Positions 1 to 64,000 of a DNA stretch of 64,000 nt are shown here, in pieces; position 1 is the stretch's first letter; every line of letters begins with the position of its first letter. Location: contig NZ_FMZV01000012.1 in NCBI RefSeq assembly GCF_900101475.1, positions 1-64,000 of the forward strand. The letters run 5' to 3'. The notes below the pieces were generated by a model. The model saw only the letters and a program-made list of their open reading frames with translations. It was not told the DNA's origin and made no database searches. The position numbers and the translations under genes are program-made. Source of the stretch: Ruegeria marina (lineage in GTDB: Bacteria; Pseudomonadota; Alphaproteobacteria; Rhodobacterales; Rhodobacteraceae).

Positions 1-258
1 CCGGTTGCCGCCGCGCCCAAGGCGGAAAAGCCTGCGGCTGCCGTGGTGGCGGACGTGCCGGTTGCCGCCGCGCCCAAGGCGGAAAAGCCTGCGGCGGCCG
101 TGGTGGCGGATGCGCCGGTTGCCGCCTCACCCAAGACGGAAAAGCCTGCGGCGGCCGTGGTGGCGGATGCGCCGGTTGCCGCCGCATCCAAGGCGGAAAA
201 GCCCGCGGCGGCCGTGGTGGCGGACGCGCCGGTTGCCGCTGCGCCCAAGACGGACGCG
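1..258 (+). repeat. 57-bp in-frame tandem repeat
   Basis: Units begin at 1, 58, 115 and 172 and a partial fifth at 229. Each full unit is 57 bp and encodes 19 residues. The copies differ by a few substitutions (for example Ala/Thr after Lys, Ser for Ala or Pro) without frame disruption, so copy number can change without breaking the frame. The array may extend upstream of the window. Confidence 0.9.
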
Positions 259-384
259 CCGGTACAGCCGGCCCGCCGGACAGCGAAGGCCGGCGAAAAG
301 CCGGCCGCCCGGCCCGCGCGTCGTCGCAAGACCCCTTCGACGCCCGCGCCGATGCCGTCGGCATCCCCGAAAACCCAAGGGTAA
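1..384 (+). CDS. C-terminal part of an Ala/Pro/Lys-rich repeat protein (5' end outside window)
   Basis: The reading frame is open from base 1 and stops with TAA at 382-384, so the gene starts before the window. The visible 127 residues are low complexity: four 19-residue units of the type PVAAAPKAEKPAAAVVADA, a partial fifth, then a basic tail rich in Arg, Lys, Ala and Pro (PARRTAKAGEKPAARPARRR). Such Ala/Pro/Lys tails resemble histone H1-like, phasin-like or other nucleic-acid or polymer-binding proteins; which one cannot be decided without the N-terminus. It is followed after 52 bp by trkH in the same direction. Confidence 0.6.
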   Translation, partial: PVAAAPKAEKPAAAVVADVPVAAAPKAEKPAAAVVADAPVAASPKTEKPAAAVVADAPVAAASKAEKPAAAVVADAPVAAAPKTDAPVQPARRTAKAGEKPAARPARRRKTPSTPAPMPSASPKTQG

Positions 385-436
385 TGGGGCCGCGCCTGCT
401 TGACACCGGCGGTGGCGCAAGCCAACCCTGCGCCTC

Positions 437-1885
437 ATGTTGGACATGCGCCCCGTCGGATATGTGATCGGTCTGCTCGTCGCCATTCTGGGCGCGACGA
501 TGGTGTTCCCGATGTTTGTCGATGTTCTCGACGGGCGCGGCGAATGGCATGTCTTTCTGCAAAGCGGCATCATCAGTGTGCTGACCGGTGGGCTGATGGC
601 GCTGAGTTGCGCCAACGGGGTACGCGAAGGGCTGACCATCCAGCAGACCTTTCTCTTGACCACCCTGGTCTGGGTGGCGCTGCCGATCTTTGGCGCGATC
701 CCTTTTGTGTTCGGGGCGACCGAGTTGCGGTTCGTCGATGCGTTTTTCGAAGCGATGTCGGGGCTGACCACCACCGGGTCCACGGTGATCTCGGGGCTGG
801 ACGGTCTGCCGCGCGGCCTCTTGTTGTGGCGTGGTATCCTGCAATGGCTGGGCGGCATCGGCATCATCGTCGTGGCGATGGTGTTCCTGCCCGAATTGCG
901 GGTCGGCGGGATGCAGATCTTCCGCTCGGAAGGGTTCGACACGATGGGCAAGATCCTGCCGCGCGCGCAGGAGATCGCCGGCCAGATCACCGTCATTTAT
1001 GTGGCGCTGACCGTTGCCTGCCTGACGGTCTATGCCGCGCTGGGGATGAGCTTCTTCGATGCGCTGGTTCATGCGATGACCACGCTGTCGACCGGGGGGT
1101 TCTCGAATTACGACGCCTCGTTCGGCACCTTCTCGGGTCCGGCGGAATACGCGGCGTCGTTTTTCATGATTCTCGCGGCATTGCCTTTCGTGCGCTATGT
1201 GCAATTGCTGAACGGCCATTCCACTCCGATCCTTAGGGACAGCCAGATCCAGACATTCCTGATCGTCATTGCGGTGCTGGTGGTGGCGACCACTTTCGTG
1301 CTCACCTCGATCTTTCCGCATCATCACGAACAGGCGTTCCGCGAGGCGCTGTTCAACATCACCTCGATCATCTCGGGCACCGGGTACGCCAGTGTCGATT
1401 ACATGAACTGGGGGCCGCTTCTGATCACCATGTTCTTTGTGATCGGGCTGATCGGCGGCTGCGCCGGGTCGACCGCCTGTTCGGTCAAGATCTTCCGCTA
1501 CCAGCTTCTGTTCGCGTCGATCAAGACCCAGCTTCAGCGCATCCGCTCGCCGCATGGCGTGTTCCTGCCGCGGTATCAGGGACGCGCGGTCGGACCTGAT
1601 GTACTGAGCTCGGTGATGAGCTTTTTCGTCTTTTTCATCGTGTCGCTGGGCATCCTGTCCTGGGCGCTGTCGCTGACCGGGCTCGATTTCATCACCTCGC
1701 TGTCGGGGGCGGCCACGGCGATCGCCAATGTCGGCCCGGGCTTGGGCGACCAGATCGGCCCGGCGGGGAACTTCTCCGGCCTGAACGATACCGCCAAATG
1801 GCTGCTGAGCGCGGGCATGCTGATCGGCCGGCTCGAGGTGCTGTCGGTCTATGTCCTCTTTACCGTACAATTCTGGAGAGCCTGA
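437..1885 (+). CDS. trkH: TrkH family potassium uptake protein
   Basis: A 482-residue polytopic inner-membrane protein, the pore subunit of Trk-type K+ uptake, which normally works with cytoplasmic TrkA. The K+-channel-like architecture shows in four re-entrant loops: SGLTTTGSTV, MTTLSTGGFSN, ISGTGYASVDY and ANVGPGLGDQIG. The conserved GGCAGSTACSVKIFR lies between the third and fourth, and the C-terminus carries MLIGRLEVLSVYVLF. Length matches the family. The stop overlaps the ATG of the next gene (TGATG at 1883-1887), implying translational coupling. No trkA is visible nearby. Confidence 0.93.
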   Translation: MLDMRPVGYVIGLLVAILGATMVFPMFVDVLDGRGEWHVFLQSGIISVLTGGLMALSCANGVREGLTIQQTFLLTTLVWVALPIFGAIPFVFGATELRFVDAFFEAMSGLTTTGSTVISGLDGLPRGLLLWRGILQWLGGIGIIVVAMVFLPELRVGGMQIFRSEGFDTMGKILPRAQEIAGQITVIYVALTVACLTVYAALGMSFFDALVHAMTTLSTGGFSNYDASFGTFSGPAEYAASFFMILAALPFVRYVQLLNGHSTPILRDSQIQTFLIVIAVLVVATTFVLTSIFPHHHEQAFREALFNITSIISGTGYASVDYMNWGPLLITMFFVIGLIGGCAGSTACSVKIFRYQLLFASIKTQLQRIRSPHGVFLPRYQGRAVGPDVLSSVMSFFVFFIVSLGILSWALSLTGLDFITSLSGAATAIANVGPGLGDQIGPAGNFSGLNDTAKWLLSAGMLIGRLEVLSVYVLFTVQFWRA

Positions 1886-3465
1886 TGAAACGTCCTCTCG
1901 GAGCCCAGATATCCCATATGCTGCGCGACCGCGGCGTCGAGGTGATCTTCGGCATTCCCGGTGTCCATAATCAGGAGATGTATCGCGGCATCGAAGAGGC
2001 GGGCATCTTCCATGTGCTGGCCCGGCACGAGCAGGGGGCGGGCTTCATGGCCGACGGTTATGCCCGCGCCAGCGGGTTGCCCGGCGTGGCCTATGTGATC
2101 ACCGGGCCGGGCCTGTGCAACATCCTGACACCGATGGGGCAGGCCTGGTCGGATTCGGTGCCGATGCTGGTGATCTCTTCCTGCCTGGACGAAACGGCGG
2201 CCCGGCGCGGTCAGCTGCACCAGATGCGCGACCAGCACGGCGCGGCGGCCACGGTCTGCGACTGGTCCGAAGAGGCGCGCAGCACCGAAGCGGCCTATGG
2301 GCTGGTCGAGCGCGCCTTTGAAGAGTTCGAGACCGCGCGCCCGCGCCCCAAGCACATCCAGGTGCCGATCGCGGCGCTCGAGGCCGAAGCCGATCCGGCT
2401 CCCTTTCCGGCCCAGCCGGCGCAGCGGGTCCGCGCCGTGCCGCCCGAGGTCGGGCCGGTGGTTTCGCTGCTGAACCTCGCGCGCCGGCCACTCTTCATCC
2501 TGGGTGGCGGTGCCCGCTCGCCGCTCTGGCGGCAGATCCTGACCCAGCTGGGCGCGGCGGTGATGACCACCTGTGCCGGGCGCGGGCTGCCGGGGCTGAA
2601 CTATCCACTCGATTTCGGCGCGCCGCTGGCGCGGCCCTCCTCGGCCGAGGTGATCGCCTCGGCGGATCTGGTGGTGGCGGTGGGGACCGAACTGGCCGAG
2701 GTCGATCTCTGGCGCCCGCATCTGGGCCATTCGGCGATGCTGGCGCGGGTCGATATCGACCCCTCGGTGCTGGCCGACGGTCAGCGCGCCCAGGTCAAGC
2801 TGCTGGCTGATGCCGACAGTTTCGCGCGCGCGCTCTGGGCCGCGACCGAGGCGGCGAAACCCGCCACCGGCTGGAGCCGCGAGGAAATCGCCGCCGCCCG
2901 CACCCGCTGGCGGGCCGAGGTCGAGGCCGAACGCCCCGGTATCGCGCGGGTGGCCGAGGCCCTGCGCGCCGCGCTGCCGCCCGACACCATGATCTATTCC
3001 GACATGACCCAGTTCGCCTATGTCGCCAAGGAGATCTGGACCATGGCCCTGCCGGGGCACTGGCACCACCCGACCGGCTTTGGCACCCTTGGCTATGCGC
3101 TGCCCGCCGCCATCGGCGGGGCGGTGGCCCGGCGCGGTAAGCCTGTGGTTGCCATCGCCGGCGACTACGGGTTCCAGTATACGCTGCAGGAACTGGGCAC
3201 GGCGGTGGAACTGGGCCTGCCGCTGCCGATCCTCCTGTGGGACAACGGCAAGCTTCAGGAGATCGAGGACAGCATGCTCAGCGCCCAGATCGCGCCCAAC
3301 GCGGTCACCGCGCGCAATCCCGATTTCCTCAAGCTGGCCGAGGCCTACGGTGCCGCCGCCGCGGCCCCGGCGACCCTGGCCGGGATTCAGGCTGAGGTCG
3401 GGGCCGCACTGTCCCGCCGGGGGCCGACGCTCATCCGCCTGACCCCGGACCTGCCCGACGCCTGA
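1885..3465 (+). CDS. thiamine-pyrophosphate-dependent enzyme of the acetolactate synthase/decarboxylase family
   Basis: A 526-residue protein with the three-domain layout of the IlvB/pyruvate decarboxylase superfamily. The N-terminal PYR domain has the cofactor-activating Glu (RHEQGAGFMADGYARA, Glu49). The central domain has a dinucleotide-like ILGGGARSP stretch, and the C-terminal PP domain has GDYGFQYTLQELGTAVELG near residue 426 and WDNGKLQEIED. The usual GDG is GDY here. The family includes acetolactate synthase, oxalyl-CoA decarboxylase and 5-guanidino-2-oxopentanoate decarboxylase (AruI). The N-terminus and the absence of a small subunit make a 2-oxoacid decarboxylase of the AruI type my best guess, but substrate is inference. 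The start ATG overlaps the trkH stop. Confidence 0.8.
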   Translation: MKRPLGAQISHMLRDRGVEVIFGIPGVHNQEMYRGIEEAGIFHVLARHEQGAGFMADGYARASGLPGVAYVITGPGLCNILTPMGQAWSDSVPMLVISSCLDETAARRGQLHQMRDQHGAAATVCDWSEEARSTEAAYGLVERAFEEFETARPRPKHIQVPIAALEAEADPAPFPAQPAQRVRAVPPEVGPVVSLLNLARRPLFILGGGARSPLWRQILTQLGAAVMTTCAGRGLPGLNYPLDFGAPLARPSSAEVIASADLVVAVGTELAEVDLWRPHLGHSAMLARVDIDPSVLADGQRAQVKLLADADSFARALWAATEAAKPATGWSREEIAAARTRWRAEVEAERPGIARVAEALRAALPPDTMIYSDMTQFAYVAKEIWTMALPGHWHHPTGFGTLGYALPAAIGGAVARRGKPVVAIAGDYGFQYTLQELGTAVELGLPLPILLWDNGKLQEIEDSMLSAQIAPNAVTARNPDFLKLAEAYGAAAAAPATLAGIQAEVGAALSRRGPTLIRLTPDLPDA

Positions 3466-3482
3466 TCGCCGTGGCGGTCCTG

Positions 3483-3533
3483 CTTCTTTCTGGTCGGAAA
3501 TACTCCAGGGGGTCTGGGGGACTGGTCCCCCAG
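3483..3533 (-). repeat. modular intergenic palindromic element, copy A
   Basis: Lies between two convergent genes. Read on the minus strand it is a 9-bp perfect hairpin (arms CTGGGGGAC and GTCCCCCAG, 3514-3533), then CCCCTGGAGTATTT, then CCAGAAAGAAG. The same order of parts recurs at the 3' ends of several other genes in this window. It lacks a U-tract, so it is not a classical intrinsic terminator. Confidence 0.7.
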
Positions 3534-3549
3534 CCCTCGGGGCCTGGCT

Positions 3550-5286
3550 TCAGTTCCAGCAACTCACCAGCACCGTCATCCCGTTGGCGCGCCGGCTGAT
3601 CTCATCGGGCGTGACCGGGACAGGGTCGCCGGCGTCCCGCGCCGGAATGCCGGTCACCGCCAGCACGTCGCGCAGCGCCCGCGCCTTTGCGGCAAAGCTG
3701 ACATCGCGGGGCAGTTGCTGGCCGGTTGCGGGTTCGGCCAGCAACATCCCGACCACGGCGCCGCTGGCATCGAGGATCGGCCCGCCGGCATCGCCCGCCT
3801 GGGCCATCAGGTTCAGCCGGGCCAGTTCGATCTCGCCCCGCAGGCCCGCCACATCCGCCACCGAGCCAAAGCTCAGCGTCGGCGCGCCCAGGATGCCTTC
3901 GTAGGAAAAACCCGACAGGACCACCTCGGCGGCGATGCGCGGATCCTCGGTCGCGAGGTCGGCCACCTGCATCGGCGCCATTGGTTGCGCCGGGCGCAGG
4001 ACGGCGACGCCAAGCCCGGCATCGGTGTCGATCACCTGGGCCTCGTAGTTATGGTCCAGCGTCACCCGGGTGCAGCCGGTCACCGCCTCGGCCACGGTCA
4101 TCACGGTGCCCGCGCCATCGACATAGAAGCCCGAGCGCGACAGGCGCGGCTTGCGGATCTGCAGGCCCGACACGAGGTCGACCCGCTGCTCGGCCTCGCC
4201 GCCGGCCGCCGGGTCCAGCACACCCTCGGTACGGGTAAAGCTCTGCTTCATCGCCGCCAGAACCCGTGCGCGCCGTTCCTCGTCGCCCTGCGGCCAGACC
4301 AGCGTGAAGCCCTTGATCTCACCCCCTTCAAGCGCCGCCTCCGTGTAGGAGACGATGCCCTTGCCGCGGCCTTCGAGCGTGAAACTATCGCTGTCGCGCT
4401 CGCGCGGACCGTCAAGCGGCACGATCTCCAGCGTCTGCATGATGTCGTAGAGACCGAACAGTGTTGCCTTGTCGCCCGGCTGGCTGATCAGCAGTACCCG
4501 GATGTCCTCGTCGCCGGTGGCCTCGTAATGGGCGAAGGGCGGCTCGTAGCGGCTGAAGCGCACGGCGCCCAGCGGCATGTCCATCTCGATCCCGGCTTGC
4601 GCATCGTATCGCCGGGTCATGCCGACCGAGATCAGCGGCGCATTGTACTGATCCATCAGCGCCTTGCGCTGGAGCGTGGTCAGCACGCCCGTCACCTCGT
4701 AGCCGTTGGACGCCTGCCAGTCGGCCATCGACCGGCGGGTGCCCGCGCCAAAGGCGCCGTCGATGGCGGCATTGTAGAACCCTGCCGCCTGCAGCGCGAT
4801 CTGCAGATCCTGCCGCTCCTCGCGGCTCAGCGCCTGTTCGCTGCGGCGCGCCTCGGCCAGGGTCTCGTCGGCGGGCTCGGGCTGCGCCGTGGGGGCTGCC
4901 GGTTGCGCGGCCTGCTCGACCGGGGCGATCACCGCATCCTGGCCCAGCACGTTGGCGCCGATCGGCCAGAACTGCTGGCCGAGCGCGGAGCTCAGGGTGA
5001 TGAAACTGTCGGCCGGAATGCGCCGCTCCGCGCGATAGACGTTCAGCACCTGTTCCGCGTCAGGGCGCAGGTAGGGGCCCAGCACGATCCCGTACCAGCC
5101 GCTGCCCAGCAAGAAGCCGGCCACGTCTTCCAGGGTGGCGGTATAGTCCTGCGCCCGCGCCCGCGCGGTCTGCAGGTCGGGCTGGGCTTCGATCTGCACC
5201 CAGACGACATCGGTATCCGACTGGGCAAGGAGGGGAGAGGCGACAAAGGAAACAAGGGAAAGGAATACTGCAAAAAGTCTGGTCAT
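3550..5286 (-). CDS. secreted peptidoglycan-binding protein with degenerate trypsin-like domain
   Basis: A 578-residue protein. ATG at 5286 is chosen because it begins a clear signal peptide (MTRLFAVFLSLVSFVASPLLAQ). Residues about 150-210 form a PG_binding_1 domain (LQIALQAAGFYNAAIDGAFG...). The C-terminal 200 residues have the layout of a trypsin-like serine protease, but the catalytic residues are gone. The His position reads TVAEAV (Glu400 where TAAHV is expected) and the Ser loop reads GDAGGP (Ala500 for Ser), while the Asp-loop DTDAGLGVAVL is recognisable. It is therefore probably a periplasmic binding or scaffold protein, not a protease. The long GC-rich open frame on the opposite strand is a shadow. 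Confidence 0.85.
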   Translation of the reverse strand: MTRLFAVFLSLVSFVASPLLAQSDTDVVWVQIEAQPDLQTARARAQDYTATLEDVAGFLLGSGWYGIVLGPYLRPDAEQVLNVYRAERRIPADSFITLSSALGQQFWPIGANVLGQDAVIAPVEQAAQPAAPTAQPEPADETLAEARRSEQALSREERQDLQIALQAAGFYNAAIDGAFGAGTRRSMADWQASNGYEVTGVLTTLQRKALMDQYNAPLISVGMTRRYDAQAGIEMDMPLGAVRFSRYEPPFAHYEATGDEDIRVLLISQPGDKATLFGLYDIMQTLEIVPLDGPRERDSDSFTLEGRGKGIVSYTEAALEGGEIKGFTLVWPQGDEERRARVLAAMKQSFTRTEGVLDPAAGGEAEQRVDLVSGLQIRKPRLSRSGFYVDGAGTVMTVAEAVTGCTRVTLDHNYEAQVIDTDAGLGVAVLRPAQPMAPMQVADLATEDPRIAAEVVLSGFSYEGILGAPTLSFGSVADVAGLRGEIELARLNLMAQAGDAGGPILDASGAVVGMLLAEPATGQQLPRDVSFAAKARALRDVLAVTGIPARDAGDPVPVTPDEISRRANGMTVLVSCWN

Positions 5287-5494
5287 TCTTCGGTTCCGTA
5301 CCTTCAAATACGTATTGTTCACACAGGTTATGCAGGAAATTGGCGCAAATGCCATGGCCGGCAACAGGGGAAAACCGGGTGTGGCGCAATCACCTCAGCA
5401 GGGGCGGCGGTCTGGTCACAAGCGCCGTTGACGCTGTCCCCCTGCTTGCATAGGAAAGGCGCAATCCGTTCCTTACAGCGCCCGAGGCCGCCCG

Positions 5495-6430
5495 ATGACC
5501 GACACGACCCGCACCGCTCCGCGCTCTTTCCAGGAAATCATCCTGCGGCTGCAGACCTATTGGGCGTCCAGGGGCTGCGCCATCCTGCAACCCTATGACA
5601 TGGAGGTGGGGGCGGGCACCTTTCACCCGGCCACCACGCTGCGCGCCCTGGGCAGCGCCCCCTGGGCCGCGGCCTATGTGCAGCCGTCGCGCCGCCCGAC
5701 CGACGGGCGCTATGGCGAGAATCCGAACCGGCTCCAGCACTATTATCAATACCAGGTGCTGATCAAACCCAGCCCGCCCGACTTGCAGGATCTGTATCTG
5801 GGCAGCCTCGAGGCCATCGGCATCGACGTCTCCCTGCATGACATCCGTTTCGTCGAGGACGACTGGGAGAGCCCGACGCTGGGCGCCTGGGGTCTGGGCT
5901 GGGAGGTCTGGTGCGACGGCATGGAGGTGAGCCAGTTCACTTATTTCCAGCAGGTGGGCGGCCATGACTGCGCGCCGGTCTCGGGCGAGCTGACCTATGG
6001 TCTGGAGCGGCTGGCGATGTATGTACTGGGCATCGACCACGTGATGGACATGCCGTTCAACGACCCGCAGTCCCCCATTCCGCTGACCTATGGCGACGTG
6101 TTCAGGCAGACCGAAGAGGAATATGCGCGCTGGAATTTCGACGTGGCCAATACCGAGATGCTGCTCAGGCATTTCGAGGAGGCCGAGGCCGAATGCGCCG
6201 CGATCCTGGCGCAAAGCCATGACGATCCCAAGACCGGCAAGCGCATCGTGATGGCGCATCCGGCTTATGACCAGTGCATCAAGGCCAGCCATATCTTCAA
6301 CCTGCTCGATGCACGTGGCGTGATCTCGGTAACCGAGCGGCAGGCCTATATCGGCCGGGTGCGGGCGCTGGCCAAGCAATGCGCGGATGCGTTTGTGCAG
6401 ACCACCGCCGGGGGCTATGCTGCCGCCTGA
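5495..6430 (+). CDS. glyQ: glycine--tRNA ligase alpha subunit
   Basis: A 311-residue catalytic subunit of the bacterial alpha2beta2 glycyl-tRNA synthetase, charging tRNA-Gly in the cytoplasm. The sequence is typical from the N-terminus ([35 protein letters not shown] divided here: [15 protein letters not shown]), with [18 protein letters not shown] and the class II motif [11 protein letters not shown]. Length matches the family. The beta subunit glyS lies 2.6 kb downstream, separated by three genes, instead of directly adjacent as in many bacteria. Confidence 0.97.
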
Positions 6431-6454
6431 GGACACGAGGGCAGGGGCATCCGA

Positions 6455-7141
6455 ATGGAAGAGGCGACGCGCGAGCGCTACGAGGAAAAGCTGCGCAAGG
6501 CGCGGCGGCAGCTGAAGCGGCAGGTGCGCACGGCGCAGAGCGAGGGGTTCATGACCGGGGCCGCCGCCATGCTGAGGCCCGGCGACGTGGTGGTCGACTG
6601 CGGCGCCAATGTGGGCGACGTGACCGAGGTTCTGTCGGCGACCGGCGCCACCGTGCATTGTTTCGAGCCCGACCCCTATGCCTTTTCGCTGCTGGAACGC
6701 CGGTTCGGCGCGGCGGAAAACGTGATCCTGCACAACAAGGCGGCGGGTGTCGCAGCGGGCAGTATCGGCCTGATGCGCGCGGCCACATTCGGCGAAGATC
6801 CGGAAAAGAAGACGGTGATGAGCACCACGCTGCCCGGCGGGCGCGGCATCAGCGCGGATGCAGGCGACGCGATCGAGGTCGGGATGATCGACTTTCCCGC
6901 CTTTCTGGAGGGGCTGATCGCGGAGCATGGCGATATCGCGCTCTTGAAGATGGATATCGAGGGGGCGGAGCTGGATATCCTCGAAGAGATGGACGCGCGT
7001 GATCTCTTTGCGCCGATCCGGGTGACGCTTGTCGAGACCCATGAACGCAAGTTCCCCGACCTGCGCGACCGGTTCCGGGCGCTGAAGTCGCGCATGGCCG
7101 AGCGGTATGCGCCCACCAAGGTCAATCTGGACTGGATCTGA
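6455..7141 (+). CDS. FkbM family methyltransferase
   Basis: A 228-residue SAM-dependent methyltransferase. Motif I is VVDCGANVGDVTEVL, followed by VHCFEPDPYAFSLLERRFG. The later LLKMDIEGAELDILEEM is the FkbM signature (KxDxEGxE). The N-terminal 40 residues are basic and helical. An AGGGCAGGGG ribosome-binding region precedes the ATG. It lies 24 bp after glyQ in the same direction, so it is probably co-transcribed with the glycyl-tRNA synthetase genes. Substrate unknown. Confidence 0.85.
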   Translation: MEEATRERYEEKLRKARRQLKRQVRTAQSEGFMTGAAAMLRPGDVVVDCGANVGDVTEVLSATGATVHCFEPDPYAFSLLERRFGAAENVILHNKAAGVAAGSIGLMRAATFGEDPEKKTVMSTTLPGGRGISADAGDAIEVGMIDFPAFLEGLIAEHGDIALLKMDIEGAELDILEEMDARDLFAPIRVTLVETHERKFPDLRDRFRALKSRMAERYAPTKVNLDWI

Positions 7142-7280
7142 GCGTGTAATTCGACGATCCGGCGGAAAAAACGGCGCCAAAGCTGGCATCCGGGGGCGCT
7201 GTCCTACATCAAGGCGCAGACAGCAACTGACCCGATTCTGTCCGGGAAGGGAACCGGCGGAACGGGACAAGGAGAAACCA

Positions 7281-7805
7281 ATGACCGGCAAAGTTCTTGT
7301 CATCCTGTTGGCCCTGTGCGCGGTCGGCGCCGGCCTGTCGATGTATTACCTTCAGGTCTACGGTTTCTATTACGAGGTCGAGCCGCGCCCGGGACAGGAA
7401 GTGACTTTGGTGCCGCAGGGAAGCGAGACGGCTGAATTCATCGCCTATGACGGGTTCCGGGCCATCGACGCCGACAGCTCGCCCATCCGCTATCGCGCCT
7501 GTTTCACCACCACGCTCGACCTTGACGCGCTGAGCGCCGCCTATGCGCCCGCCGAGAATCCCGAGCCGCTGACAGCGCCTGCCTGGTTCGACTGCTACGA
7601 TGCGGGCCAGATCGCCGAGGCGCTGGAAAACGGCCGTGCGCGGGCCTTTCTGGGGGCGAAGAACGTTCACTACGGCGTCGACCGGATCGTGACCATCACC
7701 GAGGACGGGCGGGGATATGCCTGGCATGTGCTCAACAACTGCGGCCAGAAGGCCTATGACGGCACGGTGATCGGCGAGGAATGCCCGCCGCGCCCGGAGA
7801 ATTGA
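7281..7805 (+). CDS. small membrane-anchored protein, conserved hypothetical (probably DUF6446)
   Basis: A 174-residue protein. ATG at 7281 follows AAGGAGAAACC and opens with a membrane anchor or uncleaved signal (KVLVILLALCAVGAGLSMYYLQVYG). The rest is predicted soluble and outside the membrane, with three Cys (RACFTTTLDLD, FDCYDAG, NNCGQKAYDGTVIGEECPP). I recognise it as a Rhodobacterales protein usually found in this glyQ-glyS context, but no function is known to me. It has good ribosome-binding spacing and codon use like its neighbours. Confidence 0.75.
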   Translation: MTGKVLVILLALCAVGAGLSMYYLQVYGFYYEVEPRPGQEVTLVPQGSETAEFIAYDGFRAIDADSSPIRYRACFTTTLDLDALSAAYAPAENPEPLTAPAWFDCYDAGQIAEALENGRARAFLGAKNVHYGVDRIVTITEDGRGYAWHVLNNCGQKAYDGTVIGEECPPRPEN

Positions 7806-7823
7806 GGCGGAAGACAGGAACAG

Positions 7824-9035
7824 GTGACCGAAACACTCCAGATATCGGCCTTCATGACCGTGACCCTGGGTCTGGCGGTCTATCTCGTCGGGGTGCAGAT
7901 CAACGACCGGCTGCCGTTTCTGGAGCGCTTCAGCATCCCTGAACCGGTGACCGGCGGATTGCTGGCCTCGCTGGTGGTGCTCGGCCTCCATTCCGGGTTC
8001 GGGATCGAACTGGCCTTTGACCTGACGGGGCGGGATTTCCTGCTGGTTCTGTTCTTCACCGGGATCGGGTTGAACGCGCGGTTCGGTGACCTGGTGGCGG
8101 GCGGCAAGCCGCTTGCCATCCTGCTGGTGCTCACCCTGCTGACCATCGTGGCGCAGAATGTCATCGGGGTTCTGGGCGCGGTTCTGTTCGGGTTTCCGGC
8201 GCAGTCGGGGGTGCTGTTCGGTTCCGCCGCATTGATCGGCGGCCACGGCACCGCCATCGCCTGGGCGCCCGAGGTGGCGCGGGTGACCGGCCTGACCTCG
8301 GCCACCGAACTGGGTGTCGCGGTGGCGACGCTGGGCCTGGTGATCGCGGCGCTGATCGGCGGGCCGATCGCCACCTATCTGGTGGCGAGCCGCCAGCTGA
8401 CACCGAACCGCCCGGACGAGGAGCTGACCGTCGGTCTGCCCAACGAGATGGACGAGGAACCGCCCCGGATCGACCACAAGTCGCTGATGCGGGTGCTGCT
8501 GACGCTGAATGTGGCGATCCTGCTGGGCTACGGCCTTCACGAGACCATTGATCAGATGGGCCTGAAACTGCCGCTTTTCGTGCCTTGCCTGCTCACAGCC
8601 ATCGTCGTGGGAAACCTGCGCACGGCCCTGTTTCCGCATGCCCCGCGCGTATCGCGGACGCCAACGCTGGCGCTGATCTCGGAATTCGCGCTGGGCGCCT
8701 TCCTGGCGATGTCGCTGATGAGCCTGCAACTCTGGACCATCGCCGAGACCGGGCTTGCCCTGGCGGTGCTCATCGCGGCGCAGACGCTGTTTGCCGTGGG
8801 CTTCATTTTGCTGGTGCTGTTCCGCACGATGGGCGGTGGCTATCGCGCGGCGGTGCTGGCGGCGGGGTTCGGCGGCTTTGCGCTGGGCGCCACCCCCACC
8901 GCGATTGCAAATATGACCGCCGTGACCAAGCGCTATGGTCCGTCCCCCCTTGCCTTTATCGTGCTCCCCCTTGTATCCGCCTTCTTCGTGGATATCGCCA
9001 ATGCGCTTGTCATCCAGACGATCGTCAATTTCTAA
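7824..9035 (+). CDS. gltS: GltS-type sodium/glutamate symporter
   Basis: A 403-residue polytopic membrane protein starting with GTG at 7824 behind AGACAGGAACAG. It shows the two inverted halves of the GltS family: an N-terminal half with IPEPVTGGLLASLVV and FFTGIGLNARFGDLVAGG, and a C-terminal half with LALISEFALGAFLAMSLMSL and GFALGATPTAIANMTAVTKRYGPSPLAFIVLPLVSAFFVDIANA. The family imports glutamate with Na+. It is sandwiched between the two glycyl-tRNA synthetase genes. Substrate assignment is by family. Confidence 0.88.
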   Translation: MTETLQISAFMTVTLGLAVYLVGVQINDRLPFLERFSIPEPVTGGLLASLVVLGLHSGFGIELAFDLTGRDFLLVLFFTGIGLNARFGDLVAGGKPLAILLVLTLLTIVAQNVIGVLGAVLFGFPAQSGVLFGSAALIGGHGTAIAWAPEVARVTGLTSATELGVAVATLGLVIAALIGGPIATYLVASRQLTPNRPDEELTVGLPNEMDEEPPRIDHKSLMRVLLTLNVAILLGYGLHETIDQMGLKLPLFVPCLLTAIVVGNLRTALFPHAPRVSRTPTLALISEFALGAFLAMSLMSLQLWTIAETGLALAVLIAAQTLFAVGFILLVLFRTMGGGYRAAVLAAGFGGFALGATPTAIANMTAVTKRYGPSPLAFIVLPLVSAFFVDIANALVIQTIVNF

Positions 9036-9044
9036 GGACCGACC

Positions 9045-11252
9045 ATGCCCGACCTGCTGATCGAACTGTTTTCCGAGGAAATCCCCGCCCGCATGCAATC
9101 CCGTGCCGGTGAGGACCTGAAAAAGCGGATGACGGATGGTCTGGTCGAGGCCGGTCTGACCTATGCCCATGCCTCCGCCCTGACCACTCCGCGTCGCCTG
9201 ACGCTCGCCGTCGAGGGGCTGCTGGCCAATAGCCCGACGATCCGCGAAGAGCGCAAGGGCCCCAAGGTGGGCGCGCCGGAACAGGCGGTCGAAGGGTTCC
9301 TGCGCGGGGCCGGGATCACCCGCGACCAGCTGGAAGAGCGCGACACGCCCAAGGGCGCGGTCTGGTTCGCGATGATCGAGAAACCGGGCCGCCCGGCGGC
9401 CGAGATCGTGGCCGAGGTGCTGGAAGACACCATTCGCAACTTTCCCTGGCCCAAGTCGATGCGCTGGGGCGCAGGCAGCCTGCGCTGGGTGCGGCCGCTG
9501 CATTCGATCCTCTGCATCCTGACGACCGAGGCCGGGGCCGAGGTGGTGCCGCTCGACATCGACGGGATCGCGGCCGGCAACACCACCGCCGGGCACCGGT
9601 TCATGGCGCCTGCGCGGTTCGCGGTGACCTCGTTCGAGGATTACCAGGCCAAGCTGAAACGCGCCTTCGTCATGCTGGACACGGCCGAGCGGGCCGAACA
9701 TATCTGGAACGACGCGCAGAACATGGCCTTTGCCGCAGGCCTTGAACTGGTCGAGGACAAGGGGCTGCTGGCCGAGGTGGCCGGGCTGGTCGAATGGCCG
9801 GTGGTGCTGATGGGCCGGATCGGCGACGCCTTCCTGGACCTGCCGCCCGAGGTGCTGCAAACCAGCATGCGTGAACATCAGAAGTTCTTCTCGGTCAAGA
9901 ACCCGAAAACCGGCCGGATCGAGCGTTTCGTCACCGTCGCCAACCGCGAAACCGCCGATCAGGGCGCCACCATCCTTGCAGGCAACCAGAAGGTTCTGTC
10001 GGCGCGGTTGTCGGACGCCAAGTTCTTCTGGGAAAACGACCTGCGCGTGGCCCGCGCCGGCATGGACGCCTGGGCGCAGGCGCTGGAAAACGTGACCTTC
10101 CACAACAAGCTCGGGAGCCAGGGTGACCGTATCCGCCGCATCGCCGCGCTGGCACGCGAACTGGCTCCGCTGGCGGGTGCCGATGCCGATCGGGCCGAAC
10201 AGGCCGCCAAACTGGCCAAGGTCGACCTGAACTCGGAAATGGTGTTCGAATTTCCCGAACTTCAGGGCCTCATGGGGCGCTACTACGTCGAAGCCGCCGG
10301 CCATGATGCAGCCATTGCCGCAGTGGCGCAGGCGCATTACTCGCCGCTCGGCCCGTCCGATGACGTGCCCACCGCGCCGCTTTCGGTCACTGTCGCGCTG
10401 GCCGACAAGCTCGATACGCTGACCGGCTTCTGGGCCATCGACGAGAAGCCCACCGGCTCCAAGGACCCGTTTGCCCTGCGCCGCGCCGCGCTGGGGGTGA
10501 TCCGGCTGGTGCTGGCAAACGACCTGCGGATGCCGCTCGATCGCTACATCGACGCGCAACTGTTGCGGCACAGGTATCACGCCAGCAATGGCGAGGCCGC
10601 CCTGCGCGACCTGATCGAGGAAATCGCCGATCATGGCGTGTTCGGCGCGGCTTTCGAGACGATCAGGGAAAAGCTGGGCGATCCGGACGCATTGGAGAAA
10701 CTGGCCGGCGATGTGCCGGACCTCTCCGACGATCTGCTTGCCTTCATCCACGACCGGCTCAAGGTCTTCCTGCGCGACGAAGGCATCCGGCACGACGTGA
10801 TCGACGCCTGTATCGCGATGGCGGGGAACGACGATCTCAACCTGCTGGTCAAACGCGCGCGCGCGCTGAATGCCGTGATCGCCACCGAAGAGGGCGAGAA
10901 CCTGGTGCAGGGCTTCAAGCGGGCCAACAACATCCTGACCCAGGCCGAGGAAAAGGACGGGGTGGAATATTCCTTCGGCGCCGATGTGAAATTTGCCGAA
11001 TCAGACAGCGAAAAGGCGCTGTTCGCCGCGCTGGAGCAGGCCCGGGCCCGGATCGAGCCGGCGCTGAAGGCCGAGGATTTTCCCGTCGCCATGGCCGCCA
11101 TGGCCGCCTTGCGCGGCCCGATCGACGCCTTCTTCGACGAGGTGCAGGTCAATTCAGACAACCAGGTGGTGCGCCGCAACCGTCTGAACCTGCTCAGCCA
11201 GATCCGCGGCATCTGTTCCAGCGTCGCCGACCTGACCCGCATCGAGGGGTGA
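9045..11252 (+). CDS. glyS: glycine--tRNA ligase beta subunit
   Basis: A 735-residue beta subunit, required for tRNA-Gly recognition in the alpha2beta2 enzyme. Diagnostic stretches are LIELFSEEIPARMQ at the N-terminus, PKSMRWGAGSLRWVRPLHSIL, EVLQTSMREHQKFFSV and FWENDLRVA. A C-terminal HD-like/anticodon-binding-type region ends in NLLSQIRGICSSVADLTRIEG. Length is normal for the family. The ATG lies 9 bp after gltS behind AAGGACC. Confidence 0.97.
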   Translation: MPDLLIELFSEEIPARMQSRAGEDLKKRMTDGLVEAGLTYAHASALTTPRRLTLAVEGLLANSPTIREERKGPKVGAPEQAVEGFLRGAGITRDQLEERDTPKGAVWFAMIEKPGRPAAEIVAEVLEDTIRNFPWPKSMRWGAGSLRWVRPLHSILCILTTEAGAEVVPLDIDGIAAGNTTAGHRFMAPARFAVTSFEDYQAKLKRAFVMLDTAERAEHIWNDAQNMAFAAGLELVEDKGLLAEVAGLVEWPVVLMGRIGDAFLDLPPEVLQTSMREHQKFFSVKNPKTGRIERFVTVANRETADQGATILAGNQKVLSARLSDAKFFWENDLRVARAGMDAWAQALENVTFHNKLGSQGDRIRRIAALARELAPLAGADADRAEQAAKLAKVDLNSEMVFEFPELQGLMGRYYVEAAGHDAAIAAVAQAHYSPLGPSDDVPTAPLSVTVALADKLDTLTGFWAIDEKPTGSKDPFALRRAALGVIRLVLANDLRMPLDRYIDAQLLRHRYHASNGEAALRDLIEEIADHGVFGAAFETIREKLGDPDALEKLAGDVPDLSDDLLAFIHDRLKVFLRDEGIRHDVIDACIAMAGNDDLNLLVKRARALNAVIATEEGENLVQGFKRANNILTQAEEKDGVEYSFGADVKFAESDSEKALFAALEQARARIEPALKAEDFPVAMAAMAALRGPIDAFFDEVQVNSDNQVVRRNRLNLLSQIRGICSSVADLTRIEG

Positions 11253-11262
11253 GGCGCGCCCG

Positions 11263-11287
11263 GACATCGGTCCGGCGGACCGATGTC
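11263..11287 (+). repeat. 11-bp perfect inverted repeat after glyS
   Basis: The arms GACATCGGTCC and GGACCGATGTC with a 3-base loop start 10 bp after the glyS stop. No U-run follows, so it could be a Rho-dependent end or mRNA-stabilising hairpin instead of a classical terminator. Confidence 0.5.
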
Positions 11288-11377
11288 AGCGCCGAACGGG
11301 CGGAGCCCCGAGGGCAGGCGCGCCCGGCAACCGGCGTTCGGGTTTCGGCGCGCGCCGGTCGCTTGTCGACCCTGCTG

Positions 11378-11400
11378 CTTCTTTCTGGTCAAAAATACTC
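11378..11400 (-). repeat. modular intergenic element, copy B (conserved core only)
   Basis: The core reads GAGTATTTTTGACCAGAAAGAAG on the minus strand if split as GAGTATTT-TTGA-CCAGAAAGAAG. It matches copies A and D, but the adjacent G/C-rich hairpin is missing. It lies between glyS and the PPDK-like gene, 94 bp before the latter's start. Confidence 0.55.
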
Positions 11401-11494
11401 AATTCCCCGATCAGGGCTGGCGCGACATGCGGCCAGAACGCGCTTGCGCCAGCCCCAAAGGCTCCTATTCTGCACATAAACAAAAGGTGCCGCA

Positions 11495-14059
11495 GTGCAG
11501 AATAATCCCGATACCACGCTGATCACCGCCACAGCGCCCGTGGCCACTGCCACCCATGGCGGACGCGCGAAATGTTTGCAGCGGCTGGTCCGGCTCGACC
11601 TGCCGGTACCGCGTACCGTGGCGCTGTCCTTCTCGGCGGTGCATGACATCGCCCAGGGGCACCTGCCGGATATCCCGGCCATCGTCAGCCAGTTCGACCC
11701 GACGTCGCTCTTGTGCGTGCGGCCCAGTTCCGAGGATCCCGACTGGGGCGGGCCGGGCGCGGTGCTCAACATCGGCATGAACGATGCGCGTTTCGTCGAA
11801 CTCAGCGACAGGATGGGGGCCGAGGCGGCGGCGGCCCTCTACCTGCGCTTCGTGCAGACTTATGCGATCCACGTGGCCCGGCTCGATCCGGATGTGTTCG
11901 ACGAGATCGAGGCTGACGGCCGCGAGGGGCTGCGCCAGAGCCTGCGCGCCTATGAGGACGAGACCGACGAGAGCTTTCCGCAGGATCCTGGCGAACAGCT
12001 GGCCGCGGTGCTGCGGTCGATGGCGCGGGCGTGGGAGGGCACCTCGGCCCGGTTGTTGCGCCAGGCCAAGGGCGCGCCCGCCGATGCCGGCCTGGGGCTC
12101 GTGGTGCAGGAGATGATCCCCGGCGTCGGTCAGGGCGAATGCGGCTCGGGCGTGTTGCAACTGGTCGATCCCACCACCGGCAAGCGCCAGATCACCGGCC
12201 GCTACCTGAGCCAGAGCCAGGGCCGCGACGCGCTGGGGGCAGGGGCCGAGGCGCTCTATCTCGAAAAGGATCCGCGCGGCGTCTCGCTCGAGGATGTGGC
12301 GCCCGAAGCCTTTGCCGCGCTCAAGCAGCACGCGGCGTTGATGCGTCAGAAACTCCGCGAGGAGATGCAGGTCGAATTCGTGATCGAGAACGGCCATGTG
12401 CATATTCTCGACGGGGTGCGGGTGCCCCGCAGCGCCCGCGCGGCGCTGCGCATCGCGGTGCGGCTGGCCGAAGACGGCATCATTCCGCCGCAGGAGGCGG
12501 TGATGCGGATCGACCCGCATTCGATCAACGAACTTCTGCACCGGCAGGTGCACCCGCAGGCCCGGCGCGACGTGCTGACCACCGGCATCGCCGCCAGCCC
12601 GGGCGCGGCCACGGGCAAGATCGTGTTCACCGCCGCCGAGGCGCAGGCCGGCGCCGCCCGCGGCGAGTCCTGCGTGCTGGTGCGCCGGGAAACCTCGCCC
12701 GAGGATGTGCGCGGCATGCATGCCGCCGTGGCAGTGCTGACCGAGCGCGGCGGCATGACCAGCCACGCGGCGGTGATCGGGCGCGGCCTGGGCCTGCCCT
12801 GCATCGTCGGGGCCTCGGAAATGGAATTCCAGAGCAAGGCGCGGATCCTCAAGGCGCCCGACGGGCGTGTGTTCCGCACCGGCGACATCCTGACCATCGA
12901 CGGCAGCACCGGGCAGGTGCTGGCGGGCGAGCCCGCGATGATGGAGGCGGCGCTGGACGACAGTTTCCAGACGCTGATGGCCTGGGCCGATGCCGAGCGC
13001 GACATCGGCATCCGCGCCAATGCCGACACGCCCGCCGATGCGCAGACCGCGCGCAATTTCGATGCGCAGGGCATCGGCCTGTGCCGGACCGAACACATGT
13101 TCTTCGATCCCGGCCGCCTGACGGTGATGCGCGAGATGATCTTCGCCGCCACGCCCTCGGGCCGCAAGGCGGTGCTGGAGCGCCTGCTGCCGATGCAGCG
13201 GGACGATTTCGTGCAGCTGTTCCGGATCATGGAAGGCAAGCCGGTCTGCATTCGCCTGTTCGACCCGCCGCTGCACGAGTTCCTGCCGACCACACGCGCC
13301 GGGCAACGCGAACTGGCCGAGGCGCTGGACATTCCGATCAGCGACGTGACCCGCCGGGTCGAGGCGATGAGCGAATACAACCCCATGCTGGGCCTGCGCG
13401 GCGTGCGCCTGGGCGTGACGGTGCCCGAGATATATGACATGCAGGCCCGCGCCATCTTCGAGGCGACGCTGGAGGCCAGCCGCAGGGGCGAGCCCGTGGT
13501 GCCCGAGGTGATGATCCCGCTGGTCTCGGCCAAGCGCGAGGTGGAACTGGTCAAGGCCCGGATCGACGCGGTGGCGGCTGCCGTTGCGTCCGAGCGGGGG
13601 CAGGAGTTCGATTACCGGCTGGGGGTGATGGTCGAGACGCCGCGCGCCTGCCTGCGTGCCGACGAGATCGCGCATTGCGCCTCGTTCCTCAGTTTCGGGA
13701 CCAACGACCTGACCCAGATGACCTATGGCCTGTCGCGCGACGATGCCGGGCGGTTCATGTCGGCCTATGTGCGGCAGGGCGTTTTCACCGAGGACCCGTT
13801 TCATGTGCTGGACCGCGACGGGGTGGGAGAGCTGCTGAAACTGGGTGTCGAACGGGGCCGCCGGGCCAAGCCTGAAGTAACCGTTTCAGTCTGTGGAGAG
13901 CATGGTGGCAACCCCGAATCAATCGCCTTTTGCAGGGCGGCCGGCTTCGATTATGTCTCTTGTTCGCCCTTCCGGGTGCCGGTCGCCAGGCTGGCTGCGG
14001 CACAATTGGCCATTTCGGATAAACTTGGTGTAAGCGCCCCTGTGAACCGCTATATATAG
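11495..14059 (+). CDS. ppdK: pyruvate, phosphate dikinase-like PEP-utilising enzyme
   Basis: An 854-residue protein starting with GTG at 11495 behind AAAAGG. The phosphohistidine domain has GGMTSHAAVIGRG (His424), and the PEP/pyruvate barrel has GIGLCRTEHMFF, RLFDPPLHEFLP and the catalytic Cys in VCGEHGGNPES (Cys800). These assign it to the PPDK family, which interconverts pyruvate + ATP + Pi with PEP + AMP + PPi. The N-terminal ATP-grasp part is divergent. Where PPDK has SVRSGAPVSMPGMMDTVLNLG this protein has CVRPSS...GGPGAVLNIG, and the usual MLQTRNGKR reads ILDGVRVPR. Full dikinase activity is therefore less certain than the fold. Confidence 0.8.
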   Translation: MQNNPDTTLITATAPVATATHGGRAKCLQRLVRLDLPVPRTVALSFSAVHDIAQGHLPDIPAIVSQFDPTSLLCVRPSSEDPDWGGPGAVLNIGMNDARFVELSDRMGAEAAAALYLRFVQTYAIHVARLDPDVFDEIEADGREGLRQSLRAYEDETDESFPQDPGEQLAAVLRSMARAWEGTSARLLRQAKGAPADAGLGLVVQEMIPGVGQGECGSGVLQLVDPTTGKRQITGRYLSQSQGRDALGAGAEALYLEKDPRGVSLEDVAPEAFAALKQHAALMRQKLREEMQVEFVIENGHVHILDGVRVPRSARAALRIAVRLAEDGIIPPQEAVMRIDPHSINELLHRQVHPQARRDVLTTGIAASPGAATGKIVFTAAEAQAGAARGESCVLVRRETSPEDVRGMHAAVAVLTERGGMTSHAAVIGRGLGLPCIVGASEMEFQSKARILKAPDGRVFRTGDILTIDGSTGQVLAGEPAMMEAALDDSFQTLMAWADAERDIGIRANADTPADAQTARNFDAQGIGLCRTEHMFFDPGRLTVMREMIFAATPSGRKAVLERLLPMQRDDFVQLFRIMEGKPVCIRLFDPPLHEFLPTTRAGQRELAEALDIPISDVTRRVEAMSEYNPMLGLRGVRLGVTVPEIYDMQARAIFEATLEASRRGEPVVPEVMIPLVSAKREVELVKARIDAVAAAVASERGQEFDYRLGVMVETPRACLRADEIAHCASFLSFGTNDLTQMTYGLSRDDAGRFMSAYVRQGVFTEDPFHVLDRDGVGELLKLGVERGRRAKPEVTVSVCGEHGGNPESIAFCRAAGFDYVSCSPFRVPVARLAAAQLAISDKLGVSAPVNRYI

Positions 14060-14220
14060 TGGCGGGGCGCGCGTTAAGCGCCTGAAAAATCTGTGTGTTT
14101 TGGGTCGAAATACCCTTGCAAATTCTCTAAAACTGGACCTTTGCCCAACTCTGAGGTATGGGGCACCGATGCGCCGCCTGGGGAGGAACCGGCGTTCACG
14201 CCTTGTGTGGGGGTTTGGAC

Positions 14221-14859
14221 ATGAAACGATTTCTACTGACAGCCGTGCTGTCGGCTGCCATCGCAGTGCCGAATATTTCCTCGGCCGATCGGGGCAACGA
14301 ACGTGTGACCGTGGAAAAGAGTAACACGGCCGCGTCTTCTGGCAAGCGCTTTCGCGACTATCTCAACGCCTTAATGCCGCAATCTGAACCCGAGCCGGTC
14401 GAGGTGTCGTTTTCGCGTTCGTGGATCGACGAGTTGCCCAAGGCTCAGGGTGGCGAACAATGGGCCTGCCTGGCCGAAGCGCTGTATTTCGAGGCGCGCG
14501 GCGAGACCGTCAAGGGACAGTTCGCCGTGGCCGAAGTGATCCTGAACCGGGTCCAGAGCGAGCGTTTTCCCGACACGCCCTGCGGCGTCATCAAGCAGGG
14601 CACCGGCCGCAAGTACCAGTGCCAGTTCACCTATACCTGCGACGGGCGCAAGGACGTCATTGCGGAAAAGGCCGCTTATGAACGGGTCGCCAAGGTCGCG
14701 CGGCTGGCGCTTGACGGCGTGGCCGAGAAACTGACGGGCGGCGCAACCTACTATCACACCACGGCAGTCCGGCCCAGTTGGTCGCGCCGGTTTACCCAGA
14801 CCGCCAAGATCGGCGTTCACGTGTTCTACAGCCCGGGCCAGCGCACCGCCAGCAACTGA
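14221..14859 (+). CDS. secreted SleB/CwlJ-type cell wall hydrolase
   Basis: A 212-residue protein. ATG at 14221 is chosen because it starts a signal peptide (MKRFLLTAVLSAAIAVPNISSA); the upstream in-frame ATG at 14158 would bury it. The C-terminal Hydrolase_2 domain has CLAEALYFEARGETVKGQFAVAEVILNRV, FPDTPCGVI, QFTYTCDG and GATYYHTTAVRPSW. This is the family of spore cortex-lytic and general peptidoglycan hydrolases, here acting in the periplasm. The catalytic Glu (YFEARGE) is present. The gene stands alone with about 160 bp upstream. Confidence 0.88.
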   Translation: MKRFLLTAVLSAAIAVPNISSADRGNERVTVEKSNTAASSGKRFRDYLNALMPQSEPEPVEVSFSRSWIDELPKAQGGEQWACLAEALYFEARGETVKGQFAVAEVILNRVQSERFPDTPCGVIKQGTGRKYQCQFTYTCDGRKDVIAEKAAYERVAKVARLALDGVAEKLTGGATYYHTTAVRPSWSRRFTQTAKIGVHVFYSPGQRTASN

Positions 14860-14953
14860 CCAGAGCGCTTGCGCGCCGATTGACGCACCCGCGCTGGAAT
14901 CCTGCTGGCGCGGAGCGGGCGCGCGCCTATATTGCGGGTCACGGAGGCCCGCA

Positions 14954-16330
14954 ATGACATTCACCCGCCGACAGGTCCTGACATCCGCCGCGGCGCTGGC
15001 GATGCTGCCGCGCCGCGCCCTTGCCGCCATGCCCGAACTGGTCGCGGCAGAAACCCGCCAGCAGATCGCGCCGGATGGCTATCCCGACACCGCGATCTGG
15101 AGCTATGGCGGCGGCACCCCCGGCCCCGAGATCCGCGTTTTGCAGGGGGCGCGGGTCGCCCGCCGGCTGGTCAACCGCTTGCCGCAGCCGACGGCGGTGC
15201 ACTGGCACGGTATCCGCATAGACAATGCGATGGACGGCGTGCCCGGTCTGACGCAGGAGGCAGTGACCGAGGGCGCCAGTTTCGACTATGACTTCACCGT
15301 ACCGGATGCGGGCACCTATTGGTATCATTCGCACAACCGCTCGATGGAACAGGTGGCGCGCGGTCTTTACGGCGCGCTGATCGTGGACGAGCCGCAGGCG
15401 CCCGATGTCGACCGCGATATCGTGCTGATGCTCGACGATTGGCGGCTCGACCCCGAAACCGCCGCAATCGACGGAAATTTCGACAATGGCCACGACCTGA
15501 GCCATGCCGGGCGTTTCGGGAACCTGATGACGGTGAATGGCCGGTTCGACCCTGCTTTCGAGGTGAAACAGCATGAACGTCTGCGTTTGAGGCTGGTCAA
15601 TGCCGCCAATGCGCGGGTGTTCGAGATCGGCCTCGACGGTCTCGAAGGCTGGATCGTGGCGCTGGACGGGATGCCTCTGGATGCGCCGCTGCCGGTCGGC
15701 GGCGCCTTTGCGCTGGCCCCGGCGCAGCGCGCGGACCTGTTCGTGGATGTCACCGCCGAGAGCGGCGCGGCGGCCAGCCTGCTCAGCATTGAACGTGATG
15801 GCGGCTATGGCCTCTGCCGGTTCGACGTGAGTGGACAGGGGGCGCGGGCCCGGCGGAACGCACCCGCGCCGCTGCCGGCCAACCCGCTGCCCGAGATCGG
15901 CGACCTGGCGGCGGCACCTCTGCACGAGATGCGTCTCCAGGGCGGCGCGATGCGCTGGCTCGAAAGCGCCCGACTGGGCGAGACCGAGATGAGCGGGCAG
16001 GAACTGGCGCAGCTGGGCAAGTTCTGGGCGCTCAACGGCCGGGCCGACCGGCCCGACACGCCCTTTCTGGATGCCGCGCGCGGTAGCCTGCACCGCATCG
16101 CCTTTGTCAATGAGACGAATTTCGACCACGGCATGCATCTGCACGGTCACCATTTCCGCCTGATCGGCGCCGATGGCGCGCCCGGCCCCTGGCGCGATAC
16201 GGTGCTGGTGCCGCCGCGCGAAACCCGGCAGATCGCGCTGGTGGCCGACAATCCGGGCAGGTGGCTGTTGCATTGTCACATGCTGGGCCATGCGATGTCG
16301 GGCATGACCAGCTGGTTTCGCGTCGCCTGA
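14954..16330 (+). CDS. multicopper oxidase, Tat-exported
   Basis: A 458-residue periplasmic protein with a twin-arginine signal (TRRQVLTSAAALAMLPRRALA). All copper-binding motifs are present: HWHGIR, WYHSHNRSMEQ, HGMHLHGHHFRL and the C-terminal HCHMLGHAMSGM. The last supplies the type 1 copper His-Cys-His and its axial Met. The three cupredoxin domains place it with laccase/CueO-like enzymes, which oxidise cuprous ion or phenolics with oxygen. No copper chaperone or CopB-like gene is adjacent, so the substrate is open. Confidence 0.9.
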   Translation: MTFTRRQVLTSAAALAMLPRRALAAMPELVAAETRQQIAPDGYPDTAIWSYGGGTPGPEIRVLQGARVARRLVNRLPQPTAVHWHGIRIDNAMDGVPGLTQEAVTEGASFDYDFTVPDAGTYWYHSHNRSMEQVARGLYGALIVDEPQAPDVDRDIVLMLDDWRLDPETAAIDGNFDNGHDLSHAGRFGNLMTVNGRFDPAFEVKQHERLRLRLVNAANARVFEIGLDGLEGWIVALDGMPLDAPLPVGGAFALAPAQRADLFVDVTAESGAAASLLSIERDGGYGLCRFDVSGQGARARRNAPAPLPANPLPEIGDLAAAPLHEMRLQGGAMRWLESARLGETEMSGQELAQLGKFWALNGRADRPDTPFLDAARGSLHRIAFVNETNFDHGMHLHGHHFRLIGADGAPGPWRDTVLVPPRETRQIALVADNPGRWLLHCHMLGHAMSGMTSWFRVA

Positions 16331-16431
16331 TGACGCATTCGGCGGCTGGTGCGGCGCGTATCACCCTGCTATAGGCGGGGCTCGCGCCTATTTAGGCTGG
16401 ACGTGACCCACGAACCCGAAAGGCCAGCTCG

Positions 16432-17352
16432 ATGGTATCCGAAATCCGCCTTGCCTTCGCCCATCCCTCGGAACGCTCCGAGGCGACGGCGACACGCGGC
16501 CCGCTCGACCGTATCTCGCTGCGCGACCATGTGGTCGAGGTCGAGATCGGCGCATTCCAGGCCGAACGCGGCACCACCCAACGCATCTGCTTCAACGTGG
16601 TGGTCGAGGTGATGCCGCTGACCGGCCCGATCGACGACGATGTCGACCGCATCCTGTCCTATGACAGGGTGACCGAGGCGATTGCGCGGGCGCTGGCCGA
16701 AGAGCGGCTGAACCTGCTGGAGACGCTTGCCGAACGGGTGGCCGAGCTGATCCTGCATGAACCGCAGGCGGTGCGCGTCTTCGTCCGCATCGAAAAGCTC
16801 GACCGGGGTCCGGGCGCGCTGGGCGTCGAGATCGTGCGTAGCCGCGACAAGCTGCATGTCGATCACACCCAGGACCTGCGGCCGCATCCGCGCCTTGTCT
16901 ACCTTGCGAACGAAGCCATCGACTCGGACAACCTGAGGGGCTGGATCGACCAGCTCGAACATCGCGAGCGCCCGCTGATCATCTGTGTCGGCGCCTCGGC
17001 ACTGGCGGTGCCGCAGACCGGGCACGCGATGACCCAGCGCCGGATCGATCTTCTGGCGATCGAACAGAATGCCTGGCGGCTGGCCGCGAAGGATCACCGC
17101 TGCAAGGTGGTCGCGACCCGGACCGAACTGGACTGGGCAATGAAGAACGGCCAGATCTGCGTCTGGGCACCTTCCAAGATCGTGCTCGACGCGGTCGACG
17201 GCCCGTCGGCCAAACCCTCGGACGCGGTGGCGCTGGCGGCCTGGTTCGCGGCAACCTTCGAGGCGGGAGAGATGCTGGTGATCGGCGCGGCGCTGCCGAA
17301 GGACCCGGGCGTGCCGCTGCGCGCGGTGCCGGTGGAGCAGGCCGAACTGTGA
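16432..17352 (+). CDS. folB: dihydroneopterin aldolase with an extra C-terminal domain
   Basis: A 306-residue protein. Residues about 20-140 are FolB-like (DRISLRDHVVEVEIGAFQAERG..., DRILSYDRVTEAI..., ERLNLLETLAERVAELIL), the folate-pathway aldolase releasing 6-hydroxymethyldihydropterin. Residues about 150-306 are additional. They start LIICVGASALAVPQTGHAM and contain RIDLLAIEQNAWRLA and a late Lys-Pro-Ser-Asp-Ala-x2-Leu-Ala-x-Trp motif reminiscent of small amino-acid-kinase-fold proteins. It overlaps folP by GTGA, supporting a folate operon. The role of the C-terminal domain is unknown. Confidence 0.87.
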   Translation: MVSEIRLAFAHPSERSEATATRGPLDRISLRDHVVEVEIGAFQAERGTTQRICFNVVVEVMPLTGPIDDDVDRILSYDRVTEAIARALAEERLNLLETLAERVAELILHEPQAVRVFVRIEKLDRGPGALGVEIVRSRDKLHVDHTQDLRPHPRLVYLANEAIDSDNLRGWIDQLEHRERPLIICVGASALAVPQTGHAMTQRRIDLLAIEQNAWRLAAKDHRCKVVATRTELDWAMKNGQICVWAPSKIVLDAVDGPSAKPSDAVALAAWFAATFEAGEMLVIGAALPKDPGVPLRAVPVEQAEL

Positions 17353-18347
17353 GCGGGTATTTCCGGCCCCTGGTGCAGCAGGGTGACATTCGCGTGCCCG
17401 GTGCGCTGCCTCTGGCGGGCGGGGCGCTGTGGTTCACCCATGCCGAACGGCTGGACCGCGACGGAACATCCGAAATACTGCCTGTCCGCGATCTGCCGAC
17501 CGGCGTTGCCGAGCGACTGGCCGCACCGCGTGACGCCATTGCCGGGCTCGACATGTCCCGCCCGCACCTGATGGGTATCCTGAACGTGACGCCCGACAGT
17601 TTCTCGGATGGGGGTCGACACTTTGACGTCGCCGATGCGGTGGAAACGGCGCTGGCAATGGTGGCACAGGACGTGTCGATTCTGGATGTCGGCGGCGAAT
17701 CCACCCGGCCCGGGGCGGCCGAAGTGCCGGTGGAGGAGGAAATCCGCCGCATCGAACCTGTGATCGAGGCGATCCGCGCCGAGACCGGCACCGCGATTTC
17801 CATCGACACCCGTAAGGCGGCGGTGGCCGAGGTGGCGCTGGCGTCGGGCGCGAGCCTGGTCAACGATGTTTCGGGCTTCACCTTTGACGCGGCCCTTGCG
17901 CCGCTTTGTGCCGATACCGGCACGCCGGTCTGCATCATGCATGCGCAGGGCGACCCCGCGACCATGCAGCAGGATCCGCGGTACGACAATGTCCTGCTCG
18001 ATGTCTACGACTTCCTGGCTGCGCAGGTGGACCGGCTGGCGGCGGCGGGCCTGCCGCGCGGGCAGATCGTGATCGACCCGGGCATCGGCTTTGGCAAGAC
18101 TCAGGCACATAACCTGACGCTCTTGCGCAACCTGTCGCTGTTTCACGGTATCGGTTGCCCGATCCTGCTGGGCGTCTCGCGCAAGCGGTTCATCGGAACC
18201 ATCGGCAAGGAACCGCTGACCGAGGCGCGCGCGCCCGGCTCGATAGCCGTCGGACTGGCCGGAATCGCGCAAGGCGCCCAGATCCTGCGCGTCCACGACG
18301 TGGTCGAGACCGCGCAGGCCTTGCGCCTGTGGGGCGCCGTCCGCTAA
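17349..18347 (+). CDS. folP: dihydropteroate synthase
   Basis: A 332-residue TIM-barrel enzyme joining hydroxymethyldihydropterin pyrophosphate to p-aminobenzoate. The GTG start at 17349 overlaps the folB stop (GTGA). Signatures are GILNVTPDSFSDGG, DVGGESTRPGA (pterin binding), SIDTRKAAVAE, NDVSG, IDPGIGFGKT and GVSRKRFIG. It has an N-terminal extension of about 70 residues before the core, common in alphaproteobacterial versions. glmM follows 39 bp downstream. Confidence 0.96.
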   Translation: MSGYFRPLVQQGDIRVPGALPLAGGALWFTHAERLDRDGTSEILPVRDLPTGVAERLAAPRDAIAGLDMSRPHLMGILNVTPDSFSDGGRHFDVADAVETALAMVAQDVSILDVGGESTRPGAAEVPVEEEIRRIEPVIEAIRAETGTAISIDTRKAAVAEVALASGASLVNDVSGFTFDAALAPLCADTGTPVCIMHAQGDPATMQQDPRYDNVLLDVYDFLAAQVDRLAAAGLPRGQIVIDPGIGFGKTQAHNLTLLRNLSLFHGIGCPILLGVSRKRFIGTIGKEPLTEARAPGSIAVGLAGIAQGAQILRVHDVVETAQALRLWGAVR

Positions 18348-18386
18348 AGCTGCTGACCACGACACCAGAACGACAGCGAGGCGGCG

Positions 18387-19739
18387 ATGCGAAAGCTATT
18401 CGGAACTGACGGGGTGCGGGGCACCGCCAACACCCACCCGATGACCGCCGAGATGGCGCTGAGGATCGGGGCAGCGGTGGGCCGCTATTTCCGCCGCGAC
18501 GCCAGCGGCGTGCACCGGGTGGTGATCGGCAAGGATACCCGCCTGTCGGGCTACATGCTGGAAAGCGCGCTGACCGCCGGGTTGACCTCGACCGGCATGA
18601 ACGTATTGCTGCTCGGTCCCGTGCCGACGCCCGCCGTGGGGTTGATGACCCGCTCGATGCGGGCTGATCTGGGCGTCATGATCTCGGCCAGCCACAACCC
18701 GGCCGAGGATAACGGGATCAAGTTCTTCGGCCCGGACGGCTTCAAGCTCTCGGATCAGGCGGAGATCGAGATCGAGGCTTTGATCAATGCGGGTGTGCGC
18801 CCGGCGCAGGCGCAGAACATCGGTCGGGCCAAGCGGGTGGATGACGCCCGGTTCCGCTATGGTGAACGGATCAAATCCTCGCTTCCGCGCGATCTGCGGC
18901 TTGACGGGCTCAAGGTGGTGGTCGATTGCGCGAACGGCGCGGCCCACCGTGCCGCGCCCGAGATCCTGTGGGAACTGGGGGCGGACGTGATCCCGGTGGG
19001 CACCGCGCCCGATGGGCTCAACATCAACCGCGGCTGCGGCTCGACCCATCCGCAGGCTGCCGCCGAACAGGTGGTGGCGCATGGCGCGCATGTGGGTATC
19101 GCGCTGGATGGCGATGCCGACCGGGTGATCATGATCGACGAGACCGGCACGCCCGCCGATGGCGACCAGCTGATGGCGCTGCTCGCCGCGCGCTGGACGG
19201 CCGAGGGGCAGCTGAAAGGTGGCGCGCTGGTGGCGACAGTGATGTCGAACCTGGGGCTGGAACGGTTCCTGTCGGCGCGGGGGATCGGGCTGGAACGCAC
19301 CGCGGTGGGCGACCGCTATGTGGTCGAGCGGATGCGCGAGGGCGGCTTCAACCTGGGCGGCGAACAGTCGGGTCATATCGTGATGAGCGATTATGCCACC
19401 ACCGGCGACGGGTTGATGGCGGGGCTGCATTTCCTGGCCGAGATGGTTCGGTCGGGCCAGCCGGCAAGCATGCTCGCGCGCCAGTTCGCGCCGGTGCCGC
19501 AATTGCTGAAGAACGTGCGCTATGCCGCCGGCCAAGCGCCGCTCGAGATGGCGCCGGTGCAGCAGGCGATTGCCGAGGCCGAGGCGGCGCTGGCAGGGGC
19601 GGGCCGGTTGCTGATCCGCAAGTCTGGCACCGAACCGTTGATCCGCGTCATGGCCGAATGCGAGGATGAGGCGCTGCTGACCCGCACCGTCGACAGCGTG
19701 GTCGAGGCGGTGGCCGACGCGGTGTCCGCGCCGGCCTAG
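18387..19739 (+). CDS. glmM: phosphoglucosamine mutase
   Basis: A 450-residue enzyme converting glucosamine-6-phosphate to glucosamine-1-phosphate for UDP-GlcNAc synthesis. The active-site phosphoserine loop is [13 protein letters not shown] (Ser102). The metal-binding loop is [13 protein letters not shown], the sugar loop GGEQSGHIV and the C-terminal phosphate-binding loop [14 protein letters not shown]. The start is [10 protein letters not shown], the usual GlmM N-terminus. Following folP is a common arrangement. Confidence 0.97.
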
Positions 19740-19740
19740 G

Positions 19741-19799
19741 GGGCGTTGCCCCCGTCGCGCCTTGCGCGACTCCCCCGGAGTATTTGCAGCGAAATGAAG
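19741..19799 (+). repeat. modular intergenic palindromic element, copy C
   Basis: Directly after the glmM stop come a GGGGGC..GCCCCC hairpin, a second hairpin (arms GTCGCGC and GCGCGAC, 19754-19770), then TCCCCCGGAGTATTT and GAAATGAAG. The order of parts matches the copies after hutU and after the HAD phosphatase gene. Confidence 0.7.
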
Positions 19800-19810
19800 C
19801 GAGGGTGACG

Positions 19811-20725
19811 TCAACGGCCGGTGAACAGCCGCCGCAGCGCGCCATACTGGCTGAGCGCGACCCCGGTCAGGATCATCAGCATCGCCCAGAGCAGGGTGGG
19901 TGGCAGGTCTTCGCCCAGCACCAGCGCGCCCAGCAGCACCGACCAGACCGGGACCTGGTAATTGGTCAGGCTCATGAACACCGGCCCGGCGGTGCGCGCC
20001 ACGATGATCCGGAGCAGATTGGCCGCCGCGGTCGGCACCAGACCCAGAAGCGCGATCAGCATCAGCCCCTTGTTTCCCGGGTTCGCGGGTAGGCCGTGAC
20101 TGGCCAGCGCCAGGGGGATCACCACGGCCGAGCCGATCAGCAGCGTCGCCGCCGACAACCCCACCGGATCGAGCGGCGGCAGCCGCCGCATCAGCACCGA
20201 ACTGATCGCATAGCAGCCCGCCGCCGACAGGCAGGCGAGCCGGCCCAGCGGCTCCATCCCCGCGCCGCTGCTGGCGAAGGCGCCGGGGCCGATCAGCACG
20301 ACGATCCCGGCAAAGCCGATGACGAAGCCCAGGGACTTGCGCCATGTCATCCGCTCGCCCGGCAGCAGGACATGCGCCATCGGCAGCACGATCAGTGCCA
20401 CCGCCGCCATAGACACGCCGGTAAACGAAGAAGTCACGTATTGCTGGCTCCAGGCGATCAGCATGAATGGGGCGGCGGCGGAAAGGACCGCCACCAGGGT
20501 CAGCGTGGGCCAGTCGGTGTCATCGGTGGTGAACATGCGGGCGCCGCGCAACTGCCAGACCAGAGCGGTGAGCAAGGCGGCAAAGCCGATGCGCCCGGCG
20601 GCCACCCAGAAGGGTGGCGCGGTCTCCAGCGCCATCGCCTGCACCAGAAAGGTGCCGCCCCAGACAAAGCCGAGCGTGGCGATCATGGCCCAGCTTGCGG
20701 AGGTGATTTGCGGAGTATCGGTCAT
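19811..20725 (-). CDS. DMT/EamA family transporter
   Basis: A 304-residue protein of about ten membrane segments in two EamA repeats. The first begins ATLGFVWGGTFLVQAMALE, the second PLGRLACLSAAGCYAISSVLMRR. ATG at 20725 (MTDTPQITSASWAMIA) is preferred to the upstream in-frame start. The family exports or imports small metabolites such as amino acids; substrate cannot be told. It is convergent with glmM and stands alone. Confidence 0.85.
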   Translation of the reverse strand: MTDTPQITSASWAMIATLGFVWGGTFLVQAMALETAPPFWVAAGRIGFAALLTALVWQLRGARMFTTDDTDWPTLTLVAVLSAAAPFMLIAWSQQYVTSSFTGVSMAAVALIVLPMAHVLLPGERMTWRKSLGFVIGFAGIVVLIGPGAFASSGAGMEPLGRLACLSAAGCYAISSVLMRRLPPLDPVGLSAATLLIGSAVVIPLALASHGLPANPGNKGLMLIALLGLVPTAAANLLRIIVARTAGPVFMSLTNYQVPVWSVLLGALVLGEDLPPTLLWAMLMILTGVALSQYGALRRLFTGR

Positions 20726-20788
20726 GCGGGATAGAGACCCCGGCGCGGGGCCGGGGTCAATGGGCAAGCGTTCGGTGACGGCCGCAGG

Positions 20789-21016
20789 TTAGCTCCGCAG
20801 CTTGTGATGCAGCAGGATCGGTACGGCGTGATCCTCTTCGTCGGTCAGGTGCCGGTCGAGCAGGTGCTCGATCGCGGTGGCGGCAATCAAGATTCCGACT
20901 TGGGTCGCGGCCGCTGGCAGCGCGCCAGTCTGCAAAATCGCACATTGGCCAATTACATCAAAACGAACCCGCGCGGGATCACGCCAGTAAATGAGCCAAT
21001 GTTGGGATTTCGCCAA
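20789..21016 (-). CDS. small hypothetical ORF, weak
   Basis: A 75-residue frame with TTG as its only upstream start and TAA stop. The sequence (SQHWLIYWRDPARVRFDVIG, then a hydrophobic TQVGILIAATAIEHLL and a charged tail) is not one I recognise. It sits just downstream of the low-GC RTX-like gene and may be a remnant or a small accessory gene. No convincing ribosome-binding site is visible. Confidence 0.28.
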   Translation of the reverse strand: MAKSQHWLIYWRDPARVRFDVIGQCAILQTGALPAAATQVGILIAATAIEHLLDRHLTDEEDHAVPILLHHKLRS

Positions 21017-21035
21017 CGTCGCCGCTCTGGCAGCC

Positions 21036-21875
21036 TTAGAAAATGAAGTCGTCGACTGTTAGACCCGTTACGTCCAGGATTTCAACAGTGTTTTCTCCCA
21101 CGGCGCCGCCCAAGGCAGCCCCAAGGTCTATCGTCGTTTGGCCATCGGCAACTGAAACAAAATCGTCGCCGTCGTCCAGCACGCCACTACCGTTCGAATC
21201 CAGGTCGTCGAAGCTCAAGGATTGCGAGTGTCGCGCCAGTAGCGCGTCAAGAGCCTTTTCAGGGTGTCTGTCGAGGCCCTTCTTCGGGATTGAAAGGTCG
21301 ATTATTACGAGTTCGGACAGGTCTATCTTGTCCTTGCCCCGCTCGAAATCGACTATCTGATCCTGGCCATTATCTGGACGAAATACGAAGATGTCCGAAC
21401 CCGTGAGCGCCCCAAATTGAAACATGAAATCCCCAACCAAAAGGTCGTTGCCGGTTCCGCTGATCAGGGTGTCGTTGCCGCCAACAGATTGGAAATTCCC
21501 AAAGTAAGCGTCGCCGTACATCTCGTTTGTGAACGCGCCGTCACCCGCAATCAGAAGGTCGTTTCCACCGGTTGAAAACGCCTGCATGTTGTAGGCATCA
21601 CCGTACATCTCGTTCCGTTCAGCATTGTCACCGCCTGTCAAGGAGTCGTTTCCACCGGTGGCCCCGCTCGCCAGGTTGCTGCTGTCTCCTGCGATGACAT
21701 TTGTTCCGGAAGAGCTTGCCGAAATCGACAGCGTATCGTTGCCGCCCGTTCCCGGGCCGAGCAGCGTGTTCCCAGCGTCCCCGATCAGAAAGTTGTCTCC
21801 GGTATCTGCGCTGTCAAACGTGTCGTCTGCGAACGGACCGCTCGAAAACCCAGCGATTTCGATGAATGTGGCCAT
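21036..21875 (-). CDS. RTX-like calcium-binding protein, probable type I secretion substrate
   Basis: A 279-residue protein. ATG at 21875 follows AGGGGGGAATACA. Several irregular glycine/aspartate repeats (GGNDTLSI, GGNDSLTGGDN, GGNDLLIAGDG, GGNDTLISGTGNDLLVGD) occur about every 30 residues and resemble degenerate hemolysin-type Ca2+-binding repeats. These are followed by GSDIFVFRPDNGQDQIVDFERGKDKIDLSEL, the usual RTX cap. The C-terminus DVTGLTVDDFIF fits an uncleaved type I secretion signal. Base composition is visibly less GC-rich than its neighbours, suggesting transfer. No secretion genes are nearby. Confidence 0.8.
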   Translation of the reverse strand: MATFIEIAGFSSGPFADDTFDSADTGDNFLIGDAGNTLLGPGTGGNDTLSISASSSGTNVIAGDSSNLASGATGGNDSLTGGDNAERNEMYGDAYNMQAFSTGGNDLLIAGDGAFTNEMYGDAYFGNFQSVGGNDTLISGTGNDLLVGDFMFQFGALTGSDIFVFRPDNGQDQIVDFERGKDKIDLSELVIIDLSIPKKGLDRHPEKALDALLARHSQSLSFDDLDSNGSGVLDDGDDFVSVADGQTTIDLGAALGGAVGENTVEILDVTGLTVDDFIF

Positions 21876-21967
21876 TGTATTCCCCCCTGAAAAATAGGGC
21901 GCTAGTGGAGGGCGGTTACTCAGGTCAGTCAAGTATTGACTTTTTCGGCTATCTTCAAAATGGCAAG

Positions 21968-21986
21968 AAAAAGGGTTCGCGAACCC
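21968..21986 (-). terminator. second hairpin terminator downstream of ilvC
   Basis: On the minus strand the 14-bp palindrome GGGTTCGCGAACCC (21973-21986) is followed directly by TTTTTC. A further dyad (GAAACGATTCGTTTC, 21989-22003) lies just before it. It backs up the first ilvC terminator and insulates the RTX-like gene downstream. Confidence 0.6.
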
Positions 21987-22040
21987 GTGAAACGATTCGT
22001 TTCCAAATTGGGACCGAATTTATAGCGAAAAATCTACCAA

Positions 22041-22067
22041 CAAAGGGGCGCGCCAACGGCGCGCCCC
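22041..22067 (-). terminator. ilvC terminator
   Basis: A 10-bp perfect stem (arms GGGGCGCGCC and GGCGCGCCCC, 3-base loop), followed on the minus strand by TTTGTT, begins 24 bp after the ilvC stop. The U-tract is short. Confidence 0.6.
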
Positions 22068-22090
22068 CTGCATCACCGGGTGTCCGGCGA

Positions 22091-23167
<1,077 letters not shown>

Positions 23168-23213
23168 TTACGAGGCTGTTGTGCTTGAGTATTTGCAAGA
23201 AATGGTGAAGAAT

Positions 23214-23244
23214 AATTCGCGAAATTGGCAAATTTCGAGAATTT
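23214..23244. promoter_or_regulatory. A/T-rich dyads between ilvC and the Lrp pair
   Basis: Two imperfect inverted repeats abut the start of the first Lrp gene: AATTCGCGAAATT (23214-23226) and AAATTTCGAGAATTT (23230-23244), in otherwise GC-rich DNA. Their position, overlapping the likely ribosome-binding site and start of the lrp gene at 23246, fits an Lrp/AsnC autoregulatory operator. Function is inferred. Confidence 0.45.
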
Positions 23245-23245
23245 C

Positions 23246-23701
23246 ATGCTTGATGATATCGACCGCCGCATCCTGCGCCAGTTCCAGGCCGATCCGAGCC
23301 TCAGCGCCGCCGAACTGGCCGAGCGCTGCCGGATCAGCCCGGGCGTCTGCTGGCGACGCATCGAGAAGATGCAGGCGGCCGGCATCATCCAGGGCCAGGA
23401 GGCGGTGATCGACTGGGCGGCACTGGGCTTTGCGGTCGAGGTCAGCTTGCGCTTCACGCTGGACAAGACGCAGCCCCGCGCCTTTGACGAATTCATCGCC
23501 GCCGCGCGCAAGGTGGCCGAGGTGATCGAGATCCAGACCTTTCTGGGTCGGGTCGATGTGCGTCTGTCGGTGATCGCCCGCGACATGGCGCATTACCAGC
23601 AGCTCTACCGCGACCGTATCCTGACCCTGCCGCATATCGCCGATATCGAGGCGCTGATGCATATCGCGCGGGTCAAGCGCGACGAGGTGCTGCCGGTATG
23701 A
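23246..23701 (+). CDS. Lrp/AsnC family regulator, first of a pair
   Basis: A 151-residue protein. An N-terminal winged HTH (LDDIDRRILRQFQADPSLSAAELAERC..., with WRRIEKMQAAGII as recognition region) is followed by the RAM ligand-binding/oligomerisation domain (AEVIEIQTFLGRVDVRLSVIARDM). ATG 23246 is preferred over TTG 23225 because it gives the canonical LDDID start. The stop overlaps the ATG of the second Lrp gene (ATGA). Two short fused or adjacent Lrp proteins probably form a heteromer. ilvC on the other strand is a plausible target. Confidence 0.85.
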   Translation: MLDDIDRRILRQFQADPSLSAAELAERCRISPGVCWRRIEKMQAAGIIQGQEAVIDWAALGFAVEVSLRFTLDKTQPRAFDEFIAAARKVAEVIEIQTFLGRVDVRLSVIARDMAHYQQLYRDRILTLPHIADIEALMHIARVKRDEVLPV

Positions 23702-24225
23702 CCGAACTGGACGAGATCGACCGCAAGCTGTTGCGCGCCCTTGTGCAGGATGCGAGCCAAAGCGCCGGCGTGCTTGGCCGCCGGGTCGGCCTGTCGCAGC
23801 CCGCCACCTGGCGGCGTATCCGGCGACTGGAGGAGGCGGGCGTGATCAAGGGCCGCCGCCTGCGTCTGAACGCCGAGGCGCTGGGGTTCGGGGTGACCGT
23901 GTTCCTCGGCGTCAAGCTGGCGCGCAAGGGGCGGGTGAGCCTTGAGGATTTCGAACGTGCGGTCAGCGCCATTCCCGAGGTGCAGACGGTCGAGCATGTG
24001 CTGGGTCTCTATGATTATCGCCTGCGAGTGGTGGCGCGCGACCTCAGCGATTTCGAACGGATCCTGCGCCGCCGCATCATGACCCTGCCCGGTGCCGGCG
24101 AAGTCGAGGCCAACGTCCTGCTCAGCGAGGAACGGCTGCCCGGTCCCATCGGCTCCGGGGAGCAAGCGCTCAATATTCCGAGCGCACCCGGTAGCCTGGA
24201 TGATGGGTCATCCGCACGAAGGTGA
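23698..24225 (+). CDS. Lrp/AsnC family regulator, second of a pair
   Basis: A 175-residue protein with the same plan: LDEIDRKLLRALVQDASQSAGVLGRRVGLSQPATWRRI divided as HTH with ATWRRIRRLEEAGVIKGRR, then a RAM-like domain (VQTVEHVLGLYDYRLRVVARDL). It starts inside the stop of its partner (ATGA), so the two are translationally coupled. Its last 25 residues (after LLSEERLPGP) form an unstructured tail. The last 56 bp overlap the end of hutC on the other strand. Confidence 0.85.
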   Translation: MTELDEIDRKLLRALVQDASQSAGVLGRRVGLSQPATWRRIRRLEEAGVIKGRRLRLNAEALGFGVTVFLGVKLARKGRVSLEDFERAVSAIPEVQTVEHVLGLYDYRLRVVARDLSDFERILRRRIMTLPGAGEVEANVLLSEERLPGPIGSGEQALNIPSAPGSLDDGSSARR

Positions 24226-24961
24226 CGGGCTGGCCCTTGAACCAGGTGGTCCGCTCCAGCAGCATCACGGGCGTGCCCGGCGTGGTGGCCAGGAAATCGG
24301 CCAGCCGGTTGTCGGCGGCCACCGCGGAAAAGGCGATTTCCGCATCGGTGAACGGGATCGCGTTCAGCAGCCATTCGTTGGGGCCGATCCTGGACAGGTC
24401 GGCCTGTTCGATGGCGGGTACCACATCCAGGTTGACCCAGCGCTCCTCGAACTGAAAGGGGCGGTTGTTGGCGTAATGCATGCACATCAGGTGCAGCACC
24501 CGCGTGCCGGACTTGAGGCCCAGTTGCGAGGTGAGCCAGGCCGGGGCCTCGGTCACGCTGCGGTCGACCAGCGCGTATCGGTACTCGGCATTCTGTTCCT
24601 CGACGATATGGCGCACGATGGCGATCTCGAAGCGGGCCTGTTTGACCGGGGCGGTCTTGACACGGGTGCCGCTCTTGCGGCGGCGCTCGACGAAGCCCTG
24701 TTCGGCCAGTTCCCGCAGCGCACGATTCACGGTCGCACGGGCGCAGCCGAATTCCTGGGCAAGTTCCGCTTCGGTGGGCAACAAGGCCCCCTGGGGCCAG
24801 ATCCGGCTTTCGATCCGGCGTTTCACCTCGTCCCGGACGGTGTGAAAGCTGGTTCTTGTCTGCTGTTTCAAGTTGTCCCTGTCCCCTGTTCGTGCCGCCT
24901 TCGGGTTATCGCCCGATCTTTCGGGCGGTTGTGAAAAGGTGTTGACCCTGTTTCGCGTCAC
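24170..24961 (-). CDS. hutC: HutC, GntR-family histidine utilisation repressor
   Basis: A 263-residue protein starting with GTG at 24961, overlapping the hutF stop (GTGA). The N-terminal winged HTH (FHTVRDEVKRRIESRIWPQGALLPTEAELAQEFG..., CARATVNRALRELAEQG) is followed by a UTRA ligand-binding domain (SGTRVLHLMCMHYANNRPFQFEERWVNLDVVP). HutC proteins repress hut genes and respond to urocanate. The putative operator lies between hutF and hutI. The 3' end overlaps the second Lrp gene by 56 bp in antisense. Confidence 0.95.
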   Translation of the reverse strand: MTRNRVNTFSQPPERSGDNPKAARTGDRDNLKQQTRTSFHTVRDEVKRRIESRIWPQGALLPTEAELAQEFGCARATVNRALRELAEQGFVERRRKSGTRVKTAPVKQARFEIAIVRHIVEEQNAEYRYALVDRSVTEAPAWLTSQLGLKSGTRVLHLMCMHYANNRPFQFEERWVNLDVVPAIEQADLSRIGPNEWLLNAIPFTDAEIAFSAVAADNRLADFLATTPGTPVMLLERTTWFKGQPVTFVRMTHHPGYRVRSEY

Positions 24962-26325
24962 AGGCGCGCCACCAGCGCTTTTAGCCGGGTCTTGTAGGTT
25001 TGGGTAACTGAATCATGGTTAACGTGGCGACCGTTTCTGACCATGTGTCGCCCGGCGGACCACAGATCGGTGACTACGCGGTCGGGGGCGGCAAAGCATA
25101 GCCCGTCCAGCAACTGGTCGCCGTCGAGCGCGCAGAGCACGGACCCGCCCGTGTTGATGGCCACCAGGTCGGCCAGCGTGCCGGGGGCGATCCGGCCGGC
25201 ATCGCGCCCCAGCGCCCGCGCGCCGCCCGCCGCCGCGCCAAGGTAAAGCGCCGCGCCTACCGAGCCTTGGCCCGCGACCATAACGTTGCGTTGCAGATGC
25301 CGCAGCCGCTGGGAGTATTCCAGCATCCGCAGTTCTTCGCCCAGGGCGATGCGCACGTTGGAATCCGACCCGATGCCAAAGGCGCCGCCATGTTGCAGGT
25401 AGAGCGGCCCGTTGAACGGTCCGTCGCCCAGGTTCGCCTCGGTGATCGGGCAGAGGCCCGCCACCGCGCCGGAGCGCGCCATCGCCACGGTCTCGGGCTC
25501 GGTCATGTGGGTCGCGTGGATCAGGCACCATTGCGCGTCCAGCTGTGTATGGGCCAGCAGCCATTCGACCGGACGTGCGCCCAGCCAGGCGCCGATCTCC
25601 TCGACCTCGCGCGGCTGCTCGGCGATATGGATGTGGATCGGGTTGTCGTCGGCCAGCGCCACCGCCTCGGCCAGGTCGCCGGGCCGGATCGCGCGCAGCG
25701 AATGCGGTGCGACGCCAACGCGTGTATCGGCCGGCAAGGTGCGGGCGGCATGCGCCCGCGCCTGGGTGACGAGTTGCGCGAACCGCTCGATATCGTTGCC
25801 GAACCGCTGCTGACCGCCTGCCAGCGGCTGTTCCCCGGCGCCGCCGCAGCTGTAGAGCACCGGCAGATGGGTCAGCCCGATGCCCGTTTCGGCAGCCGCG
25901 GCAAAGACCCGGTCGCCCAGCTCGGTCAGCCGCGCATAGGGCGCGCCGCCGGGGGCGTGATGGACATAGTGGAACTCGCCCACGGCGGCATATCCGGCCT
26001 CCATCATCTCCATGAAGGTCAGCGCCGCGATCGCCTGGTAATCCTCGGGCGTCAGCTGGTCGACGAAACGGTACATCAGGCTGCGCCAGGTCCAGAAACT
26101 GTCCTGCCCGGCGGCGCGATGCTCGGTCATGCCGGCCATTGCCCGCTGGAATGTGTGCGAATGCAGGTTGCCGAGCGCAGGCAGCAGAACATCGACCCGG
26201 ATGTCGCCGGGCCGCGGCATCTGGCCGCTTTCGACGGCGCTGATCCGGCCCTTTTCGACAGTGACCGCGACATCGGATTGCCAGCCTTCGGCGGTGCGGG
26301 CGCGGCCTGCGAGAATCCTCTGCAT
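24958..26325 (-). CDS. hutF: formimidoylglutamate deiminase
   Basis: A 455-residue amidohydrolase converting N-formimidoyl-L-glutamate to N-formyl-L-glutamate and ammonia. Metal ligands are visible in [18 protein letters not shown] (HxH), HIHIAEQ and [11 protein letters not shown] (the late Asp). The EFHYVHH segment is typical of HutF. It is divergently transcribed from hutI with 74 bp between the starts, and overlaps hutC. Together with HutG it defines the two-step branch of histidine degradation. Confidence 0.95.
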
Positions 26326-26336
26326 CTCTTCCTCTA

Positions 26337-26348
26337 ATGTCTAGACAT
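26337..26348. promoter_or_regulatory. HutC operator candidate
   Basis: The perfect 12-bp palindrome ATGTCTAGACAT lies 12 bp upstream of the hutF start and 52 bp before hutI, in the only divergent promoter region of the hut locus. It contains GTCTAGAC, which fits the GTnTAnAC half-site rule known for HutC-subfamily GntR regulators. It could control both directions. Confidence 0.75.
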
Positions 26349-26399
26349 AATGATAATACTCACATACGTTATCGGCAATCAAGAGGAGATGCGAACCGG

Positions 26400-27602
26400 A
26401 TGAGCGACAGGACGGATTATCTGCTGACAAATGCCCATCTGGCGACAATGACCGAAGGATCAGCGGGTTACGGCCTGCGGCGCGGTGCGCTGGCGGTGCG
26501 CGGGGGGCGAATCGCCGAGGTGCTGGAGCAGGGCGCTGCGCTGCCCGAGGATCTACCCCGCCGTGATCTCGATGGGCGGCTGGTGACGCCCGCGCTGATT
26601 GACTGCCACACCCATCTGGTGTTCGGCGGCAACCGTGCCGCCGAGTTCGAAATGCGCCTGAACGGGGCCAGCTATGAAGAGGTTGCGCGCGCAGGGGGCG
26701 GCATCGTCTCGACCGTGCGCGCCACCCGTTCGGCCAGCGCTGAGGTTCTGGTGGCCGGGGCGCTGCCGCGCCTCGATGCGCTGATCGCGGAGGGCACGGG
26801 GACCGTCGAGATCAAGTCAGGTTACGGGCTGGATCTGGGGACCGAGCTTGCCATGCTGCGCGCCGCCCGTGCGTTGGGCCGGCAGCGGCGGGTCACGGTG
26901 CGCACCAGCTTCCTGGGCGCCCATGCGACGCCGCCCGAATACAAGGGGCGCGACGATGCCTATATCGACGAGGTCTGCATTCCCGCCCTGCGCGCCGCCC
27001 ATGCCGAGGGTCTGGCCGACGCGGTGGACGGGTTCTGCGAGGGCATCGCCTTTTCGCCTGCGCAGATCGAGCGCGTGTTCCGGGTTGCCGCCGAACTGGG
27101 CCTGCCGGTCAAGCTGCATGCCGAACAGCTAAGTCATCTGGGCGGCACGCAACTGGCGGCGCGCTATGGCGCGCTGTCGGTCGATCACGTGGAATACGCC
27201 ACCGAGGAGGACGCTCGCGCGCTGGCCGCCAGCGGCTCGGTCGCGGTGATCCTGCCCGGCGCCTTCTACACGATCCGCGAAACGCAACAGCCGCCGATCG
27301 GCCATTTCCGCACCCATGGCGTGCCGATGGCGCTGGCGACCGATTGCAACCCCGGCTCCTCGCCGCTGAGCTCGCTGCTCTTGACCATGAACATGGGCTG
27401 CACCCTGTTCCGCATGACGCCGGCCGAGGCGCTGGCGGGCGTGACCTGTCACGCCGCACAAGCGCTGGGTCTGGACGACCGGGGCCGGATCGCGCCGGGC
27501 CTGCGCGCCGATCTTGCCATCTGGGATGTCGAGACACCGGCCGAGCTGGCCTATCGCATCGGCTTCAACCCCCTGAACGAAAGACTGATCGGAGAGCTCT
27601 GA
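26400..27602 (+). CDS. hutI: imidazolonepropionase
   Basis: A 400-residue amidohydrolase opening 4-imidazolone-5-propionate to formimidoylglutamate. ATG 26400 follows AAGAGGAG and is preferred to the in-frame ATG at 26337, which lies in the operator. Motifs are [23 protein letters not shown] (HxH metal site), [35 protein letters not shown] and [12 protein letters not shown]. The hutH start follows the stop immediately. Confidence 0.96.
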
Positions 27603-29126
27603 ATGATCTCGCTAAGCCCCGGGTCCACCGACCTGGCCACGCTCCGCAACATTTATCGCACCGGCGCGCCCGTCCGGCTGGACCCCACGGCGCGCGCGGG
27701 CGTCGATGCTGCCGCCGCCATGGTGGCCAGGGCCGCTGCGGGGGAGGCAGCCGTCTATGGCATCAACACCGGCTTCGGCAAGCTCGCCTCGACCAAGATC
27801 GCGGCCAAGGATACCGCCACCCTGCAACGCAACCTGATCCTCAGCCATTGCTGCGGCGTGGGCCAGCCGCTGGGCGAGGCGCGCACAAGGCTGATGATGG
27901 TGCTGAAACTTTTGTCGCTGGGCCGCGGCGCCTCGGGCGTGCGCTGGCAAGTCATCGAACTGATCGAGGCGATGCTGGAGCGCGGCGTGATCCCGGTGGT
28001 GCCGGAACAGGGCTCGGTCGGGGCCTCGGGCGACCTGGCGCCGCTGGCGCATATGACGGCGGCGATGATCGGCGCGGGCGAGGCGATGTTCCAGGGCCGC
28101 CGCATGGCCGCCGACCAGGCGCTGGCCGAGGCCGGGCTGACCCCGGTCGTGCTGGGCCCGAAAGAGGGGCTGGGCCTGATCAACGGCACCCAGTTTTCCA
28201 CCGCAAACGCGCTGGCCGGCCTGTTCGACGCCTGGCGCATGGCCGAGGCGTCGATGGTCATCGCCGCGCTGTCGACCGATGCGATCATGGGCTCGACCGC
28301 GCCGCTGGTGCCCGAGATCCACGCCCTGCGCGGCCATGCCGGCCAGATCGACGTGGCGCGCGGCATGCGCAAGCTGATGAAGGGCTCGGAGATCCGCGAG
28401 AGCCATCGCGAAGGCGACACCCGCGTGCAGGACCCCTATTGCATCCGCTGCCAGCCGCAGGTGGTGGGCGCGGCGCTCGATGTGCTGCGCATGGCGGCCC
28501 GCACGCTGGAGATCGAGGCCAATGCCGTCACCGACAACCCGCTGGTGCTGGTGGAACGGGGTCAGATCGTCTCGGGCGGCAATTTCCATGCCGAATATGT
28601 GGGTTTCGCCGCCGACCAGATCGCGCTGGCCGTGGCCGAGATCGGTGCCATCGCACAGCGACGTGTGGCCTTGATGGTCGACCCGACGCTCAGCCACGAT
28701 CTGCCACCGTTTCTGACCCCTGATCCGGGCCTGAACTCGGGCTTCATGATCGCCGAGGTGACGACGGCGGCGCTGATGAGCGAGAACAAGCATCTGGCCA
28801 ATCCCTGCGTGACCGACTCGACCCCGACTTCGGCCAACCAGGAGGACCATGTCAGCATGGCTGCCCATGGGGCGCTGCGCCTGCGCCGGATGACTGACAA
28901 CCTGTCGGTGATCCTCGGCGTGGAACTGCTGTGTGCCGCGCAGGGGATCGAGGCGCGCGCGCCGCTGGTCACGTCGGAGCGGTTGCAGGCGGTGATCGCC
29001 TATCTGCGCGCCCAGGTGCCGACGCTGGCCGAGGACCGCTATCTCGCCCCCGATATCGAGACCGCCGCGGCCATGGTGCGGGACGGCGATATCGCCCGTG
29101 TGGCCGGGATGGAGGTGGCGGCATGA
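27603..29126 (+). CDS. hutH: histidine ammonia-lyase
   Basis: A 507-residue enzyme deaminating L-histidine to trans-urocanate. The self-forming MIO prosthetic group comes from Ala-Ser-Gly 141-143 in [14 protein letters not shown]. Other family stretches are [39 protein letters not shown] and NQEDHVSMA. The ATG directly follows the hutI stop, and its own stop overlaps the hutG start (ATGA). Confidence 0.97.
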
Positions 29127-29902
29127 TCGAGGTTACCTGCGCCGACAGCCCGCTGGTTCTGGGCCTGCCGCATACCGGCACCGATCTGCCCGACGGAATT
29201 GCCGGAAGGCTGAACGAAACCGGCCGCGCGCTGGCCGATACCGATTGGCACATTCACGACCTCTATACGGGGCTGGTGCCGGCAACGACCGTGCGCACCA
29301 CCGTGCATCGCTATGTGATCGACGTGAACCGCGACCCCGAGGGCGTCAGCCTCTACCCGGGCCAGAACACCACCACGCTCTGCCCGCTGACCGATTTCGA
29401 CGGAAACCCGATCTGGCGCGCGGGGCAGGAACCCGACGCCGCCGAGATCGCCCACCGCCGCGACGCCTGGCATGCGCCCTATCACGCGGCCCTTGCGACC
29501 GAACTGGAGCGGGTGCGCGCGCTGCACGGGTTTGCCGTGCTCTACGATTGCCATTCTATCCGCAGCCATATCCCGTTCCTGTTTGACGGCACCCTGCCGG
29601 ACTTCAACATCGGCACCAACATGGGGGCAACCTGTGCGCCTGAGGTCGAAAGGGGCGTTCTGAAAATCTGCGCCGATGCAGAGGGTTACACGCACATCCT
29701 CAATGGCCGCTTCAAGGGCGGCTGGACTACCCGCCACTATGGCCGCCCGGCCGAGGGGCTGCACGCCATCCAGATGGAACTGGCGCAATCCACCTATATG
29801 ACCGAGGCCGCGCCCTGGACCTATCTGCCCGACCGGGCGGACCGGTTGCGCGCCTACCTCACCCAGATCCTGACCCTGCTCACAGAATGGAGGCCGGCAT
29901 GA
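29123..29902 (+). CDS. hutG: N-formylglutamate deformylase
   Basis: A 259-residue N-formylglutamate amidohydrolase (FGase fold), producing glutamate and formate. The ATG at 29123 overlaps the hutH stop. Zn-site candidates appear in [25 protein letters not shown] and [14 protein letters not shown], with [13 protein letters not shown] near the end, all typical of the family. It is paired functionally with HutF. The stop overlaps the hutU ATG (ATGA). Confidence 0.94.
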
Positions 29903-31578
29903 CCGATCCCCGCAAGAATACCCGCGACATCTATCCCCCCACCGGCACCGAGATCACCGCGAAAAGCTGGCTGACCGAGGCACCGCTGCGGATGCTGATG
30001 AACAACCTGCACCCCGACGTGGCCGAGAACCCGCATGAACTGGTGGTCTACGGCGGCATCGGCCGCGCCGCCCGCACCTGGGACGATTTCGACCGCATCG
30101 TCGCCAGCCTGCGCGAGCTGGACGAGGACCAGACCCTGCTGGTGCAATCCGGCAAACCGGTCGGCGTCTTCCGCACCCACAAGGACGCGCCGCGTGTGCT
30201 GATCGCAAACTCGAACCTGGTGCCGCACTGGGCCACCTGGGACCATTTCAACGAACTGGATAAAAAGGGCCTGGCCATGTATGGCCAGATGACCGCCGGA
30301 TCGTGGATTTACATTGGAACCCAAGGCATTGTGCAGGGAACTTACGAGACCTTCGCCGAGGCCGGACGCCAGCATTACGGCGGCGACCTGACCGGCAAAT
30401 GGATCCTGACCGGCGGTCTTGGCGGCATGGGCGGCGCCCAGCCGCTGGCCGCCGTGTTCGCTGGCGCCTGCTGCCTCGCCGTTGAATGTGACGAAACCCG
30501 CGCCGATTTCCGCATCCGTACCAGATATTGCGATGAGAAGACCCACTCGCTGGACGAAGCGCTGGCGATGATCGACCGTTGGACCAGGGCGGGCGAGGCC
30601 AAGTCGGTTGCCCTGATCGGCAACGCGGCAGACGTTTTCCCGGAAATCCTGCGTCGTTCCAAAGAGGGCGGCATGTGCCCCGATATCGTGACCGACCAGA
30701 CCTCGGCTCACGATCCGGTGCACGGCTACTTGCCACTGGGCTGGACCGTTGCCGAATGGCGCGAACGGCAGGAAAGCAACCCGAAACGGGTGGAGAAAGA
30801 GGCCCGCGCCTCGATGCGTGTGCAGGTCGAAGCCATGGCGGCCTTCCACGAGATGGGCGTTCCGACCGTGGATTACGGCAACAACATCCGCCAGATGGCA
30901 CTGGAAGAGGGGTTCGAGAACGCCTTTGCCTTCCCCGGTTTCGTACCCGCCTATATCCGCCCGCTGTTCTGCCGTGGCATCGGCCCGTTCCGCTGGTGCG
31001 CGCTGTCGGGCGACCCTGAGGATATTCGCAGGACCGACGCAAAAATGAAGGAACTGTTCCCCGAGAACGAACACCTGCACCGCTGGCTCGACATGGCGCA
31101 GGAGCGGATCGCCTTCCAGGGCCTGCCGGCGCGGATCTGCTGGATCGGCCTGGGCGACCGGCACCGGGCGGGACTGGCCTTCAACGAGATGGTGCGCACC
31201 GGCGAGTTGAAGGCCCCGGTCGTGATCGGGCGTGATCACCTCGACAGCGGCTCGGTGGCCTCTCCGAACCGAGAGACCGAGGCGATGATGGACGGTTCGG
31301 ACGCGGTCAGCGACTGGCCGCTGCTGAACGCGCTTTTGAATACCGCCAGCGGCGCGACCTGGGTGTCGCTGCATCACGGCGGTGGCGTTGGTATGGGCTT
31401 TTCCCAGCATTCCGGCATGGTGATCTGCTGCGACGGCACCGAGGATGCCGACCGCCGCATCGCCAACGTGCTGTGGAACGATCCGGCAACCGGCGTCATG
31501 CGGCACGCCGATGCGGGATACGAGATCGCGCGCGACTGCGCCCGCGAACACGGCCTGAACCTGCCGGCGATCCTCTAG
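29899..31578 (+). CDS. hutU: urocanate hydratase
   Basis: A 559-residue NAD+-containing enzyme hydrating urocanate to 4-imidazolone-5-propionate. The ATG at 29899 overlaps the hutG stop. Diagnostic stretches are [21 protein letters not shown] in part ([17 protein letters not shown]), [53 protein letters not shown] and [20 protein letters not shown]. Active-site Cys is in [17 protein letters not shown]. It closes the hutIHGU operon. Confidence 0.97.
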
Positions 31579-31588
31579 GCTAGGGAGA

Positions 31589-31659
31589 GGGGCGTTGCCC
31601 CGGCCGACAAAATTCGTCGAATTTTGTCGCCTCCCCCCGAGGACTTGGAAAGGATGAAG
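31589..31659 (+). repeat. modular intergenic palindromic element, copy F
   Basis: After the hutU stop come a GGGGC-gtt-GCCCC hairpin (31589-31601), a 10-bp perfect hairpin (arms CGACAAAATT and AATTTTGTCG, 31605-31629), CTCCCCCCGAGGACTT and GGATGAAGG. The part order is the same as in copies C and E, though the inner hairpin sequence is unrelated. Confidence 0.65.
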
Positions 31660-31728
31660 GACGAATTGGCCTCTTTACCTCGGGCCCAGCGCAGGTACTG
31701 TCTGGGCAAACCGCAGAAGGAACCCCGC

Positions 31729-32856
31729 ATGCCCGCCCTGCTTGATACCGTCGATCCCGACGGGCTCGAAGAGTTCTCCGTCGTCTTCACCGACCGTTCG
31801 CTCAACCACATGTCGGCCAGTTTCCAGCAGGTGATGCGCGACATCTCCGAGATGCTGCGCGCGGTCTACAACGCCGATGCCGTCGCCGTCATTCCCGGCG
31901 GCGGCACCTATGCGATGGAGGCGGTCGCCCGCCAGTTCACGCGCGGCGCCCGGGTGCTGGTGGTGCGCAACGGCTGGTTCTCCTACCGCTGGAGCCAGAT
32001 CATCGAGACCGGCGGGCTGACCGCCGAGGCCGTGGTGATGAAGGCGCGCCGCAGCGGCAATGAAAGCACGGCCTCCTTCGCCCCCGCCCCGATCGAGGAT
32101 GTGGTGGCGACGATCCGCGAACAGAAACCCGACGTGGTCTTTGCGCCGCATGTGGAAACCGCCGCCGGGGTGATCCTGCCCAACGACTACATCGCGGCCA
32201 TGGCCGCCGCCGCGCATGAGGTCGGTGCGCTGATGGTGCTTGACTGTATCGCGAGCGGCTGTGTCTGGGTCGACATGAAGGCGACCGGCGTCGACGTGCT
32301 GATCTCGGCCCCGCAAAAGGGCTGGAGCGCCTCGCCCTGCGCGGGCCTTGTCATGCTGTCGGAGCGCGCCGAGGCGCGGCTGGCCGAGACGCAATCGGAC
32401 AGTTTCGCCATCGACCTGAAGAAATGGCGCGATATCATGAAGGCCTATGAGGGCGGCGGCCATGCCTATCACGCCACCATGCCCACCGATGCGCTGCGCG
32501 CCTTCCGCGACACAATGGCCGAGACCCGCGACTACGGGTTCGAGCGGCTGCGCGAGGCGCAATGGGCGCTGGGCAACGGGGTGCGTGCGCTGCTGAAGGA
32601 CAAGGGCATCGTCTCCGTCGCCGCCGAAGGTTTCGGCGCGCCGGGCGTGGTGGTCAGCTATACCGGCGATCCGGATATCCAGAACGGCCGGAAATTCGCG
32701 GCCCTCGGCATGCAGATCGCCGCCGGGGTGCCGCTGCAATGCGATGAACCGGCCGATTTCCGGACCTTCCGGCTGGGCCTGTTCGGGCTCGACAAGCTCT
32801 ATGATGTGGATGCCACCATCGCCCGCCTGAAACGGGTGCTCGACCAGGTGCTCTGA
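31729..32856 (+). CDS. class V aminotransferase (alanine--glyoxylate type)
   Basis: A 375-residue PLP enzyme. ATG at 31729 follows AGAAGGAA; an upstream in-frame ATG lies inside the repeat element. Motifs are VIPGGGTYAMEAVARQF, NGWFSYRW, VFAPHVETAAGVILPNDYI, LDCIASG (PLP-ring Asp) and the Schiff-base Lys in ISAPQKGWSASPCAGLV. The family includes alanine-glyoxylate and serine-glyoxylate aminotransferases. The substrate is not fixed by the sequence. It follows the hut operon after a 150-bp gap and is probably separately transcribed. Confidence 0.85.
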   Translation: MPALLDTVDPDGLEEFSVVFTDRSLNHMSASFQQVMRDISEMLRAVYNADAVAVIPGGGTYAMEAVARQFTRGARVLVVRNGWFSYRWSQIIETGGLTAEAVVMKARRSGNESTASFAPAPIEDVVATIREQKPDVVFAPHVETAAGVILPNDYIAAMAAAAHEVGALMVLDCIASGCVWVDMKATGVDVLISAPQKGWSASPCAGLVMLSERAEARLAETQSDSFAIDLKKWRDIMKAYEGGGHAYHATMPTDALRAFRDTMAETRDYGFERLREAQWALGNGVRALLKDKGIVSVAAEGFGAPGVVVSYTGDPDIQNGRKFAALGMQIAAGVPLQCDEPADFRTFRLGLFGLDKLYDVDATIARLKRVLDQVL

Positions 32857-32862
32857 GCCTGG

Positions 32863-32908
32863 CTTCTTTCTGGTTTGAAATACTCCGGGGTCCGGGGCAG
32901 CGCCCCGG
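32863..32908 (-). repeat. modular intergenic palindromic element, copy D
   Basis: Lies between convergent genes. Read on the minus strand it is a 7-bp hairpin (arms CCGGGGC and GCCCCGG, 32892-32908), then ACCCCGGAGTATTT and CCAGAAAGAAG. It is nearly identical in core to copy A. Confidence 0.7.
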
Positions 32909-32911
32909 GGC

Positions 32912-34108
32912 TCACCGTACGCCCAGACCCATCTGCATCAGCGTGCGGCGCACCGGCGCCAGCGAATAAAGCGCGTTCAGCCCCATCGCCCGCGCGTCCC
33001 GCAGCGGGCGCGCCTCGACCATCGAGGCGCGGTTCAGGAGGTCGATCCCCTTGACCCGCAGCGCGATCTCGGCATGGCGCGCCTTGTGATAGGCCGCCAG
33101 CATCGCCGCATCGCCCAGTCCCTCGGGCCGTGCCTGCGCCAGGTCCAGCAGGCAGCGCAGATCGCCCAGCGACATGTTCAGCCCCTGCGCGCCGATCGGC
33201 GGCACCACATGTGCGGCCTCGGCCATCAGCGCGATGCGTTCGCCCGCCAGCCGCTCGGCCTGCTGGCTGATGATCGGCCAGATGGTCCTGCGCGAGGCCA
33301 GTTTCAGCGGCCCGAACAGCCCGCAGGAGCGTTCCGTCATCGCCGTCTCGAAGACGGCGGGCTCCATCGCCAGCAGCTCCAGCGCCTGCGGCCCCCGCTC
33401 CATCCACACGATCGCGGAAGAGGGTTGCCCCTGCCAGTCGGGCAGCGGCACCAGCGTGAACGGCCCGCCCGAGCGGTGAATCTCGGTCGACACGTTCTGA
33501 TGCGCAATCGGATGCGTGACGGCAAAGGCCAGCGCCTTCTGCCCGTATCGGGTGGTATGCACCGCGATGCCTGCTGCCTCGCGCATGGGCGAGCCGCGCC
33601 CGTCGGCGGCCACCACCAGCCTGGCCTGAACGCGCGACCCGTCGCTCAGCCCCACCCGCGCCTCGGCAGTGCGGGTGAACAGGCTGGTGGTGGCGGTGCC
33701 GGGGCGGAAATCGACATTGGGCATTTCGGCCAGCCGCGCCACCATCTCGCGACGGAGCAGCCAGTTGGGCAGGTTCCAGCCAAAGGGTTTGTCGCTCAGA
33801 TCGGCGGCGTTGAATTCGCGCACCACGCGCGGCTCGGGCAAATCGCCGCCCGCATCCACGATGCGCATGATCTGCAAGGGGGCGGCATGATCGGCCAGCC
33901 GCGCCCAGAGGCCGCAACTTTCCAGCAGCCCCTGCGCCGGTTGCAGGAAGGCAGTGGTGCGCAGGTCCGACCCGTCGACGTCGCGCTCGGTCACCGGCGG
34001 GGCCGGGTCGACGCAGATGACCCGGAATCCGGCGCTGCCAAAGGCGGCCGCCGCAGTCAGCCCGGCGATGCCGCCGCCGGAAATCAGGATGTCGCAGCTC
34101 TCAGGCAT
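32912..34108 (-). CDS. UbiH/UbiF/COQ6-type FAD-dependent hydroxylase
   Basis: A 398-residue flavoprotein monooxygenase. The N-terminal dinucleotide motif is DILISGGGIAGLTAAAAFG. The DG motif is LVVAADGRGSPMREAAGI, and the third FAD motif is ALMAEAAHVVPPIGAQGLNMSLGDL. This is the family that hydroxylates the ubiquinone ring. Which position it modifies cannot be said. It is convergent with the aminotransferase, and the start ATG is followed by a short gap to the next gene. Confidence 0.88.
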   Translation of the reverse strand: MPESCDILISGGGIAGLTAAAAFGSAGFRVICVDPAPPVTERDVDGSDLRTTAFLQPAQGLLESCGLWARLADHAAPLQIMRIVDAGGDLPEPRVVREFNAADLSDKPFGWNLPNWLLRREMVARLAEMPNVDFRPGTATTSLFTRTAEARVGLSDGSRVQARLVVAADGRGSPMREAAGIAVHTTRYGQKALAFAVTHPIAHQNVSTEIHRSGGPFTLVPLPDWQGQPSSAIVWMERGPQALELLAMEPAVFETAMTERSCGLFGPLKLASRRTIWPIISQQAERLAGERIALMAEAAHVVPPIGAQGLNMSLGDLRCLLDLAQARPEGLGDAAMLAAYHKARHAEIALRVKGIDLLNRASMVEARPLRDARAMGLNALYSLAPVRRTLMQMGLGVR

Positions 34109-34184
34109 GGGCGGGCTCCGTCTTTTGCGCCATACCCTAGGCCGGAACGGGCCCGGGTTCCAAGCGAAATCCTGTCCGCATTCC

Positions 34185-34433
34185 TTACCCGCGCGAGATC
34201 AGGATCAGGATGATCCACATCACCGGCACCATGGCCAGCGCTGGCAGGTAGAGACCCGGCAGGCCAAAGAGCATTATGGCACAGCCCCACAGGCTCAGCC
34301 CCGCGGCGATGGCGTAATAGATATTGTCCTTGTCGCCATAGGCCACCTCCTTGGCGATGCGCCCCAGCAGCGGGATGGCGAACAGCAGGCGCTGGCCCAG
34401 GGGCAGGTTGCGGGGCAGGTCGATGGCGCTCAT
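34185..34433 (-). CDS. small conserved membrane protein
   Basis: An 82-residue protein with ATG at 34433 behind AAAGGACC. Two hydrophobic segments are visible (IYYAIAAGLSLWGCAIMLFGLPGLYLPALAMVPVMWIILILI, split by the loop GLPGLYLP). The N-terminus is soluble (PRNLPLGQRLLFAIPLLGRIAKEVAYGDKDN). I recognise the type (short roseobacter membrane protein) but not a function. It precedes the UbiH-type gene in the same direction. Confidence 0.7.
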   Translation of the reverse strand: MSAIDLPRNLPLGQRLLFAIPLLGRIAKEVAYGDKDNIYYAIAAGLSLWGCAIMLFGLPGLYLPALAMVPVMWIILILISRG

Positions 34434-34627
34434 GTCAGGTCCTTTCTGTCAACACATGCTGTTCAGATAGAGGCGCAAAGATGCATTCAAATGGAACCTT
34501 TGGCCGCAGTGCAGCGCGATGCCGCAGGCCGTTCGTCACGCCCACCGCGGCGCATGACGCGCATCCGCCTGTCGCCGGTGACGGGCCCCGAGGGAGATAT
34601 ACCGCATCGGTTCGGACCCGGCTGCCG

Positions 34628-34692
34628 CTTCATCTTTTCGGAAAATACACCGGGGGTGTCGCCGCTTGCGGCGACGGGGGCAGAGCCCCCGA
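34628..34692 (-). repeat. modular intergenic palindromic element, copy E
   Basis: Directly after the HAD phosphatase stop, read on the minus strand: GGGGGC-tct-GCCCCC hairpin, an 8-bp hairpin (arms GTCGCCGC and GCGGCGAC, 34658-34675), ACCCCCGGTGTATTTTCC and AAAGATGAAG. Confidence 0.7.
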
Positions 34693-34697
34693 CCCCT

Positions 34698-35342
34698 TCA
34701 GGTCAGCCGTGCCAGGAAGGCGGCCAGGTCGTCGGTGTGGTGGTGGATGTGATCGGCCTCGTGCGGGTCGGGCGCCACGTGCACCGTGCGCATCCCCATT
34801 TCATGCGGCGCGGCAAGGTTGCGCGGGTCGTCCTCGAACATCGCGGCGCGGTCCGGGATCACCCCGTCGCGGGTGAACACCTCTTCGAAGGCGGCGCGCT
34901 CGGGCTTGGGCCGGTATCCGGCATGTTCCACCCCGTAGATCGCGTCGAACAGGCCGCTTAGGCCGCGTGCGGCCAGCACCCGCTCGGCATAGGGGGCCGA
35001 GCCGTTGGTATAGACGATGCGGCGGCCTGGCAGCGCGCGGATATGATCCGCCAGCGCGGCGTCGGGGGTCATGTGACTCATGTCCACATCATGCACCGCC
35101 ACCAGATAGGGATCGGGGTCGATGGCATGTTCCCGCATCAGCCCGGCCAGCGTGGTGCCATACTGCAGCCAGTAGGTGGCGCGCAGCCGGTCGGCCTCGG
35201 CCCGATCGACCTTCAGCACCTCCATCACATAGGCGGTCATCCGGACCTCGATCTGGTCGAACAGCCGCATATGCGGGGGGTAGAGGGTATTGTCGAGGTC
35301 GAAGACCCAGGTCGTCACATGTGAGAAGGCATCGCGCACCAT
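34698..35342 (-). CDS. HAD-family pyrimidine 5'-nucleotidase-like phosphatase
   Basis: A 214-residue HAD hydrolase. Motif I is TTWVFDLDNTLYPP with the nucleophile and acid Asp. Motif II is RIVYTNGSAPYAERVL, motif III Lys is in GYRPKPERAAFEEV and motif IV is AMFEDDPRNLAAPHEMGMRTVHV. The DLDNTLYP variant is typical of the SDT1/pyrimidine 5'-nucleotidase subgroup. It ends beside a palindromic element and diverges from the GntR regulator. Confidence 0.88.
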   Translation of the reverse strand: MVRDAFSHVTTWVFDLDNTLYPPHMRLFDQIEVRMTAYVMEVLKVDRAEADRLRATYWLQYGTTLAGLMREHAIDPDPYLVAVHDVDMSHMTPDAALADHIRALPGRRIVYTNGSAPYAERVLAARGLSGLFDAIYGVEHAGYRPKPERAAFEEVFTRDGVIPDRAAMFEDDPRNLAAPHEMGMRTVHVAPDPHEADHIHHHTDDLAAFLARLT

Positions 35343-35443
35343 GGTCCGGACTTAGGCCAGTTCCGGCGCCAGTGCAATGCCAAGGGTTGATCCCGGCGGG
35401 GCGGGGCGGATACACAAGTCCGAACAGGGAGAAGAAAACAACA

Positions 35444-36094
35444 ATGACCCAGGGCCGCCCCGTCCAGAAAGACGCCTATCATCTGATCCTCGAAGCCATC
35501 GACAGCGGCATCTACAAACCCGGCGACCGGCTGGTGGAAAGCGAACTGGCCGAGCGCTTCGGTGTTTCGCGCACGCCGATCCGCGAAGCGCTGCAACGGC
35601 TCGAAACCCAGTCGCTGCTGGAACGCGACGGGCGCTCGATGATCGTGGCCTCGCTCGACCACAACCAGATGGCCGAGCTCTACCAGGTCCGGCGCGAACT
35701 CGAAGGGCTGGCCGCGCGGCTGGCCGCGCGCCATGCCACCGCCGAGGAAATCCAGGTGCTGCGCGACATGGTCGCGGCCGATGACAAGCTCGTTGACAAC
35801 CCGCAGGCGCTGAGCCGCGCGAACCGGCGCTTTCACGAGCAGATCCACCTCGCCTCGCACAACCGCTACCTTGTGCAGCAACTCGACCTCGTGCACCGCA
35901 CCATGGCGCTGATGGCGACAACCTCCCTTGCCGCCGAAGGCCGGGGCCAGATCGCGCAGGGCGAGCACAAGGGCATCGTCGAGGCCATCGCCGCCCGTGA
36001 TGAGGAGGCGGCGGCGCAGGCGCTCAAGGATCATATCTCGATCGCCTTCATGACCCGGCTCAAGCTCGACGCGGGCCGCCGCGAGCGCCGCTGA
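35444..36094 (+). CDS. GntR family regulator, FadR/FCD subgroup
   Basis: A 216-residue protein. ATG 35444 lies in an A-rich leader after GGGAGAAG. The N-terminal winged HTH (GIYKPGDRLVESELAERFGVSRTPIREALQRLE in two parts: GDRLVESELAERFGVSRTPI and REALQRLETQSLLE) is followed by an all-helical FCD ligand domain (YQVRRELEGLAARLAARHA, NRRFHEQIHLASHNRYLVQ, GEHKGIVEAIAARDEEAAAQ). Metal or carboxylate ligand His residues are in place (FHEQIH, EHKGI). Target unknown; the neighbour on the other side is the HAD phosphatase. Confidence 0.9.
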   Translation: MTQGRPVQKDAYHLILEAIDSGIYKPGDRLVESELAERFGVSRTPIREALQRLETQSLLERDGRSMIVASLDHNQMAELYQVRRELEGLAARLAARHATAEEIQVLRDMVAADDKLVDNPQALSRANRRFHEQIHLASHNRYLVQQLDLVHRTMALMATTSLAAEGRGQIAQGEHKGIVEAIAARDEEAAAQALKDHISIAFMTRLKLDAGRRERR

Positions 36095-36107
36095 ACTCGG
36101 GCGCATC

Positions 36108-38075
36108 TCAGGAATTCCCGGTGATCCTGCCGACAAGGTTTTCCACGAGACCGTGTCGCCCGCCTGCGCGATGGCTTGCCGGGCGGCACGGGGATTTTTC
36201 TTCCACCGCCTGTCCGTGCTGTGTCTTGTCCCAGAAATAGGGTTTCACGACCATCTCGTAGAGCGCCTTGTATGCCGCGACCACGCCGAGGGGGAAATAG
36301 AGGGGCATCGTCACGACCCAGGGCAGAAGGAAGCGCCGTTCCGGTCCGGAAACGGCCACCAGCCCGGCGACCAGCGCCAGTGCCTCGGTGCAGACGAACA
36401 AGGACATGCAAAAGGCAAGGACCACGGGTGGCAGGACCCCTTCGAGCGGGTGCGGCAGGCCCAGAAGCAGCAGCCAGAAGGACCACAGCACCGGCGCCAG
36501 CAGGAACTGCCCGAGGGTGCCCAGGAAAAACGCCTGCATGCCGAGGAAACGCGCCGGGCCAAGGTCGGCCCACAACCGCCGGGGCGAGCGCATGTGGACA
36601 AGGTAGGTCACCATGAACCCTTTGAGCCAGCGCGAACGCTGCCGGACCCAGGGCCAGGGACGGAAATTCGCCTCTTCATAGGTGACGGTGTCGATCAGTT
36701 CGGTCCGGTATCCAGCCCGGCACAGCCGCACGCCCAGGTCTGCATCCTCGGTCACGTTATGGGCGTCCCAGCCGCCCAGCCGCTCCAGCGCGTCGCGGCG
36801 AAAGAACAGGGTTGTGCCCCCCAGCGGAACAACCAGTCCAAGCCGGGCGATTCCCGGCAGGATGATGCGGAACCAGCTGCAATATTCGATTGTAAAGCAG
36901 CGTGCCCGCCAACTGCTGCGCGGGTTGTAGTAATCCAGTATCCCCTGCAGGCAGACCACGTCGCGCGGGGCCTGGGCGAACCGTGTGGCCACATGCTCCA
37001 GCTGGTCGGGCACTGGCGCATCCTCGGCATCCCAGACGCCGATGATCTCGCCGCGGCAGAAATCCAGCGCATAGTTCATCGCCCGCGGCTTGGTGGTCAG
37101 GCCGGAATGGCCCGGTACCTCGATCACCCGCATCCAGTGAGGCAGTTTGCAACCCGCCAGCGTGTCGCGCGTCACCTGGTCCTTTTCCTCCAGCACCAGG
37201 ATCACGTCCAGCAGGGCCTTGGGATAGGTCAGCCGGTTCAGCCGCGCCACCAGCGCGCCGGCGATCTCCCGTTCCTTGTAGAGCGGCACCAGGACCGAGA
37301 TCTTGGGCAGGCGCGGCTCCTGCATGCCCACTTTCTTTGCGGCTCCGCCGGGCGCGGTCAGATGTGCCTGGTTGAGCAGGTGGGTGATCAGGGCCGCCGC
37401 CTTGAGCCCGGTAAACAGGATCAGGGTCAGGACCGAGACCAGGAACAAGACAACGAAGCCGTGAAGAGGCGCGAGGCAGACGGCCAGCACGACGCCGACC
37501 AATGCCAGCACGGCAGGCAGCCGCGTGCGGACATCCCAGTCTCGGCAGCTATAGGCCGCATCCACGCGGGTTTCCGCCAGCCGTGCGAGCACCGGCGCAT
37601 AGTGATGCGCCAGTGCCGCCTCGATCTGCCCGGCGCTTGCCAGAGCGGGCATCAACAGGACACCTGTTGCGGCCATTTCGGCAAGCACCTCGTCGAACAG
37701 GTCTGGCCGTGATGTGGCGACGATGACCATCGGTCCCAGCCGCATCCAGGGGATCACCCCGTGCCGCAGCCAGAAATCGTGGGGCATCAGCGCGCGGAGT
37801 TCGGCCCGTGGCGGTTCCAGTGCCAGGTCGGCCCATTGGACCCCGTTCTGCAAGGCCAGTGCGCGCATCACATCGGTCGGCTCGGCCCAACCCTCGGCCA
37901 CGAGGATCTCGCCGATGGGCGCGTTGAGGCGCGACTGCATTTGCAGCGCGGCCACCAGTTGGCCCTGTGTGATGACCCCGTTGCGCACCAGGTGGCGGCC
38001 CAGCGGCAGCTGGGCTCCGGGCATCGGCCATGCCGGGGCCGCAGAAATCAGTCCGAGGTGAAGGTCACTCATCAT
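36108..38075 (-). CDS. MshEN-domain-fused family 2 glycosyltransferase, membrane bound
   Basis: A 655-residue protein. Residues 24-47 and 53-76 are two tandem copies of the MshEN pattern (LGxxLxxxGx6LxxxLxxQ), known to bind cyclic-di-GMP in T2SS/T4P ATPases; the leading Arg of the motif is Pro here. Membrane segments follow near 183-228. Then comes a cellulose-synthase-like GT2 catalytic domain: ISVLVPLYKE, DAEDAP, TEDADLGVRL and the QxxRW box QRSRWLKGF. Further membrane helices close the protein. It probably extrudes or transfers an exopolysaccharide under c-di-GMP control (inference). A CtrA-type box lies 48 bp upstream. Confidence 0.85.
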   Translation of the reverse strand: MMSDLHLGLISAAPAWPMPGAQLPLGRHLVRNGVITQGQLVAALQMQSRLNAPIGEILVAEGWAEPTDVMRALALQNGVQWADLALEPPRAELRALMPHDFWLRHGVIPWMRLGPMVIVATSRPDLFDEVLAEMAATGVLLMPALASAGQIEAALAHHYAPVLARLAETRVDAAYSCRDWDVRTRLPAVLALVGVVLAVCLAPLHGFVVLFLVSVLTLILFTGLKAAALITHLLNQAHLTAPGGAAKKVGMQEPRLPKISVLVPLYKEREIAGALVARLNRLTYPKALLDVILVLEEKDQVTRDTLAGCKLPHWMRVIEVPGHSGLTTKPRAMNYALDFCRGEIIGVWDAEDAPVPDQLEHVATRFAQAPRDVVCLQGILDYYNPRSSWRARCFTIEYCSWFRIILPGIARLGLVVPLGGTTLFFRRDALERLGGWDAHNVTEDADLGVRLCRAGYRTELIDTVTYEEANFRPWPWVRQRSRWLKGFMVTYLVHMRSPRRLWADLGPARFLGMQAFFLGTLGQFLLAPVLWSFWLLLLGLPHPLEGVLPPVVLAFCMSLFVCTEALALVAGLVAVSGPERRFLLPWVVTMPLYFPLGVVAAYKALYEMVVKPYFWDKTQHGQAVEEKSPCRPASHRAGGRHGLVENLVGRITGNS

Positions 38076-38122
38076 GCGCTGCCCTGACAGCCGGTACCGG
38101 CGTCAGGGTTGCGCATTTCAGG

Positions 38123-38137
38123 TTAACGGATCGTTAA
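38123..38137 (-). promoter_or_regulatory. CtrA binding box candidate
   Basis: TTAACGGATCGTTAA matches the full CtrA consensus TTAA-N7-TTAA and lies 48 bp before the glycosyltransferase start at 38075, where it could overlap the promoter. It also falls between that gene and the carA 3' end, so only the glycosyltransferase is a sensible target. Confidence 0.65.
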
Positions 38138-38173
38138 GCCCAGAAAGAAGGATTGCAATCGCCGACAATCCGG

Positions 38174-39340
38174 TCAGGCGTTCGCCTTGTGTGCGTCCAT
38201 TGCCTCGGAAAACCGCTCGAACAGGTAGAAACTGTCCTGCGGCCCGGGGCTGGCCTCGGGGTGGTACTGAACCGAGAATACCGGCCGGTCGGTCATGCGG
38301 ATGCCGCAGTTCGACCCGTCGAACAGGGACCGGTGAGTTTCGATCACGCCTTCGGGCAGGGTCTGGGCATCCACCGCGAACCCGTGGTTCATCGAGGTGA
38401 TCTCGACCTTGCCGGTTTCCAGGTCCTTGACCGGGTGGTTGGCGCCGTGGTGGCCGTGGTTCATCTTGACCGTGCGGCCGCCCAGCGCCAGCGCCAGCAT
38501 CTGGTGGCCCAGGCAGATACCGAACATCGGCAGATCGGTGCTGTCCAGGATCTCGCGGATCATCGGCACCGCATAGGTGCCGGTTGCTGCCGGGTCGCCC
38601 GGACCGTTGGACAGGAACACCCCGTCGGGCGCATGCGCCAGAACTTCGGCGGCGGTGGCGGTGGCGGGCAGCACGGTCACGTCGCAACCGGTCGAGGCGA
38701 GGCAGCGCAGGATGTTGCGCTTGGCGCCGAAATCCAGCGCCACGACCTTGTGTTTGGGCGCCTCCTGCCGTGCATAGCCCTGCGGCCAGGCCCAGCGCAT
38801 CTCGTCCCAGCGATAGCTTTGCGCACAGGTCACGTCCTTGGCCAGGTCCATGCCTTCCAGCCCCGGCCAGGCGCGCGCCGCGGCGACCAGCGCCGCGATG
38901 TCGAACTTGCCCTCGGGATCATGCGCCAGCGCCACATGCGGAGCGCCCTGCTGCCGGATCGCGCGGGTCAGGCGACGGGTGTCGATGCCGCCGATGGCGA
39001 TCCGGCCGCGCCGTGTCAGCCAGCCCTTGAGTTCTTCGGCCGCGCGCCAGTTCGACGGCTGTGTCGGGTCCCATTTGACCACCATGCCGGCGGCCACCGG
39101 ATCGGCGGTCTCGTCATCCTCGGGGGTGACGCCGACATTGCCGACATGGGGAAAGGTGAAGGTCACGATCTGCCCTGCATAGGAGGGGTCGGTCATGATC
39201 TCCTGATAGCCGGTCATCGCGGTGTTGAAACACAGCTCGGCCACGGTCTGGCCGGTGGCGCCGAAACCGGTGCCGTAGAATATCGTCCCATCGGCGAGCG
39301 CCAGGCATGCGGTGGGCTTGGACGTGGCGTTCTGGGCCAT
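38174..39340 (-). CDS. carA: carbamoyl-phosphate synthase small subunit
   Basis: A 388-residue glutamine amidotransferase subunit supplying ammonia to CarB for arginine and pyrimidine synthesis. The N-terminal CPSase_sm domain has [33 protein letters not shown] in part ([18 protein letters not shown]). The class I amidotransferase domain has [16 protein letters not shown] (nucleophile Cys), GHHGANHPV and [12 protein letters not shown] (catalytic His, Glu). carB is not in the window. Confidence 0.97.
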
Positions 39341-39373
39341 GACGCGACTCTCCTGTCTGGGTAAACGGACGCA

Positions 39374-39402
39374 TACCTAAGAGGGTTGGCGGGCCGGGTC
39401 AA
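39374..39402 (-). promoter_or_regulatory. carA promoter candidate
   Basis: On the minus strand TTGACC (39397-39402) and TAGGTA (39374-39379) are separated by 17 bp, a good sigma-70 type spacing, 34 bp before the carA ATG. Only the pattern supports it. Confidence 0.5.
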
Positions 39403-39528
39403 GGGCGATCAATTTTTGGGCTGTCTATATATTTCAATAACTTAACTTGGGTTGCTTCCGGTTGTACCGGGCTTTTTCTTTCGGTATTGTCGGGAACTTG
39501 AGAAATCTCATGGGGATGGGAAGAACAT

Positions 39529-40008
39529 ATGGACATGCGCGCCCGGGTGAATGCCGCGTTGAAACAGGCGATGAAGGACAAGGAAACTGCCCGCCTGTCG
39601 ACGCTGCGCCTGATCAATGCCGCGATCAAGGACCGCGATATCGCGGCCCGCGGTTCCGGCGACGAGGACGCGGCCTGCTGCGGCGATGCAGAGGTCTTGG
39701 CGATTCTCGGCAAGATGACCAAGCAGCGCCAGGAAAGCGCCCGGGCCTATGAAGAGGGCGGCCGGCTTGACCTCGCCGAGCGCGAGCGCGAGGAAATCGC
39801 GGTGATCGAGGAATTCCTGCCCAGGCAGCTGGACGAGAGAGAGGTGCAAAAGGCGGTGCGCGAGGCGATCACTGCCACAGGCGCCGGATCGATCCGCGAC
39901 ATGGGCAAGGTGATGGGAGAGCTGAAATCCCGCTATACCGGCCAGATGGACTTCGGCAAGGTCGGCCCGATGGTCAAGGATCAGCTCTGCGCCTCCGGCA
40001 ACGGCTGA
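39529..40008 (+). CDS. GatB/YqeY domain protein
   Basis: A 159-residue protein of the YqeY family, related to the tRNA-binding tail domain of the GatB amidotransferase subunit. It begins MRARVNAALKQAMKDKETARLSTLRLINAAIKDRD (visible as two stretches KQAMKDKETARLSTLRLI and NAAIKDRDIAA), then ILGKMTKQRQESARAYEEGGR and MGKVMGELKSRYTGQMDFGKV. Function of stand-alone YqeY is not settled. It diverges from carA, and a strong terminator follows. Confidence 0.92.
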   Translation: MDMRARVNAALKQAMKDKETARLSTLRLINAAIKDRDIAARGSGDEDAACCGDAEVLAILGKMTKQRQESARAYEEGGRLDLAEREREEIAVIEEFLPRQLDEREVQKAVREAITATGAGSIRDMGKVMGELKSRYTGQMDFGKVGPMVKDQLCASGNG

Positions 40009-40030
40009 TCCGCCTTCTCGCAGCAAGATG

Positions 40031-40056
40031 AAAGGCCCGCCCGCGCGGGCCTTTTT
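40031..40056 (+). terminator. intrinsic terminator, possibly bidirectional
   Basis: Perfect 10-bp stem (AAAGGCCCGC and GCGGGCCTTT, loop CCGC) running into TT, 22 bp after the YqeY stop. The A-run on the other arm makes it usable for the convergent TyrA-like gene, whose stop overlaps the T-run. Confidence 0.85.
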
Positions 40057-40808
40057 CAATCCGGCCCGGAAAAACCGTGATCCAGTTCCGCGACCAGGGT
40101 CAGAAATTCCGTGCGCACGGGGGCGGCGAAGGGATTGGCGCTTTCGATGGCGGCAAGCACGCCGGGCGGATCCTGCCGCACCATCTCCGCCGCCTGCATC
40201 AGCAGGTCGAAACTGGCGGTGGTCATGCGGCTGGGCAACGGGCCCATCCGGGTCAGCGCCTGTGCGATCAAATGCGTCAGCCCCTGCACCGTCGCCGCCT
40301 CGCGGTCATGCGCTTCGGGCGTGGTCAGAATCACCCGCAACCCCAGCCGCGCCCGCAGGAATGCCGCGATCGGCAGGTGCGCCTTGCCCCGGATCGGGCA
40401 GACGGCGATCTTGCGCCCGCCTATGCCACCCTTCGCGCTTTGCGGGCCGAACAGCGGATGTGTGCCGACCAGCGCCACATGCGAGGGCAGATGCGCCTGC
40501 ATGATGGCGGCCGGGGCCAACTTGACCGAGCCCACGTCGGCCACCACAGCGCCGGGCCGCAGATGCGGGGTGACGGCGCGGCAGGCCGCGGCCATTTCGG
40601 CAACGGGCATTGCCAGGATCACCAGGTCGCAGCCCGCCGCCTCGGCCAGGCTGGTGGCGGTTGCGCCAGGTGGCAGGGCGGTTCCATCGGGCAATGCGGG
40701 ATCATGGATCAGGCAGGGCAGGTGGGGTGCCAGATGCGCGGCGATCAGCCGCCCGAAGGCGCCAAAGCCCAGAAGGCCGAAAGAGGAAAAGGTCAGATGA
40801 CAGGACAT
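40056..40808 (-). CDS. TyrA-like prephenate/arogenate dehydrogenase
   Basis: A 250-residue NAD(P)-dependent dehydrogenase. The Rossmann motif is FGLLGFGAFGRLIAAHLAPH near the N-terminus, then LVILAMPVAEM, VVADVGSVK and the diagnostic THPLFGPQSAKGG. The short length and the HPLFGP box resemble plant/cyanobacterial arogenate dehydrogenases, the last step of tyrosine synthesis. GGAG precedes the ATG. About 100 bp upstream ends a short Tyr- and Phe-containing leader ORF with alternative stems, suggesting control by charged tRNA. Confidence 0.85.
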   Translation of the reverse strand: MSCHLTFSSFGLLGFGAFGRLIAAHLAPHLPCLIHDPALPDGTALPPGATATSLAEAAGCDLVILAMPVAEMAAACRAVTPHLRPGAVVADVGSVKLAPAAIMQAHLPSHVALVGTHPLFGPQSAKGGIGGRKIAVCPIRGKAHLPIAAFLRARLGLRVILTTPEAHDREAATVQGLTHLIAQALTRMGPLPSRMTTASFDLLMQAAEMVRQDPPGVLAAIESANPFAAPVRTEFLTLVAELDHGFSGPD

Positions 40809-40867
40809 TGTTGGCTCCGAAGGGGCCGCGATGCCGGGTCAGGTGGTCTGTGCCAGGAGATGTTCGG

Positions 40868-40923
40868 ACCGCCGGATCGCGGCGGTTGAACAGGAAATGC
40901 AGCCGCCGTTATGGGAACGGCGG
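40868..40923 (-). promoter_or_regulatory. candidate attenuator stems before the TyrA-like gene
   Basis: On the minus strand four segments can pair. Segment 1 is CCGCCGTT (40916-40923) and segment 2 is AACGGCGG (40903-40910); these form a perfect 8-bp stem over the leader stop codon. Segment 3 is CCGCCG (40880-40885) and segment 4 is CGGCGG (40869-40874). Segment 2 can pair with 3 as an alternative to 1:2 and 3:4. No U-tract follows 3:4, so termination could be Rho-dependent or the control translational. Confidence 0.5.
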
Positions 40924-40962
40924 ATAATAGACGGTGCTGATCAGGGCAAAGGTCTGCTGCAT
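40909..40962 (-). CDS. 17-codon leader peptide, Tyr/Phe attenuator candidate
   Basis: On the minus strand an ATG at 40962 preceded by AGGCAGGGG opens the peptide MQQTFALISTVYYPPFP and stops with TAA at 40911-40909. An in-frame TAG lies just upstream, so this ATG is the first start. The adjacent Tyr-Tyr and the Phe near the stop are what a tyrosine/phenylalanine-sensing leader would need. It is too short for ordinary gene calling. Function is inferred from position before the TyrA-like gene. Confidence 0.5.
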   Translation of the reverse strand: MQQTFALISTVYYPPFP

Positions 40963-40997
40963 GGCCCCTGCCTAATGGTCGGCACCGGCCCTGTCAA

Positions 40998-41477
40998 TCA
41001 CCGCGCCAGTGCCCGGCTCAGATCGTCATACAGCGCGATGCGCTCGTCCTCGGACAGGAAGGCGCCGATTTCCACCTCACGCCCGGCGCCTTGCAAGGTC
41101 ACGTAATGGGGCACCGGGCCGTCATGCTCGTGCATCGTCGCCCGCGCCCAATAGCGGTCGCAGTCCCATTCCTGCGCCGGTCCGCGCGGATTGTGGCGCA
41201 CCAGATGCGCCCGCTCGGGGTCCAGCGTCAGCACCTCCAGGACCCGGCGCTGGCGATAGTTCGCCTCGAACGCCAGCCACAAGCCCGCGACCGAGATCAG
41301 CAGGAAAGGCAACAGCCCCCACATGAGCTTGGATCCCAGCACCGCGATCAGCGGCAGCGAGCCAAACGCAAAGACCATCAGGATGAACGCCGCCGCCCCG
41401 CGCGGAGGCAGCGAGTTATGCGGCCATAGATGCAGTTCCTGAGCGCTGTCCGAGCGCTGTTTCCAATCATAAGGCAT
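40998..41477 (-). CDS. DUF2244 membrane protein
   Basis: A 159-residue protein with two membrane helices near residues 27-70 (GAAAFILMVFAFGSLPLIAVLG, WGLLPFLLISVAGLWLAF), flanked by the DUF2244 landmarks LWPHNSLPPRG and YRQRRVLEVLTLDPERAHLVR and the tail VEIGAFLSEDERIALYDDLSRAL. The family is common in alphaproteobacteria, often near ctaD or cytochrome oxidase assembly genes; function unknown. It precedes the leader ORF and TyrA-like gene in the same direction. Confidence 0.85.
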   Translation of the reverse strand: MPYDWKQRSDSAQELHLWPHNSLPPRGAAAFILMVFAFGSLPLIAVLGSKLMWGLLPFLLISVAGLWLAFEANYRQRRVLEVLTLDPERAHLVRHNPRGPAQEWDCDRYWARATMHEHDGPVPHYVTLQGAGREVEIGAFLSEDERIALYDDLSRALAR

Positions 41478-41515
41478 GGAGGAAATCTATCATGCCTGCG
41501 GGCGGCGTCCAGTGT

Positions 41516-42430
41516 TCAGCCCAGCCTCTCGACCTCGTGATACTGGAGCAGGCCGAACGCTTCCAACCGGGCGCGGAGGGCGTCTGACAAAAGGCTGACA
41601 CGGTCGTAATACCCGGTCAGGATTTCCAGCAGGTCTTCTTCGCTTGGATCTGGCACAGCTTGCTCGCTCGGCGCGACCAACGGCAACAGGTCATAGGTTC
41701 CGGTGCGCAGGTTGTAGGCGTGGTCGCGCATCTTTCCCATGGTTCGCTTCACCCACAGTTCACGGCTTTCGCAATGCATATGGGCGATATGGGCCTCTTG
41801 CATCTGGTAGATGCTGTTTTGAACCTCTGGCCCCGAGGGGCGTGGGAAATGGATGCCGTGACGCCAGCCCGCCAGACCGGCCCGCAGGATGGACTTGCCC
41901 TGGTAGTGCCCGAACAGCCCGTTGCGGAACACCTGAAGGTCCGCACCATAGATATGCAGCCGGTTGCGGAACTTGAGATGCCGGACCGAGCGGCGGAACG
42001 GGATCGGTCCCTTGTGACCCTCGGGCACCAGCATCGGCTCGACCGTGCCCAGATGCGCGGTCTGATAGGTCTGTGGCATGTCCGCCAGCAACTCGCCCAG
42101 CGGTGCGCCCTGTGTGAGCACCAGTTCGTCAGCATCGAAATGCGCCTGCCAGTCGGTCAGGCAGCGCTCGTAGGCGAACCTGCCGTTCACCAGCTGCCGC
42201 CGCTCGACATAGGGTGGTCTGCGCCGGTTCAGCCCGGTCCAGTAGGTGTCGCAACAACGTTGCGCGATCACGCCGGGCTGGTTGGCGAAATGCTCATATG
42301 CGGGGTCGTCCGCCTTGTCGAAGAACAGATGGACGTAACTGGCCCCCATGGCCAGGTTATGTTCCACGAACCGGCGCAGCACCTCCTCCGGCTCGCATAC
42401 CATGGAGTATACGCTCCATGTCTGCCGCAT
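41516..42430 (-). CDS. glycosyltransferase family 2/92-like protein
   Basis: A 304-residue protein. ATG 42430 (MRQTWSVYSMVCEPEEVL) is preferred to the GTG one codon up, with GAGG five bases before. The fold is suggested by FVEHNLAMGASYVHLFFDKADDP, CLTDWQAHFDADELVL (a DxD-like sugar-nucleotide site) and FRNRLHIYGADLQVFRNG. Such proteins (Glyco_tranf_2_4/DUF23-type) modify surface glycans in roseobacters. No partner genes are adjacent. A long A/T-rich palindrome lies in its 5' leader. Confidence 0.75.
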   Translation of the reverse strand: MRQTWSVYSMVCEPEEVLRRFVEHNLAMGASYVHLFFDKADDPAYEHFANQPGVIAQRCCDTYWTGLNRRRPPYVERRQLVNGRFAYERCLTDWQAHFDADELVLTQGAPLGELLADMPQTYQTAHLGTVEPMLVPEGHKGPIPFRRSVRHLKFRNRLHIYGADLQVFRNGLFGHYQGKSILRAGLAGWRHGIHFPRPSGPEVQNSIYQMQEAHIAHMHCESRELWVKRTMGKMRDHAYNLRTGTYDLLPLVAPSEQAVPDPSEEDLLEILTGYYDRVSLLSDALRARLEAFGLLQYHEVERLG

Positions 42431-42444
42431 CACTACCTCACGTT

Positions 42445-42466
42445 GTTTTTCTTTTTAAAGAAAAAC
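42445..42466. promoter_or_regulatory. A/T-rich 10-bp-arm palindrome upstream of the glycosyltransferase
   Basis: Perfect arms GTTTTTCTTT and AAAGAAAAAC separated by TT lie 14 bp before the glycosyltransferase ATG, in strongly A/T DNA within a GC-rich genome. It may be an operator or a 5'-UTR hairpin near the ribosome-binding site. The rest of 42467-42684 shows no gene. Confidence 0.5.
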
Positions 42467-42684
42467 GCCACAAATCGAAGCCGTTGGCCAGCGTGGTGGC
42501 GTCCGGAGTGCGTATCCGGCCCGCAACGTTGGCTTTTTGCAACGCTGGCCCGGCCGCATCCGGCACAGCGGCCATTTGTGAAGGCGAGCCGCCGGCTGTC
42601 GTTCCGGGGGGGGCGCAGTTATGGAAAAGGTTCCGCGCTCGATGCGTTGATGCCCCGCGAAACAACGATCATGGCATTGAACTC

Positions 42685-42716
42685 AAAAAAGACGCCCCCG
42701 CGCAGGTGGCGGGGGC
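42685..42716 (-). terminator. terminator of the RTX/choice-of-anchor gene
   Basis: On the minus strand an 8-bp stem (GCCCCCGC and GCGGGGGC) is followed by GTC and a run of six T, 21 bp after the gene's stop. Good intrinsic terminator. Confidence 0.8.
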
Positions 42717-42737
42717 GCGCATTTGCGTTTGCCTTCT

Positions 42738-44816
42738 TCAGAGGATGAAATCGTTGGCGTCGAGATCGGCGAGAGTCACGTTGCTCAGCGTCAGCGTGTT
42801 GCCGGCGTCGTCGAGAATAACCACGCTTGTTCCGATCTGGGCCATATGCGATGCCGACAGATCGGCGAAATCGTCGATACCGACCATGGCCTGCAGATCC
42901 AGCTTCTCGGCGTCGCTGACAGCGTCGAAATCCCGGATCAGACTGCTGCCCGAAACGAACTCGAACAGGTCGGAGCCGGCACCGCCCCAAACGGTATCAC
43001 CACCTTCGAGCCAGATATGATCGTTCCCTGTGCCGCCTCCCGCAAGGTCGTCCCCGCGGCCCCCGCGGATTTCGTCGTCTCCTGCGCCACCCCACAATAT
43101 GTCGTCCCCGCGGCCGCCCCACAGGGTATCATTTCCGTCGCCACCGCCGATCAGGTCGTCGCCTTCCGCGCCTGCGGCCAGGTCGCGCCCGGTGCCTGAC
43201 CAGATCGTGTCGTTACCCAGGCCGCCGCCAAGATTGTCGTCTCCGGCGTTGCCCTGCACCAGGTCGTCGCCACTCAGCCCATATGCCACGTCGCCCCCGG
43301 CCGTACCATTCAAGGTCTCGCTGGTTTCGGATCCGGCGATGGTCTGACCCAAAACCAGATCGTAAAGCGCGGTGGTCCCCGAGACCTCGTATGATGCCGC
43401 GATCTGGGGCAAGCCGGTGAGGCTGTGGGCGGCATCGATGAAAGTGATCACCTCAGGGGAAACGTTGCCGTTGCTCTGTCCCTCGATGTACTGGAGAAAC
43501 CGGGGGGCGTTCGGGTTCGAGATGTCGAACACCGTGATACCGCTGTCGCGTTCCAGACCGATAAACGCCAGGGTGTGGCCGTCTACGACGCCTGTGGCGA
43601 TGGCCTCGGGCTCGGGGCCCTTGTTGTCAGAGCGGTTTTCGTCCACCACCTCGGGATCCTCCGAAGGGTAGCCGTCGTTGTTGAAGGCATTGGCCGGCCG
43701 AAGCTCGGCAATGATACGCTCGAACATGTCGCCGCTGTCGAAAACCACGTTTCCGGCGGCGTCGAAGATGGTGAAGGACCGCGATCCGTAGGAATGCAGC
43801 ACGTCGATGTCGCCGTCACCGTCCGTGTCGCCGTCGATGATCGAGACTGTCAGCCGTTCCAACCCTTCAGTATCCACAGACGGGTCGATTGACACGCCTG
43901 CGACGTCTCCATCCAGAATGTCACCTACGCGTGCGGCGTCGCCGCCTTCGTCGAAATCTCCGCGGTCGTCGCCTTCGTTCGCGGTCAGGAAATAGACCTC
44001 GCCGCCGATCTCTACACTGGTGATCGCATCGGGCAGTCGAAGCCCGTTCAGCGGCCAGTTGCGGATATCGATGGCATCGTCGCGATCGGAGGCGTCAAGC
44101 GCGAATCCGGGTAGCGAATGATCGACCGTTCCCAATGGCAGCAGCGCGGACCAGCTCAGGGTTGCCGGATTGAAAACGGCAACCGTGTTGGCTTCCTGCA
44201 AAGTCACGTAGAGAAGGCCATCCGGTCCTTCGGAGACATATTCAGGCTCGAAATCGGCCGAGGGCAGGGTGCCGGGAAACAGGCGGATACCCATCTCACG
44301 CAGGTCTTCGGCCCGGCTATCGAAGGTCTCGAACCCGAATGTCTGGACCGAACCCGCCGCCACGTCGATGATCGACAGGCTTCCTGCGGGATCTCCGGCT
44401 TCGTTCCGCTCGCCTTCGTTGGCAACAAAGATGCGGGTGCCGTCATGGGAAAAGGTGACCATGTCCGGCAGGTTGCCGGTTTCGAAAACCTGCGGCGCGG
44501 CGTCTGTATCCGACAGGTCGAACAGCACGACGAACCCGTTGGCGCTCGGGTCGGCGTTCTGCACTGCGACGGCAATGCCTGCGTCCGACACGCTTACCGA
44601 GTTCAGCCCGCCAAAACCGGAAATCTGCGTCAGATCCAGCGAACCCGCCAACCGGTTTTGTGCGAGGTCAAAGATGTCGATACGGCCTTCGGCCCCATTG
44701 GTCACGAACAATTGGCCGGCGTGATGCGACACCACTTCGGACCCTGCCTCGCCAACCCCACTGTCGAACTGCGCGATCATCGTTGCAGTAACGTTCGGAT
44801 ACACTTGAGCGGTCAT
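42738..44816 (-). CDS. choice-of-anchor I-type beta-propeller protein with RTX repeats
   Basis: A 692-residue extracellular protein. ATG 44816 has AGGGG eight bases upstream. Residues 1 to about 490 form a propeller-like choice-of-anchor I region: LFVTNGAEGRIDIFDL, DGTRIFVANEGERN, FEPEYVSEGPDGLLYVTLQE, YFLTANEGDDRGDFDE, GPEPEAIATG and LERDSGITVFDIS. Then comes a block of nonapeptide-like Ca2+ repeats (GGLGNDTIWSG, GGDGNDTLWGGRGDDILWGGAGDDEIRGG). The C-terminus LADLDANDFIL is a type I secretion signal type. There is an internal EF-hand-like DGDTDGDGDID. The substrate or adhesion role is unknown. Confidence 0.85.
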   Translation of the reverse strand: MTAQVYPNVTATMIAQFDSGVGEAGSEVVSHHAGQLFVTNGAEGRIDIFDLAQNRLAGSLDLTQISGFGGLNSVSVSDAGIAVAVQNADPSANGFVVLFDLSDTDAAPQVFETGNLPDMVTFSHDGTRIFVANEGERNEAGDPAGSLSIIDVAAGSVQTFGFETFDSRAEDLREMGIRLFPGTLPSADFEPEYVSEGPDGLLYVTLQEANTVAVFNPATLSWSALLPLGTVDHSLPGFALDASDRDDAIDIRNWPLNGLRLPDAITSVEIGGEVYFLTANEGDDRGDFDEGGDAARVGDILDGDVAGVSIDPSVDTEGLERLTVSIIDGDTDGDGDIDVLHSYGSRSFTIFDAAGNVVFDSGDMFERIIAELRPANAFNNDGYPSEDPEVVDENRSDNKGPEPEAIATGVVDGHTLAFIGLERDSGITVFDISNPNAPRFLQYIEGQSNGNVSPEVITFIDAAHSLTGLPQIAASYEVSGTTALYDLVLGQTIAGSETSETLNGTAGGDVAYGLSGDDLVQGNAGDDNLGGGLGNDTIWSGTGRDLAAGAEGDDLIGGGDGNDTLWGGRGDDILWGGAGDDEIRGGRGDDLAGGGTGNDHIWLEGGDTVWGGAGSDLFEFVSGSSLIRDFDAVSDAEKLDLQAMVGIDDFADLSASHMAQIGTSVVILDDAGNTLTLSNVTLADLDANDFIL

Positions 44817-44972
44817 GGACATTTCCCCTGCGAAAACCTCAAGAAATTGATCGGATCGCAACGAGAACCTGCCCGCCGGAACCTCCGGCGGACGCGTAAT
44901 CCGGGAATGTAACAATCATAGAACGGAAAGATGACCGTTTTCCTTCGCCGGTTCCTGTGCGTCGGGCACATG

Positions 44973-45002
44973 AAAAAGGCCCCCGCACATCGTGCGGAGG
45001 CC
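44973..45002 (-). terminator. ctaD terminator
   Basis: On the minus strand an 11-bp stem (GGCCTCCGCAC with GTGCGGGGGCC, one G-U pair) with a 3-base loop is followed by TTTTT, 27 bp after the ctaD stop. Strong intrinsic terminator. Confidence 0.85.
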
Positions 45003-45028
45003 TGTTGTTCAGTGACTGGTGCCGTCGC

Positions 45029-46687
45029 TCAGTGCGCGTGGCTCTTGTCCCAGTCTTCCCGCTTGGGCAGCGTCTCGAACGTATGTTCGGGCGGCGGGCA
45101 GGGCAGGGTCCATTCCAGCGTGTCGGCGTATTCGTTCCAGTAGTTGTTCTGGGTGACGCGGGCACCACGGGTGAGCGTGTAGAACACGATGCCGAAGAAC
45201 AGGATGAACGAAGCGAACGAGATGAACGCACCCCAGGACGAGATGTAGTTCCAGTAGGCGAAGGCTTCCGGGTAGTCGATGTAACGACGCGGCATGCCCT
45301 GACGGCCCAGGAAGTGCTGGGGGAAGAAGGTCAGGTTGGCGCCGATGAAGAACATCCAGAAGTGAACCTTGCCCCAGAACTCGGGGTACTGGCGGCCCGA
45401 CATCTTGCCCAGGTAGAAATACATGCCGGCAAAGATCGCGAACACGGCGCCCAGCGACATCACGTAGTGGAAGTGTGCAACCACGTAGTAGGTGTCGTGA
45501 TAGGCACGGTCCAGCGAGGCCTGGCTCAGCACCACGCCTGTCACGCCGCCGACGGTGAACAGGAACAGGAAGCCGAAGGCAAAGAGCATCGGCGTCTTGA
45601 ACTCGATCGAACCGCCCCACATGGTGGCGATCCAGCTGAACACCTTGACGCCCGTAGGCACCGCGATGACCATCGTGGCCAGCATGAAATAGGCCTGCTG
45701 GTGCAGCGACATGCCGACAGTGTACATGTGGTGCGCCCACACGACAAAGCCCAGCGCGCCGATCGCGATGATTGCCCAGACCATCGGCAGGTAGCCGAAG
45801 ACGGGCTTGCGCGAGAAGGTGGCGATCACGTGAGAGATGATGCCGAAGCCGGGCAGGATCACGATATACACTTCCGGGTGGCCGAAGAACCACAGGATGT
45901 GCTGGTACAGGATCGGGTCGCCGCCGCCAGCTGGGTCAAAGAAGGTGAAGCCGAAGTTGCGGTCCATCAGCAGCATGGTGATCGCACCGGCCAGAACCGG
46001 CAGCGACAGCAGGATCAGCCACGAGGTGACAAAGATCGACCACGCGAACAGCGGCACCTTGAACAGGGTCATGCCCGGCGCGCGCATATTCAGGAAGGTG
46101 GTGATCATGTTGATCGCACCCAGGATCGAGGAGGCGCCCGACAGGTGCACGGCGAAAATCGCCAGGTCCATCGACATGCCGCCCTCGGTGGTGGACAGCG
46201 GCGGGTAGAGAACCCAGCCCACGCCCGAACCCAGCTGGTCGTTGCCACCCGGCGTCAGCAGCGAGGCGACGCCCAGCGAAGTACCGGCGACATAAAGCCA
46301 GAACGACAGGTTGTTCATGCGCGGGAACGCCATGTCCGGCGCACCGATCTGCAACGGCATGAAGAAGTTGCCGAAGCCGCCGAACAGCGCCGGGATCACC
46401 ACGAAGAACATCATCAGGACGCCGTGATAGGTGATCATCACGTTCCAGACGTGGCCGTTGGGGGTACAGGGATCGGCCATGAAGCCTTCCATGCACATGT
46501 ACTGCACGCCCGGATGCATCAGCTCGAGCCGCATGTAGACGGTCATCAGGACCGAGATCAGACCGGCGATGGCCGAAAAGATCAGGTACAGGATCCCGAT
46601 GTCCTTGTGGTTGGTCGACATGAACCAGCGGGTAAAGAAACCGCGGTTGTCCTCATGCCCGTGACCATGAATGGCTGCGTCTGCCAT
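45029..46687 (-). CDS. ctaD: cytochrome c oxidase subunit I (aa3 type)
   Basis: A 552-residue, 12-helix catalytic subunit of the respiratory oxidase. Heme a/a3 and CuB ligands are present: [12 protein letters not shown], the HPEVYI His with its Tyr crosslink partner, HHMYTVG, and [15 protein letters not shown]. The K- and D-channel stretches [23 protein letters not shown] (in part) and [13 protein letters not shown] are intact. AGGAGG precedes the ATG. Subunits II and III are not adjacent, as is usual for roseobacter ctaD. An FNR-type site lies 103 bp upstream. Confidence 0.97.
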
Positions 46688-46708
46688 TTAGGTGCCTCCT
46701 TGCAGATT

Positions 46709-47005
46709 TTACGCGCAGCCCGGAAACTCCGGGCCACGCGGATTCCCGCTGGTTTTAGAATGTGAGCCGTGCCGCATCAATGGTGGAGTTTGATCTGGAT
46801 CAAGATAAATGGCCGCACCCCCTTGAACACTGCGGCTTTCTCGGCCTCGGGCAGCCAGCGAAACAGGGGGTGCATGTGAGGCCTTCATGAGGGTCTGAAC
46901 GATTTCATCGCCAAGCACCCCGGCCGCGTCCCGGAGACAATGCCGCCGGAAGCGTCTGCGGCCCCCGGAAAGTTCGTCAACGTATTTGAGCTTCACCTTC
47001 GCCAC
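46709..47005 (-). pseudogene. probable degraded integrase remnant beside tRNA-Leu
   Basis: A 98-residue frame whose first residues (MAKVKLKYVDELSGGRRRFRR) resemble the N-terminus of tyrosine-recombinase integrases of Rhodobacteraceae. It then loses similarity and ends without any catalytic domain. Its position, 95 bp from the 3' end of a tRNA gene and pointing away from it, fits an integrase relic of a lost island. The assignment rests on the short N-terminal resemblance, so treat it as tentative. Confidence 0.35.
46790..46803. promoter_or_regulatory. FNR/FnrL-type box upstream of ctaD
   Basis: TTGATCTGGATCAA is a perfect match to the TTGAT-N4-ATCAA rule of FNR-family regulators. It is centred about 110 bp upstream of the ctaD ATG, in the only non-coding stretch before it. 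It overlaps the integrase-like remnant. Oxygen-responsive control of the aa3 oxidase is inferred. Confidence 0.7.
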
Positions 47006-47099
47006 TGCCGCAAATGTCCCATTTGTGCCCCGAAAAGTGTCCCGGGACGGGCGCTACACGGCTGATTTCTTGAAAAACAGGGCCTTCAAGGCCAAGTTA

Positions 47100-47186
47100 T
47101 GGTGCGGTCGAGAAGACTCGAACTTCCACGGGAGTTACCCCACAGCGACCTCAACGCTGCGCGTCTACCAATTCCGCCACGACCGC
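47100..47186 (-). tRNA. tRNA-Leu (anticodon GAG)
   Basis: 87 nt including an encoded 3' CCA. The acceptor arm GCGGTCG pairs with CGACCGC, discriminator A. The anticodon stem CAGCG/CGCTG encloses the loop TTGAGGT with anticodon GAG. The long variable arm and the T-arm GTTCGAGTC are present, as expected of class II tRNA-Leu. It reads CUC/CUU codons. Confidence 0.96.
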
Positions 47187-47327
47187 ACTGTCTGTGACTT
47201 GGTAGAGCGGCGTATAGACGAGGGTTGCGGCGATGTGAAGAGGCAAAAACACGTTGCTTTGAATTCTCCTTCCGCGCCCGATATACTAACCGAACACGTT
47301 CAAGACCCGTGCGCCAAGGAGACCGGA

Positions 47328-47987
47328 ATGACCGTCGAAACCACTCGTCCCATCGTGCAGATCGATATCGTGTCGGATGTGGTTTGCCCGTGGTGCATCG
47401 TCGGTTTTCTTCAGCTGGACCGGGCGCTTGCGCAAACCGGCGCCCTTGCGCGGCTGCGTTGGCATCCGTTCGAACTCAATCCGGGCATGGGGCCGGAAGG
47501 GCAGGACCTGCGCGCGCATATCATGGAAAAATACGGCTCGACTGCCGAGCAGAGCCAAACTGCTCGCGCACGGCTGACGGCGATCGGGGCCGAACTGGGG
47601 TTTGCCTTCAACTTTTCCGATGACAGCCGGATCGTGAATACCTTTCGCGCCCACCAGCTGCTTGACTGGGCCGAGGGGCAAGGCCGCCAGCATCCGTTGA
47701 AGATGGCCTTGTTCGCGGCCTATTTCTCCGAAGGCAGGGATGTCTCGGACGATGAGGTTCTGATCAAGGCGGTCACGGCTGCCGGGCTCGATCCGGAGGC
47801 CGCGCGGTCGGCGCTTGCCTCGGGCGCGCATGTGGACAGAGTGCGCGAAAAAGAGGCGTTCTGGACCTCGCGCGGGATCTCTGGCGTGCCGTCAATGGTG
47901 TTTGGCGGCAAGTACCTTCTGACCGGGGCACAGGGGGTGGAGAATTACGCGCAGGTCATCGGGCGCTGTCTGACCGAGGCCGCCTGA
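47328..47987 (+). CDS. DsbA-family oxidoreductase (FrnE-like)
   Basis: A 219-residue thioredoxin-fold protein of the DsbA/2-hydroxychromene-2-carboxylate isomerase group. ATG 47328 follows AAGGAG, with no signal peptide, so it is probably cytoplasmic. The redox or glutathione-binding motif is SDVVCPWCIVGFLQLDRAL (CPWC). An inserted helical domain has NTFRAHQLLDWAEGQGRQH, and the cis-Pro region is SGVPSMVFGGKYLLTGAQG. FrnE-type proteins are linked to polyketide and stress functions; the real substrate is unknown. Confidence 0.85.
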   Translation: MTVETTRPIVQIDIVSDVVCPWCIVGFLQLDRALAQTGALARLRWHPFELNPGMGPEGQDLRAHIMEKYGSTAEQSQTARARLTAIGAELGFAFNFSDDSRIVNTFRAHQLLDWAEGQGRQHPLKMALFAAYFSEGRDVSDDEVLIKAVTAAGLDPEAARSALASGAHVDRVREKEAFWTSRGISGVPSMVFGGKYLLTGAQGVENYAQVIGRCLTEAA

Positions 47988-48026
47988 CCCCTTTCATCAT
48001 GCCCTTGCCCCGGCTATTGAACGCAC

Positions 48027-48686
48027 ATGGAATGGAAGATCACCGACGGGTTGACCGATTACGAAGAGGCCGTGGCCTTCATGGAGGCGCGCGCCGCGGC
48101 TATCGCCGCGGGCGAGGCGGAAGAATGCATCTGGCTGCTGGAACATCCGCCGCTTTATACCGCCGGGACCTCGGCCCGGCGCGAGGATCTGACCGACCCG
48201 GACCGTTTTCCGGTCCATGGAAGCAAGCGGGGCGGGCAATATACCTATCACGGCCCCGGTCAGCGGGTGGTCTATGTCATGCTCGACGTCGGCAAGCGTG
48301 GTCACGACGTGCGCCGCTTCGTCCAGCAGCTTGAGGAATGGGTGATCGCGGCGCTGGCAGAGTTCAACGTGCGGGGCGAAATCCGCGAAGGGCGTGTCGG
48401 CGTCTGGGTGCGTCGCGACGACAAGCCGCTTACAGTCAGCGGGAAACCGGCCGAGGACAAGATTGCCGCCATCGGAATCCGCATTCGGAAGTGGGTCAGT
48501 TTTCACGGCATTTCGATCAATGTCGAACCCGACCTCGAGCATTTTTCCGGTATCGTGCCCTGCGGAATCAGCGAATTCGGAGTTACCTCTCTGGTCGATC
48601 TGGGGTTGCCCGTGACCCTGGCCGATGTCGATGTCGCGTTGCGCAGCAGCTTTGAAAAGGTGTTCGGAGAGACTGCGGCGGTCTGA
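48027..48686 (+). CDS. lipB: octanoyltransferase LipB
   Basis: A 219-residue enzyme moving octanoyl from acyl carrier protein to lipoyl domains. Motifs are [34 protein letters not shown], the catalytic Lys in [16 protein letters not shown] and Cys in [15 protein letters not shown]. The usual RGG/TYHGPGQ patch is intact. It is convergent with the LuxR-hydrolase gene, stops 3 bp apart. Confidence 0.96.
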
Positions 48687-48689
48687 CCT

Positions 48690-50342
48690 TCACTCAGGCA
48701 ACTCGTCGATGGCATCAAGCACGACTTCGGGGCGTTCATAGATCAGGAACTGGCCGACGTTGTCCAGTTTGCGAAAACTTACGTTCGTGCGCTTTGCGGT
48801 AAATTCCTGAACCGCGTTGACCGGAACAACCGGATCCAGCGCGCCATGCAGCTGGATCACCGGCTTGCCGGTCTGGGGCAGGGCAGAGAACCAGTCCGAG
48901 ACCATGACCCGCGAATCGCTGACAAAACCGTCGGTGCCGGATTGCGCGGCAAATCGATAGCCCGCGTGCATGAGTTCTGACAGATGCAAGCGGTCGACCA
49001 CGGCGCGCTCGTGGCTGTCGGGGGGATAAAGCGCATCCATGAAGGTCTGGACGTTCTCGCTGTCGATCAGCGAAATACCGGCGCGTACGAAAAAGGGCAG
49101 CAGGTTTGGCGCCCAGCGCGCAGTGTACGCCATGATCCGCTGGCGCCGGGCCATGCCTGCGTAATGCTCTCGCCGAAGTATCGGGCCGCAGCCGGCCACC
49201 GCGACCATGCCGCGAATTCGCGCATCGCCACCAGCGCAGACAACATGGCCCTGAACCGATCCCGCCATATGGCCCAGGATCGCAACCCTCTTCAGCCCGA
49301 ACCGGTCGATCAACTCGAGGACATGTTCGGACATGACTTCCAAATTGGCCATCGGATCGGATACCGGATCCGATCGCCCATATCCGGGACGCACCGGTGC
49401 CAGAACGCGCAGGCCACGCTGATGAAACCGCGGCTTGAGATATTCAAGCGGGGCCATTCCGTCCAGCATGCCGTGCAGATAGATCACCGGATGCCCATCG
49501 GGTGCGCCACATTGGTAGAGCTGCATCTTGAGGCCGGTGCGCATCTCAAGAACTTCGTTTCGCAGGTCGACGGCTCCGGGATGTCCCGCAGTACTCAACT
49601 GGTTTCCACGGTCGATCAGGAATGCGACCAGCCGGATCAGGTCCACCTGTCCCGGTGCACCGGTCTTGGCCAGCACCGACTTGGTCTGGTTTCGCACCGT
49701 GTGTTCGGATTTGCGGGATTTTTCGGCAATCTCCTTCAGGCTGCGCCCATCCATCAGGTTGCGGACGATGTCCACTTCGGCCGGCGAAAGGCCGAATGAA
49801 GCGACAAGCATCCGTTCCGCCGCCGGCGTCCACTGGTAGTCGAGACCCTCGATCATCAGCTGGCCCGCCGTATCCGGACAGGTGGTGACCCGGGCGATCA
49901 GGTGACGGGGGCGTATGTCGGTGTTCAGCACCATCGTCTGCGCGTTGATCCTTCCGGCTCGCGCGGACTCCAGCAAGCCGTCGAGCATCTGTACGCTTTG
50001 TGCGGCCAGATGTGGTCTCAGCGCCGCGACGTCGGCAGGATTGTTCAGCGTTCTGCGGGCCTGACGCCCGGCTGCGCGCACCTTGCCGTCGGCGCCTGCC
50101 AGTATCACGAACCCCGGGATCCCGTTGATGCGCCGCTCGAGTTCCGACTGAGGGGCCTTTCGCCCGAGCTGTTCGAGAATAACATGTGCGCGCCGGAAAT
50201 GGTCCTGCAACTCGGGATCGATAGGCAACTCCGAACCGGATGACATGTCGTCCACATCGGACAAGACGCCAGCCTGCTGCAACAGGCGCCCCAGATGATC
50301 GTCCCAGGCCGACATGACCCGGTCGTAGAGATCCGGCCGCAA
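48690..50342 (-). CDS. LuxR-type HTH protein fused to a catalytically degenerate alpha/beta-hydrolase
   Basis: 550 residues from the TTG at 50342; the conserved frame runs on to an ATT at 50414 with an ideal AAGGAGG (see that site). Residues about 65-170 are PAS-like. Residues 184-243 form a LuxR-type HTH (LSPAEVDIVRNLMDGRSLKEIAEKSRKSE... in two parts: LSPAEVDIVRNLMDG, SLKEIAEKSRKSEHTV). Residues 270-550 form an alpha/beta-hydrolase fold (GHPVIYLHGMLDGM, RPGYGRSDP). The nucleophile elbow reads GHMAG with Met359 for Ser, and the His position is Gln531 (VGQFLIYERPE), while Asp503 remains. A ligand-sensing transcription factor is more likely than an enzyme. Confidence 0.8.
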   Translation of the reverse strand: MRPDLYDRVMSAWDDHLGRLLQQAGVLSDVDDMSSGSELPIDPELQDHFRRAHVILEQLGRKAPQSELERRINGIPGFVILAGADGKVRAAGRQARRTLNNPADVAALRPHLAAQSVQMLDGLLESARAGRINAQTMVLNTDIRPRHLIARVTTCPDTAGQLMIEGLDYQWTPAAERMLVASFGLSPAEVDIVRNLMDGRSLKEIAEKSRKSEHTVRNQTKSVLAKTGAPGQVDLIRLVAFLIDRGNQLSTAGHPGAVDLRNEVLEMRTGLKMQLYQCGAPDGHPVIYLHGMLDGMAPLEYLKPRFHQRGLRVLAPVRPGYGRSDPVSDPMANLEVMSEHVLELIDRFGLKRVAILGHMAGSVQGHVVCAGGDARIRGMVAVAGCGPILRREHYAGMARRQRIMAYTARWAPNLLPFFVRAGISLIDSENVQTFMDALYPPDSHERAVVDRLHLSELMHAGYRFAAQSGTDGFVSDSRVMVSDWFSALPQTGKPVIQLHGALDPVVPVNAVQEFTAKRTNVSFRKLDNVGQFLIYERPEVVLDAIDELPE

Positions 50343-50413
50343 GACCGTCTCGTAGATCGCTGCGATGATCTGTTCCCGGTTCTGTGCAAAGGATTTTTCG
50401 GTGTCGTCGCGAA

Positions 50414-50428
50414 TGGGTCCACCTCCTT
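50414..50428 (-). promoter_or_regulatory. ribosome-binding site deciding an ATT start
   Basis: On the minus strand AAGGAGG (50422-50428) lies 7 bases before ATT at 50414, in frame with the LuxR-hydrolase gene and open to it. The 24 codons gained have the conserved look of the family (EQIIAAIYETVLRPDLY). No ATG, GTG or TTG occurs in frame between the upstream stop and 50342. ATT start codons are rare, so this is a candidate, not a certainty. Confidence 0.5.
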
Positions 50429-50472
50429 GATTATCCTCAACCTAGGAGAACTTTGCGCCGATACAATCGCCC

Positions 50473-50530
50473 GGATGGGTTATACCATCCTGATCGGCGT
50501 GAAATTGTTGTTGAAATAACCCAAATGGGT
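50473..50530. promoter_or_regulatory. paired dyads upstream of the LuxR-hydrolase gene
   Basis: GGATGGGTTATACCATCC (50473-50490) has 6-bp arms and the size of a lux-box. ACCCAAATGGGT (50519-50530) is a second dyad. Both contain TGGGTTAT, in opposite orientation (50476-50483 and 50516-50523), 40 bp apart, about four helix turns. They could be operators for the LuxR-type protein itself. Confidence 0.4.
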
Positions 50531-50656
50531 CATGCCGTGCAGGTCGGACGCATGGCAAGATCCGCAGTACCGTTCAGTGAGTGAGTGGTGTTTTCAAAAG
50601 TCGGGTGCTTGTGCCGTTCCCCATGACGGCTTCTGGCGCCAGTTGTTTCCCCTTCT

Positions 50657-50689
50657 GCCGCCCCGCATGTTGCGGGGCGGCAATTTTTT
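50657..50689 (+). terminator. strong plus-strand terminator without an obvious gene
   Basis: A 10-bp perfect stem (GCCGCCCCGC and GCGGGGCGGC, loop ATGTT), then AA and six T, ends on the plus strand. No plus-strand protein gene precedes it: the neighbour to the left is the divergent LuxR-hydrolase gene, and to the right is the 3' end of the CDF gene on the other strand. It suggests a short plus-strand transcript. Confidence 0.75.
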
Positions 50690-50692
50690 GGC

Positions 50693-51622
50693 TCAGGCCG
50701 GATTGCTGCCGATCCTGCTGGGCTGAAGGCAGGCGTGGGTGGCGCATTCCATTTCCAGTGTCGAATGACCGATCCCGAACTTCTGATCCAGCCCCGATTT
50801 GACCCGGGCCTTGATCGCGTCGGCATCCTGCCAGAATCCTGACCGCAGCACCAGATGGGCGGTCAGGGCGGACTTGTCCTCCTGCAGGCACCAAAGATGC
50901 AGGTGGTGCACGGCTTGCACCCCCTCGATGCTCTCGACATAGTCGGCGACCTGTTCCGGATCGAGGCCGGGCGGCGTGCCCAGCATCAGGATGCGTACGG
51001 TCCCGCCGATCTCGGAGCGGACATGCCACAGGATGTAGGTCGCGATCATCAGTGTCACGAGCGGATCGACCCAGGTCCAGCCGAACCGGATGACGGCCAC
51101 CCCGGCCACGATCACGGCAACCGAACCCAGCGCATCGGCGACATTGTGCAGGAAGGCGGCCCGGATGTTGATCGAGGTTCTGGACAGCGACCAGGTCAAG
51201 GCGGCGGTCACAAGGTCGACGACCAAAGCCAGCGCGGCAATCCAGACCACCAGCCAGCCGTCGATCGGCTGCGGGTCGATGAAGCGCATCACGCCCTCGT
51301 AGGCCAGAAACAGCGCCAGGACGACCAGAGTGGTGTAGTTGACCAGCGCGGCCACCACCTCGATCCGGCCATAGCCGAAGCTCATACGGTTGTCGGCGGG
51401 TCGCCGGGCGACCTTGCGCGCAAGGAAGGCGATGATCAGGGCCACCGCATCCGAGAAGTTGTGCAGCGCGTCCGCGATCAGCGCCAGCGAGCCGGACAGC
51501 AGACCGCCCACAATTTGCGCCAGGGTCAACGCGATGTTGACTGCGATGGCCCAGGCGACACGCTGGTCGCCTGCGGCAGCGTCAACATGATGATGGCCGT
51601 GGCCATGATGATCCTGTGTCAT
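50693..51622 (-). CDS. cation diffusion facilitator (CDF) family efflux transporter
   Basis: A 309-residue six-helix membrane protein. ATG 51622 begins the His-rich tail MTQDHHGHGHHHVDAAAG. The two metal-binding sites are ADALHNFSDAVAL (helix II) and FLHNVADALGSVAV (helix V). The cytoplasmic C-terminal domain has VQAVHHLHLWCLQEDKSALTAHLVL. The His-rich N-terminus and layout fit Zn2+ or Co2+ export (CzcD/ZitB type). HIT-protein gene lies upstream in the same direction. Confidence 0.92.
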   Translation of the reverse strand: MTQDHHGHGHHHVDAAAGDQRVAWAIAVNIALTLAQIVGGLLSGSLALIADALHNFSDAVALIIAFLARKVARRPADNRMSFGYGRIEVVAALVNYTTLVVLALFLAYEGVMRFIDPQPIDGWLVVWIAALALVVDLVTAALTWSLSRTSINIRAAFLHNVADALGSVAVIVAGVAVIRFGWTWVDPLVTLMIATYILWHVRSEIGGTVRILMLGTPPGLDPEQVADYVESIEGVQAVHHLHLWCLQEDKSALTAHLVLRSGFWQDADAIKARVKSGLDQKFGIGHSTLEMECATHACLQPSRIGSNPA

Positions 51623-51703
51623 CCGGATGCGTTCCTCGTACCGGTTCGCAGCCCTGGCTCGTCCCTGCAGCGGCCGCAGGTTCAAGAGGCCCGCATGACA
51701 TTT

Positions 51704-52129
51704 TCAGTCCAATGCGGCCCGGATCTTCTCGGCCTGTTCGGCGATCAGAGTCATGTCACCCATCTTTCCGGGTGGACGCAGCGGCTGGCCCTCGTACCGG
51801 GGCAGGACATGGACATGCAGATGAAACACCTCCTGCCCGCCCACGGCCTCGTTGAACTGTTGCAGGGTGACGCCCCCGGCGCCCAAGGCTTTCATCACGG
51901 CATGGCTGAGCTTCTGGACCGTCTTCATGACGGCGGCCATCTGTTCCGGGCTGGCGTCGAGCACATTGCGGCAGGGCGTTTTCGGGATCACCAGCAGATG
52001 CCCGTCTGCGCGGGGCATGATGTCCATGAAGGCCAGCGTATCGTCGTCCTCGTAAACGCGGGTCGACGGGATTTCGCCGCGCAGGATCCGGGCGAAGATG
52101 TTGTCGGGATCGTAGTCCATGTCGGGCAT
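51704..52129 (-). CDS. HIT family protein
   Basis: A 141-residue HIT-domain hydrolase, of the Hint-like group that cleaves nucleoside phosphoramidates. IFARILRGEIPSTRVYEDDDTLAFMDIMP is present in parts (IFARILRGEIP, DTLAFMDIMPRADGHLLVIP), and the catalytic triad is in FHLHVHVLPRY. A downstream in-frame ATG at 52120 is an alternative start. It precedes the CDF gene by 81 bp. Confidence 0.9.
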   Translation of the reverse strand: MPDMDYDPDNIFARILRGEIPSTRVYEDDDTLAFMDIMPRADGHLLVIPKTPCRNVLDASPEQMAAVMKTVQKLSHAVMKALGAGGVTLQQFNEAVGGQEVFHLHVHVLPRYEGQPLRPPGKMGDMTLIAEQAEKIRAALD

Positions 52130-52378
52130 CCGTTCTGTCTGGGCTGTCGGGAAGAGTTGTGGGCGAGAGGAAGCGCGGGGTCAAGCCGGCCTTCGGGCAA
52201 GCCGGGCAATCCGGACAGCGGTCGACGGCTGGAGTTGCCGGCTCGAACGCCCGCGGTTCCGGAACGCGGCCGGTCCGCGTGCCGCGAAGCCATGTTTGGG
52301 TGTTCGAACCGGCCTTTCAGCGACTATGATCGACGACGGCTATCAGTGCCAACGGCAGTGCAGGAAGGTTGTATCCCC

Positions 52379-52459
52379 ATGGCGGATTGGTTCGGCATCT
52401 CCTTTCGTCGAGGCCAGGAACCGCCTGGGGCGCGTGAACGCCGAAGCGGGGGAACCTGA
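52379..52459 (+). CDS. 26-codon ORF coupled to the acyltransferase gene, weak
   Basis: An ATG at 52379 after AGGAAGG opens MADWFGISFRRGQ..., stopping at 52457-52459 in a TGATG overlap with the acyltransferase start. The overlap suggests a coupled leader. No homology is recognised, and the ribosome-binding spacing is long (12 bases). The remainder of 52130-52378 holds nothing I can name. Confidence 0.28.
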   Translation: MADWFGISFRRGQEPPGARERRSGGT

Positions 52460-53391
52460 TGAAGCTTTTCCCAGGCTCCCATCGCTCGTTCCGAAGGGAA
52501 AATCCACTGGACCCGGTCCTGCAAGCCCGACTGCATTTGTCGCAGGACGACCGGTTCCGCCTGGGCTTCGTGCGCCTGTGCCTGAATGCGGCGGATGCCG
52601 TCAGCCGGCTGGTCCTTCGCCGGCCGTTTGTCGCCCTGCGCGAGACCGAAGATTTGCTGGACGAGATTGCCGGCCTCACCGGCAAGCCTCTGGTCGAGCA
52701 CATTCTGGACCGCAACGGAGGAACGACGATCACCGCGCATGGACTGGACAATGTCCCGGCCAAGGGACGGGTGATCATCGCTGCGACGCATCCTACCGGA
52801 ATGTTCGATTTCGTCGCACATGCCGGCGCCTTGCTGGCGCGGCGTCCGGATCTCAAGGTGCTCGCCAACCGGGAAACCGAACGGTTCCTCGGTGAGGACA
52901 GCATCGTCCCGGTCGATATCGACAAAACAAACCGCGCCGTTTCGGCCAGCACGACCTTTGCCGCGATGGAACGGCATCTGATGGGCGAGGGCGCCTTGCT
53001 GGTGTTCGGGTCGGGCCGTGTGCCATTCCTGCGGAACGGTCATCTGGTCGAGCCGGACTGGCGCGGCGGGACAACCCGCATTTCGCGACTTTGCAGTGCG
53101 CCAATCGTGCCAGCGGCGCTGGATGCGCGCAACACCGGCTATTATTATGGTCTTCGCAGGTTCGCGCAGTTTCTGGGCGGCGGCGACGACAATTTCGGCG
53201 CCATGGTCGGATCCCTGCGCTATGCGGCGGAACTGATGGAGAAACTGGGCGGCTCCTACGACGTTTTCTATGCCAGGCCATGGCCGCCGGGTGCCCGGCC
53301 CCAAGAGCTGAAGGCCAGCGCAGAGGCGCTGGTGCCGGGTCTGTACCGGACAGGGGCGTCGCAGAGGGCACAAGACCGGCAGGGCCGATGA
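52459..53391 (+). CDS. 1-acyl-glycerol-phosphate acyltransferase-like protein
   Basis: A 310-residue protein of the lysophospholipid acyltransferase superfamily. After an N-terminal region, ITAHGLDNVPAKGRVIIAATHPTGMFDFVAHAGAL contains the variant acceptor box HPTGMFD. LVFGSGRVPFLRN follows in the usual acyl-donor region. Family members acylate lysophosphatidate or ornithine lipids; substrate not known. The ATG 52459 overlaps the stop of the short ORF. Confidence 0.8.
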   Translation: MKLFPGSHRSFRRENPLDPVLQARLHLSQDDRFRLGFVRLCLNAADAVSRLVLRRPFVALRETEDLLDEIAGLTGKPLVEHILDRNGGTTITAHGLDNVPAKGRVIIAATHPTGMFDFVAHAGALLARRPDLKVLANRETERFLGEDSIVPVDIDKTNRAVSASTTFAAMERHLMGEGALLVFGSGRVPFLRNGHLVEPDWRGGTTRISRLCSAPIVPAALDARNTGYYYGLRRFAQFLGGGDDNFGAMVGSLRYAAELMEKLGGSYDVFYARPWPPGARPQELKASAEALVPGLYRTGASQRAQDRQGR

Positions 53392-53462
53392 CACCGAACC
53401 GACCGGACCTTTGCAAAGCGCGGCTCGGGGCGATAATCTCGACGACAGAGCGGAGGTGAAAC

Positions 53463-53732
53463 ATGGCCGGAGGCTGGGCCCGTGACGGTGCGGTGAGCGA
53501 ACAGATCGAGGCGTCGATTTCCGACGAACTTGCGCGGATGAAAGCGCGCAAGGCGCCGGTGGGCGAGAGCCTGACCCATTGCGCCGAATGCGACGAGGAA
53601 ATCCCCCGGGCCCGGCGGCAGGCGCTGCCGGGTGTGAAGCTTTGCCTCGACTGCCAGCAAGAGCGTGACGGTGCCTATAAGGCACGCGGGGGCATCAACC
53701 GTCGCGGGTCCAAGGACAGCCAGTTGAAATGA
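53463..53732 (+). CDS. DksA/TraR-type C4 zinc-finger protein
   Basis: An 89-residue protein. ATG 53463 follows GGAGGTGAAAC. The four Cys appear as CAECDEEIPRARRQALPGVKLCLDCQ read in two parts (CAECDEEIP and KLCLDCQ), the TraR/DksA zinc-finger pattern. It lacks the long coiled coil of DksA, like TraR and short DksA-like proteins that act in the RNA polymerase secondary channel. The neighbour is the ure cluster. Confidence 0.85.
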   Translation: MAGGWARDGAVSEQIEASISDELARMKARKAPVGESLTHCAECDEEIPRARRQALPGVKLCLDCQQERDGAYKARGGINRRGSKDSQLK

Positions 53733-53739
53733 CAGGCTT

Positions 53740-54375
53740 TCAGGCCGCGCTTTTGCGGCCCGGCCCGATGCCTCCGATGCGGTCCAGCAGCGCCAGAACC
53801 TTCTCGACACCCTCGCCATGGCGGATCGAAGTGAAAACGAAGGGGCGTTCTCCGCGCATGCGCGCGGCGTCCCGCTCCATCACGCCCAGATCCGCGCCCA
53901 CATATGGCGCAAGATCGGTCTTGTTGATCACCAGTATGTCAGACCGGGTAATCGCGGGCCCGCCCTTGCGCGGGATCTCCTCGCCTGCGGCCACGTCGAT
54001 CACGTAAAGGGTCACATCCGCCAGTTCCGGGCTGAAGGTAGCCGACAGGTTGTCGCCGCCCGATTCGATCAGCACGATTTCGACTTCCGGATGGCGGCGC
54101 ACCATTTCGGCCACCGCGGCCAGGTTGATCGAGGCATCCTCGCGGATGGCGGTATGCGGGCAACCGCCGGTCTCGACGCCGATCACCCGGTCCTGTGGCA
54201 GGATCTGCATGCGCATCAGCGCCTCGGCATCCTCCTGCGTGTAGATGTCGTTGGTGATCACGCCGATGGAATGGGTGTCGCGCAGCGCACGGGCCAGGGC
54301 GGCGGTCAGGCTGGTCTTGCCCGCGCCCACCGGGCCGCCGATGCCGACGCGCAGGGGGCCGTTCATCTGGGTCAT
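53740..54375 (-). CDS. ureG: urease accessory GTPase UreG
   Basis: A 211-residue SIMIBI GTPase powering nickel delivery to urease. The Walker A loop is [13 protein letters not shown] near residue 13. [13 protein letters not shown], the metal-binding [16 protein letters not shown] (Cys-Pro-His) and [12 protein letters not shown] follow. The ATG at 54375 overlaps the ureF stop (ATGA). It is the last gene of the urease operon. Confidence 0.97.
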
Positions 54376-55019
54376 GTTCGGAATATCCTCGGTTCCTGGG
54401 TTTCATGTTGCATCGCCGCGATCTCGGCCAGAAAGGCGGTGCCTGACAGGGCGGACAGATCCGACGCCAGAGCCGCCTCGGCCCGCGCGGCGCAGCGGGG
54501 CGCCATCCGGTGGACCAGCGCCTGCGCCGCCGTCTGGCCCAGCGGCATCAACCTTTGCGCTGCCGAGACAAGGTTGGCGACGAAGGCGTGCAGATACATC
54601 TTGGCGGCAAGATGCAGCGGCAGGCCCAAAGCATGCGCCGCGCAGCCGAGCGCGACCGGATAGGTCAATTCGGTATCGTCCCCGCCCCAGACCCGCGACG
54701 TGACCCTGACAAATGCCGCGCCCTGCTGGACGGTCTCGATCCGGCGTTCGACAGGGCCGGCAAAGGCCCGCGCCATCGCGTCGATCTCTTGCACCTCGTC
54801 CCTTGTGGCCGCGCGCGCCGCCGCAATCAGAAACAGGGCATCGGACCAGCCCGCGCCAAATTCGAGCAGGTCGCAAAGCCAGTTCTCCAGATCGTCCGCA
54901 TCCGCCACCGCGCCGGTCTGCACCAGCCGCTCCAACCCGTGGGAATAGGCAAATGACCCAACGGGATAGGCGGGCGACAGCCATTGCGCCAGGGTCAGCA
55001 GATCAAGGTCAGTGGCCAT
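54372..55019 (-). CDS. ureF: urease accessory protein UreF
   Basis: A 215-residue all-helical protein. ATG 55019 ([30 protein letters not shown] in parts: [24 protein letters not shown]) is the normal family start; longer in-frame starts reach into ureE. It forms the UreD-UreF-UreG maturation complex. The start overlaps the end of ureE by 11 bp, and the stop overlaps ureG by 4. Confidence 0.94.
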
Positions 55020-55500
55020 GGGCGTGAGGGGAACCCTGCGCGTGAGAATGCCCGTGGTCATGCCCGTGAGTGCGCCCGTGCCCATAGGCCCCGCCTTCGG
55101 GCGCAAAGGGGGCGTGGATCTCGCTCACCTGCGCGCCGAGCCTTTCCAGCATGTCGCGAATCACGTGGTCCTGCCGGATCAGCAACCGGTCCGCCTCGAT
55201 CTGGCAGGGCGTATGGCGGTTGCCGATATGCCAGGCCAGCCGGGTCAGGTTGTCGCCCGTCACTGCCAGCAGCGGTTCGTTTGCGGCGACCACCTCGATC
55301 AGGCGCCCGTCGCTGAGTTCAAAGGCGTCGCCGCCGTCCAGCGACGTGGTCTGGGCCAGATCGACAAGGAAATCCTCGCGATGCAGGGTGGTCAGCATCC
55401 TGCGGCGCAGGAAACGGTTTTCGTAGGTGAGCAGGACGGACCCGTCCGCCTCGCTCCAGTCGCCGTGACGGCGGATCCTCTGGGTGGTGGCTACTTGCAT
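55009..55500 (-). CDS. ureE: urease accessory metallochaperone UreE
   Basis: A 163-residue protein with ATG at 55500. The C-terminal domain carries the metal-site His-Arg (LAWHIGNRHTPCQIEADRLLIRQDHVIRDML, seen as HIGNRHTPCQIE). A His-rich tail HGHDHGHSHAQ...HAHGH serves as a nickel reservoir. It overlaps ureF. Confidence 0.94.
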   Translation of the reverse strand: MQVATTQRIRRHGDWSEADGSVLLTYENRFLRRRMLTTLHREDFLVDLAQTTSLDGGDAFELSDGRLIEVVAANEPLLAVTGDNLTRLAWHIGNRHTPCQIEADRLLIRQDHVIRDMLERLGAQVSEIHAPFAPEGGAYGHGRTHGHDHGHSHAQGSPHAHGH

Positions 55501-55511
55501 CTCGGCTCCCT

Positions 55512-57221
55512 TCAGAACAGGAAATAGCGTTGTGCCATGGGCAGGACTTCGGCCGGCTGGCAGGTGAGCAATTCTCCATCCGCGCGCACCTCGTAGGTTT
55601 CGGGATGGACTTCGACACGCGGCAGGGCATCGTTCAGCTTCAGATCCCGTTTGCCGATGGCGCGGGTATTCCTGACAGCCAGCGTCTGCTTGGCCAGTCC
55701 AAGCCTTGCCCGGACACCATCGGCCTGCGCCGCCTCGGAAACGAAGATCACCGCCGAGTTCTCGACCGAGCGGCCATAGGCGCCCCACATGGGCCGGGAA
55801 TAGACCGGCTGCGGGGTCGGGATCGAAGCATTGGGGTCGCCCATCTGGGCGCAAACGATAGTGCCGCCCAGCAGCACCATCTCGGGCTTGACGCCGAAGA
55901 AGGCGGGGTTCCACAGCACCAGATCGGCGCGCTTGCCCTCCTCGATGCTGCCGATCTCATGCGCAATCCCATGCGCAATCGCCGGGTTGATCGTGTATTT
56001 CGCGATATAGCGGCGAACCCGGAAATTGTCGTTGTCGCCGGTTTCCTTAGGCAAACGGCCGCGCTGTTTCTTCATCTTGTCCGCAGTCTGCCAGGTGCGG
56101 ATCAGCACCTCGCCTACGCGGCCCATCGCCTGGCTGTCGGACGCGATGATGGAAAACGCCCCCATGTCGTGCAGGATGTCCTCGGCCGCGATGGTCTCGC
56201 GCCGGATGCGGCTTTCGGCGAATGCCACGTCCTCGGGGATCGACTTGTCGAGATGGTGGCAGACCATCAGCATGTCGAGATGCTCCTCGACCGTGTTCAC
56301 GGTAAAGGGGCGCGTGGGGTTGGTCGAGGACGGCAGGACATGCTCCTCGCCACAGATCTTGATGATGTCCGGGGCATGGCCGCCGCCCGCGCCCTCGGTG
56401 TGAAAGGCGTGGATGGTGCGGCCCTTCATGGCGGCCACGGTATTTTCGACAAAGCCGGATTCGTTGAGTGTATCGGTGTGGATCATCACCTGCACGTCCC
56501 AGGCGTCGGCAACCGACAGGCAGCAGTCGATGGCTGCGGGCGTGGTGCCCCAATCCTCGTGCAGTTTCAGGGCGCAGGCTCCGGCCAGCACCTGTTCCTC
56601 GAGCGCGGCGGGGAGCGAGGCGTTGCCCTTGCCCGCAAAGGCCAGGTTCATCGGGAAGGCGTCGGCCGCCTGGAGCATCCGCCCGATATGCCAGGGACCG
56701 GGGGTGCAGGTGGTGGCCAGTGTTCCATGCGCGGGACCGGTGCCGCCGCCCAGCATCGTGGTCAGGCCCGAATGCAGCGCGTCCTCGATCTGTTGCGGGC
56801 AGATGAAATGGATGTGACTGTCGAACCCGCCTGCCGTCAGGATGCGGCCTTCGCCCGCGATCGCCTCGGTGCCGGGGCCGACAATGATGTCGACGCCTGG
56901 CTGGCTATCCGGGTTGCCGGCCTTGCCGATCTTGTGGATGCGCCCGTCCTTCAGGCCCACGTCGGCCTTGTAGATGCCGGTCCAATCGACGATCAGCGCA
57001 TTGGTGATGACCGTGTCGACGGCGCCCGCCGCGCGCGTGGTCTGGCTTTGTCCCATTCCGTCGCGGATCACCTTGCCGCCCCCGAACTTGACCTCTTCGC
57101 CATAGGTGGTCAGGTCGCGCTCGACCTCGATGAAAAGCTCGGTGTCGGCCAGCCGCACCCGGTCGCCCGTGGTCGGGCCATACATGGCGGCATAGTCCGA
57201 GCGTTTGATCTCAGCCGGCAT
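55512..57221 (-). CDS. ureC: urease alpha subunit
   Basis: A 569-residue catalytic subunit hydrolysing urea to ammonia and carbamate. ATG 57221 overlaps the ureB stop (TGATG). The di-nickel site is complete: HIHFICPQQ (His136, His138), carbamylated Lys219 in ALKLHEDWG, His221 and the flap [14 protein letters not shown], with the active-site stretch [16 protein letters not shown]. Confidence 0.98.
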
Positions 57222-57526
57222 CAGAGTTCCCCCATGATCTGACCGTTGAACCCGAAAATGCGGCGATTCCCGCCGATGGGGATCAACTGCACCTCTCGCC
57301 GCTGGCCCGGTTCGAACCGAACGGCGGTGCCGGCTGCGATGTCGAGCCGCATCCCGCGCGCTGCGGCCCGGTCGAAGTCGAGCGCGGGGTTGGTTTCCGC
57401 GAAATGGTAGTGCGAGCCGACCTGCACCGGCCGGTCGCCGGTATTGGCCACTACCAGAGTGACCACCGTTCGCCCGGCATTCAGCGTGATCGTGCCGGAG
57501 GCCGTCAGTACTTCTCCCGGGATCAT
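57221..57526 (-). CDS. ureB: urease beta subunit
   Basis: A 101-residue subunit. ATG 57526 ([19 protein letters not shown]) is the family-standard start. [19 protein letters not shown] and [11 protein letters not shown] are diagnostic. The start overlaps the stop of the small His-rich gene (ATGA), and the stop overlaps ureC. Confidence 0.97.
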
Positions 57527-57687
57527 TTGCGGATCCTGAGCCCGGCCAGCAACGCCAGGCCACATGCGGTCAGACCCAGCGAAACGGCCAGCCAGTCGCC
57601 GGAACCATGCGGATGCATATGCGTGCCCTCATGCGCCAGTACGGGCGCGGCCAGCAGGATCAGGGAAAGCGATAGAAGGTGTTTCAT
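57523..57687 (-). CDS. small His-rich membrane protein in the urease operon
   Basis: A 54-residue gene on the minus strand. ATG 57687 lies 8 bases after AGGAG, and TGA at 57525-57523 overlaps the ureB start. It has a signal peptide ([18 protein letters not shown]), then [10 protein letters not shown], with five His in ten residues ideal for nickel or other metal, and one membrane helix ([18 protein letters not shown]). It reads as a periplasm-facing membrane-bound metal-binding peptide. I do not know a named family. Confidence 0.7.
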
Positions 57688-57699
57688 GAGCATGTCTCC

Positions 57700-58002
57700 T
57701 CAGCGGATGGGTTCGTGAACGGTGACGAGCTTGGTGCCGTCGGGAAAGGTGGCCTCGACCTGGACCTCGGGGATCATCTCGGGTACGCCCTCCATGCATT
57801 GGGCGCGGGTGACGACCTGTGCGCCGGCTTCCATCATGTCGGCGACCGAGCGCCCGTCACGGGCTCCTTCGACAACGGCGTCGGTGATCAGGGCGATGGC
57901 CTCGGGGTAGTTCAGCCTGACGCCGCGCGCCAGACGGCGGCGCGCCACTTCGGCGGCCATGGCGATGAGCAGCTTGTCTTTTTCGCGTGGGGTCAGTTGC
58001 AT
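57700..58002 (-). CDS. ureA: urease gamma subunit
   Basis: A 100-residue subunit. [55 protein letters not shown] and the tail [15 protein letters not shown] are all typical. It follows ureD directly and precedes the small His-rich gene. Confidence 0.97.
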
Positions 58003-58003
58003 G

Positions 58004-58903
58004 TCAGATCATCCAGGGTCTTGGCAGAGAGTGGCAGGTCAGGCGGTTCAGCATTGGAACCAGCGTTTGGCGCAGCAGGAAGCTGTCGGCGGCCAACAGG
58101 CGGATCAGCAGCATGTCCTCGCCCACGAGGCTGGCGCCTCCGGTGGCAGGCAAGGCGGCGCGGATCCAGGCCAGGTGCGCGGGGGCATCCGGTCGGATCA
58201 GTACAAGGCTGGCGATCGCGCCGGCGCCGCCGGCCACATGCGGGCGGGCCAGTTGTGCGCTGATGTCGCCGGCGAAATCCAGCCTGTCGATATACGCGGG
58301 CTTGCCGCTGCGGACTATTTCGATTCGATCGGAAAACCATGCTCGATCAATCGTTTCCCCCATGGCGGCACGACCGAACACGAGCGATTCCGCAAGCAGC
58401 AACCGCGCATCTGTGGCAAGGTCGATCCGCAGGCTGCGCGCAATCCTGCACCCGTTGAACAGGATGGTTTCCTGCGGCAGCCAGTTGAGTTCAGCGCCAG
58501 CCTCCGCGCGAAGGCGTGTGTCAATGCGGCCCGGCTCTGCATCGCGGGCGCGGTAGGCGCGCTCGGCGGCCTGCGTCGTCAGTGTCGCGGCAGCGCCCGG
58601 ACCGACCTCGGCGCGCAAGGAGAACCGGTCGCCGCCGGTCACGCCTCCGGCCGTATTGACAAGAACCGCTTGCGCGGCAGCACTCGAGCGGCGCGGGAAA
58701 AGCAGCTTGAGCGACCCTGACTGGCGCAGGCCAGACAGTTCGCCGCGGCCTTCGCGCAACTTGAACGAAACCGCCACCGCGCCCTCGGCCCGTGGTTGGG
58801 TCGTGGCGGTCGGCCGGGACTCTATGTGGTGCACTGCGGTAATGGCGATGTCCTCGGGGCGGGCGTTTCGTTGCTCAAAGTGACAGCACAGCCTCGCGGC
58901 CAA
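58004..58903 (-). CDS. ureD: urease accessory protein UreD
   Basis: A beta-sheet accessory protein that docks on urease. [33 protein letters not shown] is present in parts ([14 protein letters not shown]), with [28 protein letters not shown] and [10 protein letters not shown], all diagnostic. The start is uncertain: TTG at 58903 gives 299 residues, while GTG at 58834 gives 276 and starts nearer the family's usual N-terminus. It is the first gene of the ure operon and diverges from urtA. Confidence 0.9.
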
Positions 58904-59230
58904 GTCAGTGATCGCAGGCAGTTTGAAAGGTGATACCGCAATGACTGCCTAAATAGTGGGCGATATCGCCAAGGTATGCTCAAAAATGGGGCGAGTGATC
59001 TCGTGAGCGCTCCGGCAATTCAACGACCTGTTGCGCCGGATGCTGCAATGCAGAAGCGATAAGGGTGCCCGAGTTGAGGAGAACTGCTCCGAATGCGGGT
59101 GTGTGGCGACCAGACGAATTGGAGCTCTGACCGGCCGCCACACGGATGCAACACGTTGTTGCAGGGGTGACCTAGGCCGTAATGCCCGGCTGGGCAAGGC
59201 CCGGAAGCGCGCCCCTGCGAGGAGACAAAC
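58904..59230. promoter_or_regulatory. ureD-urtA divergent regulatory region
   Basis: The 327-bp gap between the two urea operons holds two palindromes: GGCGATATCGCC (58959-58970) near ureD, and TGCAACACGTTGTTGCA (59146-59162) 69 bp before urtA. The second resembles an NtrC site (TGCA half-sites, same spacing as TGCAC-N7-GTGCA, A in place of C). No protein gene is evident in the gap. Confidence 0.5.
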
Positions 59231-60511
59231 ATGACCCAACTGAAATCCTCTCTCGCAACTGCCGCGCTGCTCGCCGCGTTCGGCGCCCCGGCCATGGCTG
59301 CCGACTGCCCGATCAAGGTGGGCGTGCTGCATTCGCTGTCCGGGACCATGGCGATCTCGGAAACCACGCTGAAGGACACCATGCTGATGCTGATCGAACA
59401 GCAGAACGCCAAGGGCGGTCTGCTGGGCTGCGAGCTTGAAGCCGTGGTGGTCGATCCCGCCTCGGACTGGCCGCTCTTCGCCGAAAAGGCACGCGAGTTG
59501 CTGACCGTGCATAATGTGGATGTGATCTTCGGCAACTGGACCAGCGTCAGCCGCAAATCGGTGCTGCCGGTGATCGAGGAACTGAACGGTCTGCTGTTCT
59601 ATCCGGTCCAGTACGAGGGCGAGGAGAGCTCGAAGAACGTGTTCTACACCGGTGCTGCGCCGAACCAGCAGGCGATCCCGGCGACCGATTATTTCCTCGA
59701 GGAACTGGGCGTCGAGAAATTCGCGCTGCTGGGCACCGACTATGTCTATCCCCGGACCACCAACAACATCCTCGAATCCTATCTCAAGCAGAAAGGCATC
59801 GCGGAGGCCGATATCTTCGTCAACTACACGCCCTTCGGCCATTCCGACTGGTCCAAGATCGTGGCCGACGTGGTAGCACTTGGCGCCGATGGCAAGAAGG
59901 TGGGCGTGATCTCGACCATCAACGGGGACGCAAACATCGGCTTCTACAAGGAGCTTGCGGCTGCGGGCGTATCCGCCGACGACATTCCGGTGGTGGCCTT
60001 CTCGGTCGGCGAGGAAGAACTGTCTGGTCTCGATACCACCAACCTGGTCGGGCATCTCGCGGCCTGGAACTACTTCCAGTCGGCCGATACCGAGATCAAT
60101 GCCGAGTTCGTGAAGGCCTGGAAGGCCAGGATGGGCGAGGACCGCGTGACCAACGACCCGATGGAGGCTCATTACATCGGCTTCAACATGTGGGTGAACG
60201 CGGCCACCGCCGCAGGAACCACCGATGTGGACGCCGTGCGCAGCGCCATGTACGGGCAGGAATTCCCCAACCTGACCGGCGGCACAGCCGTCATGCTTCC
60301 CAACCATCACCTGGCCAAGCCGGTGCTGATCGGAGAGATCCAGGCTGATGGCCAGTTCGACATCATCAGCCAGACCTCCGAGGTTCCCGGCGACGCCTGG
60401 ACCGACTTCCTGCCGGAATCGGCGGTGCTGATGTCGGATTGGAAGGACCTTGGCTGCGGCATGTACAACACCCAGACAAAGACCTGCGTGCAGACCCTGT
60501 CCAACTACTGA
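59231..60511 (+). CDS. urtA: urea ABC transporter substrate-binding protein
   Basis: A 426-residue periplasmic protein with a signal peptide (LATAALLAAFGAPAMA). IKVGVLHSLSGTMAISETTL, VVVDPASDWPLFAEKAREL, FGNWTSVSRKSVLPVIEEL, LFYPVQYEGEESSKNVFYTGAAPNQQ in part and PDP-like DYVYPRTTNNIL are typical of UrtA. It is the first gene of urtABCD, and AGGAGACAAAC precedes the ATG. Confidence 0.96.
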   Translation: MTQLKSSLATAALLAAFGAPAMAADCPIKVGVLHSLSGTMAISETTLKDTMLMLIEQQNAKGGLLGCELEAVVVDPASDWPLFAEKARELLTVHNVDVIFGNWTSVSRKSVLPVIEELNGLLFYPVQYEGEESSKNVFYTGAAPNQQAIPATDYFLEELGVEKFALLGTDYVYPRTTNNILESYLKQKGIAEADIFVNYTPFGHSDWSKIVADVVALGADGKKVGVISTINGDANIGFYKELAAAGVSADDIPVVAFSVGEEELSGLDTTNLVGHLAAWNYFQSADTEINAEFVKAWKARMGEDRVTNDPMEAHYIGFNMWVNAATAAGTTDVDAVRSAMYGQEFPNLTGGTAVMLPNHHLAKPVLIGEIQADGQFDIISQTSEVPGDAWTDFLPESAVLMSDWKDLGCGMYNTQTKTCVQTLSNY

Positions 60512-60568
60512 TCGGGACAGACGGGAAGGGGCGCTCCGCCCCTTCCGACCACAGGCGGATTTCACGAC

Positions 60569-62521
60569 ATGACAAGATTGATGATCGCGCTGACCGCGCT
60601 GTTTCTGCTGTGCACGCAGGCGATGGCGCAAGACGCCACGGTTCAGAGCGTACTCCAGGCCCATCGCGAGACGATCGAGAAGGGCTCGCGCAAGTCGATC
60701 GGCGCGGCGATCGACGCGATTGCCGCCAGCGGATTACCGCAGGCACAGGACGTGCTTCAGGTCTGGGCCGCCAAGGAGATGTGGCAGCGTGGCGGCGACG
60801 GGCTGTTCTTTCGAGGGGTCGAGAAAACCGGTCGCCAGGTGGAACTGTTCGATTTCGACAGCGGGCAGAGCGTGGGAATGCTCGACCGTGATGATCTGGA
60901 GCAGATCAAGCCCAACAGCGGGGTACGTGCCCTGATCGGCACGGCGCTGGTGCAGTTCCAGTTGTCCGATCCCGACCCGATCCGGCGGGCCGAGGCGCTG
61001 GACGCGATCCAGCGCAGCCCGGCTGCCGAGTTGCTGGCCCCCCTGCGCGCCTCGATTCCGGCGGAACCCGACCCGGCGCTGAAAGACCGCAAGATGCGGG
61101 TGGAGCGCTTGCTGACCATGGCCTACGACCCTGACGACCAGGCCCGGATCACTGCTATCGAGGATATGTCGGGCGACCTGGGGGTCGACATGCGCGCGAC
61201 GCTGAACCCCTTGCTCGTGACCCGTATCGTGCTGGCCGAAGGGCTGCCCGCAACCGCCAACATCCGGCGCGAAGTGAAGCCGGGCGATCCGGCGCTTGGC
61301 CTGGCGGCCGCCTATGACATGCTGATCGCGGCTGGTCTGGCCCAGCCGATCCCGGATGCAGAGGCCCGCAAGGCGCTTCTGATCGAGCACGCCGCCGACG
61401 GGCTGGTTGCCGGAATCCCCCTCCATCAACTGGACACCCAGGCAGCGCGAGATGCGGCCTATGTGCAACTGGCTCAGGCCGGGCTGGTGCCGCGCTGGTC
61501 CACCGCCGAGGCGCCCGAGGTGGTGGTGACGCGGCACCGCTTTGTCGAAGTTTACAACGAACCCTCTGCCGCGGTTACCGAAGCGGCGGAACAGGCGCTG
61601 GACGAGATCGAGATGCGCGTCGGCCTGAACCAGGCGTTCGATCTGGGGCTGGACGCGCTTTCGCTCGCCTCGATCTACTTTCTGGCCGCCATAGGTCTGG
61701 CCATCACCTTCGGCGTCATGGGGGTGATCAACATGGCCCATGGCGAATTCATCATGATGGGGGCCTATACCGGCTACATGGTGCAGCAGGTCATCGCCGA
61801 TCACACGCTGTCGATCCTGGTGGCGATCCCGCTGGCCTTTGCCGTCACCTTTGCCGCCGGTGTCGCGATGGAGCGGCTGGTGATCCGGCATCTCTACAAC
61901 CGGCCGCTGGAAACGCTGCTGGCCACCTTCGGCATCTCGATCGCCATGCAGCAACTGGCCAAGAACATCTTCGGCACGCAAGCGCGCCCGCTGACCGCGC
62001 CGGGCTGGCTGGACGGGGCCTGGGTGCTGAACGACGTGGTGTCGATCAGCTATATACGCATCGCTATCTTTGTCCTTGCGCTGATCTTTCTGGGCCTATT
62101 CCTGTTCATCATGCGGCGCACCCGTCTGGGGCTGGAGACCCGCGCGGTCACCCAGAACCCGCGCATGGCGGCGTCGATGGGCATCAACCCCGACCGCATC
62201 AACATGCTGACCTTCGGTCTCGGCTCCGGCATCGCGGGCATCGCGGGCGTCGCCATCGGCCTCTTTGCCAAGGTCACATCGGAGTTGGGCAGCGATTACA
62301 TCGTTCAAAGCTTCATGACCGTGGTGGTGGGCGGCGTCGGCAACATCTGGGGCACGCTGGCGGGTGCGGCGATGATCGGCACGCTGCAAAAGGGGATCGA
62401 ATGGCTCAACCCCTCGAACACTCTGGCGGCGCAGACCTACATGATCATCTTCATCATCATCTTCATTCAGTTCCGGCCACGGGGGATCATTGCCCTCAGG
62501 GGTCGCGCGGCGGGGGATTGA
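60569..62521 (+). CDS. urtB: urea ABC transporter permease UrtB
   Basis: A 650-residue protein. Residues 1-20 are a signal-like hydrophobic stretch. Residues up to about 340 form the extra N-terminal domain characteristic of UrtB, rich in helices and acidic residues. The LIV-type permease follows: GLAITFGVMGVINMAHGEFIMMGAYTGY, ERLVIRHLYNRPLETLLATFGIS, GLETRAVTQNPRMAASMGIN and QFRPRGIIAL. It inserts in the inner membrane with UrtC. Confidence 0.95.
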   Translation: MTRLMIALTALFLLCTQAMAQDATVQSVLQAHRETIEKGSRKSIGAAIDAIAASGLPQAQDVLQVWAAKEMWQRGGDGLFFRGVEKTGRQVELFDFDSGQSVGMLDRDDLEQIKPNSGVRALIGTALVQFQLSDPDPIRRAEALDAIQRSPAAELLAPLRASIPAEPDPALKDRKMRVERLLTMAYDPDDQARITAIEDMSGDLGVDMRATLNPLLVTRIVLAEGLPATANIRREVKPGDPALGLAAAYDMLIAAGLAQPIPDAEARKALLIEHAADGLVAGIPLHQLDTQAARDAAYVQLAQAGLVPRWSTAEAPEVVVTRHRFVEVYNEPSAAVTEAAEQALDEIEMRVGLNQAFDLGLDALSLASIYFLAAIGLAITFGVMGVINMAHGEFIMMGAYTGYMVQQVIADHTLSILVAIPLAFAVTFAAGVAMERLVIRHLYNRPLETLLATFGISIAMQQLAKNIFGTQARPLTAPGWLDGAWVLNDVVSISYIRIAIFVLALIFLGLFLFIMRRTRLGLETRAVTQNPRMAASMGINPDRINMLTFGLGSGIAGIAGVAIGLFAKVTSELGSDYIVQSFMTVVVGGVGNIWGTLAGAAMIGTLQKGIEWLNPSNTLAAQTYMIIFIIIFIQFRPRGIIALRGRAAGD

Positions 62522-62525
62522 CGCC

Positions 62526-63755
62526 ATGAGGGATTCATTCGTCGCGCGGCATCCTTCGGTGCTGATCTTCCTGGCCCTGCTGGCGCTTTTTACCCTGGGC
62601 GTGACCGTTCTGGCCGAAGGCTTCGGCATCGGCCTGATCTCGACCAGTTTCGTCAAGACACTGGGCAAGACGATGTGCCTGTGCCTGATCGCGGTCGCGA
62701 TGGACCTGATCTGGGGCTATTGCGGCATTCTCAGCCTCGGCCACTTCGCGTTTTTCGGGCTGGGCGGTTACATGATCGGCATGTGGCTGATGTATGAACG
62801 CACCCGGCTCATCGTCGAAGGGTCGCTGGCCCAGGGCGCGTTGCCGCCCACGGAACAGGAAATCGTGGCTGCCATCGGCACCCAGATCTTCGGCGTGGTG
62901 GGCTCGTCCGAGTTTCCGCTGGTCTGGGCCTTCGCCGACAGCCTTGCCCTGCAACTGGCGCTGGTGGTGCTGGTGCCGGGTCTGCTGGCGCTGGTATTCG
63001 GTTGGCTGGCCTTCCGCAGCCGGGTGACCGGCGTCTACCTGTCGATCCTGACCCAGGCGATGACGCTGGCGCTGGCGCTTTACCTCTTCCAGAACGACAG
63101 CGGGCTGCGCGGCAACAACGGCTTGTCGGGGTTGCAGAACCTGCCGGGCGTCGAGGCGCCGCAATCGGTTGTCAGCCTGTGGTTCTTCTGGGCCTCGGCG
63201 CTGGCGCTGGCGCTGGGCTACCTGCTGGCGGCCTGGATCGTTTCGGGCAAGTTCGGCTCGGTCATCCGCGGTATACGCGACAACGAGGCGCGGGTGCGCT
63301 TCCTCGGCTATTCGGTCGAGATCTACAAGCTGGCCGTCTTCACCCTGACCGCCTGCATCGCCGGGATTGCCGGGGCGCTCTATTACCCGCAGGCGGGTAT
63401 CGTGAACCCGGCCGAGATTGCGCCCATCGCCTCGATCTACCTCGCCGTCTGGGTCGCCATCGGCGGGCGCGGGCGGCTTTACGGCGCGGTGATCGGGGCC
63501 GCGTTCGTCAGCCTGGTGTCCTCGTGGTTCACCGGCGGCCAGATCCCCGACCTGGCGCTGGGTCCGCTGACGATCAGATGGGTGGACTGGTGGACCATCG
63601 TCCTGGGCCTGTCCTTCGTGCTGGTCACGCTGTTTGCGCCCTCGGGCATCGGCGGGCTTTTCGATCTCTGGCAGGGGCGGCGCCATCCCGACCGGCACGG
63701 GGCGGACCTGGGGCCCAACGCGGGCGCGCTGCGCGAAAAGGAGGCCACGGAATGA
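62526..63755 (+). CDS. urtC: urea ABC transporter permease UrtC
   Basis: A 409-residue inner-membrane permease with ATG 62526. CLIAVAMDLIWGYCGILSLGHFAFFGLGGYMIGMWLMYERTR is visible in parts (LIWGYCGILSLGHFAFFGLGG), with SGLQNLPGVE and RDNEARVRFLGYSVEIYKLAVF. Partner of UrtB. Its stop overlaps the urtD ATG (ATGA). Confidence 0.95.
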   Translation: MRDSFVARHPSVLIFLALLALFTLGVTVLAEGFGIGLISTSFVKTLGKTMCLCLIAVAMDLIWGYCGILSLGHFAFFGLGGYMIGMWLMYERTRLIVEGSLAQGALPPTEQEIVAAIGTQIFGVVGSSEFPLVWAFADSLALQLALVVLVPGLLALVFGWLAFRSRVTGVYLSILTQAMTLALALYLFQNDSGLRGNNGLSGLQNLPGVEAPQSVVSLWFFWASALALALGYLLAAWIVSGKFGSVIRGIRDNEARVRFLGYSVEIYKLAVFTLTACIAGIAGALYYPQAGIVNPAEIAPIASIYLAVWVAIGGRGRLYGAVIGAAFVSLVSSWFTGGQIPDLALGPLTIRWVDWWTIVLGLSFVLVTLFAPSGIGGLFDLWQGRRHPDRHGADLGPNAGALREKEATE

Positions 63756-64000
63756 GCACGCTTCTCGAAGTTTCCGGCGTCTCGGTCAGTTTCGACGGGT
63801 TCAAGGCGATCAACAACCTGTCCTTCCGCATCGGTCAGGCCGAGATGCGGGCGGTGATCGGTCCCAACGGGGCCGGCAAGACCACCTTCATGGACATCGT
63901 CACCGGCAAGACCCGGCCCGACGAGGGGCGGGTGCTGTGGGGCGAGCGCAGCCAGTCGCTGCTGGGCATGTCAGAAGCGCAGATCGCGCGGGCCGGGATC
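63752..64000 (+). CDS. urtD: urea ABC transporter ATP-binding protein UrtD (partial, runs off the window)
   Basis: The first 83 residues are visible. LLEVSGVSVSFDGFKAINNLSF leads to the Walker A GPNGAGKTTF and TGKTRPDEGRVLWGE, the LivG-like pattern of UrtD. The ATG 63752 overlaps the urtC stop. The signature motif and Walker B lie beyond the end. Confidence 0.93.
   Translation, partial: MSTLLEVSGVSVSFDGFKAINNLSFRIGQAEMRAVIGPNGAGKTTFMDIVTGKTRPDEGRVLWGERSQSLLGMSEAQIARAGI

What the first reader, a model, noticed from the sequence alone, without database searches (positions are those of the whole stretch)
48690..50530. LuxR-type DNA-binding protein with a dead alpha/beta-hydrolase as receptor
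A PAS-like N-terminus, LuxR HTH in the middle and a hydrolase fold with the nucleophile Ser replaced by Met359 and the His by Gln531, Asp503 kept, is the pattern of hydrolase-derived hormone receptors (known in plants for gibberellin and strigolactone perception). In a bacterium this would be a new kind of small-molecule sensor, possibly for signal lipids or lactones. Paired dyads upstream share TGGGTTAT and could be its operators.
Basis: partly seen in the sequence, partly recalled or inferred. Interest (0 to 1): 0.75.

Follow-up and report, generated by a model that had tools for sequence, protein, structure and literature searches.

The report
Gene switch with a dead enzyme sensor
A marine Ruegeria bacterium carries a DNA-binding regulator whose sensing end looks like an enzyme that has lost its catalytic residues, a pattern kept in its close relatives, so it probably senses a small molecule much as plant hormone receptors do, although neither its signal nor its target genes are known.

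Summary
Window 48690-50414 (-) encodes a 574-residue protein: PAS-like N-terminus, LuxR/GerE HTH, then a complete alpha/beta-hydrolase fold with Met, Asp and Gln at the triad positions. Of the 94 best full-length homologues from the same bacterial family, 0 have Ser plus His; the His position is Gln in 74. All 21 control hydrolases keep Ser/Asp and His. The domain is under purifying selection (omega 0.08-0.25). But weaker-scoring LuxR-hydrolase relatives do keep Ser-Asp-His (7 of 20 in the same family, 7 of 33 outside); on a quick tree they fall outside the window's 96-row, all-broken clade. A palindrome TGACCCANNTGGGTCA lies upstream of 20 of 34 Met/Leu-type members against 1 of 69 others, so the protein probably regulates itself. 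The start codon is probably ATT (50414): AUU/AUC/AUA fills one of two fixed positions in 10 of 14 close homologues against 2 of 79 others. Best reading: a one-component regulator with a ligand-binding pseudo-hydrolase, like plant GID1 in logic. Ligand binding, DNA binding and regulon are untested. Plant receptors and RsbQ are precedents; my searches found no paper on this family.

The parts
48690..50414 (-). Whole coding region, 574 aa, probable start codon ATT (50414-50412), stop TGA 48690-48692
   Evidence: no ATG/GTG/TTG in frame between the upstream stop and the conserved N-terminus
50420..50428 (-). Shine-Dalgarno AAGGAGGTG, 7 nt (from GGAGG) before the ATT codon
   Evidence: Best anti-SD duplex of the in-frame codons tested (-12.5 kcal/mol)
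49845..50150 (-). PAS-like region (residues 89-190: helix, 2 strands, helices, 3 strands)
   Evidence: AlphaFold2 model; Pfam support weak
49629..49796 (-). LuxR/GerE helix-turn-helix (residues 207-262)
   Evidence: PF00196 E 4.1e-6 in the window protein; 23 of 23 alignment members, window included
48693..49562 (-). Pseudo alpha/beta-hydrolase domain (residues 285-574)
   Evidence: PF00561 E 1.5e-12; complete fold, Foldseek best 9wlv TM(target) 0.85
49266..49268 (-).
48834..48836 (-).
   Evidence: Asp in 88 of 94
48750..48752 (-).
   Evidence: Gln in 74 of 94, His in 3 of 94
50516..50533 (-). Distal dyad ATGACCCATTTGGGTTAT, candidate operator
   Evidence: 0 mismatches to ATGACCCAWWTGGGTYA at the homologous place in 5 of 5 genus genomes; <=2 mismatches to TGACCCANNTGGGTCA in 20 of 34 M/L-type promoters
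50466..50483 (-). Proximal dyad ATAACCCATCCGGGCGAT, possible second site
   Evidence: Matched clearly only in G004, weakly in the G003 relic
50568..50596 (-). 29-bp block TGAAAACACCACTCACTCACTGAACGGTA of unknown role
   Evidence: Identical in the four genes and in the G003 relic; its 20-mer occurs once per genome in 5 of 5 genus genomes at <=3 mismatches

Best explanation
A one-component transcription factor. The C-terminal alpha/beta-hydrolase domain has lost the nucleophile and the His and serves as a binding pocket; ligand binding (or loss) is passed to the adjoining LuxR HTH, which binds the palindrome TGACCCANNTGGGTCA in its own promoter and so controls its own level, and perhaps genes with weaker sites. 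The PAS-like N-terminus may be a second input or the dimerisation part. Shown by sequence: domain order, fold (predicted), triad loss across the window's clade, purifying selection, conserved promoter palindrome, conserved synteny. Inferred: ligand binding, DNA binding, direction of autoregulation. Also inferred, with good comparative support: translation starts at AUU, which would keep synthesis low and tied to initiation factor 3.
For: Triad: 0 of the 94 best full-length members of the bacterial family have Ser+His; Gln at the His position in 74 of 94. Control: 21 of 21 hydrolase-domain proteins from related genomes keep S/D and His (their acid column is Asp in 17, Ser in 3, Gly in 1). Fold complete, hydrolase blocks of the model mostly pLDDT 83-97, lowest 72. 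Omega of the hydrolase domain 0.08 (G001/G002) and 0.16-0.25 (window against three congeners, dS near 1), against 0.08-0.15 for the HTH. Clade: the 96-row clade with the window holds no intact triad (support 85, quick tree). Operator: 20 of 34 against 1 of 69 other members (L104) and 1 of 500 mononucleotide shuffles; in five genus genomes sites with <=1 mismatch are the own promoter plus one place in G004.
Against: LuxR-hydrolase relatives with intact Ser-Asp-His exist, 7 of 20 weaker matches in the same bacterial family and 7 of 33 outside, so the sensing role of the fold need not depend on being dead. The nucleophile letter changes at least 27 times and the His-position letter at least 20 times on a 102-row tree, so Gln is common but not fixed. 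No regulon beyond the own promoter was found. No sigma-70-type promoter was recognised, so repressor or activator cannot be told. One of five genus genomes lacks the whole gene, and only 106 of 394 genomes of the family match at E <= 1e-25 (a lower bound), so it is probably not essential.
Confidence: 0.6

Rival explanations
1. The dead hydrolase is a protein-protein interaction or dimerisation module (as in neuroligins, recalled), and the signal enters through the PAS-like N-terminus.
For: The N-terminal region is conserved too (Y21, H72 and W195 match the commonest residue in 92, 91 and 84 of 94); no ligand known.
Against: Gln at the His position (74 of 94) and the kept Asp (88 of 94) lie at the old active site rather than on a surface; residues M421, R426, A432, P436, L439 of the helical insertion (a cap by its place in the fold) are the commonest letter in 80-87 of 94.
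Confidence: 0.22
2. The domain still catalyses something by another chemistry.
For: 3 of 94 members have an Asp at the nucleophile position plus His, like dehalogenases or epoxide hydrolases; 7 of 20 weaker family matches and 7 of 33 outside rows are Ser-Asp-His.
Against: The window protein has neither a nucleophile nor a general base at the triad positions, and neither has any member of its 96-row clade.
Confidence: 0.08
3. A decaying enzyme fusion on its way out, kept only for its HTH.
For: G003 appears to hold only a relic of the gene.
Against: Omega of the hydrolase domain is low, 1.0 to 1.7 times that of the HTH; the domain is full length in 94 members.
Confidence: 0.04
4. The HTH regulates only its own gene and the lipB or HIT neighbours, as a housekeeping loop linked to lipoate or acyl metabolism.
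For: A convergent lipB-like gene in 20 of 25 and a HIT-type gene in 18 of 25 compared loci, window included.
Against: lipB is convergent and the genus scan lists no separate <=2-mismatch site beside it; synteny may simply reflect vertical descent.
Confidence: 0.06

Closest known systems
GID1 gibberellin receptor (plants)
   Same: Hydrolase fold without the catalytic His, no reported activity: Ser116, Asp289, Val319 (passage in PMC3436726)
   Different: GID1 keeps Ser, is not fused to a DNA-binding domain and acts through a partner protein (last two recalled); here Ser is lost too and the HTH is on the same chain
D14 (plants) and RsbQ (Bacillus subtilis)
   Same: Hydrolase-fold signalling proteins; RsbQ is the bacterial precedent (PMC3436726)
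   Different: They keep Ser-Asp-His and are separate proteins; RsbQ works with the phosphatase RsbP. The Ser-Asp-His LuxR-hydrolases seen here would be the nearer counterpart of these
LuxR-type one-component regulators (AHL-type and solos)
   Same: GerE HTH and presumed ligand control
   Different: The sensor here is hydrolase-derived and C-terminal to the HTH; no autoinducer-binding domain was found
Aes-MalT (Escherichia coli, recalled)
   Same: A hydrolase-fold protein controls a LuxR-type regulator
   Different: Aes is a separate, active esterase
Class III cyclases with alpha/beta-hydrolase domains in mycobacteria (recalled; PMC2447327 seen as a search listing, its held text gave only a reference entry)
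   Same: Hydrolase domain fused to a signalling module
   Different: Output is a cyclase, not an HTH

Membership tests
LuxR/GerE HTH regulators | GerE domain PF00196 above gathering score | tested here: met
   26.8 bits against 23.5; 23 of 23 alignment members match at E <= 0.01
LuxR/GerE HTH regulators | Sequence-specific DNA binding | not testable with these tools
   Only indirect: conserved promoter palindrome
AHL-type LuxR | Autoinducer-binding domain | tested here: not met
   No such Pfam or NCBIfam match
alpha/beta hydrolase fold | Fold | tested here: met
   PF00561 48.2 bits against 25.8; model matches 9wlv with TM(target) 0.85
active alpha/beta hydrolases | Nucleophile plus His | tested here: not met
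   Met383 and Gln555
hydrolase-derived hormone receptors (GID1-like) | Dead or impaired triad | tested here: met
   Window protein and 0 of 94 best members with Ser+His; not true of all LuxR-hydrolases
hydrolase-derived hormone receptors (GID1-like) | Binds a small ligand in the former active site | not testable with these tools
   No coordinates or binding data
AUU-start genes (infC, pcnB) | AUU/AUC/AUA start codon | tested here: inconclusive
   Strong comparative support, no protein or ribosome-profiling data

The most novel reading that the evidence does not exclude
A bacterial counterpart of plant hydrolase-derived hormone receptors, on one chain with its DNA-binding domain: a widespread set of one-component regulators in which active LuxR-hydrolase sensors and disarmed ones coexist, the disarmed clade having mostly Gln for the catalytic His, and one branch of it being further set under AUU/AUC/AUA start codons so that its amount answers to translation initiation.
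Probability: 0.4. Interest if true: 0.82.

Novelty: new variant of a known kind. Interest (0 to 1): 0.6.

Why it matters
Plasmid-borne relatives are annotated 'LuxR C-terminal-related transcriptional regulator' or simply 'alpha/beta hydrolase', so a sensor family may be hidden under an enzyme name. Because LuxR-hydrolases with intact, half-lost and fully lost triads exist side by side, even in one bacterial family, the step from enzyme to receptor, known mainly from plants, becomes directly testable in bacteria. A conserved non-AUG start in a regulator would add to a very short list: a paper passage names infC and pcnB as the only AUU-start genes in E. coli (PMC9410913).

Tried and rejected
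Claim withdrawn on checking: I first took the triad loss to hold for the whole bacterial family. Fetching 20 weaker matches that I had left out showed 7 with Ser-Asp-His, so it is now claimed only for the best-scoring members and the window's clade. I lowered the probability of the novel case from 0.42 to 0.40 for this, and that of the lipB-loop rival from 0.15 to 0.06 so that the explanations sum to one.

Regulon by operator scan: sites with <=1 mismatch to ATGACCCAWWTGGGTYA in five genus genomes are the own promoter in each and one place in G004; a 2-mismatch site in G000 and the G004 site lie beside different genes; one non-palindromic 2-mismatch site is shared by G001-G003 (the output was cut in the middle). 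No regulon is claimed. The 29-bp block has no explanation. Rfam over the promoter: only a weak P6 sRNA match, 18.9 bits against a threshold of 50, rejected. Sigma-70 scan: none. The best-SD scan is not a strong start finder alone: best codon ATG in only 6 of 79 other members. Neighbours of the Gly-type clade do not include lipB in the loci tested; not pursued. The per-offset codon count could not anchor eight of nine extra named loci and anchored L167 wrongly; those nine are not counted. Their codons come from one search, which printed eight of the nine (L171 missing).

Rows dropped: the family search scored 3 candidates per genome. Of about 128 listed matches about 36 were not fetched; 20 of these were fetched later and about 16 never for the tally. 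116 hit frames were reduced to 94 by removing duplicates and incomplete frames; one lacks the anchor Tyr and is left out of the start-codon counts (93 = 14+79). Outside the family, of 20 frames eight were kept for the trees (near-copies, fragments and single-domain hits left out); 25 more came, a selection of the matches listed. L176 was left out of the structure alignment because the stretch did not translate through. Three of 24 control loci gave no hydrolase row. The two start-codon positions were chosen after seeing the sequences; one search shows all other offsets as control. The Fisher p-values treat related sequences as independent and are not relied on.

Full report
What is there. On the minus strand, 48690-50414, lies one long frame between a cation-efflux-type transporter gene (ORF 50693-51685) upstream and a convergent lipB-like gene (ORF 48027-48686) downstream (neighbour names are from my reading of their sequences). 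Pfam gives GerE (LuxR HTH) and Abhydrolase_1 above their cut-offs. The N-terminal third has no family, but the AlphaFold2 model (mean pLDDT 82.7, pTM 0.72, 23 sequences) shows there two strands, helices and three strands, a PAS-like order, then a five-helix HTH region and a complete hydrolase fold. The 50 Foldseek matches listed are, by their names, hydrolase-fold proteins; the best is 9wlv, TM 0.85 over the target. phmmer aligns the Ser, Asp and His of 9wlv to Met383, Asp527 and Gln555.

The dead triad among the nearer homologues. The genome has one copy; 4 of 5 genomes of the genus have it. A profile finds matches in 106 of 394 genomes of the bacterial family at E <= 1e-25, with only 3 candidates scored per genome. 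In 94 distinct full-length members, taken from the better-scoring matches, the nucleophile position is G 47, M 17, L 11, D 4, S 4, R 3, A 2 and six singletons; the His position is Q in 74 and H in 3; the acid is D in 88. None has Ser with His. The three with His have Asp at the nucleophile position and may be active. In contrast 21 of 21 hydrolase-domain proteins from related genomes (24 loci tried) have Ser or Asp and His; their acid column is Asp in 17, Ser in 3 and Gly in 1.

Where intact triads occur. The check at the end mattered here. Of 20 weaker matches of the same bacterial family, 7 are Ser-Asp-His, 10 have His and 3 have Gln; four of the seven match the profile nearly end to end, three over HTH and hydrolase. 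Of 33 LuxR-hydrolase rows outside the family 7 are Ser-Asp-His and 1 Cys-Asp-His. On a quick tree of 147 rows the window sits in a clade of 96 (85 of the 94, 5 weaker ones and 6 outside rows; support 85) without an intact triad; all 14 Ser-Asp-His rows lie outside it, and 8 changes between intact and broken suffice. Several deep forks have poor support, the root is a midpoint, long branches meet, and such counts cannot tell gain from loss; enzyme-to-receptor is the plausible, not the proven, direction.

Selection. Nei-Gojobori omega in the hydrolase domain is 0.079 between G001 and G002 and 0.16-0.25 between the window and three congeners, against 0.08-0.15 for the HTH (dS is near 1 in the window comparisons). 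The domain is not decaying. On a 102-row tree the nucleophile letter changes at least 27 times and the letter at the His position at least 20 times, so both vary; Gln is the commonest state, not an invariant.

Operator. Upstream of the gene the Ruegeria relatives share a block around ATGACCCATTTGGGT while much of the surroundings differs. Scored against TGACCCANNTGGGTCA in 260-310 bp upstream, 20 of 34 promoters of the M/L-type clade (25 of the 94 plus 9 named loci) have at most 2 mismatches; 1 of 69 other members does (L104), and 1 of 500 shuffled M/L promoters. The 14 M/L promoters above 2 mismatches are mostly more distant members but include L159, a close one. Within five genus genomes matches with 0 or 1 mismatch are the own promoter in each and one further place in G004. 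G003, which lacks a whole gene, still has the palindrome beside what looks like a relic of both ends of the gene. Autoregulation is the natural reading; its sign cannot be inferred.

Start codon. In the window no ATG, GTG or TTG lies in frame between the preceding stop and the conserved N-terminal stretch. Five of 14 close homologues (window included) share this lack, none of 79 others. In 10 of 14 an ATT, ATC or ATA codon stands 20 or 22 codons before the conserved Tyr, against 2 of 79 others; other offsets give 0 or 1 of 14 (its printed 11 of 15 includes the wrongly anchored L167). In the four Ruegeria genes this codon has the best Shine-Dalgarno of the in-frame codons, -12.5 kcal/mol in the window, but only by 0.1 kcal/mol in G004. 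Among named extra loci L159 (ATT), L169 (ATT), L167 (ATA) and L170 (ATA) have such a codon at these positions, L177 has ATG there, and L160-L162 have TTG candidates instead. Against it: the segment after the first codons evolves fast (omega 0.5-0.7), so only the first few codons speak for translation.

Neighbourhood. Among 25 loci compared (window, G004 and 23 named), 20 share the convergent lipB-like gene and 18 the HIT-type gene, window included; cytochrome oxidase subunit I is near in 15. The locus looks vertically inherited and not part of an evident pathway operon. In the Gly-type loci tested lipB was not found.

Literature. Ten searches of the open library were run. Those aimed at LuxR plus hydrolase listed no title or abstract start on such a regulator; listings only. 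Passages were read in PMC3436726 and PMC9410913; PMC10972967, PMC13136126 and PMC2447327 gave reference entries only. Subscription papers and preprints are not covered.

Verdict. The dead hydrolase of the window protein, its conservation in its clade and the promoter palindrome are solid. The receptor function is the best inference (0.6). The architecture is a new variant of known ideas: hydrolase-derived receptors and LuxR one-component regulators.

Noticed in passing
window 50412-50414 (-), and L007, L008, L009, L072, L087, L088, L093, L094, L096, L159, L167, L169, L170: AUU/AUC/AUA codon, mostly with an upstream SD, at the position where translation should start, like infC and pcnB; gene finders limited to ATG/GTG/TTG would start too late.
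   Followed up: yes
L181 (G003:C1 around 2746257-2746627): Apparent relic of the gene in a congener: promoter, palindrome, a short N-terminal and a C-terminal piece remain.
   Followed up: partly
window 50568-50596 (-): Block TGAAAACACCACTCACTCACTGAACGGTA identical in the four genes and the G003 relic; its 20-mer occurs once per genome in five genus genomes; similar cores upstream of L163 and L167.
   Followed up: partly
L119, L121, L122: LuxR-hydrolase members with Asp at the nucleophile position and His kept, possibly dehalogenase- or epoxide-hydrolase-like sensors.
   Followed up: no
L248, L249, L255, L256, L258, L260, L261 (same bacterial family); L224, L228, L229, L234, L238, L242 (family code f188, another class): LuxR-hydrolase proteins with intact Ser-Asp-His; in f188 near relatives have Asn, Ser or Phe for His: a natural series of triad loss.
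   Followed up: partly
window about 24000-31600 and 55000-63800: Apparent histidine-utilisation genes, and urease and urea-transport-like genes, from the look of the ORFs only.
   Followed up: no
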